Positions 1 to 64,000 of a stretch of 64,000 bases of DNA are shown here, piece after piece (the stretch's first letter is position 1; each line of letters starts with the position of its first letter). Source of the DNA: Hymenobacter monticola (lineage in GTDB: Bacteria > Bacteroidota > Bacteroidia > Cytophagales > Hymenobacteraceae); assembly GCF_022811645.1 (NCBI RefSeq), contig NZ_CP094534.1, forward strand, positions 4,340,001 to 4,404,000. Reading direction: 5' to 3'. Both the position numbers and the translations under genes were made by a program. The notes beneath the pieces are model-generated. The model ran no database searches. It saw only the letters and a list, made by a program, of their open reading frames with translations, and had not been told where the DNA came from.

Positions 1-176
1 TTGGCCTGGGTTTTCTCCACAAACTGGTTGGATGTCAGCTCCGACAGGTGCACCACGGTGCCGGCCGGCGCGTTCTTCAACTGGCCCGAAACCTCGTAGC
101 CGTCGGCAGCAGAGGCCGGCTGGCAAGCATTAGCCAAACCCAGCGCGGTGGCGGCAATGAAAACAGATTTAATCAT
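1..176 (-). CDS. DUF4369-type lipoprotein, N-terminal part (partial)
   Basis: Only the first ~58 codons are in the window; the gene runs off the left edge. The N-terminus MIKSVFIAATALGLANAC is a short signal peptide ending in a plausible relaxed Bacteroidota lipobox (Cys18). It is followed by YEVSGQLKNAPAGTVVHLSE, which resembles the DUF4369 beta-sandwich found at the start of many Bacteroidota thioredoxin-like (TlpA/AhpC-TSA) lipoproteins. That assignment rests on one short stretch, and the thioredoxin part cannot be seen. An in-frame ATG four codons upstream (position 188) is an alternative start; I prefer 176 because it begins directly at the signal peptide. Confidence 0.55.
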   Translation of the reverse strand, partial: MIKSVFIAATALGLANACQPASAADGYEVSGQLKNAPAGTVVHLSELTSNQFVEKTQA

Positions 177-244
177 AGGATGCAGCATAAGCTTATGCGT
201 AAAACTAGCCAACGCAAGGCAGTAAAATTATTGTTCCACAGGCT

Positions 245-296
245 GGATTGGTGGGTTAGTGGATTGGCGCATAAAAATCCACTAACCCACCAATCC
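245..296 (-). terminator. Long perfect hairpin downstream of gatB
   Basis: A 21-bp perfect inverted repeat (245-265 with 276-296, 10-nt loop) lies 5 bp past the gatB stop codon. Its position suits transcription termination or 3' end protection of gatB mRNA. No T-tract follows on the minus strand, so it is not a textbook intrinsic terminator. It could also be a repeat element. Confidence 0.5.
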
Positions 297-301
297 GCCA
301 C

Positions 302-1759
302 CTACCCTTCCAGCGCGGTGCGCAGCAGCTGGTTGGCCAGCTTGGGGTCGGCTTTGCCGCCGGTCAGCTTCATCAGCTCGCCCATGAACATGCCGGTGAG
401 CGACTTCTTGCCGGCGCGGTACTCGGCCACTTTGGCGGGGTTGGCGGCCAGCACTTGCTGCACCAAACCTTCCAGCTCGCCGCTGTCGGCTTTTTGGAGC
501 AGGCCGAGGCTTTCGGCGGCACCGGTGGCGTTGGCGGTGGGGTGCTCCAGCAGGTGCGGGAACAATTGCTTGCTGGCCACCGAGTAGTTCAGATTACCGG
601 CGTCAATCAGCTCAATGATGCCGGCCAATTGGGCGGCGTCGAGCGGAAAATCGGCCATGGTGAGGGCGCGCTCGTTGAGGTAGCTCTTCACCGGGCCCAT
701 TACCCAGTTGGCGGCGGCTTTGGCGTTGGGCGTGAGGCGGGCCAGCTCATCGAAGAACAGGGCCACGTCTTTCTGGTCGATGAGCACCGAGGCGTCGTAG
801 TCGCTCAGGCCCAGCTCGCCGGTGAAGCGCGCGTAGAGCTGCTGCGGCAGGGCCGGCAGCTCGGCGGCCACGCGGTGCAGCCACTCGTCCGAAATGATGA
901 GCGGCGGCAGGTCGGGCTCGGGGAAGTAGCGGTAGTCGTTGAGGGTTTCCTTGCTGCGCTGGCCGTTGGTGGTGCCGCTGGCGGCGTCGAAGCCGCGCGT
1001 TTCGCTGTCCACTTCGCCGCCAGCCTCAATGATGGCCACCTGGCGCTCAATCTCGTAGGCAATGGCGCGCTGCACGTTGCGGAAGGAGTTCATGTTCTTC
1101 ACTTCCACCTTCATGCCGAACTGCGTGGCACCCTTTTTCATCACCGAGATGTTGGCGTCGCAGCGCAGCGAGCCCTCCTCCATGTTGCCGTCGCAGATGC
1201 CGAGGTACTCCACCAGCTTCTTGATTTCGGTGAGGTAGGCGTAGGCTTCCTCGCCGGTGCGGATGTCGGGCTCGCTCACAATCTCGATGAGCGGCACGCC
1301 GGCGCGGTTCAGGTCCACCAGGGTTTCAGTTTCGCCGGCCAGGTGCATGCTCTTGCCCGCGTCTTCCTCCATGTGGATGCGGGTGATGCCGATTTGCTTG
1401 GTGCTGCCGTCGGCCAGGCGGATGTCGACGTGGCCTTCGGTGCAAATCGGGGTTTTATCCTGCGTAATCTGGTAGCCCTTGGGCAGGTCGGGGTAAAAGT
1501 AGTTTTTGCGGGCAAACAGGTTGTCGCGCCGAATCTGGCAGTTGGTAGCCAGGCCCATTTTCATGGCAAACTCCACGGCCGTGCGGTTCACCTTGGGCAA
1601 GGTGCCGGGGTGGCCGAGGGTGATAACCGACAAGTTGGTGTTGGGCGCAACGCCGTACTCGTTTTCATCGGCCGAGTACATCTTGCTGTGCGTGAGCAAC
1701 TGAGCATGTACTTCGAGACCGATAACGGGCTGGTATTGGGCAAGGGTGGCTTCGTCCAT
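302..1759 (-). CDS. gatB: Asp-tRNA(Asn)/Glu-tRNA(Gln) amidotransferase subunit B
   Basis: 485 aa, the normal GatB length. GatB is the kinase and tRNA-binding subunit of GatCAB, which converts Glu-tRNA(Gln) and Asp-tRNA(Asn) to the amidated forms in the cytoplasm using ammonia delivered from GatA. The sequence shows the N-terminal IGLEVHAQL, the signature LNRAGVPLIEIVSEPD, the cradle motif SLRCDANISV and VEVKNMNSFR, and a C-terminal YqeY-like tail domain ending GGKADPKLANQLLRTALEG, which contacts the tRNA elbow. The start ATG directly precedes the conserved N-terminus, and a TACCTTTA -7-like element lies about 40 bp upstream. gatA and gatC are not in the window, as is common in Bacteroidota where the subunits are dispersed. 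Confidence 0.97.
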   Translation of the reverse strand: MDEATLAQYQPVIGLEVHAQLLTHSKMYSADENEYGVAPNTNLSVITLGHPGTLPKVNRTAVEFAMKMGLATNCQIRRDNLFARKNYFYPDLPKGYQITQDKTPICTEGHVDIRLADGSTKQIGITRIHMEEDAGKSMHLAGETETLVDLNRAGVPLIEIVSEPDIRTGEEAYAYLTEIKKLVEYLGICDGNMEEGSLRCDANISVMKKGATQFGMKVEVKNMNSFRNVQRAIAYEIERQVAIIEAGGEVDSETRGFDAASGTTNGQRSKETLNDYRYFPEPDLPPLIISDEWLHRVAAELPALPQQLYARFTGELGLSDYDASVLIDQKDVALFFDELARLTPNAKAAANWVMGPVKSYLNERALTMADFPLDAAQLAGIIELIDAGNLNYSVASKQLFPHLLEHPTANATGAAESLGLLQKADSGELEGLVQQVLAANPAKVAEYRAGKKSLTGMFMGELMKLTGGKADPKLANQLLRTALEG

Positions 1760-1796
1760 AACTAAGAAACGCGGGGTGCTAAAAGCTATTCGGCCT

Positions 1797-1804
1797 TAAA
1801 GGTA
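1797..1804 (-). promoter_or_regulatory. gatB: Putative -7 element for gatB
   Basis: On the minus strand the sequence reads TACCTTTA, one base from the Bacteroidota -7 consensus TAnnTTTG, 37 bp before the gatB ATG. No clear -33 TTG was identified. Confidence 0.35.
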
Positions 1805-1898
1805 ACGGCCGGGGGGCAAGCCCGCCACGTTTGGCAGCCAGCGCTGCCGCACGCGCCGCGTGCCCTACCCCACCTGCCGCCGCCCAACTGCGGCGAAA

Positions 1899-2750
1899 TT
1901 ACCAGCGCCGGCCCCCGCGTGGATAGTAGCTGCCGGGGCCGGCGCCTTGCCGGTAGGGCGTTTCCATGGTGTAGTACACCGGCACGGTGTAGCGGCTGGG
2001 CACGGTTTGGCCGTCGCGCCGGGCCGGCACAAACTGCCGCTTGAGCGCCCCCACGGCCCGCAGCGCGGCTGCGTTGAGAAAGGAGGAGCTTGATTTCACC
2101 ACTTTGGCGTTGGTGATGCGGCCGTCTTCGCCCACCAGCAGCTCAACTTCGACCTCGCGGTTGAAACCGGCGCGGGCCATCCGGTATATCTGGGAGCTTT
2201 CCCGGCGCATCTGGCCCAGCTCTTGCGCGTTCAGACGCACGCCTTTGGCCAACTCCTTGGTGAGCTGCGCTTCCCCGCCGGGGTAAAGGGGCAGCTGCTC
2301 ATAGACAAAATACGGCACCGGTGCCCCGTTGGGTCCGTAGCAATTGCCGATGCCGCAGAGGCCTTTCTCGTAACGGTCGCGGCGCTTCAGGGTGCCGTCG
2401 GGGTAGTAGGTGAGCAGGTCGCCGTGGCGCTGGCCGTTGTAGTAGTCCTCTTTGGTGCGCATGCGGCCATCTTCGTACCAGGTGGTGAGGGTGCCGTGCA
2501 GGGTTTGGCGGTACACGTTGGCGTAGGGAATGTACTGCCGCAAGGCCCCCGAGGGGTAAAACACCCGCGTGACGCCCGTCAAACTGTCCCGAAACGTGGT
2601 TTCGGCGCAGTAAGCCGCGGGGTCAGCCTGGGTGGTAAGTTGGAAATCGGAGGTGTAGAAGGTGGCGGGCGGCTGGGCGACAGCCGGCGCCTGGGCGCGC
2701 CCCACCAACGGCAGCGCCAACATTGCGAAGACGGACAGTAAGGGTTTCAC
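1899..2750 (-). CDS. Secreted MORN-repeat protein with TonB C-terminal-like domain (paralogue 1)
   Basis: 283 aa from a GTG start at 2750, chosen because it opens directly on the signal peptide VKPLLSVFAMLALPLVGRAQA. An ATG at 2822 would add 24 residues. After the signal peptide come MORN/YwqK-type repeats (FYPSGALRQYIPYANVYR, TWYEDGRMRTKEDYYNGQR, TYYPDGTLKRRDRYEKG). The last ~100 residues form a TonB-CTD-like fold: VEVELLVGEDGRITNAKVV, then RAVGALKRQFVPARRDGQ and YTVPVYYTM. There is no transmembrane anchor or Pro-rich linker, so this is not a classical energy transducer; a periplasmic role is inferred. It shows the same architecture as the next two genes upstream, probably by tandem duplication. 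Function unknown. Confidence 0.8.
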   Translation of the reverse strand: MKPLLSVFAMLALPLVGRAQAPAVAQPPATFYTSDFQLTTQADPAAYCAETTFRDSLTGVTRVFYPSGALRQYIPYANVYRQTLHGTLTTWYEDGRMRTKEDYYNGQRHGDLLTYYPDGTLKRRDRYEKGLCGIGNCYGPNGAPVPYFVYEQLPLYPGGEAQLTKELAKGVRLNAQELGQMRRESSQIYRMARAGFNREVEVELLVGEDGRITNAKVVKSSSSFLNAAALRAVGALKRQFVPARRDGQTVPSRYTVPVYYTMETPYRQGAGPGSYYPRGGRRW

Positions 2751-3066
2751 CAGCGCAAGCAAACGATAAAGTGAAGCAATGCAACAATCAAAAATAACCA
2801 ACCGCACCCAGTTTATACGCACCTCCCGGGCTTTGGTGTCATCCCCCTCCGGCCATGGTGCGGGTACGCCCGGCGCGGGGCGTGCGCAGCGGCCGGCGCG
2901 TAGTTATCCTCGTTCGCACTCAGTGGAGGTCAGCTTTCCATACCAGGCCTGCTTGCTGGAAACCAGGCGGCCCCGGCTGCCGCGGCTTTCTCCAAGCGGG
3001 TCGGGCTTTTTTTGATTGAGGGTTTTATTTTGGAGAGGTGATTCTTTCTTTTCGCTCCTGCCCGCT
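2751..3066. other. Gene-free spacer between MORN/TonB-CTD paralogues 1 and 2
   Basis: About 316 bp (244 bp if the upstream ATG of paralogue 1 is used). No convincing coding frame, tRNA or long repeat was found. A T7 run near 3005-3011 follows only a four-base stem on the plus strand, too weak to call a terminator. The spacer sets paralogue 1 apart from the tightly packed upstream genes, so it may contain a promoter that I cannot define. Confidence 0.4.
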
Positions 3067-3882
3067 TTACTGAATGCGGAACGTGACCGGCACGGTAAAC
3101 GACACGGCCACCGGCTCGCCGTCCTGCCGGCCCGGCGCAAAGGGCTTGAGCTGGCGCACGGCGCTCACGGCCGCGTCTTGCAGCGACTCATAGGCCCGGG
3201 CGATGCCCTTGGGCACCTCCCCTGGTTTGATGTCATTGGGTTTGATGTCCTGCACCCGGCCGTCGGCGCCCACCACAAAGCTCACCTTCACAATGCCGTA
3301 CACTCGCTGCTTGAGGGCGTCCACGGGGTAGCGGGTGTTCAGCATCACGGCGCGCACCACGGCGGCTTTGTCGCCGGCGCCTTCCGAGTACACCGGCATC
3401 TGCTCGTAGGGAAAATAGGCGACCGGCTGGCCGTCGGGCCCGAAGCATTCGCCCGCCAGCGGCTGGTCGGGCAGGTGGTGCTCGCGGCGCTTGAGGGTGC
3501 CATCCGGGTAGTAGGTCAGCAAGTCGCCCACCACCTTGCCGGCCTGAAATGTGGCCTGGTAGCGCAGCTGGCCGTTTTCGTAGTACTCGCTCACGGTGCC
3601 GTGGCGCAGGCTTTTGCGCACGCTGGCCAGCGGCATGAAGGACTTGAGCTTGCCCGAAGGCAGGAAGTACGTGCGCTTGGTGCCGCTCAGCGAGTCGCGG
3701 TAGGCGGTTTCCTGGCGCTCCACGGCCCCGGCTTCGGAAGGCAGCCTGTGCCGGTTGGCGTCGAGGTACACGATTTGCGTGGGCCGCGCGGCGGGCGCCG
3801 CCGTGGGCAGGTGCTGGGCGTGGCTGGCGGCGGCCAGGCTCAGCAGAACGGCCGTGCATGGAAGGCGGTAGAGTGTTTTCAC
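3067..3882 (-). CDS. Secreted MORN-repeat protein with TonB C-terminal-like domain (paralogue 2)
   Basis: 271 aa with signal peptide MKTLYRLPCTAVLLSLAAASHAQ. The MORN/YwqK units are YFLPSGKLKSFMPLAS, EYYENGQLRYQATFQAGK and TYYPDGTLKRREHH. They are followed by the shared linker GECFGPDGQPVAYFPYEQMP and a TonB-CTD-like end (GIVKVSFVVGADGRVQDI, VRQLKPFAPGRQDGEPVAVS, FTVPVTF). The gene starts 9 bp after the stop of paralogue 3, which suggests cotranscription. The conserved block E-C-F-x-P-x-G-x-P-V-x-Y-F-x-Y-E-Q-M-P recurs across paralogues and joins the MORN and TonB halves. The molecular role is not known; the lack of a membrane helix argues against TonB-type energy transduction. Confidence 0.82.
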   Translation of the reverse strand: MKTLYRLPCTAVLLSLAAASHAQHLPTAAPAARPTQIVYLDANRHRLPSEAGAVERQETAYRDSLSGTKRTYFLPSGKLKSFMPLASVRKSLRHGTVSEYYENGQLRYQATFQAGKVVGDLLTYYPDGTLKRREHHLPDQPLAGECFGPDGQPVAYFPYEQMPVYSEGAGDKAAVVRAVMLNTRYPVDALKQRVYGIVKVSFVVGADGRVQDIKPNDIKPGEVPKGIARAYESLQDAAVSAVRQLKPFAPGRQDGEPVAVSFTVPVTFRIQ

Positions 3883-3891
3883 AGCAAGCAG

Positions 3892-4710
3892 CTATTCGTT
3901 GGCAAAGGTGACAGGAAGAGTGTAGGCCACCGGCATGGGCACGCCGTCGCGCCGGCCGGGCTGGAAGCGCTTGAGCTTGCGCACCGACGCCAGCACGGCC
4001 TCGTCGGCCAGCGGGCACAGGCCCTGCTTGAGCTGAACATCGGCCACCTCCCCCGCGGCGTTCACATTGAAGCCAACCACGACTTGGCCTTCGCAGTGGT
4101 CTTTGCGGGTGAGCTTGGGGTAAACCATGCCGCGCACCACCGCCTTGATGACGGCCCGGGGTCCGCCGTCGCCCTCCGGGTACACGGGCATTTGCTCAAA
4201 CGGGAAGAACGGCACAGGCAGGCCGTTTTCGGCAAAGCATTCGCCGCTGGTCTTGAAATCGTTCTTCTGGTTGTATACCTCCCGACGCTTCAGTTGCCCG
4301 CTGGGGTAGTAGGTGCGCATTTCGCCCGTTCGCCGGCCGTGCAGGTATTCGGCGTGGCTTTCAAGCTGGCCGCTGGGGTACCACTCCTCCCACACGCCGG
4401 AAAGCAAGCCCTTACGCAGGTGGCCGTACATCTGCGAGCTCGTCAGCTTACCGGTGGCCAGGGCATACGTTTTCACCGCGGCCTGCACGCTGTCGGCGTA
4501 CTCGGTTTCGCGGCGGTAGCGGGCGCCCTGGGCCGTGGGCAGCACCGCGCGGGCCGAGTCCAGGTATTCGGTTTTTAGGTCGGGAATGGCCGGCTGCTGG
4601 GCCGAAGCCTCGGCAGCAGCAAGCGCGATAAGAGCTTTTAAGACAGCAAATTGCGAATAGGAACTCACGGGCAGTAGAATGGGCAGAAAGTGGAATAGGT
4701 CAATCAGCAA
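3892..4710 (-). CDS. Secreted MORN-repeat protein with TonB C-terminal-like domain (paralogue 3)
   Basis: 272 aa. The hydrophobic N-terminus ends ALIALAAAEASAQ, consistent with signal peptidase cleavage. It has three clear MORN/YwqK units (EEWYPSGQLESHAEYLHGRR, TYYPSGQLKRREVYNQ) and the linker GECFAENGLPVPFFPFEQMP. The TonB-CTD-like end has GQVVVGFNVNAAGEVADVQL, VRKLKRFQPGRRDGVPMPVA and YTLPVTF. Two cysteines (in KDHCEG and QGLCPL) fall in the C-terminal domain and could form a disulfide in the periplasm. It sits 15 bp downstream of paralogue 4 and 9 bp upstream of paralogue 2. It would be annotated as an energy transducer TonB by homology alone, but no membrane anchor is seen. Confidence 0.82.
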   Translation of the reverse strand: MLIDLFHFLPILLPVSSYSQFAVLKALIALAAAEASAQQPAIPDLKTEYLDSARAVLPTAQGARYRRETEYADSVQAAVKTYALATGKLTSSQMYGHLRKGLLSGVWEEWYPSGQLESHAEYLHGRRTGEMRTYYPSGQLKRREVYNQKNDFKTSGECFAENGLPVPFFPFEQMPVYPEGDGGPRAVIKAVVRGMVYPKLTRKDHCEGQVVVGFNVNAAGEVADVQLKQGLCPLADEAVLASVRKLKRFQPGRRDGVPMPVAYTLPVTFANE

Positions 4711-4725
4711 AGACGAGTCAGCACT

Positions 4726-5697
4726 TTATTTCAAGCCGAATTGCACGGGCAATGTAAAATAGAGTGCGACCGATTCCCCATCAATAATTGCTGAGGTTAT
4801 TCGCTCGGCTGCATTGGGCGCAAATAAACGACCCGCCGAGAGGGCAATGGAACGCAACTCTCCGTTGAGGGCGCCGCTGGTAATGCCGGTGCCGTGGCTG
4901 CCGTTGGTATTTGGCGCCAGCATAAAATTGATGGGTACCTCACCACGCTGTGTCACCAAAGCTACCGACTCCGCACTGATTTGCTGTCGAGGCAACAAGA
5001 TGAGCAGCTTTCGCAATTCTCCTTGTGTATCGTGCACGAATTGCGCCTTTGAGGCAGTGCTACGGTAAATGTTCGAGTTTTCGGCTCGGCCCACAGCCTG
5101 ATAAGTAAATGAGTGGTTACTGGTTACTTTTTTTGGCAACGTGGCAGGTATTATCAGCGGGTTTGCGTTGCAGTCAACCAGCCGATTTCGAAAATCAAAA
5201 CATTGACTTGTTATCCGCTTGCCGAGCCGATAGTTTGCCACTTGCCGCAAGGCCCCATTGCGATAAAACGTTTGCACCTCCCCGTCCAATGCGGCATAAG
5301 CCGAGAGCGGCCTGCGCAATGAAGGCACAAAAAAAGCCGTGGGGGCCGGCCCCAACGTATCCTCCAAAAACCCTGCGCGCAACCGCAGTGTCCCGTCGGG
5401 ATAATGCATGGATAGCACAGCACGGCCGCTTGCATGCCGTACCGATAGCAGGACACGCTTTGCGTTCAGCTCCACCATACGGTCAGTGTAGCCACCCGTC
5501 GAATCCGTAATCGTACGAACCGCTACCCGACGAAAAAGAGGTTGATTGGATTTGAAAGCCTCGTATTGGCTATCGTAATCAAAAATTAACACCTGGACCG
5601 TATCGGGGTCGTAGTCCCATACTGCACGGGCCTGGGCCCTGGCCGATAATACACCAGCCAGGGCCCAGGCCCAAATCAGCATGCTCGCCCGCCACAT
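4726..5697 (-). CDS. Divergent secreted MORN-type paralogue 4
   Basis: 323 aa with signal peptide MWRASMLIWAWALAGVLSARA. Two MORN-like units remain (MHYPDGTLRLRAGF, TFYRNGALRQVANYRLGKR). A linker cysteine motif SQCFDFRNRLVDCN matches the position of the ECF linker in paralogues 2 and 3. The C-terminus ends ESVALYFTLPVQFGLK, like the YTLPVTF end of the TonB-CTD in its neighbours, although the core of that domain is hard to recognise. The base composition is visibly more AT-rich than the flanking genes, so it may be older, less constrained, or acquired separately. It starts 12 bp after the alaS stop. Function unknown. Confidence 0.72.
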   Translation of the reverse strand: MWRASMLIWAWALAGVLSARAQARAVWDYDPDTVQVLIFDYDSQYEAFKSNQPLFRRVAVRTITDSTGGYTDRMVELNAKRVLLSVRHASGRAVLSMHYPDGTLRLRAGFLEDTLGPAPTAFFVPSLRRPLSAYAALDGEVQTFYRNGALRQVANYRLGKRITSQCFDFRNRLVDCNANPLIIPATLPKKVTSNHSFTYQAVGRAENSNIYRSTASKAQFVHDTQGELRKLLILLPRQQISAESVALVTQRGEVPINFMLAPNTNGSHGTGITSGALNGELRSIALSAGRLFAPNAAERITSAIIDGESVALYFTLPVQFGLK

Positions 5698-5709
5698 GAT
5701 GGCAACGAC

Positions 5710-8385
5710 TTATCGATTTATCAGCGCTTCGGCCTTGGCAATGGCCGCGCCCAGGCCCGCCACGTTCTTGCCGCCGGCCGTGGCGAAGAACGGCTGCCCG
5801 CCGCCGCCGCCCTGGATTTCCTTGGCCAGCTCGCGCACGAGCGTGCTGGCGTTGAGTTTGCCGGCTTTGGCGATTTCGTCGTCCAGCATCACGGCCAACT
5901 GGGGCTTGCCGTCGATTTCGGCGCCGAGCACGGCCACCAGGTTCGGCACGGCCTGGCGTAGGTTGAAAGCCAGGGTTTTCAACGATTCGGCCGAGCTGGC
6001 CTGTACTTGCGCGGCGAGGAAGCGCACGCCGTTCAGGTCTTTCACCTGGCCCACGAGCTGGTCTTTTTGCTGGTTGATGCTTTGCTGGGCGAATTGCTCG
6101 ATTTGCTTGCGCAAGCCGGCAATTTCCTCGTTCTGCTTCTCAATGCTCGTGATGAGGTGCTGGGGGTTGCCCAGCGTCTCGCGCACCTGGGCCAGCAGGT
6201 CGAGCTGCGCGTCCACGTAGGCTTCGGCCGCGCCGGCCGTCACGGCCTCGATGCGGCGCACGCCCGCGCCCACAGCGCTTTCGGCCGTGATTTTGAAGTA
6301 GCCGATGCTGCCGGTGTTCTGCACGTGCAGGCCGCCGCACAGCTCCACCGAGTAGTCCTTATCGAAGGTGATGACGCGCACGAAGTCGCCGTACTTCTCG
6401 CCAAACAGGGCCATGGCGCCCAGGTTTTTGGCCTCGGCAATGGGTACGTTGCGGCGTTCGTCGAGCGGGATTTGCTGGCGGATGCGCTCGTTCACGATGG
6501 TTTCAATTTCGCGCAGCTGCTCATCGGTCACCTTGGTAAAGTGCGAGAAGTCGAAGCGCAGCAGCTTCTCGTTCACCAGTGAGCCTTTTTGCTGCACGTG
6601 GCTGCCCAGCACGGTGCGCAGGGCGGCTTGCAGCAGATGGGTGGCCGTATGGTTGTTGCGAATCTGGGCGCGCCGGGCGGCGTCGGGCCGGGCCAGGAAC
6701 TCGGCCTCCAAATCCTGCGGCAAATCCAGCGTGGTGTGGATGATGAGGTCGTTTTCCTTCTTCGTGTCAATCACGCGCACCTTGCTCAGGGGCGATTCTA
6801 GGTAGCCGGTGTCGCCAATCTGGCCGCCGCTTTCGGCGTAGAACGGGGTCTGGTCGAACACCAGCTGGTACTCGGTTTTGCCCTTCTTGTCGACTTTGCG
6901 GTAGCGCAGCAGGCGGGCCGTAGCCTCGTCCTGGTCGTAGCCCACAAACACGTTGGGGGCGTCATGCTCGGTCACGGTCACCCAGTCGCTCTGCTCGGTT
7001 TCCTGGGCGTTGCGGCTGCGGTTTTTCTGCTGCTCCAGCTCCTTTTTGAAGCCGTTTTCGTCCACGCTCAGGCCCTTTTCGCGGGCAATGAGGGCGGTAA
7101 GGTCGAGCGGGAAGCCGAAGGTGTCGGACAGCTCAAAGGCGGTTTTGCCGTCGATGACGCCGCCGTTGGCGCGGGCGCTTTCCTCCAATGCATCCAGCCG
7201 GCGCAGGCCAGTTTCCAGCGTTTTCAGGAAGGCAGTTTCCTCCTCCTCAATCACGCGCTGCACGAAAGCCGTCTGTGCCTTCAGTTCGGGGAAGATGCCG
7301 GCCATCTGGTCGGCCAGCACGGGCACCAGCTTATATAGGAAGGGCTGTTTCTGGTTCAAGCTCGAAAACGCGTAGCGGACGGCCCGGCGCAGGATGCGGC
7401 GGATGACGTAGCCGGCCTTCACGTTGCTCGGCAGCTGGCCGTCGGCAATGGTGAAGGCGATGGTGCGGATGTGGTCGGCAATCACGCGGATGGCGATGTC
7501 CGTCTTCTCGTTTTCGGTGGCCGGCTGGTCGTTCACCGTGGCGGGCGCGGTGCCGTGGTATTCCAGGCCCACTTCCTTGGCGATGAACCGGATGAGCGGC
7601 TGGAACACGTCGGTGTCGTAGTTCGACTTCACGCCCGACACGGCCATCATCAGGCGCTCGAAGCCCATGCCGGTGTCCACGCTCTGCTCGGGCAGCTTGA
7701 TGAGCGACTTGTCGGCCAGGCGCTGGAACTCCATGAACACGTTATTCCAGATTTCCACTACCTGCGGGTGGTCGGCGTTCACCAGCTCGCGGCCGGGCTT
7801 GGCGGCGCGCTCCTCCTCGGAGCGCAGGTCGATGTGGATTTCGGTGCAGGGGCCGCAGGGGCCGGTATCGCCCATCTCCCAGAAGTTGTCCTTCTTGTTG
7901 CCGGGCAAAATCCGGTCGTCGGTGGTGTATTGGCGCCACAGGTCCTGGGTTTCGGCATCAGCAGCGGTGCCGTCCTTTTCGTCGCCCTCGAAGTAAGTTA
8001 CGTACAGCCGGTCTTTTTCCAGCTTGAACACCTCCGTCAGCAGCTCCCAGGCCCAGGCAATGGCGTCCTTCTTGAAGTAGTCGCCGAAGCTCCAGTTGCC
8101 CAGCATCTCGAACATGGTGTGGTGGTAGGTGTCGTAGCCTACTTCTTCCAGGTCGTTGTGCTTGCCACTCACGCGCAGGCACTTCTGGGTGTCGGCAATG
8201 CGCTTGTAGGGCGCGGGCTTGTTGCCCAGGAAATAGTCTTTGAACGGGGCCATGCCGCTGTTGATGAACAGCAGCGTGGGGTCGTCCTTCACCACGATGG
8301 GGGCCGAAGGCACAATGTGGTGGCCTTTGCTGGCGAAGAAATCAAGAAACTGCTGGCGAACAGCGGAAGCGGTGGGGAGTGACAT
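5710..8385 (-). CDS. alaS: Alanyl-tRNA synthetase
   Basis: 891 aa from the ATG at 8385, which gives the canonical N-terminus ASAVRQQFLDFFASKGHHIV; longer frames upstream are not conserved. It charges tRNA(Ala) in the cytoplasm and edits Ser and Gly mischarging. The catalytic class II core has INSGMAPFKDYFLG, RVSGKHNDLEEVG, HHTMFEMLGNWSFGDYF and GDTGPCGPCTEIH. The editing domain carries the zinc-binding pairs HTATHLLQ and CGGLH. The C-Ala domain ends with the Gly-rich GGGGGQPFFATAGG. A -7 element TACCTTTG lies 46 bp upstream (8431-8438). Four MORN/TonB-CTD genes follow with gaps of 9-15 bp between alaS and the next three, so they may depend on read-through from alaS. Confidence 0.98.
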   Translation of the reverse strand: MSLPTASAVRQQFLDFFASKGHHIVPSAPIVVKDDPTLLFINSGMAPFKDYFLGNKPAPYKRIADTQKCLRVSGKHNDLEEVGYDTYHHTMFEMLGNWSFGDYFKKDAIAWAWELLTEVFKLEKDRLYVTYFEGDEKDGTAADAETQDLWRQYTTDDRILPGNKKDNFWEMGDTGPCGPCTEIHIDLRSEEERAAKPGRELVNADHPQVVEIWNNVFMEFQRLADKSLIKLPEQSVDTGMGFERLMMAVSGVKSNYDTDVFQPLIRFIAKEVGLEYHGTAPATVNDQPATENEKTDIAIRVIADHIRTIAFTIADGQLPSNVKAGYVIRRILRRAVRYAFSSLNQKQPFLYKLVPVLADQMAGIFPELKAQTAFVQRVIEEEETAFLKTLETGLRRLDALEESARANGGVIDGKTAFELSDTFGFPLDLTALIAREKGLSVDENGFKKELEQQKNRSRNAQETEQSDWVTVTEHDAPNVFVGYDQDEATARLLRYRKVDKKGKTEYQLVFDQTPFYAESGGQIGDTGYLESPLSKVRVIDTKKENDLIIHTTLDLPQDLEAEFLARPDAARRAQIRNNHTATHLLQAALRTVLGSHVQQKGSLVNEKLLRFDFSHFTKVTDEQLREIETIVNERIRQQIPLDERRNVPIAEAKNLGAMALFGEKYGDFVRVITFDKDYSVELCGGLHVQNTGSIGYFKITAESAVGAGVRRIEAVTAGAAEAYVDAQLDLLAQVRETLGNPQHLITSIEKQNEEIAGLRKQIEQFAQQSINQQKDQLVGQVKDLNGVRFLAAQVQASSAESLKTLAFNLRQAVPNLVAVLGAEIDGKPQLAVMLDDEIAKAGKLNASTLVRELAKEIQGGGGGQPFFATAGGKNVAGLGAAIAKAEALINR

Positions 8386-8430
8386 AGGAACAAAGCGAAA
8401 CGGCCCGCGCAGTCGGGGCCACGAATGGCA

Positions 8431-8438
8431 CAAAGGTA
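8431..8438 (-). promoter_or_regulatory. alaS: Putative -7 promoter element of alaS
   Basis: The minus strand reads TACCTTTG, an exact match to the Bacteroidota -7 consensus TAnnTTTG, 45 bp before the alaS ATG. A -33 TTG at the expected distance was not found. Confidence 0.5.
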
Positions 8439-8501
8439 GCTTTCCGGGCACGATGCTGTATCTATTTACGCACACCGCGTGCGGCATTAGAAGTAGCATA
8501 A

Positions 8502-8530
8502 AAAAAGGCGAACCACTGGCTCGCCTTTTT
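8502..8530. terminator. Intrinsic terminator after the FG-GAP gene
   Basis: A perfect 10-bp stem (8502-8511 with 8521-8530) has an A run on one side and a T run on the other, with a 9-nt loop. It lies 26 bp past the stop of the minus-strand FG-GAP gene and upstream of alaS, so it should insulate alaS from upstream transcription. The symmetric A/T flanks would permit bidirectional action. Confidence 0.8.
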
Positions 8531-8555
8531 ACTTTGAATTCTGCTGGCTCTGGGC

Positions 8556-11500
8556 CTACTCCACCACCAGGCGGCGGGTTTGGGCGCCGCAGCGCACCAC
8601 ATACACGCCCGGGGCCAGCCCGGCCGGTAAGGTGAGCGGGGCCTGCCCGGCGGCGTCAGCCTGGGTGTGCAGCACCGGCCGGCCCAGCGCGTCGAACACT
8701 TCCACCGCGGCCCCGGCCGGCAGGCCGCTGGCCAGCGTGCCGGTGCGGGTCGGGTTGGGCGAGAGGGCCAAGACTTCGGCGGCGCCCAGCATCACCGTGC
8801 GCACAAGCGAGTAGCTCAGGCTGCCGTCGGCATCGACCTGCCGCAGGCGGTAGTAGAGCTGGCCGACCGGGGCGCCGGCATCGAGGTAGGCGTAAGTGCG
8901 AGCTTTGGTGCTGTTGCCGTTGGCCGTCACCTGCCCTACTTTGACGAAAGTTAAGCCGTCTAGGCTGCGCTCAATGCCGAAATAGGCGCTGTTCTTTTCC
9001 GAGGCCGTGGCCCAGGCCAGCTTCACAGCACGGCCTTCGGCCTGGGCCGCGAAGCTGTTCAGCTCTACCGGCAACGGGGCGTTGGCGTTGCCCAGGGTCC
9101 AGATGCTAAAGTTGCGCACGCCGGCCAGCGTGGCGGTGTTGGCCGTGGCGTCGAAGCTCGCGTTACGCTGGAGGCCCCAGGAGTCGGCTGCGCCGGTTTC
9201 GCTCTTGAACAAGGCCAGGTTGGCCTCATTGATGCCGTTGAGTTCGGCCTCGCGGTAGCTCATGGTCAGCGTAATGTCAAGGCCCGTGTTCACGGCTGGC
9301 TGAATGTCGAACCAGCGCAGGATGCCCGCGCGGCCGGCCGTGCCCGTGCGGGCCGTGCCCGTGGTGCGCTGCACCAGAGTGCTACCGGGCAAGGGGCTGC
9401 CAGCGGCGGGCGTCAGCGTCAGGCCCAACCCGCCGAAGTCGTTGGCCGTGCCGGCCGCGTTCATGTCGCGGGTGGTTTGCACCGTGCCCGTCACGTAGCC
9501 GCTCGCACTTTCGCTGAGGATGGCCGTACCCCCCAGCGCGAGCAAGTGGCTGCCGGTGCTCAGCACGCCGCTGGTAAGGGCCAGGCTGCTGGTAACGGTG
9601 AGTGGAGCGACCAGCGTGAGGCCGGTGCCATTGTCGAGCGTCAGGGTGTGCACGGTGGCGGGCAAGCCGCTACCCGTAACCTGGGCCACCGTGCCGTTGT
9701 AGGTGTAGAGGGCATCGGGGCTGAACGAGCGGGCGCCCGAAACCTGCACGGCCCCGGTGGCCCCACTGCTGCTGATACCGGCCGCGTCGCAGATGCCCAG
9801 CGTGGCTCCGGCCTCGAGTGTGAAGCTGCCCGCCCCAGTCAGCGGCTGGCAGGCGGTAAGCAGTTGCCCGCCGCTCTGCACCGCGAGGGCACCCAACACC
9901 TGCACAGCCCCGCCCAGCGTGGCCACACCGGTGCTGCTGATTGTCAAATTATTATACAAACCGGCCGCAATAGTTTGGCCCGGTGCGCTGATGGTGAGGC
10001 TGGGGTAGCCCACCGTGAAGCTGGCGCTACTGCCCGTGCCCCCGGCGTTGGTGATGCTAACCGGGCCGCTGGTAGCCCCGGCCGGCACAACGGCCGTGAG
10101 TTGAGTAGCGGAGTTGAGCACGAAGGTGGCCGCTGTGCCGTTAAACATCACGGTCATGCCCGCCGTGAAGTTCGTGCCCGTAATAACCACGCTCGTGCCA
10201 ACTGGCCCGCTGGCGGGCATAAGGCTGCCGGCGGTGGGGGCCGGTGGCGGGGAGTTTTGTAAAATCTGGGCACGGCTGCCGACACCAGTCGTCATCATAT
10301 CCATGTCGCCGTCTCCATCAATATCACCCAGCAATAGCACAGTAGGATTGTTGCCTGCCGTCACGTTGCTGCTACCCACGAAGACGCCGGTGCTACTGCC
10401 GGTGGCATCGCCCCCGTTCAAGAGCACGGCCACCGCGCTGCCGTTGGCGGCCACCAGGTCCAAGTCACCGTCGCCGTCCATGTCGCTCAGTGCCACACCG
10501 CCAGGGGCGCTGCTCACGCTTACCGTGCTGCCGTTGGTGAAGACGCCGCTGTTGCGGCCGGTGGCATCGGCCCCGTTCAGGAACACGGCCACTGCGTTGC
10601 TGGTGGCCGCTACTAGGTCCAGGTCGCCGTCGCCGTCCACGTCGCCCAGCTGGGCGCTGCCGGCCGCCGCGGCCAGCGCCACGTCGCTGCCCCCGGCAAA
10701 GGTGCCAGCATTGCTGCCAGTGGCATCGCTCCCGTTCAGGCGCACGGCTACCGTATTGCCCACCGGCACTATCAGGTCCAGGTCGCCGTCGCCGTCCACG
10801 TCGCCCAGCTGGGCGCTGCCGGCCGCCGCGGCCAGCGCCACGTCGCTACCGTTGGCGAAGGTGCCAGCATTGCTGCCAGTGGCATCGCCCCCGTTCAGGC
10901 GCACGGCTACCGTATTGCCCACCGGCACTATCAGGTCCAGGTCGCCGTCGCCGTCCACGTCGCCGAGTACGATACGGCCGGCGTTTGTTCCGGGCAGCGT
11001 CGCTAATCGGGCGCTGGCATCAGTAAACACCCCGGTGTTACTGCCGGAGGCATCGCCGCCATTGGGAAACACAGCTACCACACCGGCGCTGCCAATCACC
11101 AGTAGGTCCAGGTCACCGTCACCATCCACATCGCCCAGCTGCGGGTTATTCACTGTACCGTATGCAATACCAGATGTAGGAATCGTGATGGCCAGCCCAA
11201 TGCCCGAGGTGAAGGCACCCGTACCGTCGTTAACGTACTTTCCAAGGCCGCCTTGGTAGCCTGGCCTTGGTACGTAGCTGCTATGTATCAGGTCTAGGTC
11301 GCCGTCGCCGTCAATATCTCCCAGCACCGAGGCACTTAATTGGATGGTTGCGGCTTGCATCATGGCAATAGGTCTATAGGGAGGGGTTGTACTGGCTACA
11401 AACCCGCCCCCCCCACCGGTGGTGGCCGTCGTGAACTGGTACACGTGCGGGGCAGCCCCCACGTTGGCGGTGCTCCGCACTGAGCCTGGCACCGTGACGG

Positions 11501-11834
11501 ACACCCTTTCGCCCGGCTTGAAGTCGGCTCTCTGCACGCCGGTGGCCGGCACGGTGGGCGTAAGCGTGACGGTGCTGCCACCGTTGCTGAGCGCGGACGT
11601 GGCCGTGCGCTGCCCCCGGTACTGTGTGGCGTTAATCTTGATGTTGCCCGCCGTGGACGGGTCGAGGGCCTGCGAAAAGGGTACCACCACCGTGGTGTTG
11701 CGGGCCGCCGCAGGGGCGTTGGCGGCCGGGGCTAGGCCCGCCCGCGTAACGTCAGGGGCTTGGGCTTGGGCGGCGGTGGCAAACAAGCTGACCAGGCAGG
11801 TTAGCTTGCCACGCATGGAGTAAGGAGAGGGCAT
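8556..11834 (-). CDS. FG-GAP (VCBS) repeat / IPT domain protein with T9SS sorting domain
   Basis: 1092 aa from the ATG at 11834; a second ATG at 11816 (MRGKLTCLVSLFATAAQAQA) gives a tighter signal peptide. Order of parts: signal peptide; a SbsA/Big_5-like domain (VVVPFSQALDPSTAGNIKIN); seven FG-GAP calcium-loop repeats of the type LGDVDGDGDLDLI; an IPT/TIG domain (PASGPVGTSVVITGTNF); a region with CQPLTGAGSFTLEAGATLGI; a fibronectin-like segment VELNSFAAQAEGRAVKLAWA; and a C-terminal T9SS type A domain (LSPNPTRTG, LPAGLAPGVYVVRCGAQTRRLVVE). The FG-GAP part probably forms a calcium-binding beta-propeller exposed at or released from the cell surface via T9SS. Ligand unknown. Two repeats are almost identical at DNA level. 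Confidence 0.9.
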   Translation of the reverse strand: MPSPYSMRGKLTCLVSLFATAAQAQAPDVTRAGLAPAANAPAAARNTTVVVPFSQALDPSTAGNIKINATQYRGQRTATSALSNGGSTVTLTPTVPATGVQRADFKPGERVSVTVPGSVRSTANVGAAPHVYQFTTATTGGGGGFVASTTPPYRPIAMMQAATIQLSASVLGDIDGDGDLDLIHSSYVPRPGYQGGLGKYVNDGTGAFTSGIGLAITIPTSGIAYGTVNNPQLGDVDGDGDLDLLVIGSAGVVAVFPNGGDASGSNTGVFTDASARLATLPGTNAGRIVLGDVDGDGDLDLIVPVGNTVAVRLNGGDATGSNAGTFANGSDVALAAAAGSAQLGDVDGDGDLDLIVPVGNTVAVRLNGSDATGSNAGTFAGGSDVALAAAAGSAQLGDVDGDGDLDLVAATSNAVAVFLNGADATGRNSGVFTNGSTVSVSSAPGGVALSDMDGDGDLDLVAANGSAVAVLLNGGDATGSSTGVFVGSSNVTAGNNPTVLLLGDIDGDGDMDMMTTGVGSRAQILQNSPPPAPTAGSLMPASGPVGTSVVITGTNFTAGMTVMFNGTAATFVLNSATQLTAVVPAGATSGPVSITNAGGTGSSASFTVGYPSLTISAPGQTIAAGLYNNLTISSTGVATLGGAVQVLGALAVQSGGQLLTACQPLTGAGSFTLEAGATLGICDAAGISSSGATGAVQVSGARSFSPDALYTYNGTVAQVTGSGLPATVHTLTLDNGTGLTLVAPLTVTSSLALTSGVLSTGSHLLALGGTAILSESASGYVTGTVQTTRDMNAAGTANDFGGLGLTLTPAAGSPLPGSTLVQRTTGTARTGTAGRAGILRWFDIQPAVNTGLDITLTMSYREAELNGINEANLALFKSETGAADSWGLQRNASFDATANTATLAGVRNFSIWTLGNANAPLPVELNSFAAQAEGRAVKLAWATASEKNSAYFGIERSLDGLTFVKVGQVTANGNSTKARTYAYLDAGAPVGQLYYRLRQVDADGSLSYSLVRTVMLGAAEVLALSPNPTRTGTLASGLPAGAAVEVFDALGRPVLHTQADAAGQAPLTLPAGLAPGVYVVRCGAQTRRLVVE
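10621..10938 (-). repeat. 159-bp tandem repeat inside the FG-GAP gene
   Basis: Units 10621-10779 and 10780-10938 share long identical stretches with a period of 159 bp (53 codons), each encoding LGDVDGDGDLDLIVPVG-type repeats. The near identity, including silent positions, points to recent duplication or gene conversion between adjacent repeats. Confidence 0.85.
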
Positions 11835-12129
11835 ATGGAATTTAAACTGGGTGTAGCAAATTCCACAAAGCTCCTTCACCCCCTCCTGCCGTACCCAAAA
11901 ATGTTGCGAGTGGTAGCAAAACGGGGCTGAGTGACCGGAATATGTCACTGAATAGCAAAGCCAGTCAATTACCGTCCTCAATAAAATATAATTATTATTT
12001 GACAATATTTTACCAAATCTCCCACACAAAGCACCTTTATTGCACTAATATAAGACATTATTTATTTTCTTATCTTACCATTTGGCTGTTAAAGCCACAG
12101 CTCTAATGTCGGCTAGGTCTGCTTATTAG
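11835..12129. other. AT-rich promoter region upstream of the FG-GAP gene
   Basis: About 295 bp without a gene, strongly AT-rich between 11960 and 12110 compared with the GC-rich genes on both sides. It must carry the FG-GAP gene promoter and the 3' end of the kinase transcript. I found no perfect TAnnTTTG element and no convincing terminator hairpin. Confidence 0.4.
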
Positions 12130-13965
12130 CTACCGAACCGGCAGCAGCAGGCAGGCCGTGGTGCCATGCCCCGGCGTGCTCTCGAGACAGAAGCGGCCGC
12201 GCTGGCGCTGCGCCAACTGGCGCACCAGGGGCAGGCCCAGCCCGGTGCCGCGCTGTCCGGGCAAGCGCAGGGCCAATCCGGTGGGCGTGTCGTTGGTTTG
12301 CAGGGCCGCGAGTTGGGCTGCGCTTAGGCCTGGCCCGGCGTCAGTCACACGCAACTCCAAACAGCCACCGGCCAACTGGGCGGCCAGCGTAATGACCGAG
12401 CCGGCCGGGGCCACCTTCAGGGCATTGCCCAACAGGTTGCGCAGTTGGGCGCGCACCATGTTATGGTCGGCCCAAAGGGGCGGCAGGTCGGGGGCCACGG
12501 TCACGGTCACCGTTACTTGCTGGGCACGGGCCTCCGCAGCGTATAGGGAAGCCAGCTCGCGGAGCAGGCGGGAGGCGTCCAAGGCCTCGGGCTGGTAGGC
12601 CAGCTCGCCGCTCTGGCTGGCGGCCCAGTGCAACAGGTTGTCGACGAGAGACGTGAGCTGGCTGGTGGTCTGGCGCACTTCGGTGGTCACCTCGTCGAGG
12701 ACGGCGGGGTTGTTTATACCGGCCCGGCGGTAGTAATCAAGCAGTGTGGCCAGCCCGCCCAAAGCGGCCAGTGGGCTGCGCAGGTCGTGGCCGATGACGG
12801 AATATAGCCGGTCCTGGGTGGCACGAGCGGCGCGCAGGCGACGGGCCAGCCGACGCATTTCCAGCAAGGCATAGGCCGTGCCCCCCAGCAGCAAGGCCAG
12901 CAAAGCCGCCGCCGTCCAGGCCAACTGCTTTTGGCGCTGTTGCTGGGCACTTATGGTCCGCAACTGGTCGATTTGCACCTCCTTCCTTTCGGTCTGGTAG
13001 CGCGTTTCCATGTCGGCCAGGGCCGCGTATTGCTGCGTGGCCCGCAGCGAGTCGGTAAGAAGCTCGAGCTGCTCGCGGGCGTGGTAGGCCGGCTGCCAGC
13101 GGCCCAGGGCAGCCAGCGCGTCAGCTTTGAGCTGCAACACCTCGCGCAGCTTCACCCGGTTGCGGGCGGCACGGTAGCTGGCTTCCATATCGGGCAGTAG
13201 GGCGGTGGCCGAAGCCGGCTCGCCGGCTCGCAAAAGATAGTCGGCCAGCTTGAGGCGTTGCGCGGCGCGGGCGGCCGGCGCGTCGAGCGAGTCGGTGCAG
13301 GCCAGGGCTTGCGGCACCCAGGCGGGGTTGGACGGGCGGGAAGTGGCGCGGGCCAGCCAGTGGCGCAGCACCAGTTCTTCGGCTCGCCATTGGTAATACA
13401 AAAAATGCCGGCGCAAAGCTGGAGTGGGCGCCCGGCGGGCTACTTCGGCCAGCCCCACGGCGGCGCGGCGCAGGGCCGCCTCGGCCACGGCGGGCTGGCC
13501 GGTGCGCAGGCTCACTTCGGCCACGCGCAGGCGCAGGCTGGCCTCAATGCCGGCCAGGCGCCAGTAGGCTGTGTCGCGCTGCCGGGCGCGTTGCGCGTTG
13601 GCAATGCCGCCGGCCAACAAGCCCAGCAGCTCGGGGGCCCGGCGCTGCCGCAGCAGCAGGGCGTGGGTGTAGCCGAGGGTTTCGGCCAGGGAGACGGCGG
13701 CCATGGTAGGCTCGGTGGCTTGCAGGGCACGCGTAGTGCCACGGGCAGCGGTGTAGTAAAGTTCGGCGCGCTCGTCGTTGCCTTGTTCTTCGTAGGCTTC
13801 GCCCAGCAGCTCGTTGAGCCAAATCAGGCCGGCGTAGTTGTCGAGCTGCTGGTAGTAGCGCAGGCCCTGGGCGTAGGCACGCACGGCCCCGGCGTAGCTG
13901 CCGCGGCGGCGCAGGGCCAGCCCGGCATTGGCGTAGGCACCGGCCAGGGCCACCCCCACATTCAC
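12130..13965 (-). CDS. TPR histidine kinase, C-terminal portion (separated from its N-terminus by an in-frame stop)
   Basis: 611 aa from a GTG. TPR repeats occupy the first ~300 residues (for example RRRGSYAGAVRAYAQGLRYY), followed by a coiled coil, one membrane helix (LAWTAAALLALLLGGTAYAL), a HisKA domain with phosphoacceptor His393 in GHDLRSPLAALG, and an HATPase_c domain with LRNLLGNALK, VTDAGPGLS and GTGLGLPLVRQLAQ. It would autophosphorylate and pass phosphate to a regulator, probably the LytTR protein 0.7 kb upstream. The reading frame continues unbroken upstream as ITALKASGFPPNARKRQ, straight into a TAA at 14038-14040, beyond which the signal peptide and first TPRs continue in the same frame. 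From the GTG alone the protein has no signal peptide, so its TPR sensor would be on the wrong side of the membrane. Treat it as half of a disrupted gene unless the stop is a sequencing error. Confidence 0.85.
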   Translation of the reverse strand: MNVGVALAGAYANAGLALRRRGSYAGAVRAYAQGLRYYQQLDNYAGLIWLNELLGEAYEEQGNDERAELYYTAARGTTRALQATEPTMAAVSLAETLGYTHALLLRQRRAPELLGLLAGGIANAQRARQRDTAYWRLAGIEASLRLRVAEVSLRTGQPAVAEAALRRAAVGLAEVARRAPTPALRRHFLYYQWRAEELVLRHWLARATSRPSNPAWVPQALACTDSLDAPAARAAQRLKLADYLLRAGEPASATALLPDMEASYRAARNRVKLREVLQLKADALAALGRWQPAYHAREQLELLTDSLRATQQYAALADMETRYQTERKEVQIDQLRTISAQQQRQKQLAWTAAALLALLLGGTAYALLEMRRLARRLRAARATQDRLYSVIGHDLRSPLAALGGLATLLDYYRRAGINNPAVLDEVTTEVRQTTSQLTSLVDNLLHWAASQSGELAYQPEALDASRLLRELASLYAAEARAQQVTVTVTVAPDLPPLWADHNMVRAQLRNLLGNALKVAPAGSVITLAAQLAGGCLELRVTDAGPGLSAAQLAALQTNDTPTGLALRLPGQRGTGLGLPLVRQLAQRQRGRFCLESTPGHGTTACLLLPVR

Positions 13966-14037
13966 GCTGTCGCCGAGGGCCAGCGGCTGGCGCTTGCGGG
14001 CATTAGGGGGAAAGCCGCTGGCCTTGAGGGCCGTGAT

Positions 14038-14550
14038 TTAGCGCCGGTGGCAGGCCAAGGCGCTATCGGTCGCCTGCTGCGTCCAGTAGTAGCTGCTGAG
14101 GCGGTGGTTCAGCTCGGCCGCGTCGAGGGAATAGCCGGGCACCCGGCGGTTGGCGGCCAGCGCCCGGCGCAGGTAGGCCAGGCCGGAGTCGGGCTGCTGC
14201 TGCACAGCCGCTGCGGTGGCCAAGCGCGCCCACACCACGAAGGACAGCGGCTCGGGCGCCCACAGGCGGCGCCGGGCCCAAAGCCATTCCCGCTCCCGGC
14301 GAAAGGCGGCCATGTTTTCGGCTTCGGTACGGCGCTCGACGTCCTTGGTGGGCTGGGCCGCGGCCCAGCTGGCCGCTTCGCCCGCCGATACCTCGCGCAG
14401 CAAGGCCCGCACCCGGGTCAGGCTGGCCTGGTGGGCCGGGCTGCCGGGCTGGGCCCGCACCGACCACCCGCTGAACATCAGTCCCAGTAAAAGCCCCCAG
14501 CCGGCCAACCGGCCGAAGTGCCTCGCGCGCAGCCGAGAATAGAAGCCCAT
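14038..14550 (-). CDS. N-terminal fragment of the TPR histidine kinase (ends at in-frame TAA)
   Basis: 170 aa from the ATG at 14550; an ATG at 14571 is also possible. It begins with a signal peptide/anchor (FGRLAGWGLLLGLMFSGWSVRAQ) followed by helical TPR-like sequence (DSGLAYLRRALAANRRVPGY, RLSSYYWTQQATDSALACHRR). The stop interrupts a TPR helix, and the following kinase gene resumes in the same frame without a shift, so together 12130-14550 matches one periplasmic-TPR histidine kinase of ~806 residues. A CATCTTTG sequence at 14684-14691, one base from the -7 consensus, could be the promoter. As it stands this fragment has no catalytic domain. Confidence 0.7.
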   Translation of the reverse strand: MGFYSRLRARHFGRLAGWGLLLGLMFSGWSVRAQPGSPAHQASLTRVRALLREVSAGEAASWAAAQPTKDVERRTEAENMAAFRREREWLWARRRLWAPEPLSFVVWARLATAAAVQQQPDSGLAYLRRALAANRRVPGYSLDAAELNHRLSSYYWTQQATDSALACHRR

Positions 14551-14697
14551 TTCCAACGCGCAGCTAGTCATGGAACACCGATACGCCTGGGCACGGGCGG
14601 TTGTCCCCCATCCGTTGCCGGCGTGCTTCGCTGGTCCCCCGAGCAATTGTCGCAAATGGCTTTCCCTTTCGGCCCATAAAGTGCAAAGATGGGCCAC

Positions 14698-15501
14698 CTA
14701 CCCTACTAGCCGCAAGCGGTGCAGCAGGGCATCGCGGTAGCTGCGGCTCAGCGGCAGCTCGGCCCCGGCCACCGTCACCATGGTTTGGCCCTCGTTGAAA
14801 CTTTCGATGCAGGCCACGTTCACCAAGTAGCCGCGCTGAATTTGCACAAATTGTTGGGCCGGCAGCTCCAGGGCCAATTCGCGCAGCGGCTGCCGGCTCA
14901 GGTAGCGGCCAGCGGCCGTGACCAGGGTGCAGTAGCCGTCGCCGGTTTCCACATACTGGATTTCGGCCAGGCACACCTTCACCAGCCGGCCCCGGTCGCG
15001 CAGGAAAATGCAGTCGCTCAGCAGCACTTCCGGGCTCCAGGGCAGGTTCAAGGGCTCGTCGGGGCCGTCGGTGCCCCCCGCCAGGGCAGCAGGCAGCGGG
15101 GCGGCCTGTCCGGCCGCATGGTTGAGCAGGGCCAGCTCCAGGGCGTGCTGCAGGGCAGCCGCATCGTAAGGCTTGAGCAGGAAGGCAGCCGGGCGCGCCA
15201 GCTTGGCACGCCCAAAAGTGGCCTCATCGGCCATGGAGGTAAGAAAGATGATGGGCAACGGCCGCACGGCGCGCAGCTCGTGCGCCAGCGCAATGCCGTC
15301 ACGGTCACCGTCGAGGCCGATATCGAGCAAGGCCATGTCGACCGGCGGAAGGCTTTCGCGAAACAAGTCGGCCGCTTCATCGGCCGTAGCCACGGGGCCG
15401 ACTGCCTCGTAGCCCAGCCCGCGCACCAATACCGACAGCAAGCGGGCGGCAAGGGGCTGGTTTTCGGCCAGCAGAAGCCGAACAGGAGTAGAAGCTTGCA
15501 T
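14698..15501 (-). CDS. LytTR-family response regulator
   Basis: 267 aa. The N-terminal REC domain has acidic residues after LLLAEN, phosphoacceptor Asp60 in MALLDIGLDGD, the conserved Thr in IIFLTSMADE and the Lys in FLLKPYD. A linker of ~35 residues precedes a LytTR DNA-binding domain (IFLRDRGRLVKVCLAEIQYV, GRYLSRQPLRELALELPAQQ, FVQIQRGYLVNVACIESF, LPLSRSYRDALLHRL). LytTR regulators are usually activated by 5TM or TPR histidine kinases, which fits the adjacent split kinase on the same strand. A promoter-like TTG-N20-CACTTTTG precedes it. The target genes are not evident. Confidence 0.93.
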   Translation of the reverse strand: MQASTPVRLLLAENQPLAARLLSVLVRGLGYEAVGPVATADEAADLFRESLPPVDMALLDIGLDGDRDGIALAHELRAVRPLPIIFLTSMADEATFGRAKLARPAAFLLKPYDAAALQHALELALLNHAAGQAAPLPAALAGGTDGPDEPLNLPWSPEVLLSDCIFLRDRGRLVKVCLAEIQYVETGDGYCTLVTAAGRYLSRQPLRELALELPAQQFVQIQRGYLVNVACIESFNEGQTMVTVAGAELPLSRSYRDALLHRLRLVG

Positions 15502-15879
15502 AGAGAGCAGGGTGGACAGTACGCTTACGCACTGCTAGTCGCAAAAGTGCAGCCTTCCTCTTGTTCTCGCAATACTGCTGTGCTTAAAAATTGTTATTTT
15601 GCTCTGCGCTTTGGTTGGGGCAGGCACGTTGGGTTGTAGCGCATGCTTCCGGCAGGCGCGCAAGCCTCAGCTACTTGGCCGAAAGTGGCCCAGCGAGGTC
15701 TTGCGCCTGACACGGCTGGCTTATTCCTCGAAAAGATGCAAACAGCGTCCAGCTGGGGCGAAGGAAGGCCGGCTTGTTCATTTTCAACAAATGAGGCCGG
15801 GCGAATGACTTGTTGTTAATTTACGGCAAAATCAGCCCGAAAAACCGGGGTGCGTATTTTCCAGCCGGCCACGCCCACC
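15502..15879. other. Divergent intergenic region between the LytTR regulator and MerR gene
   Basis: 378 bp without a credible gene. The left part holds the LytTR gene promoter. The right part, from about 15780, is AT-richer and must serve the MerR-dprA unit, but no exact TAnnTTTG element was found there. No repeat or RNA structure was noticed. Confidence 0.4.
15542..15572 (-). promoter_or_regulatory. Putative promoter of the LytTR regulator gene
   Basis: On the minus strand a -33-like TTG (15570-15572) is followed after 20 bp by CACTTTTG (15542-15549), one mismatch from TAnnTTTG, about 41 bp before the start codon. Confidence 0.45.
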
Positions 15880-16245
15880 ATGCCCTACAAAGAGCGCAAC
15901 ATCGAAAAACAATACTTCACCATTGGCGAAGTGGCCGCCCAGTTCAAGGTGGCCGAGTCGCTGGTGCGCTTCTGGGAAACCGAGTTTGAGGAGCTGCGCC
16001 CGCGCCGCAGCAAGAAGGGCAACCGCCTCTATACCCCGCAGGACATCGAGGTGTTCCGCACCATCTACCACCTGGTGAAGGAGCGCGGCTACACCATCCC
16101 CGGCGCCCGCGACATGCTCAAGCAAAAAGGCCCGCAGCTGAAGGAAAAGATTGACGTGGTGCAGAGCCTTGAGAAGGTGCGCGCGTTTCTGGTGAGTTTG
16201 AAGAAAGAGGTGGACGCGGCGGGCAAGGCCGAAGCCGCCGAATAA
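15880..16245 (+). CDS. MerR-family transcriptional regulator
   Basis: 121 aa from the ATG at 15880 (MPYKERNIEKQYFTIGEVAA). An upstream ATG at 15850 would add ten residues unlike the family. The helix-turn-helix is FTIGEVAAQFKVAESLVRFW, followed by the wing with RPRRSKKGNRLYTPQDIEV and a helical dimerisation region (VKERGYTIPGARDMLKQK). A short coiled C-terminus follows, with no metal-binding cysteines and no ligand domain, so the effector is not predictable. This family is common directly upstream of dprA in Bacteroidota. The dprA start is 6 bp after the stop codon, so the two are almost certainly cotranscribed. Confidence 0.93.
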   Translation: MPYKERNIEKQYFTIGEVAAQFKVAESLVRFWETEFEELRPRRSKKGNRLYTPQDIEVFRTIYHLVKERGYTIPGARDMLKQKGPQLKEKIDVVQSLEKVRAFLVSLKKEVDAAGKAEAAE

Positions 16246-16251
16246 ACTTTC

Positions 16252-17388
16252 ATGACTAATTCTACCGACGACACCCTTTTCCACGAGCTCGCCCTCACCC
16301 TGCTGCCCGGCATCGGCCCGCAGCTCACGCGGCAACTGATGAGCTACGGCGGCTCGGCCAAAAACGTGCTCATAATGCCGCCCGGCAAGCTGCGCCGCAT
16401 TCCGGGCGTGGGCGAGGCCACCGTGAAAATGCTGACGGGCCCCGAGCGGGAAGCGGCCTTCCGCAAAGCCGAAGCGGATTTAAAGAAAGCAGAAAAGGAA
16501 GGTGTCGAAATCCTATTCTACACCAGCAAGCGTTTCCCCAGCCGCCTCAAGCTGATTCCGGATGCGCCCGTCATTCTTTACTATAAAGGCACGGCCGACC
16601 TGAATGCGCCGAAAGTTGTGGCACTGGTGGGCACGCGCAAAAACACCGACTACGGCCGCGAGCAAACCGAGCGCATCGTGCAGGGTCTGGTGCCGCACCG
16701 GCCGCTGGTAGTGAGCGGCCTGGCTTATGGCATCGACATCATCGCGCACCGCGCCGCCCTGCAGGAAGGCCTCGAAACCGTGGGCGTGATGGCCACGGGC
16801 CTGGACCGCATCTACCCGCCGACACATCGCAAAACGGCGGACAAAATGCTCGAACAGGGCGGCCTGCTCACTGAATTTCCCTTCGGCACGCCGCCCGACC
16901 GCTACAACTTCCCGGCCCGCAACCGCATCATCGCCGGCCTTTCGGATGGCACCGTGGTGGTGGAAGCTGCCAGCAAAGGCGGGGCTCTCATCACCGCGGA
17001 GCTGGCCCTGAGCTACGACCGCGACGTGCTGGCCGTGCCCGGCAACCTGGGTTCTGAGGCTTCGGCCGGCTGCAATGCGCTTATCAAGAGCAACAAGGCG
17101 GCCATGTATACCGAGCCGCTGGACCTGGAGCAGCTGCTGAACTGGGACGCGGCCCTGCACCAGTCGGGCAAGTTCAAGGCCGCCCCCTCCTACTCGGCGG
17201 CCGATTTTACGGCCGAGGAATTTGCCATCATCACGGTGCTGGCTGCCGCGCCCGGGCGCGAGCTGCAGATGGACGACATTGCCTGGCAGGCGCAGATTGC
17301 CATTTATGCCGTGGCCTCGCTGCTGCTGGGGCTGGAGTTTAGGGGCGTGGTGCGGGCAATGCCGGGGAAGAAGTTTGCGTTGGTGTAG
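16252..17388 (+). CDS. dprA: DNA-processing protein DprA
   Basis: 378 aa, typical length. DprA binds incoming single-stranded DNA during natural transformation and loads RecA. Order: an N-terminal helix-hairpin-helix-like region (LLPGIGPQLTRQLMSYGG, RIPGVGEATV); the Rossmann-like core with VALVGTRKNTDYGREQTERI, VVSGLAYGIDIIAHRAAL, VGVMATGLDRIYPP, FPARNRIIAGLSDGTVVVEA and GGALITAELALSYDRDVLAV; and a C-terminal winged helix (ELQMDDIAWQAQIAIYAVAS). A comEC gene at 32008 supports a competence machinery in this genome. The product is cytoplasmic. Confidence 0.97.
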   Translation: MTNSTDDTLFHELALTLLPGIGPQLTRQLMSYGGSAKNVLIMPPGKLRRIPGVGEATVKMLTGPEREAAFRKAEADLKKAEKEGVEILFYTSKRFPSRLKLIPDAPVILYYKGTADLNAPKVVALVGTRKNTDYGREQTERIVQGLVPHRPLVVSGLAYGIDIIAHRAALQEGLETVGVMATGLDRIYPPTHRKTADKMLEQGGLLTEFPFGTPPDRYNFPARNRIIAGLSDGTVVVEAASKGGALITAELALSYDRDVLAVPGNLGSEASAGCNALIKSNKAAMYTEPLDLEQLLNWDAALHQSGKFKAAPSYSAADFTAEEFAIITVLAAAPGRELQMDDIAWQAQIAIYAVASLLLGLEFRGVVRAMPGKKFALV

Positions 17389-17419
17389 CGTAGCTTATCG
17401 CCAAAATCGCATTCTCGGC

Positions 17420-18355
17420 ATGAAAAAAACTTCAGCAACTTTCGTTCTGGCGGTCCTGGCCGGGCTGGGCGCGGCCGCCTGGGCCTTCCATCAAGGCGAT
17501 GCCCGGCAGCAAGCCCTGCTGCACAAAATCGGGGCGGTGGGTGCCCAGCTGGCGGCGGGCAGCGCGCAGCGCGCCCGGGGCAACACCACTACCCTACGCG
17601 GCCTGTCCGTGGCCGTGGCCCGGAACGGCTACCAGCCCCGTGATGTGGCGGTGCTGAAGCAGAGCGAACAAATTCTCGGGCGCAGCCGCAGCCTGGCCGA
17701 CACCCTGCGCCAATGGCAACGGGCGGTGCGCGCCGACGCCCACGAGTCTGCCAGCGGCGCGCTGCAGCGCCCGCAGGCCGCCACGCCCCTGGCGGCCGCG
17801 CGCGCCAAGCAGCTGGCCCAGTCACTGAACCGCTATGCGCGCTTTATTCAAGCCTACGTGCCCGGTGCCCCGATTTTGGCGCCGCCGCAATCGCCACGGC
17901 CCGAAACCACCTGGCTCTACCGCGAGGGTGCGCCGCTGGCCGCCGCCCTGGGCAGCCTCGCGCGCCTCGAAGCAGAAACGCACCGGTTAGCCCAGGATGC
18001 GCTCACCCAGCAGGCGCAAAAAATAGGGTCTTGCTGCATCTTCTTCGATAAAATTGGGGCGCTGGCGGTGGCTGTTTCCAACACCGTGGCGCCGGGCGGC
18101 ACCTACGAGGCCCGGCTGTTTATGACCCACAGCGCCTCAAGCCAGATACCCAAAATGAGCGTAGAGGGGCGCCCTGTGCACGTGGGGTATGACGGGCGGG
18201 GCACGGTGGAGTTTCGGGTGCCCCCGCTGCGCCCCGGCCAGCCCGACACGGTACGGGCCCACTGGCGCGGCCACATCACCGTTCGCAGCTACCCCACCGA
18301 CAGCACCATTCAACTCGACGTTCCTTACTACATCGTTAAGCCCCGCAGCCGATGA
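17420..18355 (+). CDS. GldM/PorM-like single-pass membrane protein (copy 1)
   Basis: 311 aa from the ATG at 17420. One N-terminal membrane helix (MKKTSATFVLAVLAGLGAAA) is followed by a long helical periplasmic region rich in Ala/Gln/Arg, then an Ig-like segment (SNTVAPGGTYEARLFMTHSA, MSVEGRPVHVGYDGRGTVEF, then RVPPLRPGQPDTV) ending LDVPYYIVKPRSR. This order matches the start of GldM/PorM, the trans-envelope shaft of the T9SS motor (helix, D1 bundle, D2 Ig-like domain), but the protein is much shorter than the ~500-residue GldM and lacks D3-D4. Its stop overlaps the next gene's ATG (ATGA). No GldL/PorL partner is nearby. Similarity was judged by eye, so the family call is moderate. Confidence 0.62.
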   Translation: MKKTSATFVLAVLAGLGAAAWAFHQGDARQQALLHKIGAVGAQLAAGSAQRARGNTTTLRGLSVAVARNGYQPRDVAVLKQSEQILGRSRSLADTLRQWQRAVRADAHESASGALQRPQAATPLAAARAKQLAQSLNRYARFIQAYVPGAPILAPPQSPRPETTWLYREGAPLAAALGSLARLEAETHRLAQDALTQQAQKIGSCCIFFDKIGALAVAVSNTVAPGGTYEARLFMTHSASSQIPKMSVEGRPVHVGYDGRGTVEFRVPPLRPGQPDTVRAHWRGHITVRSYPTDSTIQLDVPYYIVKPRSR

Positions 18356-19254
18356 AACGCCCCGCATTTTATCTGGTGATGGTGCTGGTTTTGGGCGCAG
18401 CCATTGGGGCCGTTTTCTATCGCCAGTACCGCGCCCAACGCCAGCTCAACGCGCAGTTGCAGGAAATGAGCGACCTGTTGATGAGCGACAACGCGGCGGC
18501 TGACAAGGCCGCCGAAGGCACCGTGAAAGGCATCAACGCCGCCGTGCAAAAAAACCAGAACCAGCCCCGCGAACGCGCCGTGCTCGCGGCCGCCGAAAGC
18601 CTGGACCGCCGCGCCGATTCCCTCGTGCACACCTTATGGGCACACGCCGAAAAGCTGCTTCTGGCCACCCAAAACGTGAATGGCCTCCCCACCCTGCGCC
18701 ACCCCAACGAAACCCGCGCCGTGACCGAGCAGCTGGGCAACGCCAGCCCGGCCCATCAGCACCTGCGCCAGCAGCTGCAAGCTTTTGACGACACGCTGCG
18801 CGCGCTGCACCCTAGCGCCGCCGCACACCTGACCACGCCGGCTTTTGAAGGCCAAACGGTGGCCTTGGCGCTGGCTACCTGCGCCGAACTGGAAAGCGCC
18901 GTGCGCGCCGCCGAAGCCGACGTCCTGCGCCACTTAGCCACCCAGGTGGGCCCCACCCAGCTCCGTCGCCACCCCATGGCACTGGCAGAGGCCGAATCGA
19001 AGGTGGTGGCGCCGGGCGAACTGTATCGGGCCCGCATGCTCTGGCTAGAGGCGCTGGGCCCCAGCCCGGCCCGCCTGCAGATGCGCTGCAACGGACAGCC
19101 CGTGCCCGTGGGAGCCGACCTGGTAGGTCAGGTGCGCTTCGTGGCGCCGCAGCGGCCCGGCCCGGCGGTCTGGACAGCTTCCATTCGTTTTCAAACCATG
19201 GGCCGCGATACCACTTTTCAGGTGCGGGTGCCCTACCGCGTGGCCCGGCGCTAG
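18352..19254 (+). CDS. GldM/PorM-like single-pass membrane protein (copy 2)
   Basis: 300 aa, translationally coupled to copy 1 by a 4-bp ATGA overlap. It has the same plan: membrane helix (FYLVMVLVLGAAIGAVFY), a helical domain with HTLWAHAEKLLLATQNVNGL and LGNASPAHQHLRQQLQAFDD, then an Ig-like end (SKVVAPGELYRARMLWLEAL, LQMRCNGQPVPVGADLVGQV, VWTASIRFQTMGRDTTFQVR) finishing VPYRVARR. The motif V-x-P-G-x-x-Y-x-A-R-x in both copies, and the shared end V-P-Y-x-V/I, show they are paralogues. They could form a hetero-oligomeric periplasmic shaft. The next gene, a class IV aminotransferase, starts 9 bp later. Confidence 0.62.
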   Translation: MKRPAFYLVMVLVLGAAIGAVFYRQYRAQRQLNAQLQEMSDLLMSDNAAADKAAEGTVKGINAAVQKNQNQPRERAVLAAAESLDRRADSLVHTLWAHAEKLLLATQNVNGLPTLRHPNETRAVTEQLGNASPAHQHLRQQLQAFDDTLRALHPSAAAHLTTPAFEGQTVALALATCAELESAVRAAEADVLRHLATQVGPTQLRRHPMALAEAESKVVAPGELYRARMLWLEALGPSPARLQMRCNGQPVPVGADLVGQVRFVAPQRPGPAVWTASIRFQTMGRDTTFQVRVPYRVARR

Positions 19255-19263
19255 CTTCGCACC

Positions 19264-20061
19264 ATGCTTTTGCTGAATAACGACTTGCTTCTCGCCGCCG
19301 CCCTGCCCCTGCCCAACCGCGGCCTGGCCTTTGGCGACGGCTTCTTTGAAACCTTGGTTTTCAGCAACGGCCACCTGCGCCTCGCGGCCGACCACCACGC
19401 CCGCATGCGGCAAGCCGCCGACGCCCTCTACCTCAAGCTGCCGCAAGCTTTAGCCACGCCCGAAGACCTGGTAAATACCCTGACCCGCCTGGTTGACGCC
19501 AATGATTTGCTGGCCGCCCGCCTGCGCTTGCAGCTTTGGCGCACCGGGGGTGGCCGTTACACCCCCACCACCGACGCTGCCGAATGGCTGGCCACCGCCG
19601 AAGCTTTCGTGCCCGATGATACGCCCATCGCCAAAGCCGATTTTGCGCTGGAAACCCATTCTATTCATTCCCCGATGAGCTTTTGCAAAGGCCCGCAGGC
19701 GTGGCTCTACGTGCGGGCGGCGCACGAGCGGCAGCGGCGCGGGCTTGATGAAATCATTCTCTGCGATGCCGCTGGGTACGTGGCAGAGGCCGGCGCGGCG
19801 GCCATTTTCTGGCTGAAAGATGACGTGCTGTTTACGCCTTCGCTGGCCAGCGGCTGCGTGGCCGGTGTGCGCCGGGCGCAGGTGCTGCGGGCGGCGCGGG
19901 CAGCCGGCCTGGAGTGCCGAGAGGGATTATACGCCCGAGAGAGCCTGCTTGGCGCGGAAGCCGCCTTCACCGCCAACGTGGCTTCGGTGCGCGTCCTGCA
20001 CACCGTAGGGCATACAGTCTTTAATCAGCCCAAAGTTGCTTTTTTAGAAGGCCCTTGGTAG
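19264..20061 (+). CDS. Class IV PLP-dependent aminotransferase (aminodeoxychorismate lyase-like)
   Basis: 265 aa. PLP fold type IV family (PabC, IlvE, D-amino acid aminotransferase). Visible features: N-terminal LPNRGLAFGDGFFETLVF, the phosphate-contacting RLRLQLWRTGGGRY, the presumed Schiff-base Lys in SFCKGPQAWLYVRAA, the signature region GLDEIILCDAAGYVAEAGAA, and the C-terminal LASGCVAGVRRAQVL. The short length and absence of branched-chain-specific features favour 4-amino-4-deoxychorismate lyase (folate synthesis), but substrate cannot be settled from sequence. It lies last in the plus-strand run starting at the MerR gene. Confidence 0.85.
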   Translation: MLLLNNDLLLAAALPLPNRGLAFGDGFFETLVFSNGHLRLAADHHARMRQAADALYLKLPQALATPEDLVNTLTRLVDANDLLAARLRLQLWRTGGGRYTPTTDAAEWLATAEAFVPDDTPIAKADFALETHSIHSPMSFCKGPQAWLYVRAAHERQRRGLDEIILCDAAGYVAEAGAAAIFWLKDDVLFTPSLASGCVAGVRRAQVLRAARAAGLECREGLYARESLLGAEAAFTANVASVRVLHTVGHTVFNQPKVAFLEGPW

Positions 20062-20164
20062 CGCGAAGCCCGGCGCAACAGGGCCGGGTGCAGACGGCCT
20101 TTGTTTCATAAGCTGCTGGGGTACACCGCTCGCGGCAATGCTTTAGGTGTTGCGCTGAGCTTTT

Positions 20165-20782
20165 TTACAGCGGTGCAAACCGGTAGGAAATGGTCACGGT
20201 ATCGACGGGTGCGCCCGGTGCGGCAACGTCCGTGGCATCCGTGACGTCGGTGCTGTCGTCACTTTCTGCGCCTTCGGCTCGGTCGGTGATATCGGTCGTT
20301 TCGGCCACACTGGCTGTGGCGGCGGGGGCACTGGCACTGGTGCTGTCGGCGCGCGGAAGGGCGGGTTTAAACTGCAGTTGCCAGGCCACTCGCTGCAGTT
20401 CGGCGTCGAGCGCCAGCACGGCTTTAATGGGTGGCGAGCCCGCGCTTAGCTCCCGCCGCGTGATGGAAATGCCGCCCACCCGGCCATCGGGCAGCACCGT
20501 GAGCAACGCGTAGATGGCGCCTCCCACCCCTGCCTGCAGCGCCAGCGCGGGATAGGCAATAAATTGCTGCAGGTATTGATTGAACACCTCCGCCGCATCG
20601 GCCCGTTCGGCCGAGTCGGCCAACTGCCAGAAGCGCGGCAGCAAGGGCAGCGTACCCACCGGGGCGGCCGGGGCGGCGTTTGGCTTTATGCGACGGGGCG
20701 GCACTTTGCGGCCTGCTTGCGCATGGGCCAGCCCAATCTCCAGCACAAACAAAATAAAACAAACAGCCAAGCGGCGCATCAC
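20165..20782 (-). CDS. Secreted TonB C-terminal-domain-like protein (paralogue 5)
   Basis: 205 aa with signal peptide MMRRLAVCFILFVLEIGLAHAQ. The TonB-CTD-like part covers FNQYLQQFIAYPALALQAGV, IYALLTVLPDGRVGGISITR and LDAELQRVAWQLQFKPALP. A 50-residue low-complexity insertion rich in Thr, Asp, Ala and Ser (TDITDRAEGAESDDSTDVTD) separates this from the last strand VDTVTISYRFAPL. It has no MORN repeats and no membrane anchor. It is probably cotranscribed with, and related to, the gene at 21007-21498 (shared L-L-P-R-F-W motif). Function unknown. Confidence 0.75.
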   Translation of the reverse strand: MMRRLAVCFILFVLEIGLAHAQAGRKVPPRRIKPNAAPAAPVGTLPLLPRFWQLADSAERADAAEVFNQYLQQFIAYPALALQAGVGGAIYALLTVLPDGRVGGISITRRELSAGSPPIKAVLALDAELQRVAWQLQFKPALPRADSTSASAPAATASVAETTDITDRAEGAESDDSTDVTDATDVAAPGAPVDTVTISYRFAPL

Positions 20783-21006
20783 ACATTATTTTTTTGGCAT
20801 TGCCTTTCTCAGCGGCAAATGGCAAGCAGCAGAGCATGCCGCGCACCAGCGGCGCGTTTCCTGCCGGTTGGGGTTCGTCATCTTCTGGCTTGAGCTTTTC
20901 AAACACAAACCCGGTAATTTCCTGCATTACGTTGGTTGGCGCCGCAAGAGGCAACAGACACGGTTGCGCCGCTACACTTGCCCAACACCACCATTGGCCT
21001 GGCTTT
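20783..21006. other. Spacer between two TonB-CTD-like genes
   Basis: 224 bp with no convincing gene. A minus-strand open frame enters from 20954 and overlaps the N-terminus of the downstream gene out of frame. It has protein-like residues at its start but quickly becomes Cys/Arg/Pro-rich, so I do not call it. Confidence 0.35.
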
Positions 21007-21498
21007 TCATGGCAGGCTGTAAATCAGTGGGATGATAAGCGCTTCCCTTGCTTCTGTGCCGGGCTGAAATTTCATCAGCCGCACCACCCGGAGGGCCTCG
21101 GCCTCAAGAGAGTTAGCGGCTTCCTGCTGGGCAATAACAGGCTCGTGGCGGTCAATGATTTCGGTGCTGACCAGCTCGCCAGCAGCATTTATAACGGCCC
21201 TGACCGTAACCTTTCCTTCGAACTGAATGGCCAACGCAGGTCCGGGGTACCGGGTATTGTAGCGAACAAAATAGTAGACCTGTGCGAGGCCAGCTGCTTG
21301 AGCTTCAGCACCGGGGCCATGCCAAAAACGCGGCAGCAAAGGCTCGGGCGGCGCAAGCACTACCGGCTTTAAATCCTTTGCTCGTCCCTTTGTGGGTAGA
21401 TGCACCATCATGCCCGGCGCCACGTGCAGGACTCCGGTGTCCTGGGCCCGTGCGGCGGTTGAGGCAACCGTCAGGATTACGAGGAGCATCGTTTTCAT
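21007..21498 (-). CDS. Secreted TonB C-terminal-domain-like protein (paralogue 6)
   Basis: 163 aa with signal peptide MKTMLLVILTVASTAARAQ. The core is a TonB-CTD-like fold: YYFVRYNTRYPGPALAIQFE, GKVTVRAVINAAGELVSTEI and VRLMKFQPGTEAREALIIPL. The shared motif LLPRFW links it to the next gene downstream (20165). It contains no MORN units, membrane anchor or Pro-rich spacer, so classical TonB function is unlikely. It starts 28 bp downstream of the thyA stop on the same strand, so the two may share a transcript. Confidence 0.78.
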   Translation of the reverse strand: MKTMLLVILTVASTAARAQDTGVLHVAPGMMVHLPTKGRAKDLKPVVLAPPEPLLPRFWHGPGAEAQAAGLAQVYYFVRYNTRYPGPALAIQFEGKVTVRAVINAAGELVSTEIIDRHEPVIAQQEAANSLEAEALRVVRLMKFQPGTEAREALIIPLIYSLP

Positions 21499-21526
21499 AT
21501 GGGAAGGCCAAGGGAAATCCTTCTCA

Positions 21527-22321
21527 TCAAACGGCTACCGGCGCCTTTATTGCCGGCCAGGGCTCATAATTTTCCAGCTCAAAATCCTCGTATTGGAACC
21601 CAAAAATATCCGTCACCGCCGGGTTGATGCGCATCTGCGGCAGCGGGCGCGGCTCGCGCTCCAGCTGCAGACGGGCCTGCTCCAGGTGGTTGGAGTACAA
21701 ATGGGTGTCGCCGCCCGTCCAGATGAACTCGCCCGGCTGCAGGCCTACCACCTGCGCCACCATGAGGGTGAGCAGCGCGTAGCTGGCAATGTTGAACGGC
21801 ACGCCCAAAAACACGTCGGCCGAGCGCTGGTAGAGCTGGCACGAAAGCTTGCCATCGGCCACGTAGAACTGGAACAGGGCGTGGCAGGGCTGCAATTTCA
21901 TCTCGGGAAGCTCCGCCACGTTCCAGGCCGAGACGAGGATGCGGCGTGAGTCGGGCTGCGTCCGGAGCTGCTGGATAATCTGCGCAATCTGGTCGATGTG
22001 GCCGCCGCGGCCGTCGGGCCAGGAGCGCCACTGGTGGCCATATACGGGGCCCAGGTCGCCATTCTCGTCGGCCCACTCGTCCCAGATTTTCACGCCGTGC
22101 TCCTTGAGGTAGGCAATGTTGGTATCGCCCTGCAGAAACCACAGCAACTCGTGGATGATGCTCTTCAGATGTACCTTCTTGGTCGTCACCAGCGGGAAAC
22201 CCTCGGCCAGGTTGAACCGCATCTGCGGCCCGAAAATGGACACGGTACCGGTGCCGGTGCGGTCGGTTTTTACGGTGCCGGAATCGAGGATTTGGCGGAG
22301 CAGGGCTTGGTATTGGCGCAT
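21527..22321 (-). CDS. thyA: Thymidylate synthase
   Basis: 264 aa, the usual ThyA length. It methylates dUMP to dTMP using 5,10-methylenetetrahydrofolate in the cytoplasm. Key elements: [12 protein letters not shown] (dUMP phosphate Arg21), catalytic Cys146 in [33 protein letters not shown], and the folate/dUMP contact GDTHLYSNH. The C-terminus ends IKAPVAV, matching the conserved xAPVAV tail that closes over the active site. No dihydrofolate reductase gene is adjacent. The promoter probably overlaps the T-tract of the terminator at 22348-22387, where the minus strand reads TATTTTTG. Confidence 0.98.
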
Positions 22322-22347
22322 GAGGAGGGGCGAAACGAGAGCATCAA

Positions 22348-22387
22348 AAATAGCGAAAGCTGCCCGTTCGGACAGCTTTCGCTATTT
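22348..22387 (-). terminator. Intrinsic terminator of the type IV restriction-like gene
   Basis: A 15-bp perfect stem (22348-22362 with 22373-22387) is followed on the minus strand by TTTTT. It lies 20 bp after the stop of the gene at 22408. The T-tract doubles as TATTTTTG, a match to the -7 consensus, 24 bp before thyA. Confidence 0.88.
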
Positions 22388-22407
22388 ATTGAGTCGTTCA
22401 CTGTTGG

Positions 22408-23511
22408 CTAAACAGCTACTTTGGTTTCATGTTTCTGTACTGCTGTACGAATACGGGAGGCCATTCCGTACAGGTCATCGAGTGATGCGATGTCTACTCG
22501 CTCACCGCCCTCCACATCGAATAACGTCACATATTTTTTACTGCCATTGAAATGCAGACGGCAAATAGGCTTGCGGTTGTTGTCGTCCAACAAGATGCCG
22601 CAGTATGACTGCACATCCCGCATCACCACGCGATTCACCGGGACCGTCTTACGCAGAATGGCCCGTACAATCATAAAGCCCTCGGTTTCCTCAACAGTTG
22701 TTTCAATGTCTTTATCCTTGCCTTCCGCTTCAGAAGCAACTGACGTTTCGTGAGCCGGAGCGGCTGGCACATCATTCACTAATAAGCTTTGCCCGCTGGT
22801 ATCAATCATAGCGGAGCGTAAGCGCATGGCTATTTTATCATTCAAGAACTGATGAAACGAGCGATGCACTAAGATGCTAAACTGCTCTTTCAGTTTGGGT
22901 GTCAAAACGCCTTCGTAAACTTGCTTCGAAACGAAATTGATGAAATCAGCCGACGGTTGAGCGAATTGCTCTTCAAAATACTTTTTGAAAGCCCGCATGT
23001 ATTTGAGGTTATATGCAGCAAAGAGCATATCCTCTATATTAAACGCAGCCTTGCTTAATTTCTTGATTTCAGCTACATCATTTTCATTAAAATTAGTAAG
23101 GTCAAATTCCAGAAAAGGCCGCTCATCCATCTTGTTTGGCTGTTCTAAGTCGGTAAACAACCGATAGACTAAGCCATTCGTCAGCACGGCAATACGTGCT
23201 TCGGTGACGTGAAAATATCTAAACAGCTGGCTGGCGTGGTTGATATTCAGGTCGCTGCCAACGTGCTTACACTCAATCAAAATAATCGGTTTACCATCAC
23301 GCATGATGGCGTAGTCAATTTTTTCGCCCTTTTTCGTACCTATATCACAAATAAACTCTGGCACTACCTCCGTCGGGTCGAACACATTATAACCGAGAGC
23401 ATTAATAAACGGCATTACTAAAGCCGTTTTCGTAGCTTCTTCGGTCTGTATATGCGCAATTTGCTTCTGGGCGCGCGATGCCAGATTGGTTATTTGGTCA
23501 ATAAGCTCCAT
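22408..23511 (-). CDS. Orphan type IV restriction endonuclease-like protein (HsdR N-terminal / PD-(D/E)XK nuclease)
   Basis: 367 aa. The N-terminal half resembles the HsdR N-terminal nuclease domain (COG4748 type): TEEATKTALVMPFINALGYN, then the PD-(D/E)XK core KIDYAIMRDGKPIILIECKH with Asp66, Glu80 and Lys82, and HASQLFRYFHVTEARIAVLT. The middle is helical; the C-terminal ~90 residues form a separate conserved domain (CGILLDDNNRKPICRLHFN, KYVTLFDVEGGERVDIASLD). No methylase, helicase or specificity subunit is nearby, so cleavage of modified or foreign DNA is only a family-based guess. The gene is clearly more AT-rich than its neighbours and sits alone between two terminators, which suggests horizontal acquisition. 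Confidence 0.82.
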   Translation of the reverse strand: MELIDQITNLASRAQKQIAHIQTEEATKTALVMPFINALGYNVFDPTEVVPEFICDIGTKKGEKIDYAIMRDGKPIILIECKHVGSDLNINHASQLFRYFHVTEARIAVLTNGLVYRLFTDLEQPNKMDERPFLEFDLTNFNENDVAEIKKLSKAAFNIEDMLFAAYNLKYMRAFKKYFEEQFAQPSADFINFVSKQVYEGVLTPKLKEQFSILVHRSFHQFLNDKIAMRLRSAMIDTSGQSLLVNDVPAAPAHETSVASEAEGKDKDIETTVEETEGFMIVRAILRKTVPVNRVVMRDVQSYCGILLDDNNRKPICRLHFNGSKKYVTLFDVEGGERVDIASLDDLYGMASRIRTAVQKHETKVAV

Positions 23512-23568
23512 AGAATTGGGTGTTAATGGGAAACGGGATATACTTATGAATTTCTGGCTAATAAAAAA

Positions 23569-23590
23569 GCCGACTCAAAAATGAGTCGGC
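23569..23590. terminator. Bidirectional terminator after crtW
   Basis: A 9-bp GC-rich stem (23569-23577 with 23582-23590) with a 4-nt loop has A6 before and T7 after it. On the minus strand it lies 44 bp past the crtW stop and ends the carotenoid transcript before the restriction-like gene. Confidence 0.88.
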
Positions 23591-23634
23591 TTTTTTTGTG
23601 CTAATCCAAATCAGAGCAAGCAAAAAAATTACAG

Positions 23635-24363
23635 TTACGCTTTTGCTCGCCACAGCCGCCACCACGGCAGGTAGGGTTGGTCGTGGTGCTCGTAGTGGTA
23701 GCCGAAAAAGTAGCAGCTCATAAACGCCCACAGGTGGTGCCGGAATTGGCTGCGCGAGCGGTGCGGGTTGTCGGGGGCGTGCTCGCCGCGGTGGGGCAGG
23801 TAGGTGCCGAAGAAAAATAGCTGCAAGGTGCCCAGCACGGCCGGTATCATCCAAAAGGCGATGACGTTGGCCTGCGGGAAAAACAGCTTGAGCACGTTAT
23901 AGGTCACGGCCATCAGCAGCACCTGCCACCAGGTCACGTAGTTCCAGGCGAAGCGAACGAACCAAGGCAAAAAGCCCGGGTGGCGGCCGTTGTGAAAATC
24001 GGGGTCTTCATCGGTGCCCACGTGGCGGTGGTGGGCGTGGTGCTTAGCCAGCATACCGGGAAACCAGTTATAGGCAAACAGGCCAGCGGTGAGCGTGCCC
24101 AGCGCGTTGTTCAGGCGCTTGTTGGCGCTCACCACGCCGTGCATGGCGTCGTGCGCGGTGATGAAAAGGCCGGTATAAAGGTGCGTCTGCAGCAGCGCGA
24201 GCAGGTAGGGTGCGGGCGAGTGCCAGTCGGGCTGGTAGCGCGCCAGCAAAAAGCCCAGCAGCGCCGCCCACAACACCACAATCAGTCCCCCAATGGCTAC
24301 GCCGGTGCGGCCGACGGGCGTGGGCGCAATACGCTTGGCTGGGATGGCTGCGATAAAATTCAC
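23635..24363 (-). CDS. crtW: Beta-carotene ketolase, CrtW type
   Basis: 242 aa integral membrane di-iron oxygenase that adds a 4-keto group to beta-ionone rings. The histidine clusters are HDAMHG (residues 71-76), HHAHHRH (108-114) and YHYEHHDQPYLPWW near the C-terminus; FFGTYLPHRGEH is characteristic of CrtW rather than of general fatty acid desaturases. Four or so hydrophobic spans surround these clusters. It lies 7 bp downstream of ispH, so it shares that transcript, and a terminator follows. With CrtZ encoded 6.5 kb upstream the cell could make ketolated, hydroxylated carotenoids. Which rings are modified cannot be read from sequence. Confidence 0.93.
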   Translation of the reverse strand: MNFIAAIPAKRIAPTPVGRTGVAIGGLIVVLWAALLGFLLARYQPDWHSPAPYLLALLQTHLYTGLFITAHDAMHGVVSANKRLNNALGTLTAGLFAYNWFPGMLAKHHAHHRHVGTDEDPDFHNGRHPGFLPWFVRFAWNYVTWWQVLLMAVTYNVLKLFFPQANVIAFWMIPAVLGTLQLFFFGTYLPHRGEHAPDNPHRSRSQFRHHLWAFMSCYFFGYHYEHHDQPYLPWWRLWRAKA

Positions 24364-24370
24364 GCCGAAA

Positions 24371-25222
24371 TTATAGAGACGTTAGCCGGTCGCGAACCTG
24401 CTCCATCAGCCACATGGGCGTGCTGGTGGCGCCGCAAATGCCCACCGACTGGCCGGGTTGGAACCAAGCCGCATCAATCTCATTTACGTTTGAGATGAAG
24501 TGGGTTTGCGGGTTGGTTTCCTTGCACACTTGGTAAAGCACCTTACCGTTAGAGCTTTTGGTGCCCGATACGAACACAATCTGGTCGAACTGCGCGGCAA
24601 AGCGGCGCAAGTCTTTGTCGCGGTTGCTCACCTGCCGGCAGATGGTGTCGTTGGCGTTCACCTGGTAGCCCCGCGTTTCCAGCTCGTTCTTGATGTTGTA
24701 GAAGCTGTTGGTGCTCTTGGTGGTCTGGCTGTAGAGGGTGATGTTTTCGGGCAGCTCGTGGCGCAGCAGCTCGTCGAGGTTCTCGAACACCACGGCGTCG
24801 CCGCCGGTCTGGCCCAACAGGCCCAGCACCTCGGCGTGGCCGTGCTTGCCGTAGATGAAAATTTTCTCCTTGCGGTCGAAGCTGGCCTTGATGCGGTTTT
24901 GCAGCTTGAGCACCACCGGACAGCTGGCGTCGATGAGCGTCAGGTTGTTTTCCATGGCCATCTGGTAGGTGGCCGGTGGCTCGCCGTGGGCCCGAATGAG
25001 CACGGCCTCGTTGCGCAGCTCGGCCAGTCGCTCGTGGCAGATAATGCGCAGGCCGCGCGCCTCCAGGCGCTGCACCTCCTCGTCGTTGTGCACGATGTCG
25101 CCCAGGCAATAGAGGTAGCCCTGCTCGTCGAGCAGGTCCTCGGCCATTTGAATGGCGTAAATCACGCCAAAGCAAAAGCCGGAATTGGGGTCGATGCGGA
25201 CGCTGAGGTGTAAGTGGGGCAT
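24371..25222 (-). CDS. ispH: 4-hydroxy-3-methylbut-2-enyl diphosphate reductase
   Basis: 283 aa iron-sulfur enzyme of the MEP pathway; it reduces HMBPP to IPP and DMAPP. The three cluster-ligating cysteines are visible: Cys17 in NSGFCFGV, Cys101 in DASCPVV and Cys195 in TICRQV. Substrate-binding motifs include IRAHGEPP, YGKHGHAEVLGL, SQTTKSTNSFY and VSGTKSSNGK. Placement between crtB and crtW puts precursor supply under the same control as pigment synthesis. A 103-bp gap upstream contains two small perfect inverted repeats (25273-25294 and 25309-25324). It is a soluble cytoplasmic protein. Confidence 0.97.
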   Translation of the reverse strand: MPHLHLSVRIDPNSGFCFGVIYAIQMAEDLLDEQGYLYCLGDIVHNDEEVQRLEARGLRIICHERLAELRNEAVLIRAHGEPPATYQMAMENNLTLIDASCPVVLKLQNRIKASFDRKEKIFIYGKHGHAEVLGLLGQTGGDAVVFENLDELLRHELPENITLYSQTTKSTNSFYNIKNELETRGYQVNANDTICRQVSNRDKDLRRFAAQFDQIVFVSGTKSSNGKVLYQVCKETNPQTHFISNVNEIDAAWFQPGQSVGICGATSTPMWLMEQVRDRLTSL

Positions 25223-25272
25223 ACGTCAGGACTAACCGCGAAGCCACCGTTAAGGTTACGGAAGCCGGCAAC

Positions 25273-25324
25273 GTTTTCGGGAAGTACCGAAAACTACGTC
25301 AGAACCGACCAAAACAGATTTTGG
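25273..25324. repeat. Two small perfect palindromes upstream of ispH
   Basis: 25273-25280 pairs with 25287-25294 (8 bp) and 25309-25314 pairs with 25319-25324 (6 bp, 4-nt loop). Neither has a T-tract on the minus strand. They could be protein-binding sites or weak hairpins separating the TPR gene from ispH. Confidence 0.4.
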
Positions 25325-25325
25325 T

Positions 25326-25964
25326 TTACTCTGCCACGCGGTTCAGGCGCTCGGCCTCGGCTTCGCTCACGTGCCCGCGCCCCACCAGGAAGCCGCGCAC
25401 CGTACGGAAGGCCTCGGCATCGAGCCCCGAGTTGGGGTGCGCCAGGGCGGCGTTGAGCAGCAGCTCTTTGTCTTCGTCCACGTGCTTGCTCAGGCCCAGG
25501 AAGGCCGGCAGGTTGCTTTCCACCGAGAAGCGCAGAAAGCGGATTTCGGGGTTGCGCGGGTCGATGCTCACGGCCTGCTCGAAGGTGCGGGCGGCGTCCT
25601 GCACGTAGGTCAGCTTATTGAACATGGACGCGTCGCGGGCCCGAATGGCTTCGGCGGCGCCTTTGTACGCCAGCACCAGGCCATCACGGTCCTTGTAATC
25701 GGCCAGCAGATTGTAGAACTTTTCTCCGGCGGCTTTGTCGGAAGCGGCTTGCTCGTAGTGGCGGCGCAGAATAGTGGGGTGGAAAGGCGACGAAGACACG
25801 ATATCGAAATGAAGAAGTTGAGAGAGGGCAGCCGGGGCATGGGCCGGGGGTAAAACCCGCGCGCAGCCATCGAACGGCTCGGTTTTCGGCCGCAAATCAG
25901 CTGCCGAGGCCGATGACCAAATCACGGACAGTACCGCCAGAGAATAAATTTTGGAAACACGCAT
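25326..25964 (-). CDS. Exported TPR-like protein in the carotenoid locus
   Basis: 212 aa from the ATG at 25964, which yields the signal peptide MRVSKIYSLAVLSVIWSSASA; an upstream ATG at 26024 gives an unlikely N-terminus. The mature part is helical, with TPR-like units (GLVLAYKGAAEAIRARDASM, DAARTFEQAVSIDPRNPEIR) and a conserved-looking VDEDKELLLNAALAHPNSGL. It lies between crtB and ispH on the same strand, 69 bp after crtB. No carotenoid enzyme motif is present. It may be a passenger or may act in pigment storage or envelope assembly; this is unknown. Confidence 0.8.
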   Translation of the reverse strand: MRVSKIYSLAVLSVIWSSASAADLRPKTEPFDGCARVLPPAHAPAALSQLLHFDIVSSSPFHPTILRRHYEQAASDKAAGEKFYNLLADYKDRDGLVLAYKGAAEAIRARDASMFNKLTYVQDAARTFEQAVSIDPRNPEIRFLRFSVESNLPAFLGLSKHVDEDKELLLNAALAHPNSGLDAEAFRTVRGFLVGRGHVSEAEAERLNRVAE

Positions 25965-26033
25965 AGCAGCAAAATTACGGCTTACAATGGCAAACCGCCG
26001 GCTGCATACAAAAGCCGGGCCCAAAAGCTCGCC

Positions 26034-26876
26034 TTAGATGCGCGACAGCCGGTAGCGGAAATACGAACCTAGCAGCAACAGCAGCTTGGTGTTATCCGGT
26101 ACGCGCACCCGCTCGCCGAGGATACGCGCCGCCGGCAGCTTTTTGATTTTATAGAAGAGCTTGAGGTAGTACACATACGCCAGATACACGCCCAGCTTGG
26201 CCGAGCGCGGCAGCTGCTGAATGCCCGCGTAGGCTGCCTCAAAATCGGCCTTGATGTCGGCCTCAATCTCGCTTTTGGTGGCGTCGTTGAAGCGCGAATA
26301 CACCACGCCGGGAAAGTACACGCGCCCCCGGTCTTCGTAATCAGAACGGATGTCGCGCAGGAAATTCACTTTCTGAAACGCCGCCCCCAGCCGCCGGGCC
26401 GGCTCGCGGAGGCGCTCAAACAGCGCATCATCGCCGTCACAGAAAACGCGCAAACACATCAGCCCCACCACCTCGGCCGAGCCGTAGATGTACTCGTTGT
26501 ACAGGTCGGCATGGTAGCTCTGGTCTTCCAAATCAAGCGCCATGCTGTGCAGAAACGCCTCGATGAACTCGCGGTCGATGTTGTAGCGCCGCACCACATG
26601 CTGAAAGGCGTGCAGCACGGGGTTGAAGCTCAGGCCGGCATCCAGGGCCTCGTAGGTCTGGCGTCGGAAGTCGGCCAGCAGGGCGGCCTTGTCATGCTCG
26701 TGAAAGGTATCTACAATTTCATCGGCCCAGCGCACGAACCCATACACGGCGTACACCGGCAGGTGCAGTCGCTCGTCAAGCGTGCGGATGCCCAGCGTGA
26801 ACGAGGTGCTGTAGCGCCCCGTGATAAGCTTGCTGCACGCCAGGCTGGTGTCGGTAAAAAGTTGAACGTGGTCCAT
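26034..26876 (-). CDS. crtB: Phytoene synthase
   Basis: 280 aa from the ATG at 26876 (MDHVQLFTDTSLACSKLITG); a further upstream ATG at 26930 runs through the repeat-rich leader and is rejected. It condenses two GGPP into phytoene. The Asp-rich, Mg-diphosphate binding motifs are WADEIVD in helix D and DIRSDYEDRGRVYFP near the C-terminus. LYGFVRWADE-type context (AVYGFVRWADEIVDTF), SAEVVGLMCLRVF and AAFQKVNFLRDIRSD are typical of CrtB rather than squalene synthase. It follows crtI, separated by an 89-bp leader carrying repeated TGAGTAA motifs. It is membrane-associated in related bacteria. Confidence 0.96.
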   Translation of the reverse strand: MDHVQLFTDTSLACSKLITGRYSTSFTLGIRTLDERLHLPVYAVYGFVRWADEIVDTFHEHDKAALLADFRRQTYEALDAGLSFNPVLHAFQHVVRRYNIDREFIEAFLHSMALDLEDQSYHADLYNEYIYGSAEVVGLMCLRVFCDGDDALFERLREPARRLGAAFQKVNFLRDIRSDYEDRGRVYFPGVVYSRFNDATKSEIEADIKADFEAAYAGIQQLPRSAKLGVYLAYVYYLKLFYKIKKLPAARILGERVRVPDNTKLLLLLGSYFRYRLSRI

Positions 26877-26884
26877 GTGGTGAA

Positions 26885-26952
26885 TGAGTAAATGAGTAAC
26901 TGAGTAAAGTGAGTGTCTGAGTAATTCCACCGAGATGGTGGCTCTTTACTCA
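26885..26952. repeat. TGAGTAA direct repeats with central hairpin between crtI and crtB
   Basis: Four exact TGAGTAA copies (26885, 26893, 26901, 26918) are followed by a 5-bp stem (26927-26931 with 26937-26941) and an inverted copy TTACTCA (26946-26952). The spacing of 8 bp between the first three copies suggests a structured RNA leader or a repeated protein site just before crtB. Confidence 0.6.
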
Positions 26953-26965
26953 GGTTCTCACTAGC

Positions 26966-28531
26966 TCACTTGCTCATTTCTTTAAGCACTTCGCCCGCCA
27001 CCACCTGGCCCGAAATGAGCGAGGGCGGCACGCCCGGGCCGGGCACGGTGAGCTGGCCCGTGAAATACAAATTACTGACTTTTTTACTCTTCAGTGTAGG
27101 CTTCAGAATGGCAGTCTGTTTCAGGGTGTTGGCCAAGCCGTAGGCGTTGCCCTTGAAGCTGTGGTAGTCGGCAATGAAGTCGCGGTGGGCGTAGCTGCGC
27201 TTGAACACCACGTGCTCGCGGATGGCGTGGCCGCAGTGCTTTTCTAAGCGGTCCATCAGCAGGTCGTAGTACCGCTCGCGGGTGGCCTCGTCGTCGGCTA
27301 GGCCGGGGGCCACCGGTATGAGTAGAAACAGGTTTTCCTGGCCTGCGGGGGCCACGGTGGGGTCGGTTTTGCTGGGCACCGAGGCATAGTACAGTGGGCG
27401 CGTGGGCCACTGCGGCTGCTCGTAAATCTCGCGGGCGTGCTGGTTCAGGTCCTCGTCGAAGAAGAGGTTGTGGTGGCGCAGCTTATCCAGCTTACGGTTG
27501 ACGCCGAGGTAGAACAGCAGGCTTGACGGGGCCATCACGCGAGAGTCCCAGTACTTGGCGTCGTAGTGCCGGTGCTCGGGCTTGAGTACTTGCTGCTCGA
27601 TGTGATGGTAGTCGGCCCCGGCCACCACGGCATCAGCGGCGTGGAAGCCGCCGGCGGTGCGCACACCGGTACTGCGGCCGTTTTCTACCACGATTTCGGT
27701 CACTTCCTGGTTGTATTCGATGCGTACGCCCAACTCCTCGGCCAGGCGCACCATGCCTTCCACAATTTTGTGCATGCCGCCTTTGGGGTACCAGGTGCCC
27801 AGCGCCAGGTCGGCGTAGTTCATCAGCGAGTAAAGCGCGGGCGTGTTTTCCGAGGTGGCGCCGAGGAAGAGAATGGGAAATTCCACCAGTTCCAGCAGGC
27901 GCGGGTCTTTGAAGAAGCGGCGCACGTGCTTGTGCATGCTTTGCAGCACGTCCATGCGCACCATGTCCACCAGCAGCTTCGGGTCGGCAAACTCAAATAC
28001 CGAGCGGCTCGGCGCATACACCAGCCGGTTGATGCCTACTTCGTACTTATAAGCGGCTTGCTTCAGAAACTCGTCGAGCCGGGCGGCGCTGCCGGGCTCG
28101 TAGCGCTCAAAGAGGGCGCGCAGCTCGCTCATTTTGGCCGGAATATCCACGGCCTCGGGCCCGCGAAAGATGACCTGATACGATGGGTCGAGGCGCACCA
28201 ATTCGTAGTAATCGGCTACTTTTTTATTAAAGCGGGCGAAGTAGTTCTCAAACACGTCGGGCATCCAGTACCAGCTCGGGCCCATGTCGAAGGTGAAGCC
28301 CTGCGCCTGAAACACCCGCGCCCGGCCACCGGGCCCTTCGTTCTTTTCCAAAATGGTAACCTGCCAGCCGGCCTGTGCCAGAGTGCTCGCCGCGGCCAGC
28401 CCCGCAAAGCCCGCCCCAATAACAACTGCTCGCTTCGGCGAGCCTGCAAGCGTATTCGAGGCCGCGTGGATGGCGGCATTGGCAGCAGTAGTGACAGCGG
28501 TGACGGCGGAGGTGGCGGCAGGCGAGGACAA
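26966..28531 (-). CDS. crtI: Phytoene desaturase
   Basis: 521 aa FAD-dependent desaturase converting phytoene to lycopene-type products. The Rossmann motif AVVIGAGFAGLAAASTLAQA starts near residue 35 and is followed by TILEKNEGPGGRARVF and FDMGPSWYWMPDVFENYF. The C-terminal FAD contact is NLYFTGQLTVPGPGVPPSLI. The only plausible start is a TTG at 28531, which gives an unusual Ala/Thr/Ser-rich leader of ~34 residues before the Rossmann strand; no in-frame ATG or GTG lies closer. It is the first structural gene after the terminator at 28580-28623 and is followed by crtB. A peripheral membrane location is expected from the family. Confidence 0.95.
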   Translation of the reverse strand: MSSPAATSAVTAVTTAANAAIHAASNTLAGSPKRAVVIGAGFAGLAAASTLAQAGWQVTILEKNEGPGGRARVFQAQGFTFDMGPSWYWMPDVFENYFARFNKKVADYYELVRLDPSYQVIFRGPEAVDIPAKMSELRALFERYEPGSAARLDEFLKQAAYKYEVGINRLVYAPSRSVFEFADPKLLVDMVRMDVLQSMHKHVRRFFKDPRLLELVEFPILFLGATSENTPALYSLMNYADLALGTWYPKGGMHKIVEGMVRLAEELGVRIEYNQEVTEIVVENGRSTGVRTAGGFHAADAVVAGADYHHIEQQVLKPEHRHYDAKYWDSRVMAPSSLLFYLGVNRKLDKLRHHNLFFDEDLNQHAREIYEQPQWPTRPLYYASVPSKTDPTVAPAGQENLFLLIPVAPGLADDEATRERYYDLLMDRLEKHCGHAIREHVVFKRSYAHRDFIADYHSFKGNAYGLANTLKQTAILKPTLKSKKVSNLYFTGQLTVPGPGVPPSLISGQVVAGEVLKEMSK

Positions 28532-28579
28532 AAGCAGGAACAGACGAGGTTATAAAAAACGAAGTACGCGAAAAAAGAA

Positions 28580-28623
28580 GCCGCCGGCCCGGCGCCGCAA
28601 GTTGCAGCGGCAGGGCCGGCGGC
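28580..28623 (-). terminator. Strong terminator or attenuator between the sigma factor and crtI
   Basis: An 11-bp GC-only stem (28580-28590 with 28613-28623), extended by inner pairing, is followed on the minus strand by TTCTTTTTT. It lies 22 bp past the sigma-factor stop and 49 bp before crtI, so it should end or limit transcription into the pigment genes. Confidence 0.82.
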
Positions 28624-28645
28624 CACCGCACCGGGGCGATGCGGG

Positions 28646-29191
28646 TTAATCTTCCGCCAAGTCGGAGCCGGTGCCGGCTCCTACCGGCGCGTACACCTGC
28701 AGGGCGGCTTTCAGGTCCTTGCGGGCAATGTGGATGCGGTTTTTAACGGTACCAATCGGGATTTGCAGCTTCTCGGCAATCTCCATGTACTTATAGCCGA
28801 TGTAGTACATCATGAACGGCGTGCGGTAGTCGGAGCCGAGGCTGGAAATGGCCTCGTTGATGTCGCGCACCACAAAATCGGACGTGGCGCCGTTGTGAGT
28901 GATGTAGTTCTGGTCGGTGTTGAAATACTGAAAATACTCCGTCGAATCGATGTTGGAGCTGCGCTTAGTAATCTTATTGTAATTGTTGATGAAGGTGTTG
29001 CGCATGATGGTATACAACCACGCCTTCAGGTTGGTACCGGCCTTAAACTTGTCCTTGTTGAGCAGGGCCTTGAGGAGGGTTTCCTGCACTAAATCTTTGG
29101 CGTCGTCAGCGTCTCGCGTCAAGTTCATGGCGGCGGGCCGGAGCGTCAGCGAAATTTTCTGCACTTGCGAGGTGAATTCGAGCGAAGTCAT
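28646..29191 (-). CDS. ECF-type RNA polymerase sigma factor
   Basis: 181 aa from the ATG at 29191. Region 2 has NLTRDADDAKDLVQETLLKA and KAWLYTIMRNTFINNYNK; region 4 has YRTPFMMYYIGYKYMEIAEK and LQIPIGTVKNRIHIARKDLK, a clear helix-turn-helix. No signal or anti-sigma domain is fused and no obvious anti-sigma gene is adjacent, so control of activity is unclear. A TATATTTG -7 element lies 32 bp upstream. Its place between a CarH-like regulator and crtI suggests a role in light- or stress-induced pigment expression, by analogy with CarQ of Myxococcus; this is inference. Confidence 0.92.
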   Translation of the reverse strand: MTSLEFTSQVQKISLTLRPAAMNLTRDADDAKDLVQETLLKALLNKDKFKAGTNLKAWLYTIMRNTFINNYNKITKRSSNIDSTEYFQYFNTDQNYITHNGATSDFVVRDINEAISSLGSDYRTPFMMYYIGYKYMEIAEKLQIPIGTVKNRIHIARKDLKAALQVYAPVGAGTGSDLAED

Positions 29192-29222
29192 GCTGTTTAG
29201 CTTTTCGTGACCGTTTGTTAAA

Positions 29223-29230
29223 CAAATATA
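29223..29230 (-). promoter_or_regulatory. Putative -7 element of the ECF sigma gene
   Basis: The minus strand reads TATATTTG, an exact TAnnTTTG match, 31 bp before the sigma-factor ATG. A TTTG lies 11 bp further upstream, too close for a standard -33 element. Confidence 0.5.
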
Positions 29231-29416
29231 CGAGCCCGCCGCAAATTCAGCCGGCTCCGGCCAAACTATTTCGCCCGGCACCCCGGCTTCGTTCAAGCCG
29301 GCGCGGCAAGGTACGCCCGGCCGCCGATTCGCTCCGGTGCTGTCCTGCCCGCTGTCGTTATCAAATAATGAAGCTTCGCGAGCAAGTACGAGCCGTTGCG
29401 CCTGCGCGGTTTGTTT

Positions 29417-30316
29417 TTAGGCCGCCACCGGTTCGGTGGCACTTTCGGCCACCAAGGCCAAAAAGTCCGTCATCAGCTCCGGCGACACGCAGTTTTTGGG
29501 CAGCTGCAGCCCCTCCTGCCGGGCCAGCTGGCCGTATATGACCACTAGTTTATCGGGGCAGCAGTCGGCCACGGCCTGCGCAAACTCCCCTACCCGGCTG
29601 CGCTCGGGCTGGGTGGTGAGCACCGTGGCCAGGGCATCGGGCTGGTAGGTTTGGCACACGGCCGCCAGCTCTTCCACGGGCATGTTTTGCCCTAAGTAGA
29701 GCGTGTGCTGGCCCCGGGCGCGCAGCACATAGTTCATGAAAAGCAGCGCCAGCTCGTGCAGCTCGTTGGCCGGCAAAAACAGCACCCAGCGCCGCGACGT
29801 GGCGGGCACGGTGGGCAGTGCATCCGTCGCGGCCAGGATTTTTTGCCGCAACAAATGCGCGAGCAGATGCTCCTGCGCCGGGTTCACGGTGCCGGCCAGC
29901 CACATCAGCCCGATGCGCTGCAACAGCGGATAGGCCACAAACAGCATCATTTTCTCGAAGCCGAGCCGGGCGCTGGCCTCGGTCAGGAGCTGGTTGAGGC
30001 GCTGTTCGTCGAAGCTGAGCATGGCGGCCAGCAAGCCGTTTACCTGCTGGTGATAGTCGTGCGCGTCGTTGCAGCAGGCCAGCACGGCGGCCTGAATTTC
30101 TTCGTCGCTGAGCTGCGCCACCTGCGAGATGCGGCGGCCGCGGGCGCAGAGCGTGGTCACGTTGAGGAGGCGGCGCAAGTCGCTCTCGCAGTAGGTGCGA
30201 ATGTTGGTGGCCGTGCGCACCGGCCGCAACAGGCCATAGCGTTGCTCCCACATCCGAATGGTGTGCGCCTTGATGCCCGAAAGCTGCTCTAAGTCGCTGA
30301 TGGAGAAGTGGCCCAT
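29417..30316 (-). CDS. CarH/LitR-like MerR regulator with B12-binding domain
   Basis: 299 aa. Residues 1-70 form a MerR winged helix (FSISDLEQLSGIKAHTIRMW, then EQRYGLLRPVRTATNIRTY). A four-helix bundle follows with Trp139 in GLMWLAGTV and Glu149-His150 in NPAQEHLLAHLL, reproducing the W-x9-EH motif that caps adenosylcobalamin in CarH. The C-terminal Rossmann-like B12 domain has His187 in LPANELHELALLF, at the position of the lower-axial-ligand histidine. In characterised CarH proteins, dark AdoCbl-bound tetramers repress carotenoid genes and light breaks them. All key residues are kept here, so a light-sensing repressor of the adjacent crt genes is a reasonable inference. It starts 27 bp after crtZ, on the same strand. 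Confidence 0.92.
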   Translation of the reverse strand: MGHFSISDLEQLSGIKAHTIRMWEQRYGLLRPVRTATNIRTYCESDLRRLLNVTTLCARGRRISQVAQLSDEEIQAAVLACCNDAHDYHQQVNGLLAAMLSFDEQRLNQLLTEASARLGFEKMMLFVAYPLLQRIGLMWLAGTVNPAQEHLLAHLLRQKILAATDALPTVPATSRRWVLFLPANELHELALLFMNYVLRARGQHTLYLGQNMPVEELAAVCQTYQPDALATVLTTQPERSRVGEFAQAVADCCPDKLVVIYGQLARQEGLQLPKNCVSPELMTDFLALVAESATEPVAA

Positions 30317-30343
30317 GGTTGAGTGGGAATGAATAATAAAACG

Positions 30344-30859
30344 CTAAGCGTCGCTGCGTTCAACGGCGCTTACCGATTGGGCGCGTTTCGCGTTGCGGTT
30401 CCGGGCTTGCTGGCGGGCCAATTCGAGGTATTTTGGCGACACCCACAGCAGGCCAAATTCGGCCGAGCCGTCGCGGCCGGTGGTTTTGTGGTGGGTTTTG
30501 TGGGCCATATTGAGGGCCCGCAGGTAGGTGTTTTGCGACTTTTTCCAAAAGCGCAAACGGCCGTGAATCAGCACGTCGTGCACAAAGAAGTAAACCGTGC
30601 CGTAGGCGGCAATGCCCACGCCCACCCAAAACCACCAACGCCCACCGTTGTCGCCGGTGATGAACAAAGCGGCCGAGATGGCACCGTAAATCAGAAAAAA
30701 CAGGTCGTTGCGCTCCACCGGGTGCGGGTGCCGCACGTGGTGTGAGCGGTGCAAAAACCACAACGGCCCGTGCTGCACAAACTTGTGCATAAACCACGCC
30801 CAGAATTCCATGAATCCGAAGGTGGCGAGGGTGATGCCAATGGCGGCCAGTGCTGTCAT
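30344..30859 (-). CDS. crtZ: Beta-carotene hydroxylase, CrtZ type
   Basis: 171 aa from the ATG at 30859 (MTALAAIGITLATFGFMEFW). It is a fatty acid hydroxylase-type membrane di-iron enzyme adding 3-hydroxyl groups to carotenoid rings. Conserved His motifs: HKFVQH (residues 25-30), HRSHHVRHPHPVE (from 37), HDVLIHGR and AHKTHHK. Membrane segments flank the clusters. It is the first gene of the pigment locus and is followed 27 bp later by the CarH-like regulator. The upstream gap contains a nested inverted repeat at 30903-30954 that could be an operator. The C-terminus is basic and probably cytosolic. Confidence 0.94.
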   Translation of the reverse strand: MTALAAIGITLATFGFMEFWAWFMHKFVQHGPLWFLHRSHHVRHPHPVERNDLFFLIYGAISAALFITGDNGGRWWFWVGVGIAAYGTVYFFVHDVLIHGRLRFWKKSQNTYLRALNMAHKTHHKTTGRDGSAEFGLLWVSPKYLELARQQARNRNAKRAQSVSAVERSDA

Positions 30860-30902
30860 GCGAAAGTAACCCGAACGGGAAAGGGGTTGTTTGGAAACGA
30901 CG

Positions 30903-30954
30903 CCGAAACGCCGCTTCACATCGGATTAATTCCGGTTGCAAAGCGGCGTTTCGG
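30903..30954. repeat. Nested inverted repeat upstream of crtZ
   Basis: A perfect 14-bp inverted repeat (30903-30916 with 30941-30954) encloses a second smaller palindrome (30922-30925 with 30931-30934). It lies between the enoyl-CoA hydratase stop and crtZ and has no T-tract on the minus strand. It could be a terminator of the hydratase gene or a regulator-binding site. Confidence 0.6.
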
Positions 30955-30985
30955 GGGTTGAAGCCACGAAGAAACGGATTTTTAC

Positions 30986-31792
30986 TTACCAGCCAATCTT
31001 TTCCTTGCTCAGGAAGGCGGCGATGCCGCGGCGGCAGTCGTCGGAACCCCGGGCCTCGGCGTTGCGCTGGGCGGCGTAGCGAAGACCTTCTTCCAAGTCC
31101 ATTTCGGGCAGGCGGGCCAGCATTTCTTTGGTCACCTCCATGCTTTGGGCCGAATTTTCGCGGCACAAGCGCTGGGCGTAGATGCGCACAGTTTCGGCCA
31201 GCTCGGCCTTGGGCACCATGAAGGTGATGAGGCCCATATCTAAAGCGGCCTGGGCTGCAATCACGTCGCCGCTAAGCAAGAGCTGCTTGGTGCGGGCCTC
31301 CCCTATTTTGCGCACCAGAAATACGCTCACAATGGCCGGCAGAAAGCCGATTTTCACCTCGGTGTAGCCAAACTTGGCCTCGGGCACGGCAAAGGTCAGG
31401 TCACAAATCGCGGCCAGGCCGCAGCCGCCCGCCAGCGCGTGGCCCTGCACCTCGCCAATAACGACCTTTTTGAGGGTATAAATCTGGTGAAATAGCTGCA
31501 TCAGGTGCGTGGAGTCCTCCAGGTTATCGGTGTAGCCGAAGCCCTGCAGGTCCTGGATGTAGGCCAAATCGGCGCCGGCGCAGAAAACGTCGCCGGCGGC
31601 GCGTAGCACCACCACCTTGGCATTCTCGTCGTTTTCGGCAAATTCGAAGGCTTGCTTGAGCTCCGTTACCACGTCGGCGTTCAGGGCGTTGCGCTTGTCA
31701 GGCCGGTTGAGCGTGATGTAGCCGATGCGGTCCTGGGCTTCGTAGCGGATGTAGCGGAGGGCTTCGAGTTCGGGCGTGAGCAGGTTTTCCAT
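30986..31792 (-). CDS. Enoyl-CoA hydratase/isomerase family protein
   Basis: 268 aa crotonase-fold enzyme. Motifs: ITLNRPDKRNALNADVV, the first oxyanion hole DVFCAGADLAYIQ, the second oxyanion hole and helix GHALAGGCGLAAICDLTFAV, and the catalytic-loop region FGYTEVKIGFLPAIVSVFLV with the Glu that typically activates water. A methylglutaconyl-CoA or short-chain enoyl-CoA hydratase role is plausible, but the family does not allow exact substrate assignment. It stands alone upstream of the carotenoid genes, with 126 bp to crtZ. Cytoplasmic. Confidence 0.9.
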   Translation of the reverse strand: MENLLTPELEALRYIRYEAQDRIGYITLNRPDKRNALNADVVTELKQAFEFAENDENAKVVVLRAAGDVFCAGADLAYIQDLQGFGYTDNLEDSTHLMQLFHQIYTLKKVVIGEVQGHALAGGCGLAAICDLTFAVPEAKFGYTEVKIGFLPAIVSVFLVRKIGEARTKQLLLSGDVIAAQAALDMGLITFMVPKAELAETVRIYAQRLCRENSAQSMEVTKEMLARLPEMDLEEGLRYAAQRNAEARGSDDCRRGIAAFLSKEKIGW

Positions 31793-32007
31793 GAGGGGCG
31801 GGGACGGCGCGGACGGATGGTTGTGACCAGGATGCTAATTGCGACGCAATGGTGGCATCCTCTCAGCAATAAACGGAAAAAAGTAGTTTTCGGTCGGCAG
31901 CGCTCAATTTATGCCACCCCCAAGCCGCTCAAATGGGCGGGCAACGAGGGCGAACCCCACCATTGCGCTAACTCGGTGCGCGAAGGCCTGGGGTTGCCTG
32001 CGTGCAT

Positions 32008-34275
32008 TTACAACGGCGGCGCGCAGCGAAAAGCTCCCTGAGCCGTCACGTCCCAGGTGCGGAAGCCGTGGGCACGCAGGCTGGAATCCTGCCGGGCCAC
32101 GTACCAGATTTTGCAGCTTGAGTCGAACACCACCCGGGCCTTTTTCCCAAATAGGGCAGCCACGGTTTCGGGCTTCACGCGGGCGTTGCGGCGCAACACC
32201 AGCACATCGACCGGCGCCGGCTGCGTGGCCGAAGAAATCCGGCCCGAAACGAAGCCTACACGCAGGCCGCGCCACTGCGTCAGCACCACCGGCCCGGTGC
32301 GAAAAAACGGATTTTCGGCTGCGCTATCGGCATCGGTGAGGCGCTGCACGGGCACGGTGGTGCCGCGCCAGCCCACGCTGTAGTGCGTGCGCCGGGCCGC
32401 TTTGCGGATGATGCCGGGCAGTAGGCGGTAGGTGCGTTCGGTTTCGTTGAGCGGAACTGAATCGGACGTGACAAACTCGGCGCTAGCGCCCTGCCAGAAA
32501 CCCACCGCCGACCGGCGCGGAATGCTGTACACAATGAATTCCTCGGTGGGCGCCACAGCGCGGGCCTCGGCCACCCGGCTGCCGGCGTAGCAGAGCAGCA
32601 GCAGGGCCATGCCACGCAGCCAGCCCAGCTGCCGGGTGTTGAGCCAGGCCAGGAAGGTGCCGATTAGCCCGAAGATGAGCACCGTTTGCAGGGCCGAAAC
32701 GTGGATTTCGCGCACCACCCAGCCGGAAAAGTAGCGGCTGATGAGGAAGATGTATTCGTTGAAAAGCCAGACCATTTTTTCAAAGAGCCAAGCCACTCCT
32801 TTGGGCGCCCACTCCAGATATTTGGCTAAGCTTGGAAACCACACGCACGGCCACGCCACGATGCCCTTCACCAACAGCAAAGCCAGCCCCACATACACGG
32901 CCGCGCTCGAAATGGGCACGGCCACCAGATTGGAAAACAGGAAGCTGAACGGAAACTGGTGGAAGTAATAAAGCCCCAGGGCAAACGTGGCCACCTGCGC
33001 CGCCAGCGACAGCGCTACCGCCTGCCACACCTTATCCAGGGCCACCCCGCTCCATTTCCAGGCCCACTGCACGGCCTTGCTTTGCCAGGGACGCTGCCGG
33101 GCGTAGAAATGACCTTCTACATCGAGCCAGCGGGCAATGCGCGGCTGAATGTAGACGATGCTCAGCACCGCCAGAAACGATAATTGGAAGCCCACATCGG
33201 CCACCAGAAACGGATTCCAGAGCAACAGGAAAAACGCTGCCACGGCCAGTGTGTTGAAGATGGAACTCTGCCGCCCCCAGGCCCGCCCAATGATGAGAAA
33301 GGTAAACATGACGGTGGCCCGCAGCACCGACGCCGACAACCCCGTCACAAACGCATAGCTCCAGATAACGGTAAGCCCCAGTAGCGCCGACCACAGGCGA
33401 AAACCGGGTACCCGGCCGAAAAAAAAATGTAATACCACCGTCAGGGCCGCAAACAGCAGCCCCACCTGCAAGCCGCTCACGGCCATGATATGCGAGGTGC
33501 CCGTGCTGCTGTAAGCCTGCTTCGTATCGGCATCCACATCGTCCTTGATGCCTAGCACCAGCGCTGACGCAATGGCATATTCGCGTTTGGTTTTGATGTA
33601 ATCCTTAAAAACCCTGTCGAGTGTTTCAGCACACTTCATGCTCAACGCCACCAGAACATTTGGTGGGCTGAAACGCAACATTTTGTACTGGTCGGGGTGG
33701 ATGTACTGCTGGTGGTACACCTGCCGGTACGCCAGGTATTGGCGGTAGTCGAACTCGCCGGGGTTCAGGGGGGGCTTGCTGGGGTCGGGGTGGCCGCGGA
33801 TGAGCCAGACCTCGCCGTAGCGCGGCTGGGCAATGCCTGCCACCCGCGGCAGCGACACGCGCACGCCGCCCGTGGCGCGCCGCCACTGCCCCCCCACGCG
33901 CACCGATTGCACCCGCAGCGTGGTGGCGAAGGTGGCCGAACGTACTACGGTCGCCTCGTCTACCACGGCCTGGTAGCATTCCACTTTGTCGGCGAAGCGG
34001 AAAAGATGGTCGGCGCGGCGGCTCTCGGTAGCCCGCTGCGTGAGCGCGGCGCCGAATATCATGACCGCGAGCAAAGCGAGAATACCCGCCGCGTCGCTCG
34101 CCGCCGGTTTCCGTTGGCGGATAGCCCAGCCGATGGCTGCCACGGCGGCTACGGCCAGCCCCACCGCCACGGGCCACAATTCCGGCCAGGCCTCACCCAG
34201 ATAGAGGTAGGCCACAATGCCAATAATCAGCGCGGGCGTGTAGCGAACGAACGGGAACGTGGCCCAGGTAATCAT
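32008..34275 (-). CDS. comEC: ComEC/Rec2-family competence membrane protein
   Basis: 755 aa from the ATG at 34275. Order: two or three N-terminal membrane helices; a DUF4131-type soluble domain with NPGEFDYRQYLAYRQVYHQQ; then the Competence domain, a polytopic channel marked by GTSHIMAVSGLQVGLLFAAL, FVTGLSASVLRATVMFTFLI, LWNPFLVADVGFQLSFLAVL and FHQFPFSFLFSNLVAVPISS. It moves single-stranded DNA across the inner membrane in transformation. The C-terminal ~170 residues keep the MBL-like topology but show no HxHxDH metal motif, so the nuclease domain found in many ComEC proteins looks inactive or degenerate. With dprA it indicates competence potential. Confidence 0.93.
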   Translation of the reverse strand: MITWATFPFVRYTPALIIGIVAYLYLGEAWPELWPVAVGLAVAAVAAIGWAIRQRKPAASDAAGILALLAVMIFGAALTQRATESRRADHLFRFADKVECYQAVVDEATVVRSATFATTLRVQSVRVGGQWRRATGGVRVSLPRVAGIAQPRYGEVWLIRGHPDPSKPPLNPGEFDYRQYLAYRQVYHQQYIHPDQYKMLRFSPPNVLVALSMKCAETLDRVFKDYIKTKREYAIASALVLGIKDDVDADTKQAYSSTGTSHIMAVSGLQVGLLFAALTVVLHFFFGRVPGFRLWSALLGLTVIWSYAFVTGLSASVLRATVMFTFLIIGRAWGRQSSIFNTLAVAAFFLLLWNPFLVADVGFQLSFLAVLSIVYIQPRIARWLDVEGHFYARQRPWQSKAVQWAWKWSGVALDKVWQAVALSLAAQVATFALGLYYFHQFPFSFLFSNLVAVPISSAAVYVGLALLLVKGIVAWPCVWFPSLAKYLEWAPKGVAWLFEKMVWLFNEYIFLISRYFSGWVVREIHVSALQTVLIFGLIGTFLAWLNTRQLGWLRGMALLLLCYAGSRVAEARAVAPTEEFIVYSIPRRSAVGFWQGASAEFVTSDSVPLNETERTYRLLPGIIRKAARRTHYSVGWRGTTVPVQRLTDADSAAENPFFRTGPVVLTQWRGLRVGFVSGRISSATQPAPVDVLVLRRNARVKPETVAALFGKKARVVFDSSCKIWYVARQDSSLRAHGFRTWDVTAQGAFRCAPPL

Positions 34276-34375
34276 TAGCGGCAGAGGCAAAGGACATATT
34301 AGGCTGGCAATGTAGCGGTTTGCCTGCAAACCACCAGCTTCGCTTATGCTTCTACCGATTTAAACGCTCGCAGCC

Positions 34376-34813
34376 TTATTCCAGCACCATTTTGTAATGC
34401 TGAATGTCGGCTTCCACGAACATATCGCCCTCCGCTTTGAAGCCGTGACGGGCGTAAAACGGCACTGCCCGAAGCTGCGCGTTCAGGTACACCGGGGCAT
34501 TGGGCAGTTCGGCCCGCACATCGGTCAGCACGGCGCGGAGCAGTACGGCTCCTATTTCCTGGTTGCGAAACTCCGGCAGCACGGCGAAACGCTCGAGTTT
34601 CACCCCGTTCTCGGTTTCGCGCCAGCGGGCGGCCCCGGCGGGCGTGCCATCGGTGGCGCGGGCCAGGTAGTGGCGGGCGTCGCGGCGGTCGTGCTCGTCA
34701 AACTCTAACTCCACGGGCACGCCCTGCTCCTGCTGAAATACTTTTTCGCGAATGGTGAAGGCGGCGTCGAGGTCGCGCAGGTCGGTGATGCGGTTGGCAG
34801 TGGCGGCGGCCAT
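34376..34813 (-). CDS. GNAT-family N-acetyltransferase
   Basis: 145 aa from the ATG at 34813. It resembles the ElaA/YjcF-like small GNAT group: REKVFQQEQGVPVELEFDEH, HYLARATDGTPAGAARWRE, the acetyl-CoA motif LERFAVLPEFRNQEIGAVLL and PVYLNAQLRAVPFYARHGFK. The end is VEADIQHYKMVLE. The substrate is unknown. An upstream in-frame ATG at 34885 would extend the protein through the 34842-34930 inverted repeat and is rejected. Confidence 0.9.
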   Translation of the reverse strand: MAAATANRITDLRDLDAAFTIREKVFQQEQGVPVELEFDEHDRRDARHYLARATDGTPAGAARWRETENGVKLERFAVLPEFRNQEIGAVLLRAVLTDVRAELPNAPVYLNAQLRAVPFYARHGFKAEGDMFVEADIQHYKMVLE

Positions 34814-34841
34814 GTTAATGAAGATTAGTATGGTTAAAAAC

Positions 34842-34930
34842 CTGTCATCCTGAGCGTAGCGAAGGACCTTGTCACGCTTGAACAAATTGCTCTAACGTGA
34901 CAAGGGCCTTCGCTACGCTCAGGATGACAG
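34842..34930. repeat. Intergenic inverted repeat with CTGTCATCCTGAGCG ends
   Basis: A 24-bp perfect inverted repeat (34842-34865 with 34907-34930) continues, after a one-base mismatch, into a further 10-bp stem (34867-34876 with 34896-34905). The same end sequence TGTCATCCTGAGCG recurs at 60798. It lies between the GNAT and phoH genes and is probably a dispersed repeat that folds into a long hairpin. Confidence 0.85.
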
Positions 34931-34945
34931 ATGGTTATTATAAAT

Positions 34946-36040
34946 CTACAGTGCTTGCTCGTGGTTCACGGGCAGGTCAGTGTCATCGGCGGCCGGAGCA
35001 TCAGCCAGCAGGCCCTGCTCGCGCAGACGGCGCTCGTGGCGCTCGTCGCGGCGCGAGGCACCGTTTTGCTGGGCCTGGCGGCGCTGCTCGTCCGAGTCGA
35101 ACCGGTCGTAGGCCTGCACTATTTCCTTCACCAAGCGGTGGCGCACCACGTCCTCGGCCGTCATTTCTACGAAGCCGATACCGGGCACATCCTTCAATAT
35201 ATCAAGTGCCTGCATCAGGCCCGATTTCTGGCGGGTGGGGAGGTCAATCTGGCTGCGGTCGCCGTTCACCATCACCTTCGCGCTCGGCCCCATGCGGGTC
35301 AGGAACATCTTAATCTGCGAGGGCGTGGTGTTCTGGGCCTCGTCGAGCAGCACAAAGGCGTTGTTCAGGGTGCGGCCGCGCATGTAGGCCAACGGGGCAA
35401 TTTCGATGATTTTGTTTTCCTGGTAGAATTTCAGCTTTTCGGCCGGAATCATGTCTTCCAGGGCGTCGTAAATCGGCCGCAGGTAGGGGTCAACCTTCTC
35501 CTTCATGTCGCCGGGCAGGAAACCCAGGCTTTCACCGGCCTCCACCACGGGACGCGAGATGATGATTTTCTTCACCTCCTTGTTTTTGAGCGCGCGCACG
35601 GCCAAGGCCACCGAAATGTAGGTTTTGCCGGTGCCGGCCGGGCCCAGGGTGAAGGTCAAATCGTGCGCCATGACGGCATCAATCAGCTTTTGCTGGTTGG
35701 GCGTTTTGGCTTTGATGACGCCGCCTTTGGCCCCGAAGAGCAGCACGTCGGGCGAGGCGGCCAGCACCCGGCCCTCGGCCTCCTCAGAGGTGGCAGAGAG
35801 GTATTGGTTCACCGTTTTGTCGGTAACGGCGCCGTATTGGTGGTAGTGCTCGATGAGCGACGACAATAAATCGTTGATGCGGGAAATAATTGCCGGCTGG
35901 CCCTGAATCTTGATTTCGTTGCCGCGGCTGATGATTTTAGAACCCGGGAAAGCGGCGGCTAACTGGCGGATATTCTGATTGTCGGGGCCGAGGAAATCGA
36001 CCAGAGACATGTTTTCGAGGGTGATGATTTTTTCGACCAA
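34946..36040 (-). CDS. phoH: PhoH-family ATPase
   Basis: 364 aa from a TTG at 36040, chosen because the family-like VEKIITLEN lies upstream of the first ATG (36010, MSLVDFLGPD). PhoH-like proteins are cytoplasmic P-loop ATPases/helicases linked to RNA processing and ribosome quality. The N-terminal KH-like segment FPGSKIISRGNEIKIQG precedes the ATPase: Walker A in LGPAGTGKTYISVALAV, ISRPVVEAGESLGFLPGDMK, Walker B in FVLLDEAQNTTPSQIKMFLT, and the arginine/sensor region VNGDRSQIDLP. The C-terminal ~45 residues are charged and low in complexity. It is divergent from the SAM hydrolase gene, 126 bp away. Confidence 0.95.
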   Translation of the reverse strand: MVEKIITLENMSLVDFLGPDNQNIRQLAAAFPGSKIISRGNEIKIQGQPAIISRINDLLSSLIEHYHQYGAVTDKTVNQYLSATSEEAEGRVLAASPDVLLFGAKGGVIKAKTPNQQKLIDAVMAHDLTFTLGPAGTGKTYISVALAVRALKNKEVKKIIISRPVVEAGESLGFLPGDMKEKVDPYLRPIYDALEDMIPAEKLKFYQENKIIEIAPLAYMRGRTLNNAFVLLDEAQNTTPSQIKMFLTRMGPSAKVMVNGDRSQIDLPTRQKSGLMQALDILKDVPGIGFVEMTAEDVVRHRLVKEIVQAYDRFDSDEQRRQAQQNGASRRDERHERRLREQGLLADAPAADDTDLPVNHEQAL

Positions 36041-36108
36041 GGGCGAGGAGTGGGAAAAGAATGGGAACGAGCAAGCAAAAAGAAACCGGCCTTTCAACCC
36101 AAACCGGC

Positions 36109-36116
36109 TACTTTTG
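36109..36116 (+). promoter_or_regulatory. Putative -7 promoter element of the SAM hydrolase gene
   Basis: TACTTTTG matches TAnnTTTG exactly, 50 bp before the ATG at 36167. The flanking divergent region also contains repeated AAACCGG and its inverse CCGGTTT. Confidence 0.45.
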
Positions 36117-36166
36117 CCCCGGTTTGGGCGGCCCGACAATACTACGAAAAACAACCGAACGCAGGC

Positions 36167-36937
36167 ATGGGCTTGATTACATTGCTGACCGATTTTGGCT
36201 ACCGCGACCACTACGTGGCGGCGCTAAAAGCGCGGCTGTTGCACCTGGCCCCGGCGGTTCCGGTCGTCGACATCAGCCACGGCGTCGAACCCTTTAACAT
36301 CGCGCACGCCGTTCACGTTCTCCAAGCCGTGTTTCGGGACTTTCCCGTGGGCACGGTGCACGTCGTCGGCGTCGACGACCACGGCGCCGGTCCCGAACCG
36401 GGCTGGCAGGCCCTGCGCCACGAGGGCCACTACTTCCTGGCCGGCGACAACGGCATTCTGGCCCTGCTCACCAATGGCGCGCCCGAGGAACTGGTGGCCC
36501 TGCCGGCCGCCGTCACGGCCTCTCCCACCCGCGACGTGCTGCTGCCCGCCGCCGTGGCCCTGGCCCAAGGCGAGCCCCTGGCTTCGCTGGGCCCTGTGGT
36601 GCAGGATTTTCACCGCCTCAACAACCGGCAGCTGCGCATCCAGGACCACCGCGTGACGGGCCACGTGGCGCACGTGGACCACTACGGCAACTTGATTACC
36701 AACATCTCGCGCACGGCCGTGGATGCCGTGGGCCACGGCCGCAAATTCGCCGTGCACTTCGGGCGCGACGTGGTGCGCGAAGTGCATCCGCATTTCTCGG
36801 CCGCCCCTCCCGGCGAAGCTGTGGTGGTGTTCAATAGCCAGGATTGCCTGTGCCTGGGCATTTGCCAGGGCAACGCCTCGGAACTGCTGGGCCTGCATTT
36901 CGACTCGCAAGTGGACGTGCGGTTTCCGGTGGAGTAA
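36167..36937 (+). CDS. S-adenosyl-L-methionine hydrolase (adenosine-forming)
   Basis: 256 aa from the ATG at 36167 (MGLITLLTDFGYRDHYVAAL). It belongs to the DUF62/SAM hydroxide adenosyltransferase family, which hydrolyses SAM to adenosine and methionine and is related to fluorinase and chlorinase. Family motifs: LTDFGYRDHYV, VVDISHGVEPFNIAHAVHVL, VHVVGVDDHG (usually VDPGVG in the family), FLAGDNGILAL and the C-terminal-domain motif HVDHYGNLITNI. The physiological purpose is not settled for bacterial members. It stands alone, divergent from phoH, and is followed by a hairpin-rich gap. Confidence 0.9.
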   Translation: MGLITLLTDFGYRDHYVAALKARLLHLAPAVPVVDISHGVEPFNIAHAVHVLQAVFRDFPVGTVHVVGVDDHGAGPEPGWQALRHEGHYFLAGDNGILALLTNGAPEELVALPAAVTASPTRDVLLPAAVALAQGEPLASLGPVVQDFHRLNNRQLRIQDHRVTGHVAHVDHYGNLITNISRTAVDAVGHGRKFAVHFGRDVVREVHPHFSAAPPGEAVVVFNSQDCLCLGICQGNASELLGLHFDSQVDVRFPVE

Positions 36938-36949
36938 TTCAGTTGCCGT

Positions 36950-37184
36950 CTGTCATTGCGAGCGCAGCGCGGCAATCCTTCCTCTTCATTCGCGACCGGC
37001 TTTAAGTTGTGACAACGCCTTAGCCCCAGCAGAACCTCACGTGCTCCTTCCCCTAAAAGCGGGAAGCCACGCGGTTTTCATAGCAGAAAAGCCCCGATAC
37101 ATTCCTGTACCGGGGCTTTATCACATTAGATGGCTAGTCGCTGAGAACAGGACGGATTGCTTCGGCTCCGCCTCGCAATGACAG
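36950..37184. repeat. Inverted repeat pair with CTGTCATTGCGAG ends flanking a hairpin
   Basis: The left end (36950-36978) and right end (37154-37184) are imperfect inverted copies sharing CTGTCATTGCGAG and GCAATCC. The interior holds the separate terminator-like hairpin at 37089-37118. This resembles a non-coding dispersed element (235 bp), possibly MITE-like; no flanking target duplication was established. Confidence 0.7.
37089..37118. terminator. Terminator-like hairpin between convergent genes
   Basis: A 12-bp stem with one mismatch (37089-37100 with 37107-37118) and A/T-rich flanks lies between the convergent SAM hydrolase and esterase genes. It could serve both. Confidence 0.6.
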
Positions 37185-37199
37185 GTGCTGCCTCTACAC

Positions 37200-38369
37200 C
37201 TACTTCAGCGCGCCTTTCAGGTCGCTGACGGCTACGCCCTGGGCGTCTTTGGCTTCGGGCACTACGGCAGCCATGCCGAAGAATTCGTGGGTGGTGCCGT
37301 CGTATTTCTTGTAGTTGGTTTTCACGCCGGCGGCGGTGAGTTTGTCGGCGAGGGTTTTGCCTTCGCTGGTGAGCGGGTCGTAGTCGGCGGCGATGATGGT
37401 AGTGGGCTCCAGGCCCTTCAGGTCAGCGGCTACGAGGTTGATGCGCGGGTCTTTTAGGTCGGCGGGGGTGCGCTGGTAGTTCTTGAAGAACCACTCCATG
37501 CCACCCTTGTTGAGCGGGGCGGTTTCGGTGTTAGCCAGGTAAGAAGGCGTGTTGGTGTCGGAGCCGGCAATGGGGTACACCAGCACCTGGTACTTGGGCA
37601 GGGCCACTTTTTTGTCGCGGGCCATGATGCTCACGTTGCAGGCCAGGTTGCCGCCGGCGCTTTCGCCCACCACGGCCACTTTGTTGGGGTCGCCCTTCAT
37701 GCTGGCGGCGTTTTTCAGCACGTACTGGTAGGCGGCGAAGGAATCGTCGTGGGCCGTGGGGAATTTATGCTCCGGGCCTTTGCGGTATTCTACCGACACC
37801 ACCACGGCGCCCACCTGCTCGCACAGGGCCTGGGCCGAGGCGGCGTAGGTGTCGTTGGTGGCAATCACCCAGCCGCCGCCGTGGTAATACACGATGACCG
37901 GAAACGGGCCGTTGCCGCCCTTAGGCGTGTAGATGCGGGCTTTCACGCCGGGCATCAGGGCTTTGGTCACGGTGTCGCAGTTGAGGGGCGGCGCGGGGAT
38001 GCCGCTCACGCGCATCTGTTTCATGGCGGCGTCGGCGGCGCTGGGCTGCTTGCGGGCCTGGGCGGCGGTGAGTTCGGGGAAGGGCTTGTTTTTGAAGCTC
38101 ATGAGCTGCTCAATCACGGCTTGCATCTCGGGCTTGATGTTGAGGCCCCAGGCGGGCTTGGCCATGGTGGGCTTGACTTCGCCGGGCGTGCTGGCCGTGC
38201 CGGCGCTGTCGGGCTTGGCGGCCATGCCGGTCGAATCGCCGGCTGGCGTCGTGGTGGTGGTTTCGGTGGTAGTGGAGTTGCTGCCGCAGCTGCTGAGCAG
38301 CAGGCTACCGGCCAGGGCCGGAGCCACCAGCACCGCCAAAGAGAGCGAACGGGAGGTGAACTGTTTCAT
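37200..38369 (-). CDS. Lipoprotein alpha/beta-hydrolase (HSL family esterase)
   Basis: 389 aa. A lipoprotein signal peptide ends LLLSSC with Cys28, followed by a Thr/Ala/Pro-rich linker of ~45 residues. The catalytic domain has the HSL-family oxyanion motif HGGGW (163-167), nucleophile Ser237 in GESAGG, Asp331 in YDPLTSEG and His361 in TTHEFFGM. It would hydrolyse short-chain esters, probably in the periplasm or on the outer membrane. The true substrate is unknown. The N-terminal LAGSLLLSSC resembles the small lipoprotein at 38626, suggesting local duplication of the signal region. Confidence 0.93.
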   Translation of the reverse strand: MKQFTSRSLSLAVLVAPALAGSLLLSSCGSNSTTTETTTTTPAGDSTGMAAKPDSAGTASTPGEVKPTMAKPAWGLNIKPEMQAVIEQLMSFKNKPFPELTAAQARKQPSAADAAMKQMRVSGIPAPPLNCDTVTKALMPGVKARIYTPKGGNGPFPVIVYYHGGGWVIATNDTYAASAQALCEQVGAVVVSVEYRKGPEHKFPTAHDDSFAAYQYVLKNAASMKGDPNKVAVVGESAGGNLACNVSIMARDKKVALPKYQVLVYPIAGSDTNTPSYLANTETAPLNKGGMEWFFKNYQRTPADLKDPRINLVAADLKGLEPTTIIAADYDPLTSEGKTLADKLTAAGVKTNYKKYDGTTHEFFGMAAVVPEAKDAQGVAVSDLKGALK

Positions 38370-38553
38370 GGAAGTCTAAGAACGTAGAAGTTGTGAAAGA
38401 TGAATTGGTGACGCCCTTTACGCAATGTCGAGCTTATAGTTGAGACGCATTAAATTTTTTAATTCATTACGCGGCAATCATTACAGCTGGACTTATAGAG
38501 TTATAAATTTTATTTTTCTAAAGCATGCAATTCGTCTAAGCACCAAATCAAAA

Positions 38554-38589
38554 TCCCCGCTGCCATCGGTTTACGCGACGGAGCGGGGA
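38554..38589 (-). terminator. Terminator of the small lipoprotein gene
   Basis: An 8-bp GC-rich stem (38554-38561 with 38582-38589) is followed on the minus strand by TTTT, 36 bp after the stop of the gene at 38626. Confidence 0.65.
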
Positions 38590-38625
38590 CTTTTACGAAG
38601 GGCCGGAACACCGGCGCGGGGGCAA

Positions 38626-38847
38626 TTATTGCGCAGTCGAATCGGACGCCATGCCGGCGCTGGAAGCGGGAGCTGTGGTGGCGGCACTATCGGAAGCGGC
38701 GTTGGTGTCGCTGGAAACCACGGTGGCGGTTTTGTCGGCTTCGGTGGCTTTGGGCTCGCTGTTGCAGCTGCTCAGCAGCAGGCCGCCGGCCAGGGCCGGG
38801 GTCAGGAAACAGGCAAAAGCAACGCGACGAAAGAGGGAGGATTTCAT
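38626..38847 (-). CDS. Small Ser/Ala/Thr-rich lipoprotein
   Basis: 73 aa. The signal peptide is MKSSLFRRVAFACFLTPALA, with lipobox GLLLSSC; the processed form is only ~45 residues, rich in Ala, Ser, Thr and Asp (KTATVVSSDTNAASDSAATT), and has no predicted fold. The N-terminal PALAGGLLLSSCNS closely resembles PALAGSLLLSSCGS of the upstream esterase lipoprotein, so the two leaders are probably homologous. It may be a surface filler or a decayed duplicate. No function is assigned. Confidence 0.7.
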   Translation of the reverse strand: MKSSLFRRVAFACFLTPALAGGLLLSSCNSEPKATEADKTATVVSSDTNAASDSAATTAPASSAGMASDSTAQ

Positions 38848-39047
38848 GATAAACGGAAAGGTGAATGTGGAACTTGGAAAGAACAGGTTTCGCTGGGCTT
38901 TACGGCCGGACTTGCCAATAGTTGGTTATGCGACTGTGATTTAGCAGGTCCGAAGGCTTAAAAACGGGCTGGCTATGCGGCTCCGCAAACCTTTGTACCA
39001 GGGTTAAAACCGGCTTTTTCAATTCTTCCGGCGGAGGCAAGTTTTTG

Positions 39048-39055
39048 TAAATTTG
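39048..39055 (+). promoter_or_regulatory. Putative -7 promoter element of the amylase gene
   Basis: TAAATTTG matches TAnnTTTG exactly, 31 bp before the ATG at 39087. The -33 position is not clear (TTC near 39018). Confidence 0.5.
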
Positions 39056-39086
39056 TGGTTGCTCCCACCCTGCTTATATCTTCTAA

Positions 39087-42000
39087 ATGAGAAAACGTTA
39101 CGCCCTGGCGGCGCTGTGGCTGCTGGCCTTGCTGAGCCAGTTCCCCGCCGCCGCCCAAACCACCGTGAAGCGCGTGGTGCTGCAAGCTTTTTGGTGGGAC
39201 TACTACAACGGCAACTACCGCTTCAAGTGGGCCGACTACCTCACCGAGCTGGCCCCGCGCCTGAAAAGCATGGGCGTCGACGCCGTCTGGATTCCGCCCA
39301 CGCCCAAAAACAAGAACGCCACCAACGACGTGGGCTATTCGCCCTTCGACCACTACGACCTGGGCGACAAATACCAGAAGGGCGATGTGCGGACCCGTTT
39401 CGGCTCCAAAGACGAGTTTCTGCGCATGGTGGCCGTGCTGCACGCCAACGGCATTGAGGTGATTCAGGACGTGGTGCTGAACCACGCCGACGGGGCCGGC
39501 TCGGCCGCCAACGGCGACGGTGGCCAGGACCCCGAGCCCACCTACTCGATGGCCACCAACAGCGGCTACAAAACCTTCCGTTACAGCTCCTTTGCCACGC
39601 CGCAGCCCGAAGCCGGCGACAACGGCGCCGCCTACGCCGCCCGCCAGGGCCGCTGGCCAAAAAACTACGCCAACTTCCACCCCCACCTCGGCCACAACGA
39701 CACAGGCAGCGACATGACGGGCGCCTTCTTCGGTCCTGATTTCTGCTACGGCAACGACGGTGGCAACGACGGCTACAGCTCGCTCAGCCCCGGCTACCTC
39801 GCCCTTTACCCCGGCGCCTATAACCCTGCCCAGACCGCGGGCTACAGCCAGACGCAGGCCCGCAACTGGCTGGTGTGGATGAAAAAGCAAACCGGCGTCG
39901 ACGGCTTCCGCTGGGACGCGGTGAAACACTTCAGCTACAACGCGCAGCAGGACTTTAGCTTCAACCTGAAGTACAACGCCGGCTGGGCCAACGGCGGCGA
40001 AAGCATGTTCAACGTGGGCGAGTTCGTGGGCGGCAAGTCGGACCTGGATGGCTACGTAAACGACGTGCGGAGCCAGAACGGCGGCCAGGATTTCCTGATG
40101 GGCACCTTCGATTTTGGCCTGCGGGGCGCCATTTACGGGATGGTGAGCGGCAACGGCGGCTACAACCTGGCGCAGCTGCCGGCCGAGCAGCAGAATCAGC
40201 GCGTGGCCTACTACGCTGGCTCGAACACCTATGTGCACCGCACGGCGCCCTTCGTGAACAACCACGATACTTTCCGGCCCCAGCTCGACGCCACCGGCAA
40301 CTACACCGGTTGGAATGGCAGCCAGGAGCTGGCGGCGCACATCGACCCGTTCGACCCACGCCTGTCGGCGGCCTACGCCGTGGCTTTTGCCGTGGATGGC
40401 AACCCGCACCTCTTTTTTGAGGACTTGTTCAACATCGGCGGCACGGGCAAGCGCTGGACGCACCTGCCAGCCTCCACGGCCGACCTGCCCGTGCGCGACG
40501 ACCTGGTGAACCTGCTGTGGTGCCACCAGCACCTCAATTTCAAGGATGGTGCCTACAAAGTGACCTATGCTTCCGGCGACCACCTCGTGATGGAGCGCAG
40601 CACCAAAGCCCTTATTGGCATCAACGACAACTACAACACCTGGCAGAACAACACGGTGCGCACTGATTTCGCGGTGGGTACCCAACTCAAAGACTACTCG
40701 GGCGCCAACGGTACAGCCGTGCACACGGTGTTTCGAGGCAATGACGGCAACGCCTATGTGGACGTGAACACGCCGCCCTGCGACGGCAGCGCCCTGCTGG
40801 GCCGCCGGGGCTACTCGGTGTGGGCGCCGGTGGGCCAGGACAATTCGACCTACAACCCCTCCCGCGCCACCATTACCACCCAGGAATGGGAAATGGCCGA
40901 CGACTTGGGCGACCTGAACTGCGGCGGCCTGGGCCAGGGTGGTGCCCTGCCCTCGAACTCGACCAACACCCGGCTGGTGGGCAAAATCTTCGTGCAAGCT
41001 GGCCAGCCAGTGAGCTATAACCTCTACCCCGAAGCCAGCGGCAACACCCGCAGCCTCACCATCGGGGTGTACGACCTGCGCGGGCAGCTGCTCAGCAGCG
41101 CCACCGGCACGGCCGCCGCCAGCGGCACTTACACCGCCAGCACCACCGGGTGGCTGGCCCTGAAAGTGCGCAACACCATCGCCACCGTGGCCGGCCAGCG
41201 TGGCTACGTGAAGGTAAGCTACACCGCGCCTACGGCTGTGAACACCCTCACCGCACCGCTGCCCACCAACCAAGTGGCCATCTGGACCAGCAACGACGCC
41301 TCGGCCGACCCCGCCGACTGCCGCAACTGGGAAAACGGGGTGACGCCCACCGCCAGCACCGACGTGCTGATTCCGGCCGGCACCAGCTTCGCCCCACAGC
41401 TGGGCACGGGCAACCTGGCCGCCCACGACCTGACTGTAGAAAGCGGTGCCAGCCTCTCGCTGGCTGCGGGCAGCACCTGGCAGGTGAGCGGCAACGTGAC
41501 GGCCGCTGGCTCTATCGGCGGCTCCGGCACGCTGGAACTGAACGGCAGCGTCGAGCAAACCCTCAGCACCGGCGGCAGCACGGCCCTCGCCATCACCAAC
41601 CTCAAAATAAATAACGCCGCCAACGTGCGCCTGTTGAGCCCGGTGAGCGTGAGCGACGCCCTCACCTTCACCGCCGGCCACTTGGTAGTCGACAGCCAAA
41701 GCCTGACCCTGAGCAGCACCGCCACCATCAGCGGCGCCGACGCCAGCCGCTACGTGATTACGCCCGATGTGGCAGCCACCGGCGGCTACGTGGCCCGGCC
41801 CGTGCCCACGGGCGGGTCGGCCGTCGTATTCCCGGTGGGCACGGCCGCTTCTTACATGCCGCTTACGCTGGCCAATTCCGGCACCAGCACCACGTTCCAG
41901 GTGCGCACTTTCAGCGGTGTGCTCACCAATGGCCGCAGCGGCGCGCCTTATGCCCGACAGGCGGAATTCGTGAATCGTACCTGGGAAGCCACGCCGGCCC

Positions 42001-42779
42001 TCGCCACCGGCCCGGTGGTAGACGTAAGCGTGCAGTTTGCGGCGGCCGACCAGAACGCCGGCTTCGTGCCCACCCAGGCCAGCCTGTATGGCAACGCGGG
42101 TAGCGCTAGCAGCACCTGGACGGAGTTGGGCCGCGTGACACTCAGCGGCGCCGTTCCCTACGTGGCCACGCGCGTCGGCGTGAGTTCGTTCCTGCTGTTT
42201 GCCTTGGGCAATGGCACCGCGCCCCTGCCCGTCACGCTCACACAGTTTTACGCGCAGCGCATTGGAGCCAGCACCGTGCGGGTAACGTGGGCCACGGCGC
42301 AGGAAAAAAACAACGCGGGCTTCGAGGTTGAAAAATCAGCCGACGGCCAAGCCTTTGGCCGCGTGGCCACGGTGGCGGCGCACGGGGGCAGCCAGCCCGC
42401 CAGCTACAGCTATACCGATGCCGAAGCTACTGGTGCGGCTTTTTACCGCCTGCGCCAGCGCGACCTTGATGGCAGCGCGCATTTCAGTGCCGTGGTGTAT
42501 GTCGGGACCACGACCAGCCCCTACGTGCTGGTGCCCAACCCCAGCCGCGGCGAGGCGCTGCAGCTACTCGGCGGCCCGATACTGAACGAAGACGCGCCGC
42601 TTCACCTGACGCTGAGCAACGTGGTGGGCCGCACGGTGTTTGCCCCCGCCCCGGCATCGCGCGCCGTGCTGGCCGGACCACTCAGCAATGCGCTCCGGAG
42701 CGCCGCGCCGGGCATTTACCTGCTCACCATCACCGGGCCCGATGGGCAAAGCCAGCGCCTGCGCGTGGTGCGCGAGTAG
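39087..42779 (+). CDS. Secreted GH13 alpha-amylase with T9SS sorting domain
   Basis: 1230 aa. Signal peptide MRKRYALAALWLLALLSQFPAAAQ, then a GH13 barrel: region I DVVLNHADG; region II GFRWDAVKH with nucleophile Asp277; region III VGEF with acid/base Glu312; region IV FVNNHDT with Asp394. These residues support endo-hydrolysis of alpha-1,4-glucans such as starch. Past ~residue 600 a beta-sandwich (VGKIFVQAGQPVSYNLYPEA) and a long head-type repeat region follow, then VTLTQFYAQRIGASTVRVTW and a C-terminal T9SS type A domain (VLVPNPSRGEALQLLGG, APGIYLLTITGPDGQSQRLR). The catalytic part is about 40% of the protein, so the remainder may bind substrate or act as spacer. It stands alone with its own promoter. 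Confidence 0.95.
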   Translation: MRKRYALAALWLLALLSQFPAAAQTTVKRVVLQAFWWDYYNGNYRFKWADYLTELAPRLKSMGVDAVWIPPTPKNKNATNDVGYSPFDHYDLGDKYQKGDVRTRFGSKDEFLRMVAVLHANGIEVIQDVVLNHADGAGSAANGDGGQDPEPTYSMATNSGYKTFRYSSFATPQPEAGDNGAAYAARQGRWPKNYANFHPHLGHNDTGSDMTGAFFGPDFCYGNDGGNDGYSSLSPGYLALYPGAYNPAQTAGYSQTQARNWLVWMKKQTGVDGFRWDAVKHFSYNAQQDFSFNLKYNAGWANGGESMFNVGEFVGGKSDLDGYVNDVRSQNGGQDFLMGTFDFGLRGAIYGMVSGNGGYNLAQLPAEQQNQRVAYYAGSNTYVHRTAPFVNNHDTFRPQLDATGNYTGWNGSQELAAHIDPFDPRLSAAYAVAFAVDGNPHLFFEDLFNIGGTGKRWTHLPASTADLPVRDDLVNLLWCHQHLNFKDGAYKVTYASGDHLVMERSTKALIGINDNYNTWQNNTVRTDFAVGTQLKDYSGANGTAVHTVFRGNDGNAYVDVNTPPCDGSALLGRRGYSVWAPVGQDNSTYNPSRATITTQEWEMADDLGDLNCGGLGQGGALPSNSTNTRLVGKIFVQAGQPVSYNLYPEASGNTRSLTIGVYDLRGQLLSSATGTAAASGTYTASTTGWLALKVRNTIATVAGQRGYVKVSYTAPTAVNTLTAPLPTNQVAIWTSNDASADPADCRNWENGVTPTASTDVLIPAGTSFAPQLGTGNLAAHDLTVESGASLSLAAGSTWQVSGNVTAAGSIGGSGTLELNGSVEQTLSTGGSTALAITNLKINNAANVRLLSPVSVSDALTFTAGHLVVDSQSLTLSSTATISGADASRYVITPDVAATGGYVARPVPTGGSAVVFPVGTAASYMPLTLANSGTSTTFQVRTFSGVLTNGRSGAPYARQAEFVNRTWEATPALATGPVVDVSVQFAAADQNAGFVPTQASLYGNAGSASSTWTELGRVTLSGAVPYVATRVGVSSFLLFALGNGTAPLPVTLTQFYAQRIGASTVRVTWATAQEKNNAGFEVEKSADGQAFGRVATVAAHGGSQPASYSYTDAEATGAAFYRLRQRDLDGSAHFSAVVYVGTTTSPYVLVPNPSRGEALQLLGGPILNEDAPLHLTLSNVVGRTVFAPAPASRAVLAGPLSNALRSAAPGIYLLTITGPDGQSQRLRVVRE

Positions 42780-42800
42780 CAGCAATCAAACGCTCATCAA

Positions 42801-42903
42801 ACAATGTAGAGACGCATATTTGCGTCTCGTCGCTGAACGAAAACGGTTGAACCTGAACAAACCGATGCGGACGACGAGACGCAAGTACGCGTTGCTACAT
42901 TGT
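42801..42903. repeat. Inverted repeat with ACAATGTAG ends after the amylase gene
   Basis: The left arm (42801-42831) and right arm (~42873-42903) are 31-nt inverted copies with four mismatches; the left arm also contains the short palindrome GACGCATATTTGCGTC. It ends 24 bp before the ABM gene and may be a dispersed non-coding element or a terminator for amylase. Confidence 0.75.
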
Positions 42904-42927
42904 TCCTTTTTGCCTATACTCCTCATA

Positions 42928-43224
42928 ATGCTGATTCGCATTGTTCGCATGACGTTTGCGCCGGAGCACGTGCCGGCTTTTCTTGCACTTTTTCACGCCA
43001 CCAAGCACCACATCCGCCAGCAGCCCGGCTGCCAGCACCTAGAGCTGTGGCAGGATGCGGAGAGCCCCAACATCTACTGTACCCACAGCCGCTGGGACGA
43101 CGAAGCCGCGCTGAACGGCTACCGGAAATCGACGCTCTTTGGCAAAGTATGGCCGGCTACGAAGAAGCTATTTGCAGCGCCGCCAGTGGCTTTTTCCTCG
43201 ACATCGGCCGGCGTCGTTGAATGA
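42928..43224 (+). CDS. Antibiotic biosynthesis monooxygenase (ABM) domain protein
   Basis: 98 aa from the ATG at 42928. It has a single ABM/dimeric alpha-beta barrel domain: IRIVRMTFAPEHVPAFLALF, IRQQPGCQHLELWQDAESPN, HSRWDDEAALNGYRKSTLFG and VWPATKKLFAAPP. Members include heme-degrading and quinol monooxygenases, but many have unknown roles, and the residues seen do not select one. It is probably a small soluble homodimer. It starts just after the 42801-42903 repeat. Confidence 0.85.
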   Translation: MLIRIVRMTFAPEHVPAFLALFHATKHHIRQQPGCQHLELWQDAESPNIYCTHSRWDDEAALNGYRKSTLFGKVWPATKKLFAAPPVAFSSTSAGVVE

Positions 43225-43379
43225 TGCCGATGGCTCGCTAAACAGGCGGTGCGCCTAGCATTCCGTGGTGCACTTACCGGAGCGGTGACCATCGTTGCGC
43301 TTAAAGCACATTCTCAAACCCTGAGCCTGCTTTGCCGGTAAAAAAGCACCGCCAGTACCGCGCCCCCTACCTTCGCCCT

Positions 43380-43925
43380 ATGCCCGACACCCCCGACTAC
43401 TTCGCCTTCTACGGCCTGCCCGAGTCTTTCCGGCCCGACGAGGCTGCCCTCAAGCGGCTCTATTACGCCAAGAGCCGCGAAACTCACCCCGACTTCCACG
43501 CCACTTCCTCGGCCGAAAACCAGGCCGAGATGCTGCGCCAGGCCACCCTCAACACCGACGCCTACCGCACCCTCGCCGACGCCGACCAGCGCATGGCCTA
43601 CCTGCTGCGCCAGCACGGCCTGCTCGAAGAAGGCAAGCAGGAGCAGCTCCCGCCCGATTTCCTGATGGACATGATGGACCTCAACGAGCAGCTGATGGAG
43701 CTGGAAATGGAGCCCGACGCCGCCGCCCAAGCCAAAGTTGCGGCCGAAGTCACGGCTATTTCCGAAACGCTCGACGCCGGTATCGAGCCGGTACTGGCTG
43801 GATATGAGCAGCTCCCGGCCGACCATCGCCCGGCGGCGCTCCAGCAAATCCGCACCTACTACCTAAAAAAGCGGTATCTGTTGCGCATCCAGCAGCAAGT
43901 TGCTACCTTTGCAGCCCGCTCCTGA
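43380..43925 (+). CDS. hscB: Fe-S cluster co-chaperone HscB
   Basis: 181 aa from the ATG at 43380. The N-terminal J-domain has YFAFYGLPESFRPDEAALKR and the HPD motif in RETHPDFH; the C-terminal three-helix domain that binds IscU follows (LEEGKQEQLPPDFLMDMMDL, NEQLMELEME, RYLLRIQQQVATFA). It stimulates the HscA ATPase in cluster transfer from IscU. hscA and isc genes are not adjacent. Its 3' end contains the presumed promoter of the downstream tRNA-Leu. Confidence 0.93.
   Translation: MPDTPDYFAFYGLPESFRPDEAALKRLYYAKSRETHPDFHATSSAENQAEMLRQATLNTDAYRTLADADQRMAYLLRQHGLLEEGKQEQLPPDFLMDMMDLNEQLMELEMEPDAAAQAKVAAEVTAISETLDAGIEPVLAGYEQLPADHRPAALQQIRTYYLKKRYLLRIQQQVATFAARS
43881..43911 (+). promoter_or_regulatory. 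Promoter of tRNA-Leu inside the 3' end of hscB
   Basis: TTG (43881-43883), a 20-bp spacer, and TACCTTTG (43904-43911) match both halves of the Bacteroidota TTG-N~20-TAnnTTTG promoter. The mature tRNA begins 53 bp downstream. Confidence 0.6.
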
Positions 43926-43963
43926 TACCGGCAGAGCGGCATTGTTCTAAAAAGTTCATCCTG

Positions 43964-44045
43964 CCCGGATGGCGGAACCGGTAGACGCGTTGGTCTCAAA
44001 CACCAATACCGCAAGGTGTGCCGGTTCGACTCCGGCTCCGGGTAC
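43964..44045 (+). tRNA. tRNA-Leu (CAA anticodon)
   Basis: 82-nt cloverleaf. The acceptor stem is GCCCGGA with TCCGGGT and discriminator A44045. The D-arm includes GGTAGACGC. The anticodon stem-loop TTGGTCTCAAACACCAA gives anticodon CAA (reads UUG, Leu). A long variable arm (TACCGCAAGGTGT) marks a class II tRNA, and the T-arm is GCCGGTTCGACTCCGGC. The 3' CCA is not encoded. An intrinsic terminator follows at once. Confidence 0.95.
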
Positions 44046-44050
44046 ATTAA

Positions 44051-44092
44051 AACGCCAGAAATAAGGTCTGTTGGCCTCGTTTCTGGCGTTTT
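44051..44092 (+). terminator. Intrinsic terminator of tRNA-Leu
   Basis: A 12-bp perfect stem (44051-44062 with 44081-44092) overlaps a T-rich tail, 6 nt after the tRNA. Confidence 0.9.
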
Positions 44093-44300
44093 TGTTTGCG
44101 GCACCTAGAGCCGGAGTGGAAACGGTACCTTTTGCAAAGCGTGTCAGCCTGGAAAGCTTAAACTGGATTCCTGAAAAGCTAGTGTTCATAGGGTTAAAAC
44201 ATTGCTGCGTCGACATCGCAGACCAGCATGATTAATTCCGGTGATGCAACGTTTGGTGGCTGCTGTCGGTCAGCAGATTATTCCACCAAATCATTGCTTT

Positions 44301-44681
44301 ATGAAACGGAAATCGAACCGCCCTGCCACTTGGCTACTCGGCTGCTTAAGCGCCCTGGCTGCCACGGGCTGCATCTGCGGCCCCGACAATGATAATCTGC
44401 CCGAACCCACGCAGCCGCAACAGGAGCAGGTGGCGGTGCGCTACGCCCAGACCCAATGTGCCGACCGTTGGGGCCAGGCCCAGGGACCTCAGCAGCTCGT
44501 GGTGGTGGCAGGGGCTTACTTTGCTCAGCGAGGCCTTACCTTGAACCAGCCCCAAGCCAGTGCTACGGGCCAGGCTTCCGTGTGCAACGCCTGCAACTGC
44601 CCCACCGGATTGGTGCTGGAAGCAACTGTCAGCCCCGCCGACTTGGCCGCCGTGCTCGCTTTGGGCTTTACCAAGAAATAG
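44301..44681 (+). CDS. Small Cys-rich lipoprotein
   Basis: 126 aa from the ATG at 44301. Lipoprotein signal peptide MKRKSNRPATWLLGCLSALA, lipobox LAATGC, then an acidic linker (CGPDNDNLPEPTQPQQEQVA). The mature part has an N-terminal helical segment and a cysteine cluster VCNACNCPTGLVLEATVSPA that could form disulfides in the periplasm or bind metal. The sequence A-V-R-Y-A-Q-T-Q-C-A-D-R-W-G is distinctive. I do not recognise a family. Confidence 0.7.
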   Translation: MKRKSNRPATWLLGCLSALAATGCICGPDNDNLPEPTQPQQEQVAVRYAQTQCADRWGQAQGPQQLVVVAGAYFAQRGLTLNQPQASATGQASVCNACNCPTGLVLEATVSPADLAAVLALGFTKK

Positions 44682-44758
44682 TGCCTCTCGCTAGTCGTCG
44701 CGGGCCAACTCATTGGCACCAATGCGCCACACGGCTTTTCGTAATTACCAGAGCAACT

Positions 44759-45379
44759 CTATTGGCCCGTTTTTCGGCTCGTTAGCCAGCTCCACAGCCA
44801 CAGGAGGGGAAATAAGCAGGCAATAGCGGCCAGCCCGGCGGTTCCCAGCCAGCCGTAGCTCCCGACGCGGCGGGCTACGGCGGCCTGCATGGCGGAAGTA
44901 GCGGCCGGAAAATGCGCCGACGGCTCCACCACGGTGCGCTCCCAAAAATCGGCTTCCAGGTACCCGGCTGGGCCGCTGGCGCGCCGCACCACCAGCACCT
45001 GAGCGCCATCTTCCTGCCGGAGGCCTTCGTAATCCACGAACAAAACCCGCTCACCGCCGGCAGGCACGGGCAACTCGGCTTCCTGGGCGGCGGGCCAGGC
45101 CGGGAATTGATACGTGCTATATTGGGGCAGCACGGAAAATTGCGCTACCCGCGCCGGGTCTTCCGCGCCGGCACCGGACGCCGCGGCTGCTCCGGCGCCC
45201 TCCCCTTCTCCGCTGAAATGAATCAGGGGCGTGACGTAAATGGTTTCGCTGCCGCGGTTGACGACGGTGTAGCGCCGCACCACCGGCAGCAGGCCCAGCG
45301 CCAGCAGCACCAGCAGCGCAGGCGCGGAGGCCAGCATACTCAGGCGCCGGTACCGGGCCACACGCGGATGTAAGGGCAT
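44759..45379 (-). CDS. Two-helix membrane protein of unknown function
   Basis: 206 aa from the ATG at 45379. One membrane helix lies near the N-terminus (LSMLASAPALLVLLALGLLP) and one near the C-terminus (LGTAGLAAIACLFPLLWLWS), with a ~130-residue periplasmic domain between: VVNRGSETIYVTPLIHFSGE, LPQYSTYQFPAWPAAQEAEL, VPAGGERVLFVDYEGL. It lies 83 bp downstream of the caspase gene at 45463 on the same strand, so it may be cotranscribed with it. No family is recognised. Confidence 0.72.
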   Translation of the reverse strand: MPLHPRVARYRRLSMLASAPALLVLLALGLLPVVRRYTVVNRGSETIYVTPLIHFSGEGEGAGAAAASGAGAEDPARVAQFSVLPQYSTYQFPAWPAAQEAELPVPAGGERVLFVDYEGLRQEDGAQVLVVRRASGPAGYLEADFWERTVVEPSAHFPAATSAMQAAVARRVGSYGWLGTAGLAAIACLFPLLWLWSWLTSRKTGQ

Positions 45380-45462
45380 TGCAGTGAAAGAGATGAATTT
45401 CCAGAACCCGACTAACGACAGCAAAATACCCGTTGCCCGGCAGGCCTTTAAGCAGAAAAATC

Positions 45463-47514
45463 CTACGGCTGCACGGGTGCGGCAATGGTAAAAACGCGGT
45501 CGAAAGTGCTCACCGATTCGGCGGGCAGGGCCTGGGTGGCGGCCCCGCCCCGCGCGCCGGGGTGGTAGCTTTCCTGCACCAATGCGGCAAACGGGTTAGT
45601 GCCCCGGCTGCTCTCGGCACTGGCGCCACGGGTCGTGACCAGGGCCCGCAGGTCGAGGGGCGTGGCGGACGCCACGATTTTGAATACTTCCTGGCCGTAG
45701 GGTGGCGAGATTTGCAGAATGTTGGGGAACACGCGCGACTGGCCGGGCTCCAGCAGGTAGTCGGCCGGGTTATCATCTGGCCGGGCCGTAGGCAGCAGCA
45801 CGTTGAGCTGGTTATCGGGCTGAATATCGAGCACGGTGAAATAAGCTTTTTTCCGGCCCGTGTTGGTCACTTTCAGTTGCAGGTAGTCGCCGGCTATGTA
45901 CACGAGGCCACCCGTGCCGTCGCTTTTGGTGGCGGGGTCTAGCACGTGGTCCAGCGCAACGTAGTCGCCGGCCTTTTTTACGGCCACGGGCACCAGTTCC
46001 AGTTCCAGCCCCAGTCCTTCGGCCTGCGTCTGGAGCCGGCGAATGAAATTGACCCGAGCCGCATCTTTGATGGCGCCCAGCAAGCCCGCCACGCGCGCGG
46101 CCGGGCCGGTGAGTTGCGCCTCGGGCTGATACACCAGCTGCTCCCTGGCAGTGAGCAATTGCGGCGGGGCCGCCTTTTTCTGCTCCACCAGTAGGTCGAC
46201 GGGGCCAGTTTCAACCAGTTTCACGAACAGTGTGTAAGGTTCCTGCCTGAGGGCGGCCAGCAGCCCTTCTTTCAGTGTGGGGTCGTCTACGGCCAGCTTC
46301 AGGTTGGCGCTAAGGTGGCCGAACGCGTGGGCCGTGACCACCACCCAAGCGTTGCGGGCGCTGCCGGTGAGTGGCGCGGTTAGCTCCACCGTGGCCGTGG
46401 TGAGCTGGCTGGCCACCACCTTGCCGGTGGCCAGGGGCTTACCGCCTTTGCCGGTTTCGGTATCGGGCGGGTAGAGGGCCACTTCGGTGCCCTCGTTGAG
46501 GTCTTGCAGGGTGCCGCCGTCAATCAGCAGACGGGTGTCGGCTAGCCAGGCGGTGGGCTTATAGTGCCGCGGCACCGGCACGGTGCGCCCCCGAAACACC
46601 TGGGCGCTGGTGCGGCCTTCCACCTGCGGCGTTTGGTTGGGGGCCGTCGATACCATTTCGGCTTTGATGCGGTCGAACAGGGTTTCGTAGGTGGGTGCGG
46701 TGGTGGCGGTGGTCAGGGCGTTGGAAAAAGCCAGGGAGAGCGAGCCCACGCCCTTGCCGTGGGGGTCGGTGGTTTCGAAATTGAGCTGGCTGGGGCTAGC
46801 CCCGAAGTAGCACACCATGGGGGCCTGAGGCCCGGCGGCGTGGCCCTCGCCGGCCCCGAACGAGCAGCCCTGCGCGCAGGCAGCGTCCTTGGGCCTGAAG
46901 CCCGGCGGCACCAGCGGCTGCTGGGTGCCCCGGGCGCGGGCCAGGCCGCGGGTGCCGGTGCCGGAGTGGCAGGCGTCGAGCACGGCCAGCACCTCGCCCT
47001 GGGGGCCCAGCCGCTGGCGCACGGCGCCCAGCAGGCTGCCCAGCTCTTCGTCGCGCAAGTGGTTTTGGCCTTCGTAGGTGCCGGGCACGAAGTAGGCCTG
47101 GGCATCGACGGGCACCAGCGCTTCGTCGAGGCCGTCGGTTTCGTCGCCGTTGTCGTCGGCCACCTGCTGGCCGTGGCCGGAGTAATGGAACACCACCACG
47201 TCGTGGGGCTTCACGCGGCCGGCCAGCGCCTTCAGCTCGGCCACGATGCCGGCCTTGGTGGCGGCGGCATCGGCCACTACGCGGATATTAGCTTCGGCAA
47301 AGCCTTGGCGCAGCAGCGCAGCCTTCACCAAGGGCACGTCGTTGGCGGAGCTGATTTGGCCCCAGCCGCTGCTTTCCGGGTAGGCGCCCACAGCCACAAT
47401 GAGGGCGTGCTTGGTGGCCCCAACCGCTGTTTTGGCCGCCGCCGGCTTGGTTTGGGCCCGGGTGCCGGGCGCCGCCAACAGCAGCGCCAGCGCGGGCAGC
47501 AAAAGTCTTTTCAT
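45463..47514 (-). CDS. Exported caspase-family protein with DUF4384-like region
   Basis: 683 aa from the ATG at 47514. Signal peptide MKRLLLPALALLLAAPGTRA, then a caspase-fold (C14) domain at ~residues 33-290: ALIVAVGAYPESSGWGQISS, catalytic His114 in FHYSGHG, and catalytic Cys182 in LDACHSG. Both dyad residues are present, so cleavage activity is plausible, and Asp-rich loop residues (DDNGDETDGLDEALVP) could bind calcium. Middle and C-terminal parts resemble DUF4384 beta-sandwiches (AYFTVLDIQPDNQLNVLLPT, DYLLEPGQSRVFP). It is transcribed divergently from the WD40-caspase gene only 68 bp away. The substrate is unknown; the signal peptide places it outside the cytoplasm. Confidence 0.9.
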   Translation of the reverse strand: MKRLLLPALALLLAAPGTRAQTKPAAAKTAVGATKHALIVAVGAYPESSGWGQISSANDVPLVKAALLRQGFAEANIRVVADAAATKAGIVAELKALAGRVKPHDVVVFHYSGHGQQVADDNGDETDGLDEALVPVDAQAYFVPGTYEGQNHLRDEELGSLLGAVRQRLGPQGEVLAVLDACHSGTGTRGLARARGTQQPLVPPGFRPKDAACAQGCSFGAGEGHAAGPQAPMVCYFGASPSQLNFETTDPHGKGVGSLSLAFSNALTTATTAPTYETLFDRIKAEMVSTAPNQTPQVEGRTSAQVFRGRTVPVPRHYKPTAWLADTRLLIDGGTLQDLNEGTEVALYPPDTETGKGGKPLATGKVVASQLTTATVELTAPLTGSARNAWVVVTAHAFGHLSANLKLAVDDPTLKEGLLAALRQEPYTLFVKLVETGPVDLLVEQKKAAPPQLLTAREQLVYQPEAQLTGPAARVAGLLGAIKDAARVNFIRRLQTQAEGLGLELELVPVAVKKAGDYVALDHVLDPATKSDGTGGLVYIAGDYLQLKVTNTGRKKAYFTVLDIQPDNQLNVLLPTARPDDNPADYLLEPGQSRVFPNILQISPPYGQEVFKIVASATPLDLRALVTTRGASAESSRGTNPFAALVQESYHPGARGGAATQALPAESVSTFDRVFTIAAPVQP

Positions 47515-47537
47515 GGCGGGTAAAGTATAGGGCAAGT

Positions 47538-47545
47538 TATATTTG
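47538..47545 (+). promoter_or_regulatory. Putative -7 element in the divergent caspase promoter
   Basis: TATATTTG matches TAnnTTTG exactly, 37 bp before the ATG of the WD40-caspase gene. The whole divergent spacer is 68 bp, so control of both caspase genes must be compact and possibly shared. Confidence 0.5.
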
Positions 47546-47582
47546 AATTGCGAAAAACCCACAACCAACCATTATTTACAAG

Positions 47583-50500
47583 ATGTCGGCTCATCGAAGC
47601 CCTCGCGTTCAGCATTTCTCCCCGTTTTACCTGCGCCGGTTGATGGGGTGGCTGGCGGTGCTGGGGCTGCTGGTACTGGGCGGGCCCGGGGCGCGGGCCC
47701 AGCGGCCCCGGCTGGTGATTCCGACGGGGCAGAGCAGCGCCATTGGCGACGTGCAGTTTTCGCCCAACGGCCACTACATGCTCACGGCGGCGCAGGACCG
47801 GTCCGTGGTGGTGTGGGACATACGCACGCGCAAGGAGGTATTCACCTTTCTGGGGCACGAGAACGGGGTTTCGGCCATGGCCGTGGCGCCCGACAACCGC
47901 ACAGTGGTCAGCGGCGACTTCCAGGGCTATGTTTTTTGGTGGGATTTGAACACCGGCCGTCTGATAAAAAAAGTGGACAATGCGCACGGCACGCTGGTAT
48001 CGGACGTTTCCTTTTCGGCCGATGGCCGGCAGCTGCTTTCGGCCGATGCCGATGGCCGGGTAGTGGAGTGGGACGTGGCCAAAAAAGCCGTAAAGTCCTC
48101 GGGCAAGTATTCCGATTTCTTCATCAGCAAGGCCGATTTCAGCCCCGATGGCCAGCATTTCTTCTGGGCCGCTTCCGATACCTCGAAGCTGGACGAGGCG
48201 CACAACTTTGAGTACGTGCCCGCCCGGGCCGATTCCCTGCAGTGGGATTTTGCGGCCTGGTATTCCAGTGCGTTGTTTGTGTCGGCGTGTTTGCTGCCCG
48301 ATGGCAAGCGGTACGCGGCCATTACCCAACAACCGGCCCAGCTCCACCTGAAAGAACTCGCCGACGGTGGCAAGACGCTGAAACTGCCTTTGCCGGGCCT
48401 GGAGCTATTTGCCGTGGAACCCTTGGACAGCATTCGCCTTGTAATTGGCGCGCGCCCCAACGCCGACAGCGTCACTTTCCTGCTGTATAACTGCCGTTCT
48501 AACCAAATAGAGCGACGCGTGAGCTGCCCGTATGCGGTGGAAATCGTGTTTGACGAAGACCACGGCGATTCGATGGTCATGGTACCGGGCCCGGGCGAGC
48601 CCCGGGTGGCCTACTGGAATACGTACGGGACGGGGGGCGTGCAGCTGGTGTCGCTGCAGACGGGGGCCATGCTACGCCTCAACCCCAAGCACGCCACGCG
48701 CATGTACGAACCCGTGGCGCGGCCCGACCAGCTGTACCTGGGCGGCAACGACGGCGAGCTGAAGCAATGGGATTTGCGCACCAACGAGCTGCGGGCGCTC
48801 AAAACCTACTCCGACGTTCCCCCCATCATCCAGGACCTGGTCGGCGACACCTTGGTTTACGCCACCAAGCGCAATCAGCTAGAATTCTGGAGCTTTCGCA
48901 ACCAGTGCCACGAATCCGCCCCACCCCTGCCCAAGGGCGCCAGCATAGCCAACATGCAGGTGCTGAGCCCGGACGGGAAATATACTGCGTGCCAGCTGCT
49001 GCCGAGCGGCGACATCCAGGTGCGGGAGCGGCGCAGCGGCCGGCTACATTGCACCTTGCCTACTGAGGCCACAACTGGCATTCCCTTCTATAAGTATCTG
49101 GCCTGGCCGAATGCGCACACGCTGGCTTGCATTACGGGCGGCACCAACGAGGTCATGGTTTTTGACCTGCGGCGCAAAGCCCGGGTGGCCTGGATTAAGG
49201 ACAGCAGCCGGGTGTCGGCCCTGGCCGGCCTGCCCGACAACACGCTGCTGACGTGCCTCTACAACGGGGTAATGAAGGTGTACCGGCTCGATACGGGCAA
49301 GGAAGTGAAACGGGTGGTGCTGCCCGGCGCGAGCGGCCGCTGCATGCGGGCCGAATACGTACCGGCCCTGCGCCGGGTGCTGGTGAGCTACGGCGACGGC
49401 CGCTTGCACTGGCTCGACCCGGCCACGCTGCAGCTTGACCGCACCTGGGCCAGCGGCCCCGCCTGGCTCGACGGCTTCGCCCTGAGCGCCGATGCCCAGC
49501 GGGCTTACACGACGGCTTACGACGGCAGCATCCGGGCCTGGGATGCACCCACCGGCCGCAATCTGGTGGGCCTCACCATCCTGCGCGACGGCGACTGGAA
49601 AGCTGCTGATTGGGTGGCCTTTACCGAGAACGGCCTTTTTGACGCCTCGCCGGCCGCCATGAAGCTGATGTACTACGTGGTGAACGACTCGACCGACGCC
49701 GAAGAGCCTTGGAAAATTGTGGAGCTGAACCAGCTCAAGCAGCGCTACTACCAGCCCGATTTGCTGCGGATTCAGCTGGGCTACAGCACCGAGCCGCTGC
49801 GCGAGGTGCCGCGCCTGGAGCAGGTCGACCTGCCGCCTAAAGTCACGGCGCAGCTCAGCGGGCCCGACCGCCGCACGCTGCGCATCGGCCTCGGCAACCG
49901 GCGCGGGGGCATTGGGGCCGTGAGCGTGTACCTGGACGACGCGGAAATAGTGGCCGACGCCCGCCCCGACCCGGCCCGCAACGCCGGCCTCGACTCGCTG
50001 CTTATCACCCTGGACCTGAAAAAATACGCCAAGCGCTTCTTCCCCGGCCGCCCCAACCAGCTGCGCGTCGTGGCCTGGAACCGCGACCATTGGATTAGCG
50101 CCGCGCCGGTTTCGGTGAGCTTCACGCCGGCCGAAACCGGCCGGCGCGGCGCCGTAGTGCAAGCCGCGCAAGCCCCGGCCAATACGCCCCCGGCCCGGCT
50201 CTACGCGCTGGTGTTCGGCACTTCCGACTACGCCGGCACCCAGGCCGACCTGCGCTTTTCGAGCAAAGACGCCGTAGATTTTGCTGCCGCCCTGCGCGGC
50301 GCGGCCGAGCGCCTCTACGGCCCGGCTGGGGTCGACGTCAGCCTGTACCACTCCGACGCGGCCCAGGCGGGCCAGCGTCCCAGTCGCGACGCCCTCCGGG
50401 CCTGGTTTGCGGGCCTGGTGGGCAAGGTGAAGCCCTGGGACGTGCTGGTGGTGTACCTGGCCGGGCACGGCGTGAGCACCGGCGGCGCGGGCGGCGACTT

Positions 50501-51377
50501 CTACTACCTCACCCAGGAAGCCGCCCGGGCCGATGCTGATGCCCTGGCCGACCCCGCCGTGCGCGCGCGCTGCGCCGTGTCGAGCCAGGAGCTCACCGGG
50601 TGGCTCAACCGGCTGGCCTGCCGCAAAAAGGTGCTCATTCTGGATGCCTGCGCCTCGGGCCGCGCGGCCGAAACCATGGCCGTGGCCGCCCGCGACGTGC
50701 CCGCCAGCCAGGTACGCGCCCTCGACCGCCTCACCGACCGCACGGGCTTCTACATCCTGTCGGGCTCGGCCGCCGATGCCGTGAGCTACGAGTCGGGCCT
50801 TTATGGCCAGGGCCTGCTCACCTACGCCTTGCTCAAAGCCCTGAAAGGCGCCGCCCTGCGCCCCGACGGCGGCGAAGAATACGCCGACGTGCAGCGCCTT
50901 TTGCAATACGCCGTGGACGAAGTGCCCCAACTGGCCCAAACCATCGGCGGCCAGCAAAAGCCCCTCTACCGCAGCCCCGACAGCCAGCAGAGCTTCGACC
51001 TGGGCCGCGTGGACGCCGCCCTCAAGGCCAGCATCACGCTGGCTGAGCCGAAGCCCGTGTTCATGGCAGCCAGCTTCCTGAGCGCCGAGCGCCTGTTCGA
51101 CGACCTGGCCCTGGCCGAGCAACTGAACGCCGAGCTGCGTGAAACCACGGCCCGGGGCAAGGCCGCCCCGCTGGTGTTCACCGAGGCCCGCAACTACCCC
51201 GGCGCCTACCGCGTGTCGGGCACCTACGAGCGGGCGGGCGCCCGGCTGCGGGTGCGCTACGTGGTGCTGCGCGGCCCCGAGCAAGTGTTGGCTCCGCAGG
51301 TGTTTGAGGCCGATTTCAGCCAACCGGCGGCGTTTGTGACGGCGTTTCTGGCGCAGTTGGTGCCGCGGCTGAAGTAA
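47583..51377 (+). CDS. Exported WD40-repeat caspase-family protein
   Basis: 1264 aa. Signal peptide/anchor near the N-terminus (LMGWLAVLGLLVLGGPGARA), then WD40-type beta-propeller units through ~residue 680 (VQFSPNGHYMLTAAQDRSVV, VWDIRTRKEVFTFLGHENGV, VSFSADGRQLLSADADGRVV). A beta-sandwich linker precedes a caspase (C14) domain with catalytic His962 in VYLAGHG and Cys1023 in LDACASG. The last ~120 residues form a separate alpha/beta domain (VFMAASFLSAERLFDDLALA, NYPGAYRVSGTYERAGARLR). Propeller and protease in one chain suggests that binding to the propeller controls cleavage. It is divergent from another exported caspase. It resembles WD40-caspase proteins of multicellular bacteria, but here it is exported. 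Confidence 0.9.
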   Translation: MSAHRSPRVQHFSPFYLRRLMGWLAVLGLLVLGGPGARAQRPRLVIPTGQSSAIGDVQFSPNGHYMLTAAQDRSVVVWDIRTRKEVFTFLGHENGVSAMAVAPDNRTVVSGDFQGYVFWWDLNTGRLIKKVDNAHGTLVSDVSFSADGRQLLSADADGRVVEWDVAKKAVKSSGKYSDFFISKADFSPDGQHFFWAASDTSKLDEAHNFEYVPARADSLQWDFAAWYSSALFVSACLLPDGKRYAAITQQPAQLHLKELADGGKTLKLPLPGLELFAVEPLDSIRLVIGARPNADSVTFLLYNCRSNQIERRVSCPYAVEIVFDEDHGDSMVMVPGPGEPRVAYWNTYGTGGVQLVSLQTGAMLRLNPKHATRMYEPVARPDQLYLGGNDGELKQWDLRTNELRALKTYSDVPPIIQDLVGDTLVYATKRNQLEFWSFRNQCHESAPPLPKGASIANMQVLSPDGKYTACQLLPSGDIQVRERRSGRLHCTLPTEATTGIPFYKYLAWPNAHTLACITGGTNEVMVFDLRRKARVAWIKDSSRVSALAGLPDNTLLTCLYNGVMKVYRLDTGKEVKRVVLPGASGRCMRAEYVPALRRVLVSYGDGRLHWLDPATLQLDRTWASGPAWLDGFALSADAQRAYTTAYDGSIRAWDAPTGRNLVGLTILRDGDWKAADWVAFTENGLFDASPAAMKLMYYVVNDSTDAEEPWKIVELNQLKQRYYQPDLLRIQLGYSTEPLREVPRLEQVDLPPKVTAQLSGPDRRTLRIGLGNRRGGIGAVSVYLDDAEIVADARPDPARNAGLDSLLITLDLKKYAKRFFPGRPNQLRVVAWNRDHWISAAPVSVSFTPAETGRRGAVVQAAQAPANTPPARLYALVFGTSDYAGTQADLRFSSKDAVDFAAALRGAAERLYGPAGVDVSLYHSDAAQAGQRPSRDALRAWFAGLVGKVKPWDVLVVYLAGHGVSTGGAGGDFYYLTQEAARADADALADPAVRARCAVSSQELTGWLNRLACRKKVLILDACASGRAAETMAVAARDVPASQVRALDRLTDRTGFYILSGSAADAVSYESGLYGQGLLTYALLKALKGAALRPDGGEEYADVQRLLQYAVDEVPQLAQTIGGQQKPLYRSPDSQQSFDLGRVDAALKASITLAEPKPVFMAASFLSAERLFDDLALAEQLNAELRETTARGKAAPLVFTEARNYPGAYRVSGTYERAGARLRVRYVVLRGPEQVLAPQVFEADFSQPAAFVTAFLAQLVPRLK

Positions 51378-51654
51378 GCGCGACCTGGGGCCATTTGGCG
51401 TGAGCCGTGCTGAATCAACCGCCGCTCATTGAGCAACGGTGGGCGGAAACGGGCTCCTTTTAGCCAGCCGGCCACGTGGGCCTTGGCCGCTCATCAAGGG
51501 CAGTCAGGAAGGATAACATACCAGAAAAATGATGTATCATAATAGTTGTTTTATTATTCATTAACCTTTTGTTTTGGGCCACTGAAGCCTTTTTTAACTT
51601 CATTTCCACTAGCCTTTTATGCGCTTGCTCCTTTTTGCTGAGAGAACCTGTCGA
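51378..51654. other. AT-rich region upstream of the delta-60 repeat gene
   Basis: About 277 bp to the preferred start (241 bp to the upstream ATG), AT-rich from ~51510. It presumably holds the promoter, but no exact TAnnTTTG was found. No hairpin with a T-tract convincingly ends the WD40-caspase gene. Confidence 0.4.
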
Positions 51655-53499
51655 ATGAAAATGTGTGGTCTGCTGACTACTAGCGTGCGTAGCGTGCTGC
51701 TAGCCATGGCCGCCGCAACGGCCGCGCAGGCGCAGGCAACGACCCCGGACGGCTTTGGCTACGACGGCGAGGTGCACGCGCTGGCTTACCAACCCGACGG
51801 CAAAGTGGTGGTGGGCGGCAAGTTTGGCAGCTACAACGGCAACGAAGCGGCTTCCGACTGCATCCTGCGCCTGAACCGCGACGGGACGCTGGACAAAACA
51901 TTCAACTACCGGGCCCTGGAATTCCGGTCGGGCGCTTCGGGCTTCGATAGCTACGGCCTGGTGAAAGCCCTGGCGCTGCAGCCCGACGGCAAAATCCTGG
52001 TGGGCGGCTACTGGCTGAACTACAACAACGGCATGGGGCCCGAGCCCCCATCGGGCCTGATGCGCCTCAACCCCGACGGCTCCCTCGACAAATCCTTCAA
52101 CCTGAAGGGGGAGGAAAACCTGACCTCTTTCGGCGGGCGGGTGAACGCGCTGGCCCTGCAGCCCGACGGCAAAATAGTGGTCGGTACCCAGCACGGCGAC
52201 GGCTCCGAGAACAACCTGGTGCGCCTCAACCCCGACGGCTCCCTCGACCGCACCTTCGCCGCCCCGAGCGAGTACGCCAGCATCAAGGGCTTCGCCCGCG
52301 CCGAATACAGCGGCGGCAAGCAGCAAGCCGACGTGAACGCCCTGCTGCTGCAGCCCGACGGCAAAATCCTGGTGGCGGGCAACTTCGACTCTTACAACGG
52401 GGACCAGGGCATTTCCCGCTGCGCGATGCGCCTCAACCGCGACGGCACCATCGACAAAACCTTTAGCTACCGGCCCAGCCGTAAAGAAGACCCGGTGCCC
52501 CAGAAGCAGGACGTGCTGGCCCTGGCGCTGCAACCCGACGGCAAAATCCTGATTGGCGGCATCTTCGTCACCTTCAACGCCATTCAGGTGATTTACGGCG
52601 AGACGCCGAAAATGCCCCACGGCGTGATGCGCCTGCTGCCCGACGGCTCCCGCGACGAGAGCTTCAACCCCAACGGTACCGGCACCAACGCGGGCGTGGC
52701 GGCGCTGGCGCTGCAGCCCGACGGGCGCGTGCTGGTGGGCGGCGGCGTGCGCAGCTACAACGGCGACGACGACACCCCCGACCAGGTGTTTCGCCTGCTG
52801 CCCAACGGCACCCTCGACAAGTCTTTCAACTACCGCGGCGCCGGCCCCAACGAGGCCGTGCAAGTGCTGGTGCGGCGCCCCAACGGCAAAATCGTCATCG
52901 GGGGCGGCTTCAGCAAATACAACGGCGCGAAAATACCCGCGGGTATGCTGGAGCTCAACGCCGACGGCTCGGCTGCGCCGTTAGCTACCGGCCTGGCCCA
53001 GCCCGACCCCGACGTGGCCGTGCAGGAAGCCTATGGCAAAAAGATTGAAGCGGGCTTCGCAAAGCTGGACCAGGCGTATGGCATCGCGGGCGTGAAGTTT
53101 GAAACGCCTGCATCCGCCATCAGCAACAAAACCCTGGCCCAGGACACCCGCGACACCAAGCTTTACACCGCCGACGACCGCCTGGCCGTGGGCCCGGTGC
53201 AGGCCTCTGCGGCCTACATCTTCTACAAGGACCGGCTGCGGGAAGTGCGACTGCGCGTGCCGGCCGAAAAAGGTCCGCAGCTGCTTGAGGCCCTGCAAAA
53301 AGCATACGGCCCGGGCCTGCCCGGCAACAAAAGCGTGACGTGGGACAGCGAAAAAGTGCACCTGAACTACTCCTACGACCCTGCCGAGGACAAATACGCC
53401 AATGCGGTGCTGTGGAGCAACGCGCTGTCGAAGGAAATGACCAAAGACATGAGGGCCGACCAGCAAGCGTTTAAAAAGAACAATACCCCGGCCAACTGA
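51655..53499 (+). CDS. Exported delta-60 repeat (beta-propeller) protein
   Basis: 614 aa from the ATG at 51655, giving signal peptide MKMCGLLTTSVRSVLLAMAA; an ATG at 51619 is an alternative. Seven delta-60 repeats of the form ALALQPDGKILVGG...MRLNPDGSLDKSFN cover ~residues 35-440, probably one seven-bladed propeller. A distinct C-terminal domain follows (EAGFAKLDQAYGIAGVKFET, KDRLREVRLRVPAEKGPQLL, KAYGPGLPGNKSVTWDSEKV) that resembles no family I recognise. No T9SS sorting domain is present. It lies 0.24-0.28 kb after the exported WD40-caspase on the same strand and upstream of the lipoprotein at 53667, so a shared role is possible. Confidence 0.85.
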   Translation: MKMCGLLTTSVRSVLLAMAAATAAQAQATTPDGFGYDGEVHALAYQPDGKVVVGGKFGSYNGNEAASDCILRLNRDGTLDKTFNYRALEFRSGASGFDSYGLVKALALQPDGKILVGGYWLNYNNGMGPEPPSGLMRLNPDGSLDKSFNLKGEENLTSFGGRVNALALQPDGKIVVGTQHGDGSENNLVRLNPDGSLDRTFAAPSEYASIKGFARAEYSGGKQQADVNALLLQPDGKILVAGNFDSYNGDQGISRCAMRLNRDGTIDKTFSYRPSRKEDPVPQKQDVLALALQPDGKILIGGIFVTFNAIQVIYGETPKMPHGVMRLLPDGSRDESFNPNGTGTNAGVAALALQPDGRVLVGGGVRSYNGDDDTPDQVFRLLPNGTLDKSFNYRGAGPNEAVQVLVRRPNGKIVIGGGFSKYNGAKIPAGMLELNADGSAAPLATGLAQPDPDVAVQEAYGKKIEAGFAKLDQAYGIAGVKFETPASAISNKTLAQDTRDTKLYTADDRLAVGPVQASAAYIFYKDRLREVRLRVPAEKGPQLLEALQKAYGPGLPGNKSVTWDSEKVHLNYSYDPAEDKYANAVLWSNALSKEMTKDMRADQQAFKKNNTPAN

Positions 53500-53666
53500 C
53501 GGGCCGGGTGGCCCACTTCGCCGGTCGCTGCGGACGCCGGGTGGCCGGAGCGAAGGCGAACTCTCGGGGCCGAAGCCGCCAACCCAGCCCGGCGGCGCTA
53601 GTTTTGTCTTTGTATTGAAAAATAAAGGTTGGGGCGGTCCGTTTGGGCAGCCCCCTTTTTTCTGTG

Positions 53667-54683
53667 ATGATGGCCCTTTTTCCTCTTTCCGGCGCGGCGC
53701 GCCCGCTGCTGCAAAGCCTGGCCGCACTGGCCCTGGGCGGCTGCATGGCCCTGCCCACCACCAACAAGCGCGCCAATGAAAAGCTGGAGCTCAAGGTGAT
53801 TGAGCGCCCCCGGCCCCTGGACATTGCCGCGGCCCTGGGGCACCAGCGCCAGGACGCAGGCCTGATGGCCTCGCGGGGCACTTCGCGCGGCTTGTTTGTG
53901 CTGGTGCCACTGTTGGCCAAGGCATTGCCAATGGCGGCCGACGGCGTGAAACAGCTCATCAAGCAGGAAGAGAAAAAATACACGGCCGAATACCAGTTTG
54001 GCAAAAGCAACCTGTATTTCTACGATGCGCCCTCCGAATCGGGCGTGCTCGACCCCCACAGCATCAAGCTGCAAGGGTTTGAGCTCACGCGCACGGCCCG
54101 CACGGGCAGCTCCGACAACCTGGCCCTGCGCCTGCGCCTCGACATGCGCGACGACGAAGCCAGCCTTTTCAATCTGCTGAACAACTCCGTGTTTCAGCTC
54201 AAAGTGGCCGACCTGGAACTGCACTACGCCAAGGCCAAAGTGCCCGCCGCACACTGGTACATGCCCTGGACGCTGATGTACCGCCAAAACGACAAAGTGA
54301 ACCTCGACGTGGCCGTGAAGCTGGCCGGCTCCTGGATTGGCGACGACGGCACGATGCACACTAACCAAGTGCTGGGCACGGCCATGCTCACGCTCCGCGA
54401 CGTGCCAATCAACAACCCCGAAGCGCTGCGGGCCTACGAGCAGCAACAGAAAGACAAGACCTTGGAGGGCTATTTCTACCTCGTGCCGCGCTCGGCGGGA
54501 AGCTACCTGAGCGCGCCCACTGCCCAAAGCGACGGCATCCGGAAAGGCTACGGGCAGGGCATCTACTCGGTGGCGGTAACGGTAGTGGAATCCGGCAAAA
54601 CCCACTTCGTTAACAAGGCCATTATCGACAACATCAACGTGCTGGACCAAGCCCCGGCGGCTATTCTGAAAACCATGAAGTAG
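53667..54683 (+). CDS. Uncharacterised lipoprotein near the caspase genes
   Basis: 338 aa from the ATG at 53667 (a TTG at 53643 and an ATG at 53670 are also possible). Signal sequence with lipobox ALALGGC near residue 26, then a mixed alpha/beta protein without repeats: YQFGKSNLYFYDAPSESGVL, IKLQGFELTRTARTGSSDNL, VADLELHYAKAKVPAAHWYM, PWTLMYRQNDKVNLDVAVKL, ending IIDNINVLDQAPAAILKTMK. A putative membrane-proximal hydrophobic stretch (LFVLVPLLAKALPMAADGV) follows the linker. I do not recognise a family. It is downstream of the delta-60 gene on the same strand, with 167 bp between. Confidence 0.7.
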   Translation: MMALFPLSGAARPLLQSLAALALGGCMALPTTNKRANEKLELKVIERPRPLDIAAALGHQRQDAGLMASRGTSRGLFVLVPLLAKALPMAADGVKQLIKQEEKKYTAEYQFGKSNLYFYDAPSESGVLDPHSIKLQGFELTRTARTGSSDNLALRLRLDMRDDEASLFNLLNNSVFQLKVADLELHYAKAKVPAAHWYMPWTLMYRQNDKVNLDVAVKLAGSWIGDDGTMHTNQVLGTAMLTLRDVPINNPEALRAYEQQQKDKTLEGYFYLVPRSAGSYLSAPTAQSDGIRKGYGQGIYSVAVTVVESGKTHFVNKAIIDNINVLDQAPAAILKTMK

Positions 54684-54751
54684 GCGCGGGAGACTTTCCC
54701 GCACGGCTTCGCGTAAGTTCACAGCCAGCGGGTGTGCGCACTGCGCCGCGC

Positions 54752-55669
54752 CTACTTGTCCATCCAAATGTCGATGAAGGGCTCTTCCTCTTCGATGCGG
54801 TAGGCCCGACGGAAAACGTTGGTGTTGGATTCAAGGGCGATGTTACCTTCGGGGTCGATGGCGATGATGCCGCGGTCGCCCTGCAGCTTGTCGGCGTACA
54901 CTTCCACGGCGCCGCGGGCGGCTTTCGCAATCGAAAGCTTCTTGTACTTGCGCAGGGCGTACACCTCATGGGCGCAGGAAGCCAGCATAATGATTTCGCC
55001 GTCGCCGGTGCAGGAGGCCGCGCATACCTCATTGTTGGCATAGCCGCCGCCGCCGTAGATGCAACTGTCACCCACGCGGCCGCGCAGCTTGCCTTCGATG
55101 CCGCCGGTGGAGGTGGCGCAGGCCAGGTTGCCATGCTGGTCGAGGGCCACGGCGCCCACCGTGTCTTTTTTGTTGGGGTGCTCCACTTCAGCTTCCTGCA
55201 AAATGTCCATCCACTCCTGCCGCTGCTCGTCGGTTTTAAAGTAGCTGGGGTCCTGCAGGGTTAGGCCTTGGGAGAGGGCGAACTCGTGGGCGCCCTCGGC
55301 CGTGAGGAAGGTGTGCTTGCACTTCTCCATCACCAGGCGGGCCAGGCGCACGGGGTTCTTAATCATTTTCAGGCCGCTCACTGCCCCGCCGCGCAGGGTG
55401 GCGCCGTCCATCAGCGAGGCTTCGGTTTCCACCTCGCCGTTGATGTTGAACATGCCGCCGCGTCCGGCATTGAACAGCTCGTTGTCTTCCATGCTCATCA
55501 CGGCGGCTTCCACGGCGTCGAGGGCCGTGCCACCGCGGTTCAGGATTTCCCAGCCGGCCTGCAGGGCAGCGTCGAGGCCCTGTTTCAGGGCTTCTTCTTT
55601 TTCGGGGGTGATGGTGGAGGGGTCGGTGTTGACGGCTCCGCTGTGGATGAGCATGACGTATTTTCCCAT
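54752..55669 (-). CDS. Isoaspartyl peptidase / type III L-asparaginase
   Basis: 305 aa Ntn-hydrolase made as a precursor that cleaves itself before the nucleophile Thr170 in HPNKKDTVGAVALD. Other motifs: IHSGAVNTDPSTI at the N-terminus, ELFNAGRGGMFNINGEVETE, SLMDGATLRGGAVSGLKMIK, the substrate-binding GRVGDSCIYGGGGYANNEVC and SCTGDGEIIM. It removes isoaspartyl residues from damaged peptides and may hydrolyse asparagine. There is no signal peptide, so cytoplasmic. It is convergent with the lipoprotein gene to its left, and a weak 6-bp hairpin (54686-54702) lies between the two. Confidence 0.94.
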   Translation of the reverse strand: MGKYVMLIHSGAVNTDPSTITPEKEEALKQGLDAALQAGWEILNRGGTALDAVEAAVMSMEDNELFNAGRGGMFNINGEVETEASLMDGATLRGGAVSGLKMIKNPVRLARLVMEKCKHTFLTAEGAHEFALSQGLTLQDPSYFKTDEQRQEWMDILQEAEVEHPNKKDTVGAVALDQHGNLACATSTGGIEGKLRGRVGDSCIYGGGGYANNEVCAASCTGDGEIIMLASCAHEVYALRKYKKLSIAKAARGAVEVYADKLQGDRGIIAIDPEGNIALESNTNVFRRAYRIEEEEPFIDIWMDK

Positions 55670-55806
55670 GGTGCCTGGTAGCAGGGTTTGTGATGCCTGC
55701 TTCTACTGCCAGGGCAGCAAGGGAGTTAGGTCGAGCTTGCCGATTTCATAAGCTAACAAGCTCGCTACAAGCGCAGAAAAAAGCGCATATTTTCCTGGGC
55801 TATACG

Positions 55807-56862
55807 CTACGCGCCGTGCATGATGACGTAGAGCGAGCCCACCGAGATAACCACCCAAAGCACCACGCCCAGCACAAAAGGCCGCACGCCCACGGCCCGC
55901 ACTGCCGCGGTTGAGAGGCCAGCGCCGATGAAAAAGAGCGTGACCGTGAGGCCTATTTTGGCCAGGTGCGTCATGAACGGGGCCAGGGGCCGGATGGCGG
56001 GCACAAACGCATTGAGCAGCATGGCCGCAATGAAGCCCAGGATGAAATAAGGAATCTTCACCTTCACACCCGGCTGCTTGAACGCCAGCGCCGTGCCCAG
56101 CGACACCGGGATAATCCAGAGGGCGCGGGCCAGCTTCACGGTGGTGGCTACCTGCAGGGCCTGGGTGCCGTAGGCGGCCGCGGCGCCCACCACCGAGCTG
56201 GTGTCGTGGATGGCAATGGCGCACCACAGGCCGAATTGGTTTTGGGTGAGGGCCAGGGCGTGGCCGATGGGCGGGAAAGCGAACAGGGCCAGGGCGTTGA
56301 GCACGAACACCGTGCCCAATGCCACCGACATTTCTTCGTCGCGGGCGCGCAGCACGGGCCCCACTGCCGCAATGGCCGAGCCCCCGCAAATGGCGGTTCC
56401 GCACGAAATGAGGTGCACCAGGTTGCGCCCCAGCCCCAGCCACTTGCCCACCGCGTAGCCCAGCACCAGCGTGCCCAGCAGCGACGCCACCGTAAATAAA
56501 ATACCCTCCCGGCCGGCTTGCAGCGCCGCGTGGGCGTTCATGCCGAAGCCCAGGCCGATAACCGAGTATTGCAGCAGCTTGGGCGTGAGACGCTTGGTTT
56601 GGGCGCTGAAGGGGTTGCCCACCGTTTGAGCCAGGGCTAGGCCCAGGGCCAGCGCCAGCGGCGGCGAGGCCCATGGCGTGAGGCAAAACCCGAGCACCAA
56701 GGCAAACACCACCTGGCTCAGGCGGTATTCGCGGCCAAAAGCGCGTCGCGGTGTGTGCAGCCCCCGCCAAAATCCGGCCGGGCCGGCGGCCGTAGCCGTT
56801 GCCTCGGAAGCAACGTTGGTCGGCCGATTAGGCCGCGCGGGGGCAGTGGTGACTGTACGCAT
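55807..56862 (-). CDS. YeiH-family putative sulfate exporter
   Basis: 351 aa polytopic membrane protein of the PF03601 (YeiH) family, with ~10 hydrophobic spans. Family motifs include LQYSVIGLGFGMNAHAAL, the conserved SCGTAICGGSAIAAVGPVL, IAIHDTSSVVGAAAAYG and PYFILGFIAAMLLNAFVP. Transport of sulfate or sulfonate has been proposed for some members but is not proven generally. The N-terminal ~40 residues are Ala/Thr/Pro-rich and likely disordered. A TACCTTTG -7 element sits 23 bp upstream. The LysR gene to its right is on the same strand beyond a long inverted repeat; LysR regulators often flank yeiH genes. Confidence 0.9.
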   Translation of the reverse strand: MRTVTTAPARPNRPTNVASEATATAAGPAGFWRGLHTPRRAFGREYRLSQVVFALVLGFCLTPWASPPLALALGLALAQTVGNPFSAQTKRLTPKLLQYSVIGLGFGMNAHAALQAGREGILFTVASLLGTLVLGYAVGKWLGLGRNLVHLISCGTAICGGSAIAAVGPVLRARDEEMSVALGTVFVLNALALFAFPPIGHALALTQNQFGLWCAIAIHDTSSVVGAAAAYGTQALQVATTVKLARALWIIPVSLGTALAFKQPGVKVKIPYFILGFIAAMLLNAFVPAIRPLAPFMTHLAKIGLTVTLFFIGAGLSTAAVRAVGVRPFVLGVVLWVVISVGSLYVIMHGA

Positions 56863-56884
56863 AAGGGCCGTAATAATTCCTATT

Positions 56885-56892
56885 CAAAGGTA
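56885..56892 (-). promoter_or_regulatory. Putative -7 promoter element of the YeiH gene
   Basis: The minus strand reads TACCTTTG, an exact TAnnTTTG match, 22 bp before the ATG of the exporter gene. Confidence 0.5.
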
Positions 56893-56977
56893 CGGCCGGG
56901 CTAAAGCTTTGGGTTATGCAAAATTATTATCGCAGATAACTAATAGTAATACTAGCGCTATTTGGAAGCAGGTCGGT

Positions 56978-57078
56978 TTCCGGTCCGACGCCCTAGGCGT
57001 CCGACCGGTTGCCGTTGTTTATTTTAGGTGTTTCGTGCTAGCGGCAACCGGTCGGACGCCTAGGGCGTCGGACCGGAA
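56978..57078. repeat. Perfect 37-bp inverted repeat (long hairpin element)
   Basis: Positions 56978-57014 and 57042-57078 are perfect inverted copies of 37 bp separated by 27 bp. Each arm itself contains a near-palindrome (GACGCCCTAGGCGTC type). It lies between the YeiH and LysR genes, 64 bp past the LysR stop. It could be a dispersed hairpin/REP-like element or a very strong terminator for the LysR gene; no T-tract is present. Confidence 0.92.
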
Positions 57079-57141
57079 GAACGACTTCCTTAGCAGCTTC
57101 ACTGTCAACTGGGAAATGCAAAACCAGCAACTGATTATTGG

Positions 57142-58053
57142 CTACACAACTGCGCTAGTATTCGCTTGCACGAAGGCCAGAAACCGCTGCGCCGCCCGCA
57201 GCAAGGGCTGGCCCTGCGCCCATACCGCATCAAAGTTTCGCGGGAGGTGCAGGCCCTCGATGGGCACTATCTCGAGCGTGCCGGAAGCCAGCTCGCGAGC
57301 CAGGGCCCGGCGCGAGACAAATCCCAGGGCATTGGGCGCCGCTTCGAGGTAGGCTTTGATGGCTTCGGTGTTGTCGAAATAAAAGGCCACGCGAAGGCTG
57401 CCCAGGTTCACTTTCAGCTCGCGCAGAGCGTACTCCAGCACTTCCAGCGTGCCGGAGCCTCGCTCGCGCAGCACCAGCGGGTGAGCCAGGGCTTCGGCCA
57501 GGGGCAGCGGTGCCGGAAGCGGGCCGCGGGCGGTGGCGCGGCGCACGGCCACCAATTCGTCGGGGAGCAGTAGTTCGTAGTGCAGGTCGCGGGACCGGGA
57601 CCGGCCTTCCACCATGCCCAGGTCGAGGTCGCCGCGCAGCAGGGCCTGGGCGATGTGCTCGGAGTTGGCGTTGAGCAGGGTGAGCTGCACCTTGGGGTGG
57701 GCGGCTTGGAAGGCGGGCAGCAGGCCAGGCAGCACGTACTGGCTGAGGGTGGTGCTGGCCCCCAGGCGCAGGCGGCCGGCGGCCTCGTCGGGGTGGTGCA
57801 GGGCCTGCAACTGGTCGGAGAGCAGCTGGGCCGAGGCGGCCACGGTTTCGGCGTGAGCCAGCAGCAGGCGGCCGGCCTCGGTAAGGGCCACGCGGCTGCC
57901 GCGGCGCTCCAGCAGGCGCAGGCCGTGGGTGCGCTCCAGCTCGTGAATGTGCTTGGTGACGGCCGGCTGGGTGACGAACAGCTCCTGGGCCGCCTTGGTG
58001 AAACTGAGGTGCCGGGCCACGGCCTGGAATACCCTCAGGCGAAAATCAGACAT
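57142..58053 (-). CDS. LysR-family transcriptional regulator
   Basis: 303 aa from the ATG at 58053 (MSDFRLRVFQAVARHLSFTK). The winged helix is HLSFTKAAQELFVTQPAVTK, followed by the linker helix and an effector-binding domain (GRLRLGASTTLSQYVLPGLL, LDLGMVEGRSRSRDLHYELL, LRERGSGTLEVLEYALRELK). It belongs to the group often seen next to yeiH or sulfur-metabolism genes, so the flanking YeiH gene is the likely target. Upstream the minus strand carries TACCTTG just before the start. The ligand is unknown. Confidence 0.93.
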   Translation of the reverse strand: MSDFRLRVFQAVARHLSFTKAAQELFVTQPAVTKHIHELERTHGLRLLERRGSRVALTEAGRLLLAHAETVAASAQLLSDQLQALHHPDEAAGRLRLGASTTLSQYVLPGLLPAFQAAHPKVQLTLLNANSEHIAQALLRGDLDLGMVEGRSRSRDLHYELLLPDELVAVRRATARGPLPAPLPLAEALAHPLVLRERGSGTLEVLEYALRELKVNLGSLRVAFYFDNTEAIKAYLEAAPNALGFVSRRALARELASGTLEIVPIEGLHLPRNFDAVWAQGQPLLRAAQRFLAFVQANTSAVV

Positions 58054-58206
58054 GGGTGCAAGGTAGCAAGCCGGCTTTCCCCAAAACCGGCAACTGTGCC
58101 CGCAGCGCAACCGGCCAATTGCGCGTATGCGTCGGCTGAGCCCGGCCACCGCCATGACCGCCGGGCCCATTGTTTTTGCACCTTTGCATCCACACCTTTC
58201 GCGCCG

Positions 58207-59403
58207 ATGACTTCTTTCCCCTTATTTCGTTCCAATCGGCTGGCCGTGGCGGCTGGTTTTGCTTCTTTTGCCATCCTTTCCGTTGCCGGCTGCGCCAAAC
58301 CGGCTGCCAAAAGCATGAGCCGTGACTACCTCGTTTACTTCGGCACCAATGTGAGCGGCGAGCAGGAAAACTCGATTTTCCTCTACCGCCTCACCACCGC
58401 CAACGGGCTGCTCACGCCCGTGAGCGCCCACCGCGGCGGGGCCAGCCCCACCTACCTCACCATGCCCGCCGGGCGGCGCTTCCTGTACGCGGTGAGCGAA
58501 ACCCAGACGTTTCAGGGCGCCAAAGGCGGCGGCGTGAGCGCCTTCGCCGTCGACCAGCGCACCGGCGGCCTCACCCTGCTCAACCAGCAGCCCTCCACCG
58601 GCGCCTCGCCCTGCTACATCAGCCTCGACCGCGCCGAGAAAGCCGCCCTGGTGGCCAACTACGTGGGCGGCAACGTGGCCATGCTGCCCCTCGCGCCCAA
58701 CGGCCAGCTGGCCGCCCCCAGCGCCACCGACCAGCACCAGGGCTCCGGCCCGCACAAAAACCAAACCGCCGCCCACGCCCACTGCATCCTCCCCGACCCG
58801 GCCAATACCTTCGCCTTCGCCGTGGACCTGGGCACCGACCAGGTGGTGGGCTACCGCCTGGGCGCCGCCAAGGGCGAGCTCACCCGCCTGCCCGAGCCCG
58901 CCTTTGTGGCCAAGCCCGGCGCGGGGCCGCGCCACCTGGTTTTTCACCCCAACGGCCGGCAGGCTTATTTAATTAATGAGCTGAATTCAACTTTAACTGC
59001 GCTGGCCTACGATGCCTCAGCAGGCAAGTTCAAGGAGCTGCAAACGGTGTCGACGCTGCCCAAGGGCTTCACGGGCGAAAATTCCTGCGCCGACGTGCAC
59101 GTCTCGCCCGACGGCCTGTTCCTGTATGCCTCCAACCGCGGCCACAACAGCATTGCCGCCTTCGCCATCGATACCAACAACGGCACGCTGGCACCCATTC
59201 AGCACATGAGCACGCAGGGCAAGACGCCGCGCAACTTCGCCCTCACGCCCTCGGGCCGCCTGCTGCTGGTGGCCAACCAAAACTCCAACAACGTGGTGAC
59301 TTTCCGCGTGGACGGGCAAAACGGCCTTCTCGCCCCCACTGGCCAAACCATCGAGGTACCCTCGCCCATGTTCGTGCAGATTGTAGAGGACTTCACTCGC
59401 TAA
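58207..59403 (+). CDS. Lactonase-family (6-phosphogluconolactonase-like) lipoprotein
   Basis: 398 aa from the ATG at 58207. Lipoprotein signal peptide with lipobox SVAGC (residue ~28). The mature protein is a seven-bladed propeller of the lactonase PF10282 family: ASPTYLTMPAGRRFLYAVSE, STGASPCYISLDRAEKAALV, GPHKNQTAAHAHCILPDPAN, GPRHLVFHPNGRQAYLINEL, VHVSPDGLFLYASNRGHNSI, KTPRNFALTPSGRLLLVANQ. Cytoplasmic members hydrolyse 6-phosphogluconolactone; an exported lipoprotein member must act on something else or bind. It is divergent from the LysR gene, 153 bp away. Confidence 0.92.
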   Translation: MTSFPLFRSNRLAVAAGFASFAILSVAGCAKPAAKSMSRDYLVYFGTNVSGEQENSIFLYRLTTANGLLTPVSAHRGGASPTYLTMPAGRRFLYAVSETQTFQGAKGGGVSAFAVDQRTGGLTLLNQQPSTGASPCYISLDRAEKAALVANYVGGNVAMLPLAPNGQLAAPSATDQHQGSGPHKNQTAAHAHCILPDPANTFAFAVDLGTDQVVGYRLGAAKGELTRLPEPAFVAKPGAGPRHLVFHPNGRQAYLINELNSTLTALAYDASAGKFKELQTVSTLPKGFTGENSCADVHVSPDGLFLYASNRGHNSIAAFAIDTNNGTLAPIQHMSTQGKTPRNFALTPSGRLLLVANQNSNNVVTFRVDGQNGLLAPTGQTIEVPSPMFVQIVEDFTR

Positions 59404-59420
59404 ACCAATATCGTTTCCAT

Positions 59421-59539
59421 AAGAACGTCATGCCGAGCGCCGCCGAGGCATATCGCGTGCAGCAGTAATCAGCGCCGTTGCAACGGTTGGATTGCGTTGC
59501 GCACGCGAGAGCCTCGGCGGCGCTCGGCATGATGTTCTT
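59421..59539. repeat. Inverted repeat with AAGAACGTCATGCCGAG ends
   Basis: A 29-bp inverted repeat with one mismatch (59421-59449 with 59511-59539) encloses a further imperfect stem. It lies 18 bp after the lactonase-like gene and is probably a dispersed hairpin element that also ends that transcript. Confidence 0.85.
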
Positions 59540-59637
59540 TTGGCTATTCACTGCCGAGCTTACCGGGCAACGCCCCACGCCCGGCCGCGTAAGCGGGCCT
59601 GCCGGGCCACTTCGTAAAAGCCGGCCACTCCTCCCCC

Positions 59638-60774
59638 ATGTCCGACGCCCCAGAGCCCGCCCGCGAGCTACAGTTTCCGCTCTACGTGAAGGCCCCGCTG
59701 ATACTGCTGGGGTTGTCCCTGGCCGTGTTCACCATTCACATTGCCAGCGAAATCATCTTCCCGCTGTTTTTCGCGGCCATTTTCGCCATCATGCTGCACC
59801 CGGTGGAGCAATGGCTGCTGCGGCACCGGGTGCCCAAGCTGCTGGCCATCACCCTCACGGTGGTGCTGGGTGTTACGGCCCTGCTGGGCCTGCTCTACTT
59901 TATCTACCTGGAAGCCTCGCAGCTGTCCAGCCAGATGCCGCTATTCAAGAAAAAGTTTGCCCAGACCACGGCTGAGGTGCACCAGTGGCTGCAGTCGCGC
60001 TTCGGCGTGAGTGACGAGAAGCTGCGCGGCTACCTCAGCGAGCTGGGCAACCGGGCGTCGGCGCTGCTGGGCGGCACGCTCTCGGCCGTGTCGGGGCTGC
60101 TGGTGGTGGCCACGCTCATTCCGGTTTACATCTTCCTGCTGTTTCTGTACCAGCGGCGACTGGTCGATTTTCTGACCCAGGTGTTCTCCAGCCGCCGGCA
60201 GGATACGCGAGTGAACGAGGTGCTGCACGAAAGCAAGGCCACCATTCAGAGCTACATGGTGGGCTTGCTCATTGAGGCCAGCATTGTGGCCACGCTCAAC
60301 ACCACCGGGCTGCTCATCATTGGGGTGCCCTATGCGCTGCTGCTGGGGGTGCTGGGGGCGCTGCTAAACTTCATTCCCTACATTGGGGGGCTCATTGCCA
60401 TTGCCTTGCCCATGCTCATGGCCTTTGTCACGAAGCCCGGCTACGGCCACGCCATTGCCGTGCTGGGCGTCTACATGGTCATTCAGTTCATCGACAACCA
60501 TTACCTTATTCCGCGCATCGTGGCCTCCAAAATCAAGGTCAATGCCCTGGTGGCCATTGTGGGCGTGCTGGTGGGCAACGCCATTGGCGGCATCGCGGGC
60601 ATGTTCCTGGCGCTGCCGGTCATTGCCATCCTCAAAATTGTGTTCGACCGCATCCCCTCCCTCAAGCCCTGGGGCATGCTGCTAGGCGACGAGGAAACGC
60701 CGCGCGGCCGCCGCATCAACCCGCCGTCCAAAGCCGCGGCGGCCGCGGAAAAGGTGCTGCCGTCGGTGGGGTAA
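59638..60774 (+). CDS. AI-2E family transporter
   Basis: 378 aa polytopic membrane protein of the AI-2E (UPF0118/PerM) family, with about eight hydrophobic spans, including LILLGLSLAVFTIHIASEII, LLAITLTVVLGVTALLGLLY and LVVATLIPVYIFLLFLYQRR. The conserved GVPYALLLGVLGALLNFIPY, IGGLIAIALPMLMAF, VIQFIDNHYLIPRIVASKIK and AIGGIAGMFLALPVIAILKI motifs are clear. Family members include Na+/H+ antiporters and proteins annotated as AI-2 exporters; the substrate is not predictable here. The C-terminal ~40 residues are Lys/Ala-rich and cytoplasmic. It stands between two inverted repeats. Confidence 0.93.
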   Translation: MSDAPEPARELQFPLYVKAPLILLGLSLAVFTIHIASEIIFPLFFAAIFAIMLHPVEQWLLRHRVPKLLAITLTVVLGVTALLGLLYFIYLEASQLSSQMPLFKKKFAQTTAEVHQWLQSRFGVSDEKLRGYLSELGNRASALLGGTLSAVSGLLVVATLIPVYIFLLFLYQRRLVDFLTQVFSSRRQDTRVNEVLHESKATIQSYMVGLLIEASIVATLNTTGLLIIGVPYALLLGVLGALLNFIPYIGGLIAIALPMLMAFVTKPGYGHAIAVLGVYMVIQFIDNHYLIPRIVASKIKVNALVAIVGVLVGNAIGGIAGMFLALPVIAILKIVFDRIPSLKPWGMLLGDEETPRGRRINPPSKAAAAAEKVLPSVG

Positions 60775-60797
60775 GCAACGAGCAGCCTGTTTTAATT

Positions 60798-60876
60798 GTC
60801 ATCCTGAGCGCTGCAAAGGACCTTTCCACGCCAGACAATTCCGACGGAAAAAGTTCATGAGCTGCGCTCAGAATAA
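60798..60876. repeat. Degenerate TGTCATCCTGAGCG inverted repeat
   Basis: The left end TGTCATCCTGAGCGCTGCAA (60798-60817) has an imperfect inverted partner near 60854-60876 (GAGCTGCGCTCAGAATAACA). It shares its end sequence with the perfect element at 34842-34930 and appears to be a decayed copy of the same family. Confidence 0.65.
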
Positions 60877-60914
60877 CAGGCACGAAGCACGCTGACACCG
60901 GCTAACAATTGTAG

Positions 60915-61340
60915 CTAAACCGCCACGCTTCGCAGCCAGCTTTCCGCGTCCTCGACCGTGGAGAACCGCTGGAAGACAAACCCGCTCGGCGACGACGATA
61001 CCACCGACTGCGTGGATAGGCGGTGCATGGGGTCGGCTCCTTCCACGATGGCGCAGTGGCGCGTGCGGGCCTGGCTCATGGCCCGCGGAATCCAGTTTTC
61101 GGTGAGCCAGCTTTGGGCCGCGGCAGGCAAAGGGGTGCGCTGGCCGTGGTCGGAGAGGATTTTGCGGGCGTTGGTGTTCAACAGCAAGGCTAGTACCTGC
61201 TCGTAGAAGGCCTTGATGTGGTCCAGCGGAGGCCGCTCGGAACTCCAAGCCAGGCGGGCATAGCCCAATGGGTGATGAAACACCTTGCCAGCCGCATTTT
61301 GAAAGTAGAGCGTTTCCTGCGCCCGGGGCAGCGAATTCAT
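60915..61340 (-). CDS. Small protein of unknown function (paralogue A)
   Basis: 141 aa, no signal peptide. The N-terminal half is TLYFQNAAGKVFHHPLGYAR, and helical segments follow (HIKAFYEQVLALLLNTNARK, LPAAAQSWLTENWIPRAM). The motif Y-F-x-N-x-x-G-x-x-x-x-H-P-x-G-Y-A is shared with the divergently transcribed gene at 61553, so they are paralogues. The overall pattern (short strand, helix, ILSDHGQRTPL, helix, VQRFSTVEDAESWL) recalls SpoIIAA/STAS-like folds, which is only a visual impression. A -7 element TAATTTTG (61397-61404) lies 56 bp upstream. Confidence 0.72.
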   Translation of the reverse strand: MNSLPRAQETLYFQNAAGKVFHHPLGYARLAWSSERPPLDHIKAFYEQVLALLLNTNARKILSDHGQRTPLPAAAQSWLTENWIPRAMSQARTRHCAIVEGADPMHRLSTQSVVSSSPSGFVFQRFSTVEDAESWLRSVAV

Positions 61341-61396
61341 AAAAGAGAGAGGTAGAAAAGCCCAGCAGGTGTTGCAAACGCCCCAAAAACCATCGG

Positions 61397-61404
61397 CAAA
61401 ATTA
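61397..61404 (-). promoter_or_regulatory. Putative -7 promoter element for paralogue A
   Basis: The minus strand reads TAATTTTG, an exact TAnnTTTG match, 56 bp before the ATG at 61340. The 212-bp divergent spacer is strongly AT-rich on the paralogue B side. Confidence 0.45.
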
Positions 61405-61552
61405 CACCCACCGGGAGATTGGCGCGGTATTATATCTTAACAAATGCGACTTGTAACCGTAAACGCTTACAGTCGAAGCTATCTGATTGCAAGATTTAAT
61501 TTACCTCATCCTATTTAATTAACCGGCAAGATTTTATCTATTATTAAATAAC

Positions 61553-61954
61553 ATGCGCTTGTATTTTGAGAACCCCGTTGGGCGCTTACTTGAACACCCC
61601 GACGGCTATGCATTGGTCCAATACGCGCCTGGCGTGCGCGACTTTCCTACTTACCAAGCTTTCCTGACCCATACCAGCCAGCTACTGCGCCGCCACGGCT
61701 GGCACAAGCTGCTGGCCGACCAGCGCCAAATGGCCCCCTTCACCGACGAGGAGCGCAACTGGATTCGCGAGTTTTGGCTGGCCCGCAGCGAAGACGAGGG
61801 CTACGAGCTTTTCGGTGCCATCCTCATTCCGGCCGATGTTTTTGCCCAGCTTTCGCTCAATATGGTGATGAACGACTCGCAGCAGTCGGCCCTCACCTAC
61901 CGCATGTTTGCCAACGAGGCCGAGGCCGTGGAATGGCTGCAGCAACAGGGCTAA
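61553..61954 (+). CDS. Small protein of unknown function (paralogue B)
   Basis: 133 aa, no signal peptide, divergent from paralogue A. Shared start: MRLYFENPVGRLLEHPDGYA, followed by PTYQAFLTHTSQLLRRHGWH, KLLADQRQMAPFTDEERNWI and the C-terminal NEAEAVEWLQQQG, which aligns with VEDAESWLRSVAV in A. The layout suggests an alpha/beta STAS-like fold, but I do not recognise a family. Its stop codon overlaps the end of the convergent DUF6929-like gene by 4 bp. Confidence 0.75.
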   Translation: MRLYFENPVGRLLEHPDGYALVQYAPGVRDFPTYQAFLTHTSQLLRRHGWHKLLADQRQMAPFTDEERNWIREFWLARSEDEGYELFGAILIPADVFAQLSLNMVMNDSQQSALTYRMFANEAEAVEWLQQQG

Positions 61955-62847
61955 GCTATATCGACTTCGGCCAGCACCGCGGTGCTACCGCCCTGGTCGT
62001 CATCGGTGACGAGTAGCAGCTCCCAGTGCCGCTGGCCCACGGCCCGGCGCACGGCCAGCCCTTCTACCTTGCCGCGGTACGGGCGGCCATCGTGCCAGGC
62101 CAGCCGCGCAAAGGCGGTCTGCTGCGTTTCCAGGTTTACCAAGCCGACGAAAGACCCGAGCACGTCCCCGTCGAGCACGGCGTCGGTGGTGTTTTCAACC
62201 GACGCCGTTACGAACAGCAAGCCATCAACAAACGTGGCCCCCGAGAACCCGGCCGGGCTGCCGTCAATAGCAGGCAATGCAAACGGGGTCGTCTGCACCG
62301 TCGGGGCCGCAGCCTGGCCTTGCAGAAATGCCAGCGTGCCCGCCAGCGGCAGCCGAAACAGCAGCGCCGCATCGGCCCGCCCCACGGTGCGCTGAAACAA
62401 TAGCAACTCGGTGGCCGAGGTAGCGGCCGCTTCCAGGTTCAGGACCGCGCCGGCGGGCAGGTGCGGGCGCAGCAGGTCGTAGAGCGGGGCCAGGTCAACG
62501 GGTTCGGGGGCCGTTGGTCCGGCCGAGGCGGTGGGCACAAACCAACCGCGGGCGCGGGTGGGCAGGCTGCCCGAGCCGAGCAGCAGCAGGCCGGCCCGGC
62601 CGTCGGGCCAGGTGAGGGCGGCCATGCATTCGAGGTCGGGCTTGCCGGCTTTGGGCAGGCGGCCGGTGCCAAAAGCCGTCGTTTCAAACAGCGGCACCCG
62701 GCCCGTAACGGCCAGCGTGTGGGCATCGAGCTGGTACAAGAGCGGCGCGTCGTCGCCGATGACGTAAGCGCTGGGGCCCATAATTTCGACGCCGGAGGCA
62801 GAAGGCACACCGGCAATGCTGGTTTCGGCGAGGATGGTCGCAGTCAT
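61951..62847 (-). CDS. DUF6929-like beta-rich protein
   Basis: 298 aa from the ATG at 62847 (MTATILAETSIAGVPSASGV); an earlier ATG at 63009 gives an Arg/Lys-rich extension unlike a real N-terminus. The protein is rich in strands (ASGVEIMGPSAYVIGDDAPL, LLYQLDAHTLAVTGRVPLFE, FSGATFVDGLLFVTASVENT, GKVEGLAVRRAVGQRHWELL) ending LVTDDDQGGSTAVLAEVDIA, which suggests a propeller-like fold. The name DUF6929 is my recollection of Bacteroidota proteins with this pattern and should be checked. It lacks a signal peptide. The 3' end overlaps paralogue B by 4 bp. Confidence 0.75.
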   Translation of the reverse strand: MTATILAETSIAGVPSASGVEIMGPSAYVIGDDAPLLYQLDAHTLAVTGRVPLFETTAFGTGRLPKAGKPDLECMAALTWPDGRAGLLLLGSGSLPTRARGWFVPTASAGPTAPEPVDLAPLYDLLRPHLPAGAVLNLEAAATSATELLLFQRTVGRADAALLFRLPLAGTLAFLQGQAAAPTVQTTPFALPAIDGSPAGFSGATFVDGLLFVTASVENTTDAVLDGDVLGSFVGLVNLETQQTAFARLAWHDGRPYRGKVEGLAVRRAVGQRHWELLLVTDDDQGGSTAVLAEVDIA

Positions 62848-62993
62848 AGTGAATGAGCAGGGGGATGATGTGGCAGAGAAAAGCGGCTGTAATATCCTAA
62901 CGGTGCCGACGATTCTACGGCCGGACCTTTTCTTCTGCAACAACGGGCTGCGCCAATTATCTTGCTGCCGCGCTTGCCCGATGCGCCCCGCCC

Positions 62994-63362
62994 ATGCTTC
63001 CTTATTCACCCGGCCTCCACATTCTGGCCACGTTCGGGGCCCCGGCCCCGGCCCTATGCGACGCGGAAGCCTGCCGCGCCTTTTTTGATGCCCAGGTGCA
63101 CGCCTTCGGCCTCGAAAAGGTGGGCGAGGCCTACCACAGCTTTCCGGCCGACGAAAACGGCGCGGGCGGCTTCACGGCCGTGCTGGCCCTCACCGAGTCG
63201 CACCTGAGCATTCACACCTGGCCCGAGCACGGGCTGGCCACGTTCGACGTGTTTTTGTCGAACTTCCGGCGCGACAATGCGGCCACGGTGCAGGCCATCT
63301 ACGCGGCCACGCTGGCGTTTTTTGGCGGCATAGAGCAACATAAAACCGAAGTCCGCCGATGA
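62994..63362 (+). CDS. speD: S-adenosylmethionine decarboxylase proenzyme
   Basis: 122 aa, class 1B SpeD. The proenzyme cleaves itself at Glu68-Ser69 in LTESHLSIHTWPEHG, and Ser69 becomes the catalytic pyruvoyl group; His74 and Cys22/Cys27 are nearby candidates for catalysis. GLHILATFGAPAPALCDAEA and FDVFLSNFRRDNAATVQAIY are typical. It makes decarboxylated SAM for spermidine synthesis. The stop overlaps the next gene's ATG (ATGA), so it is translationally coupled to the DUF4178 gene. Confidence 0.95.
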   Translation: MLPYSPGLHILATFGAPAPALCDAEACRAFFDAQVHAFGLEKVGEAYHSFPADENGAGGFTAVLALTESHLSIHTWPEHGLATFDVFLSNFRRDNAATVQAIYAATLAFFGGIEQHKTEVRR

Positions 63363-64000
63363 GTGAAACCGTTACTCCCCGGCCCGAATCGGCCCAGCTC
63401 AACTGCCCGGCGTGCAGCACCAGCATCACGTACTACGACGTGGAAGGCAGCGAATTCTACGTCTGCCCCAATTGCCACACCTACTTCCAATGGACGGGCG
63501 AGGAAAAACCCAGGCTGTTTGGCAAGTACGACCAGGCGCCGCGCTCGGGCGCATCCCTGCCCCTGGGGGCGATGGGCACACTCTTCGGACGCACGTTCCG
63601 GGTGGTGGGCGTGGTGTCGCGTCGCGAAGCCAACCACCCCCAATACAGCTGGCGCGAGTACCAGCTGTTTGAGGCCAGCACCGGGCAGTATGCGCAGCTG
63701 GCCGAGTTCGACGGGCACTGGACGTTTATTTGGGCGGCCAACGCGCGCGATGCCGACCGTGCGGAGTACGTGCTGGCCGATTTCAAGCTGTTCAACAAAT
63801 ACCAGTCGCGCGTAAACTGGGCACTGGGCGAGTTCGACTGGGACATTGAACTCGACAGCAACCTGCACGTCACCGAGCACATCAAGCCGCCCTACCTGCT
63901 GGTGCAGGAACGGCGCGGCAACAAAAACGAGTGGTACCGGGGCCGCCACGTAGCGCCCGCGGAAGTGGCCAAGGCTTTTGGCCTCAGCCGAAGCGCGCTG
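63359..64000 (+). CDS. DUF4178 domain protein with zinc-ribbon start (partial)
   Basis: At least 214 codons; the gene runs off the right edge. The N-terminus has a zinc-ribbon-like pattern, LNCPACSTSITYYDVEGSEF then YVCPNCHTYFQW (two CxxC pairs). A DUF4178 domain follows: PLGAMGTLFGRTFRVVGVVS, YSWREYQLFEASTGQYAQLA, EFDGHWTFIW and FKLFNKYQSRVNWALGEFDW. It overlaps speD by 4 bp. Clusters of SpeD, DUF4178, DUF350 and spermidine synthase are known in many bacteria and have been linked to membrane stress; the adjoining genes past the edge would test this. Confidence 0.85.
   Translation, partial: MSETVTPRPESAQLNCPACSTSITYYDVEGSEFYVCPNCHTYFQWTGEEKPRLFGKYDQAPRSGASLPLGAMGTLFGRTFRVVGVVSRREANHPQYSWREYQLFEASTGQYAQLAEFDGHWTFIWAANARDADRAEYVLADFKLFNKYQSRVNWALGEFDWDIELDSNLHVTEHIKPPYLLVQERRGNKNEWYRGRHVAPAEVAKAFGLSRSAL

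Follow-up and report, generated by a model that had tools for sequence, protein, structure and literature searches.

Two-tier caspase cascades operate in animals. Work on the bacterial homologues has centred on cytoplasmic enzymes of cell death or defence. Bacteroidota also have exported proteases with a caspase fold, such as gingipain (C25) and clostripain (C11), whose peptidase families differ from C14. For C14 proteins, a cyanobacterial review places the catalytic domains in the cytosol (PMC7475262), DUF4384 and WD40 have been reported with caspase homologues (PMC6426788, PMC7475262), and TAT-like signals are mentioned for pseudo-variants (PMC6426788). A survey from 2012 had already pointed to likely signal peptides, fusions with WD40 and operons with several caspases; it lists 20 operons that hold two or more metacaspases, with Bacteroidetes as one of four groups, sigma-70 genes in Myxococcus-type metacaspase operons, and cyanobacterial CHASE2-metacaspases in which the receptor domain is fused to a protease with a predicted cytoplasmic site of action (PMC3501461). 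Craspase, comprising Csx29 (TPR-CHAT), Csx30 and CASP-sigma, is RNA-activated and CRISPR-linked (PMC10028731).

Two divergent caspase genes in Hymenobacter monticola

We analysed a 64,000-nucleotide stretch of the H. monticola genome (the window), in which the following features are relevant.

44759..45424, minus strand: two-helix membrane protein; a neighbour lying 38 bp downstream of CaspA, not conserved
45463..47514, minus strand: CaspA, exported-type caspase-fold protease, C14 at 35-301 and DUF4384 at 539-619, His114/Cys182
47515..47582, no strand: divergent spacer between CaspA and CaspB, 68 bp, A+T-rich
47583..51377, plus strand: CaspB, exported-type WD40-caspase, C14 at 874-1131, His962/Cys1023
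51619..53499, plus strand: delta-60 (DUF5122) propeller protein, exported type, ending in an unassigned C-terminal part; a neighbour, not a conserved module part
53670..54683, plus strand: lipo346, caspase-linked lipoprotein, predicted mostly beta; the listed ORF starts at TTG 53643

As the earlier note on this DNA had claimed, two caspase genes with intact His/Cys dyads diverge across 68 bp (47515-47582; G+C 38% vs 63% for the whole window), and one of them carries WD40 repeats. The CaspA ORF spans 47568-45463(-), with translation likely starting at ATG 47514 to yield 683 aa, whereas the 1264-aa CaspB bears WD40 in its N-terminal part and C14 at 874-1131 (Pfam). Scores over the Pfam C14 cut-off of 21.4 bits (71.7 for CaspA and 55.7 for CaspB) identify both as Peptidase_C14 caspase homologues. 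In CaspA, His114 lies within YSGHGQQ and Cys182 within LDACHSG. Both catalytic residues are kept in 120/120 homologues of either protein (best 120 of 598 for CaspA and of 520 for CaspB), and the same sets invariably show Asp at CaspA positions 130 and 180 and at CaspB position 1021. Metacaspases are the top PDB sequence matches of CaspA (7qp0, E 9e-11). By analogy with orthocaspases and metacaspases, both enzymes would be expected to cleave after Arg or Lys. No further C14 match is found in the genome, which makes it a genetically simple system for testing caspases in series.

The locus shares the C14 domain and His/Cys dyad with prokaryotic orthocaspases and metacaspases, but differs in pairing two unlike caspases that each have export-like N termini, and in the linked lipoprotein that accompanies them. 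Multiple caspases and sigma genes are common to some CaspA loci and the operons of the 2012 survey, the main-text portions of which describe neither an exported CaspA/WD40-caspase pairing nor a linked lipoprotein (PMC3501461). A genome-wide search returned no CHASE2 or CHAT match, and a Craspase-like assignment of the locus was discarded for the absence of CHAT.

Predicted export of both caspases

The N termini of CaspA and CaspB both satisfy a home-made signal-peptide rule, as do those of 101/120 CaspA and 94/120 CaspB homologues (best of 598 and 520, respectively), while 9/240 internal-Met control sequences also pass. Signal peptides, which the earlier note had ascribed to the two proteins, are therefore predicted family-wide by this rule. 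Both families are large, with at least 598 and at least 520 matches, mostly export-like by the rule as applied to the best 120 of each. Judged from such N termini, exported caspases as such appear to be already widespread, and the view that bacterial caspase-like systems are mostly cytoplasmic was too strong, since export-like N termini prevail among the listed homologues of each protein. Three CaspA relatives (L008, L060 and L070) further display, by reading, a lipobox-like Cys. Lipo346 (at its early TTG start), the two-helix protein and a small protein at 44241 were not picked out by this signal-peptide rule. A T9SS tail (Por_Secre_tail, TIGR04183) was absent from CaspA, CaspB and the delta-60 protein and present in a nearby amylase that served as positive control (25.0 vs 23 bits), which fits a periplasmic or membrane location of the three proteins and sets the caspases further apart from gingipain and clostripain.

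Recurrent linkage of unlike caspases and a lipoprotein

In 8/14 CaspA genomes, against 0.16 expected under random scatter, a second C14 gene is located no more than 10 kb from CaspA, and at up to 25 kb the count is 11/14; with the window left out, these figures become 7/13 and 10/13. H. translucens, Belliella and G403 likewise hold two C14 matches per genome, both at the CaspA locus. The partners fall into C14 groups apart from CaspA: those of the window and G179 into one (22 rows), and those of H. translucens, Belliella, Cesiribacter and G403 into another (4 rows). G456 carries two partner caspases near the window/G179 kind, and G321 one of the H. translucens/Belliella kind. A WD40 match over the Pfam cut-off was present in the window's own partner, in those of H. 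translucens, G403 and G321, and in both of G456. Gene order around CaspA differs between relatives, which, together with the placement of the partners in separate C14 clades, argues against recent duplication.

The database protein P0121 matches the lipo346 start at 53670, which is probably the true one, and the lipobox Cys is present in 11/12 aligned lipo346 rows. Over four genome surveys, strong-form lipo346 was seen in only 4 genomes, in all of which it is linked to the caspases, within 14 kb of CaspA and with a second caspase nearby. Several distant relatives hold two unlike caspases together, some with lipo346. Of the conserved linkage that the earlier note had envisaged, the caspase-caspase and lipoprotein-caspase components (the latter in 4/4 strong cases) are thus retained, and those with the delta-60 and two-helix proteins are not. 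What recurs is a smaller module of two unlike, linked caspases.

A tentative envelope relay and its alternatives

These proteins may form a proteolytic signalling module, and the pairing of two export-like caspases in the window, together with the relatives that hold two unlike caspases, suggests a previously undescribed envelope proteolytic relay. The best explanation, though a tentative one, is a two-protease relay in the envelope that runs from CaspB as sensor to CaspA as cutter, with lipo346 as tether or restraint. Exported CaspB would recognise a periplasmic signal or client through its WD40 propeller, act as a sensor/initiator caspase and activate CaspA; the latter, likewise exported but simpler in make-up and with catalytic motifs like those of metacaspases, would then cut client proteins, and lipo346, as a membrane-anchored, mostly-beta lipoprotein, would tether or restrain the pair. 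Linkage of the caspases is observed, whereas interaction, order, tether role, trigger and client are conjectural. In some relatives, a single-pass membrane protein beside a sigma factor is a possible client; in the window, no gene of this kind adjoins the two caspases. Recurrent unlike exported caspases with a linked lipoprotein would move caspase signalling into the periplasm.

Some relatives' loci add genes for TPR-CHAT, a sigma factor plus single-TM protein, HtrA-like proteins or CHASE2. The latter is a separate nearby gene in L042, L065 and L080 (over the Pfam cut-off in all three), which recalls the cyanobacterial CHASE2-metacaspases but without the fusion. A repeat-bearing caspase-clan protease beside sigma/regulator genes, as found in several relatives, also brings to mind Craspase and DegS/RseA. 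Such loci raise the alternative of site-1 type proteolysis, whereby the CaspA family would cut, outside the membrane, an anti-sigma-like membrane protein of the single-pass type and so free a sigma factor, as in DegS/RseA, the window copy being a derived branch whose local regulator was lost or lies elsewhere. Among 19 full CaspA loci, profiles for the sigma factor and the TM protein both match in 8 and at least that for the TM protein in 10, some of these loci matching by construction because they seeded the profiles. Sigma70 (Pfam) exceeded the cut-off in 5/7 sigma candidates tested, and of 13 TM-protein matches across the complete set of 29 loci, 12 have a single predicted TM. HtrA-like genes occur at 3/19 loci, with Trypsin_2 confirmed in both of two tested, and Craspase provides a known parallel of a TPR-CHAT protease, Csx30 and a sigma factor (PMC10028731). 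However, the relatives' sigma, TM-protein and HtrA-like sequences have no match anywhere in the window, the anti-sigma label derives from reading (Pfam shows at most TPR in three TM proteins tested), the 'sigma' of L068 is without Pfam match and that of L080 is under the cut-off, and cleavage is putative. We deem this alternative unlikely.

Rather doubtful, too, is the generalization of the preferred relay to a Bacteroidota extracytoplasmic caspase cascade, in which a DUF4384 caspase, itself exported, would be activated by an exported WD40-caspase, TPR-caspase or TPR-CHAT sensor. Some lineages would add a dedicated lipoprotein, and others a single-pass membrane protein plus sigma factor as output. 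Such a cascade would mirror, in the periplasm, the initiator/executioner scheme of caspases, with sensor proteases that can be exchanged.

Periplasmic defence or inter-bacterial conflict, with caspases that respond to an entering phage or a foreign envelope effector and damage cell or intruder, would suit the patchy distribution (C14 in 24/120 same-genus genomes and CaspA-like proteins, at E 1e-25, in 13/390 genomes of the order, own genome included in both), the match of CaspA to the PADLOC caspase model (E 2.3e-13) and the recurrence of caspase- and trypsin-like proteases in described conflict systems (PMC8195603). Nevertheless, a PADLOC scan of 12 proteins from the window matched, at the thresholds applied, just one other protein, the amylase (GlgB model), both caspases fall far under the curated cut-off of 140 bits for the EACC1-associated caspase (NF047832; 32.4 and 62.4 bits), and nearby genes read as ordinary metabolism, which renders this role rather improbable. 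It is quite unlikely that the two are ordinary exported proteases that turn over protein or scavenge nutrients and just happen to be neighbours: their large, mostly export-like families and the existence of gingipains, clostripains and similar exported families with a caspase fold agree with this, but linkage far above random scatter, partners in separate clades and repeat domains fused to several of them do not.

Neighbouring delta-60 and two-helix proteins

A five-gene exported module including the delta-60 and two-helix proteins is highly improbable: all five genes are physically adjacent in the window, but co-conservation in relatives, the earlier note's own test, fails for these two, and the comparative data largely refute it. 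Delta-60 proteins are common (93/120 same-genus genomes, 15 matches in the own genome), and the one in the window had no match within the caspase regions retrieved from H. translucens, G179, Belliella and Cesiribacter. This protein, a seven-repeat propeller in the earlier note, shows 6, 7 or 8 repeat stretches depending on library and threshold. The two-helix protein, which lies beyond the interval given in the earlier note, has two hydrophobic segments and occurs in 2/120 same-genus genomes, own included; the second copy sits on a separate contig, beside genes that, taken alone, read as contractile-tail genes.

A divergent pair of caspase-fold genes with predicted export signals

The window (G000:C1:4340001-4404000) belongs to a genome of 6.12 Mb, congeneric with H. 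translucens (G117), and carries two adjoining caspase-fold genes among the following features.

Features of the caspase block
44759-45424, minus strand: two-helix protein
45463-47514, minus strand: CaspA, C14 and DUF4384 domains
47583-51377, plus strand: CaspB, WD40 repeats followed by a C-terminal C14 domain
51619-53499, plus strand: delta-60 propeller protein
53670-54683, plus strand: lipoprotein lipo346

The starts of CaspA (47514), lipo346 (probably 53670; P0121) and delta-60 (perhaps 51655) deviate slightly from the ORF list. The earlier note had assigned catalytic His/Cys dyads to both caspases and a 68-bp spacer between their genes; the dyad positions are correct, and the spacer measures 68 bp. 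A whole-genome C14 search (E 0.001) retrieved CaspA and CaspB as the sole matches. On one side of the block (43963-54752) is a tRNA-Leu gene, on the other an asparaginase-like gene.

The signal peptides that had been proposed for both caspases are likewise predicted here, as CaspA and CaspB pass a simple export rule requiring a hydrophobic stretch, a preceding basic residue and a subsequent AxA-like or lipobox site. By this rule, export-like N termini occur in 101/120 CaspA and 94/120 CaspB homologues (the best 120 of at least 598 and at least 520 matches, respectively) and in 9/240 internal-Met controls; every one of the 240 homologues retains the dyad. Because most homologues also look exported, predicted export is a trait common to both caspase families, not peculiar to this locus. 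A lipobox-like cysteine is found in 3 of 19 CaspA starts (loci L008, L060 and L070). The T9SS tail model matched neither CaspA, CaspB nor delta-60; it did match the amylase at 39087.

CaspA recurs next to other caspase genes

We then compared the H. monticola genome with 13 others encoding CaspA: Belliella and Cesiribacter (G568 and G627), reached via lipo346, H. translucens, via a genus C14 scan, and 10 via a CaspA order search. C14 matches are few in these 14 genomes (2 to 10 each). In 8/14, CaspA has a further C14 gene at a distance of at most 10 kb, against 0.16 expected under uniform scatter and independent genomes. These two assumptions make the computed probabilities too low for a literal reading; the weight lies on the contrast between the observed and expected counts. 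Widening the distance to 15 and 25 kb raised the number to 9 and 11 genomes; leaving the window out, the three distances gave 7, 8 and 10 of 13. Within the order-search set alone, such a neighbour occurs in 5/10 genomes at 10 kb and 7/10 at 25 kb. It is missing from G264 (with CaspA on a 15-kb contig), G372 and G261.

Of 80 sequences submitted, 70 contributed a C14 domain to a tree (the other 10 had no domain hit or a short one). CaspA is separate from its partners there, and the partners fall into separate supported groups; several long branches occur elsewhere in the tree. The window and G179 partners lie inside a 22-row CaspB group, and those of H. translucens, Belliella, Cesiribacter and G403 form a 4-row group.

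Further caspase neighbours of CaspA
G456: two WD40-caspases of the CaspB-group kind, ~16 and ~20 kb away
G321: one caspase of the 4-row-group kind, ~9 kb away
G447: a caspase of 377 aa, ~15 kb away

Among the partners, those of the window, H. translucens, G403, G456 and G321 score above the Pfam cut-off for WD40; those of G179 and Belliella give weak propeller matches only, and TPR-caspases are present in G430 and G179. Orientation is divergent in the window, convergent in H. translucens and G403, and tandem in G179, Belliella and G430. Since the same company recurs with different relatives in different orders, these sequence comparisons argue for pairing that reflects function rather than recent duplication.

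The Cesiribacter partner (L080:15871-17019 and 17438-18337) shows up as a C14-only ORF, preceded by a separate ORF without a Pfam match, and may be broken or misassembled. Another divergent caspase pair of the same genus (G116, L044:7618-10674 and 12838-14619), whose N termini do not read as export-like, may be a cytoplasmic defence-type locus.

A lipoprotein is linked to the pair, and the five genes do not form a unit

Protein searches uncovered Cesiribacter homologues of both lipo346 and CaspA, on contigs of equal length. Surveys of overlapping genome sets yielded lipo346 in 1/120, 2/390, 3/295 and, of 395, 2 strong plus 2 weak cases, with strong matches only in H. monticola, G179, Belliella and Cesiribacter. 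It lies less than 14 kb from CaspA in all four, with a second caspase near in each.

Position of lipo346
H. monticola: 6.2 kb from CaspA
G179: ~13 kb from CaspA, ~3 kb from a TPR-caspase
Belliella: on the same strand as, and consecutive with, a propeller-type caspase and then CaspA
Cesiribacter: divergent, 3 kb from an HtrA-like/CaspA/CHASE2 row, with a C14 ORF 6 kb away on the other side

No caspase occurs in the stretches retrieved around the two weak hits. The lipobox cysteine is present in 11 of 12 aligned members (absent from the G179 copy), which share 33 invariant positions. An AlphaFold2 model of middling quality (pLDDT 71.7, pTM 0.65) is mostly beta, and no confident fold match was obtained. 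Remote lipo346-like proteins of another family of the class (L086:3310-4092, L087:9581-10516), without caspases nearby, hint at a wider lipoprotein superfamily.

The earlier note had tentatively joined all five genes into one exported module. Its core holds, namely a real and non-random caspase pair with a linked lipoprotein, but the module is smaller than claimed: the two-helix protein and delta-60 are not co-conserved with the caspases, and lipo346 lacks a same-genus relative (1/120 genomes, its own only). The two-helix protein has one further same-genus match, on a different contig; this gene (L082:8885-9760, H. translucens contig C11) has neighbours that, on reading, resemble the sheath, tube and baseplate-like genes of a contractile injection system or phage tail. 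Matches to delta-60 occur in 93/120 same-genus genomes, with 15 in its own genome, and none was found in the stretches retrieved around the caspases of H. translucens, G179, Belliella and Cesiribacter. Among the loci retrieved, blastp matched its C-terminal part (52984-53496) to own copies only.

Possible outputs of the caspase pair

The genome comparisons demonstrate linkage and, at the level of N-terminal sequence, export-like signals of the caspase pair. We favor a periplasmic relay, whose interaction, order, trigger and client we infer: the repeat-bearing protease would act as sensor and CaspA as the cutting protease, while lipo346 would hold or restrain both at a membrane.

Regulated proteolysis with a sigma-factor output is an attractive alternative in several relatives, with known parallels in Craspase and DegS/RseA according to excerpts of PMC10028731. 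Full CaspA (both parts) is encoded in 19 of 29 loci retrieved as stretches of up to ~20 kb, and 14 of these 19 carry a second C14 or CHAT gene (C14 in 8, CHAT in 7). A TM-protein ("anti-sigma-like") profile matched in 10/19, jointly with a sigma profile in 8/19, CHASE2 in 3/19 and HtrA-like in 3/19, the profiles having been seeded from some of these loci, which thus match by construction. Sigma70 exceeds the Pfam cut-off in 5/7 sigma candidates (below it in L080, none in L068), as does CHASE2 in 3/3 genes; one TM is predicted in 12/13 anti-sigma-like proteins, and TPR is the sole Pfam feature of the three scanned. However, the window's own neighbourhood lends this reading no support: the sigma, TM-protein, HtrA-like and CHASE2 sequences of the Cesiribacter type matched nothing in the window, nor has the whole genome any CHASE2 or CHAT match. 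Lipo346 occurs in 4/19 loci, in the same stretch in Cesiribacter, in a neighbouring one in G179 and Belliella, and in the window, where a longer antisense ORF masked it in ORF calling.

Probable signal peptides, WD40 fusions and the association of CHASE2 with caspases are already reported in excerpts of PMC3501461, as are Bacteroidetes operons with more than one metacaspase and metacaspase operons that include sigma factors. Among the open-access matches listed, titles and abstract openings describe no exported caspase pair of this kind. The pair with its linked lipoprotein combines known protein families in a new arrangement.

Single-TM proteins encoded just upstream of CaspA (L008, L070, L066, L067) have in common a Y-x-PE-x-x-AR-like motif immediately outside the membrane, where an exported caspase could conceivably use it as a basic cleavage site.
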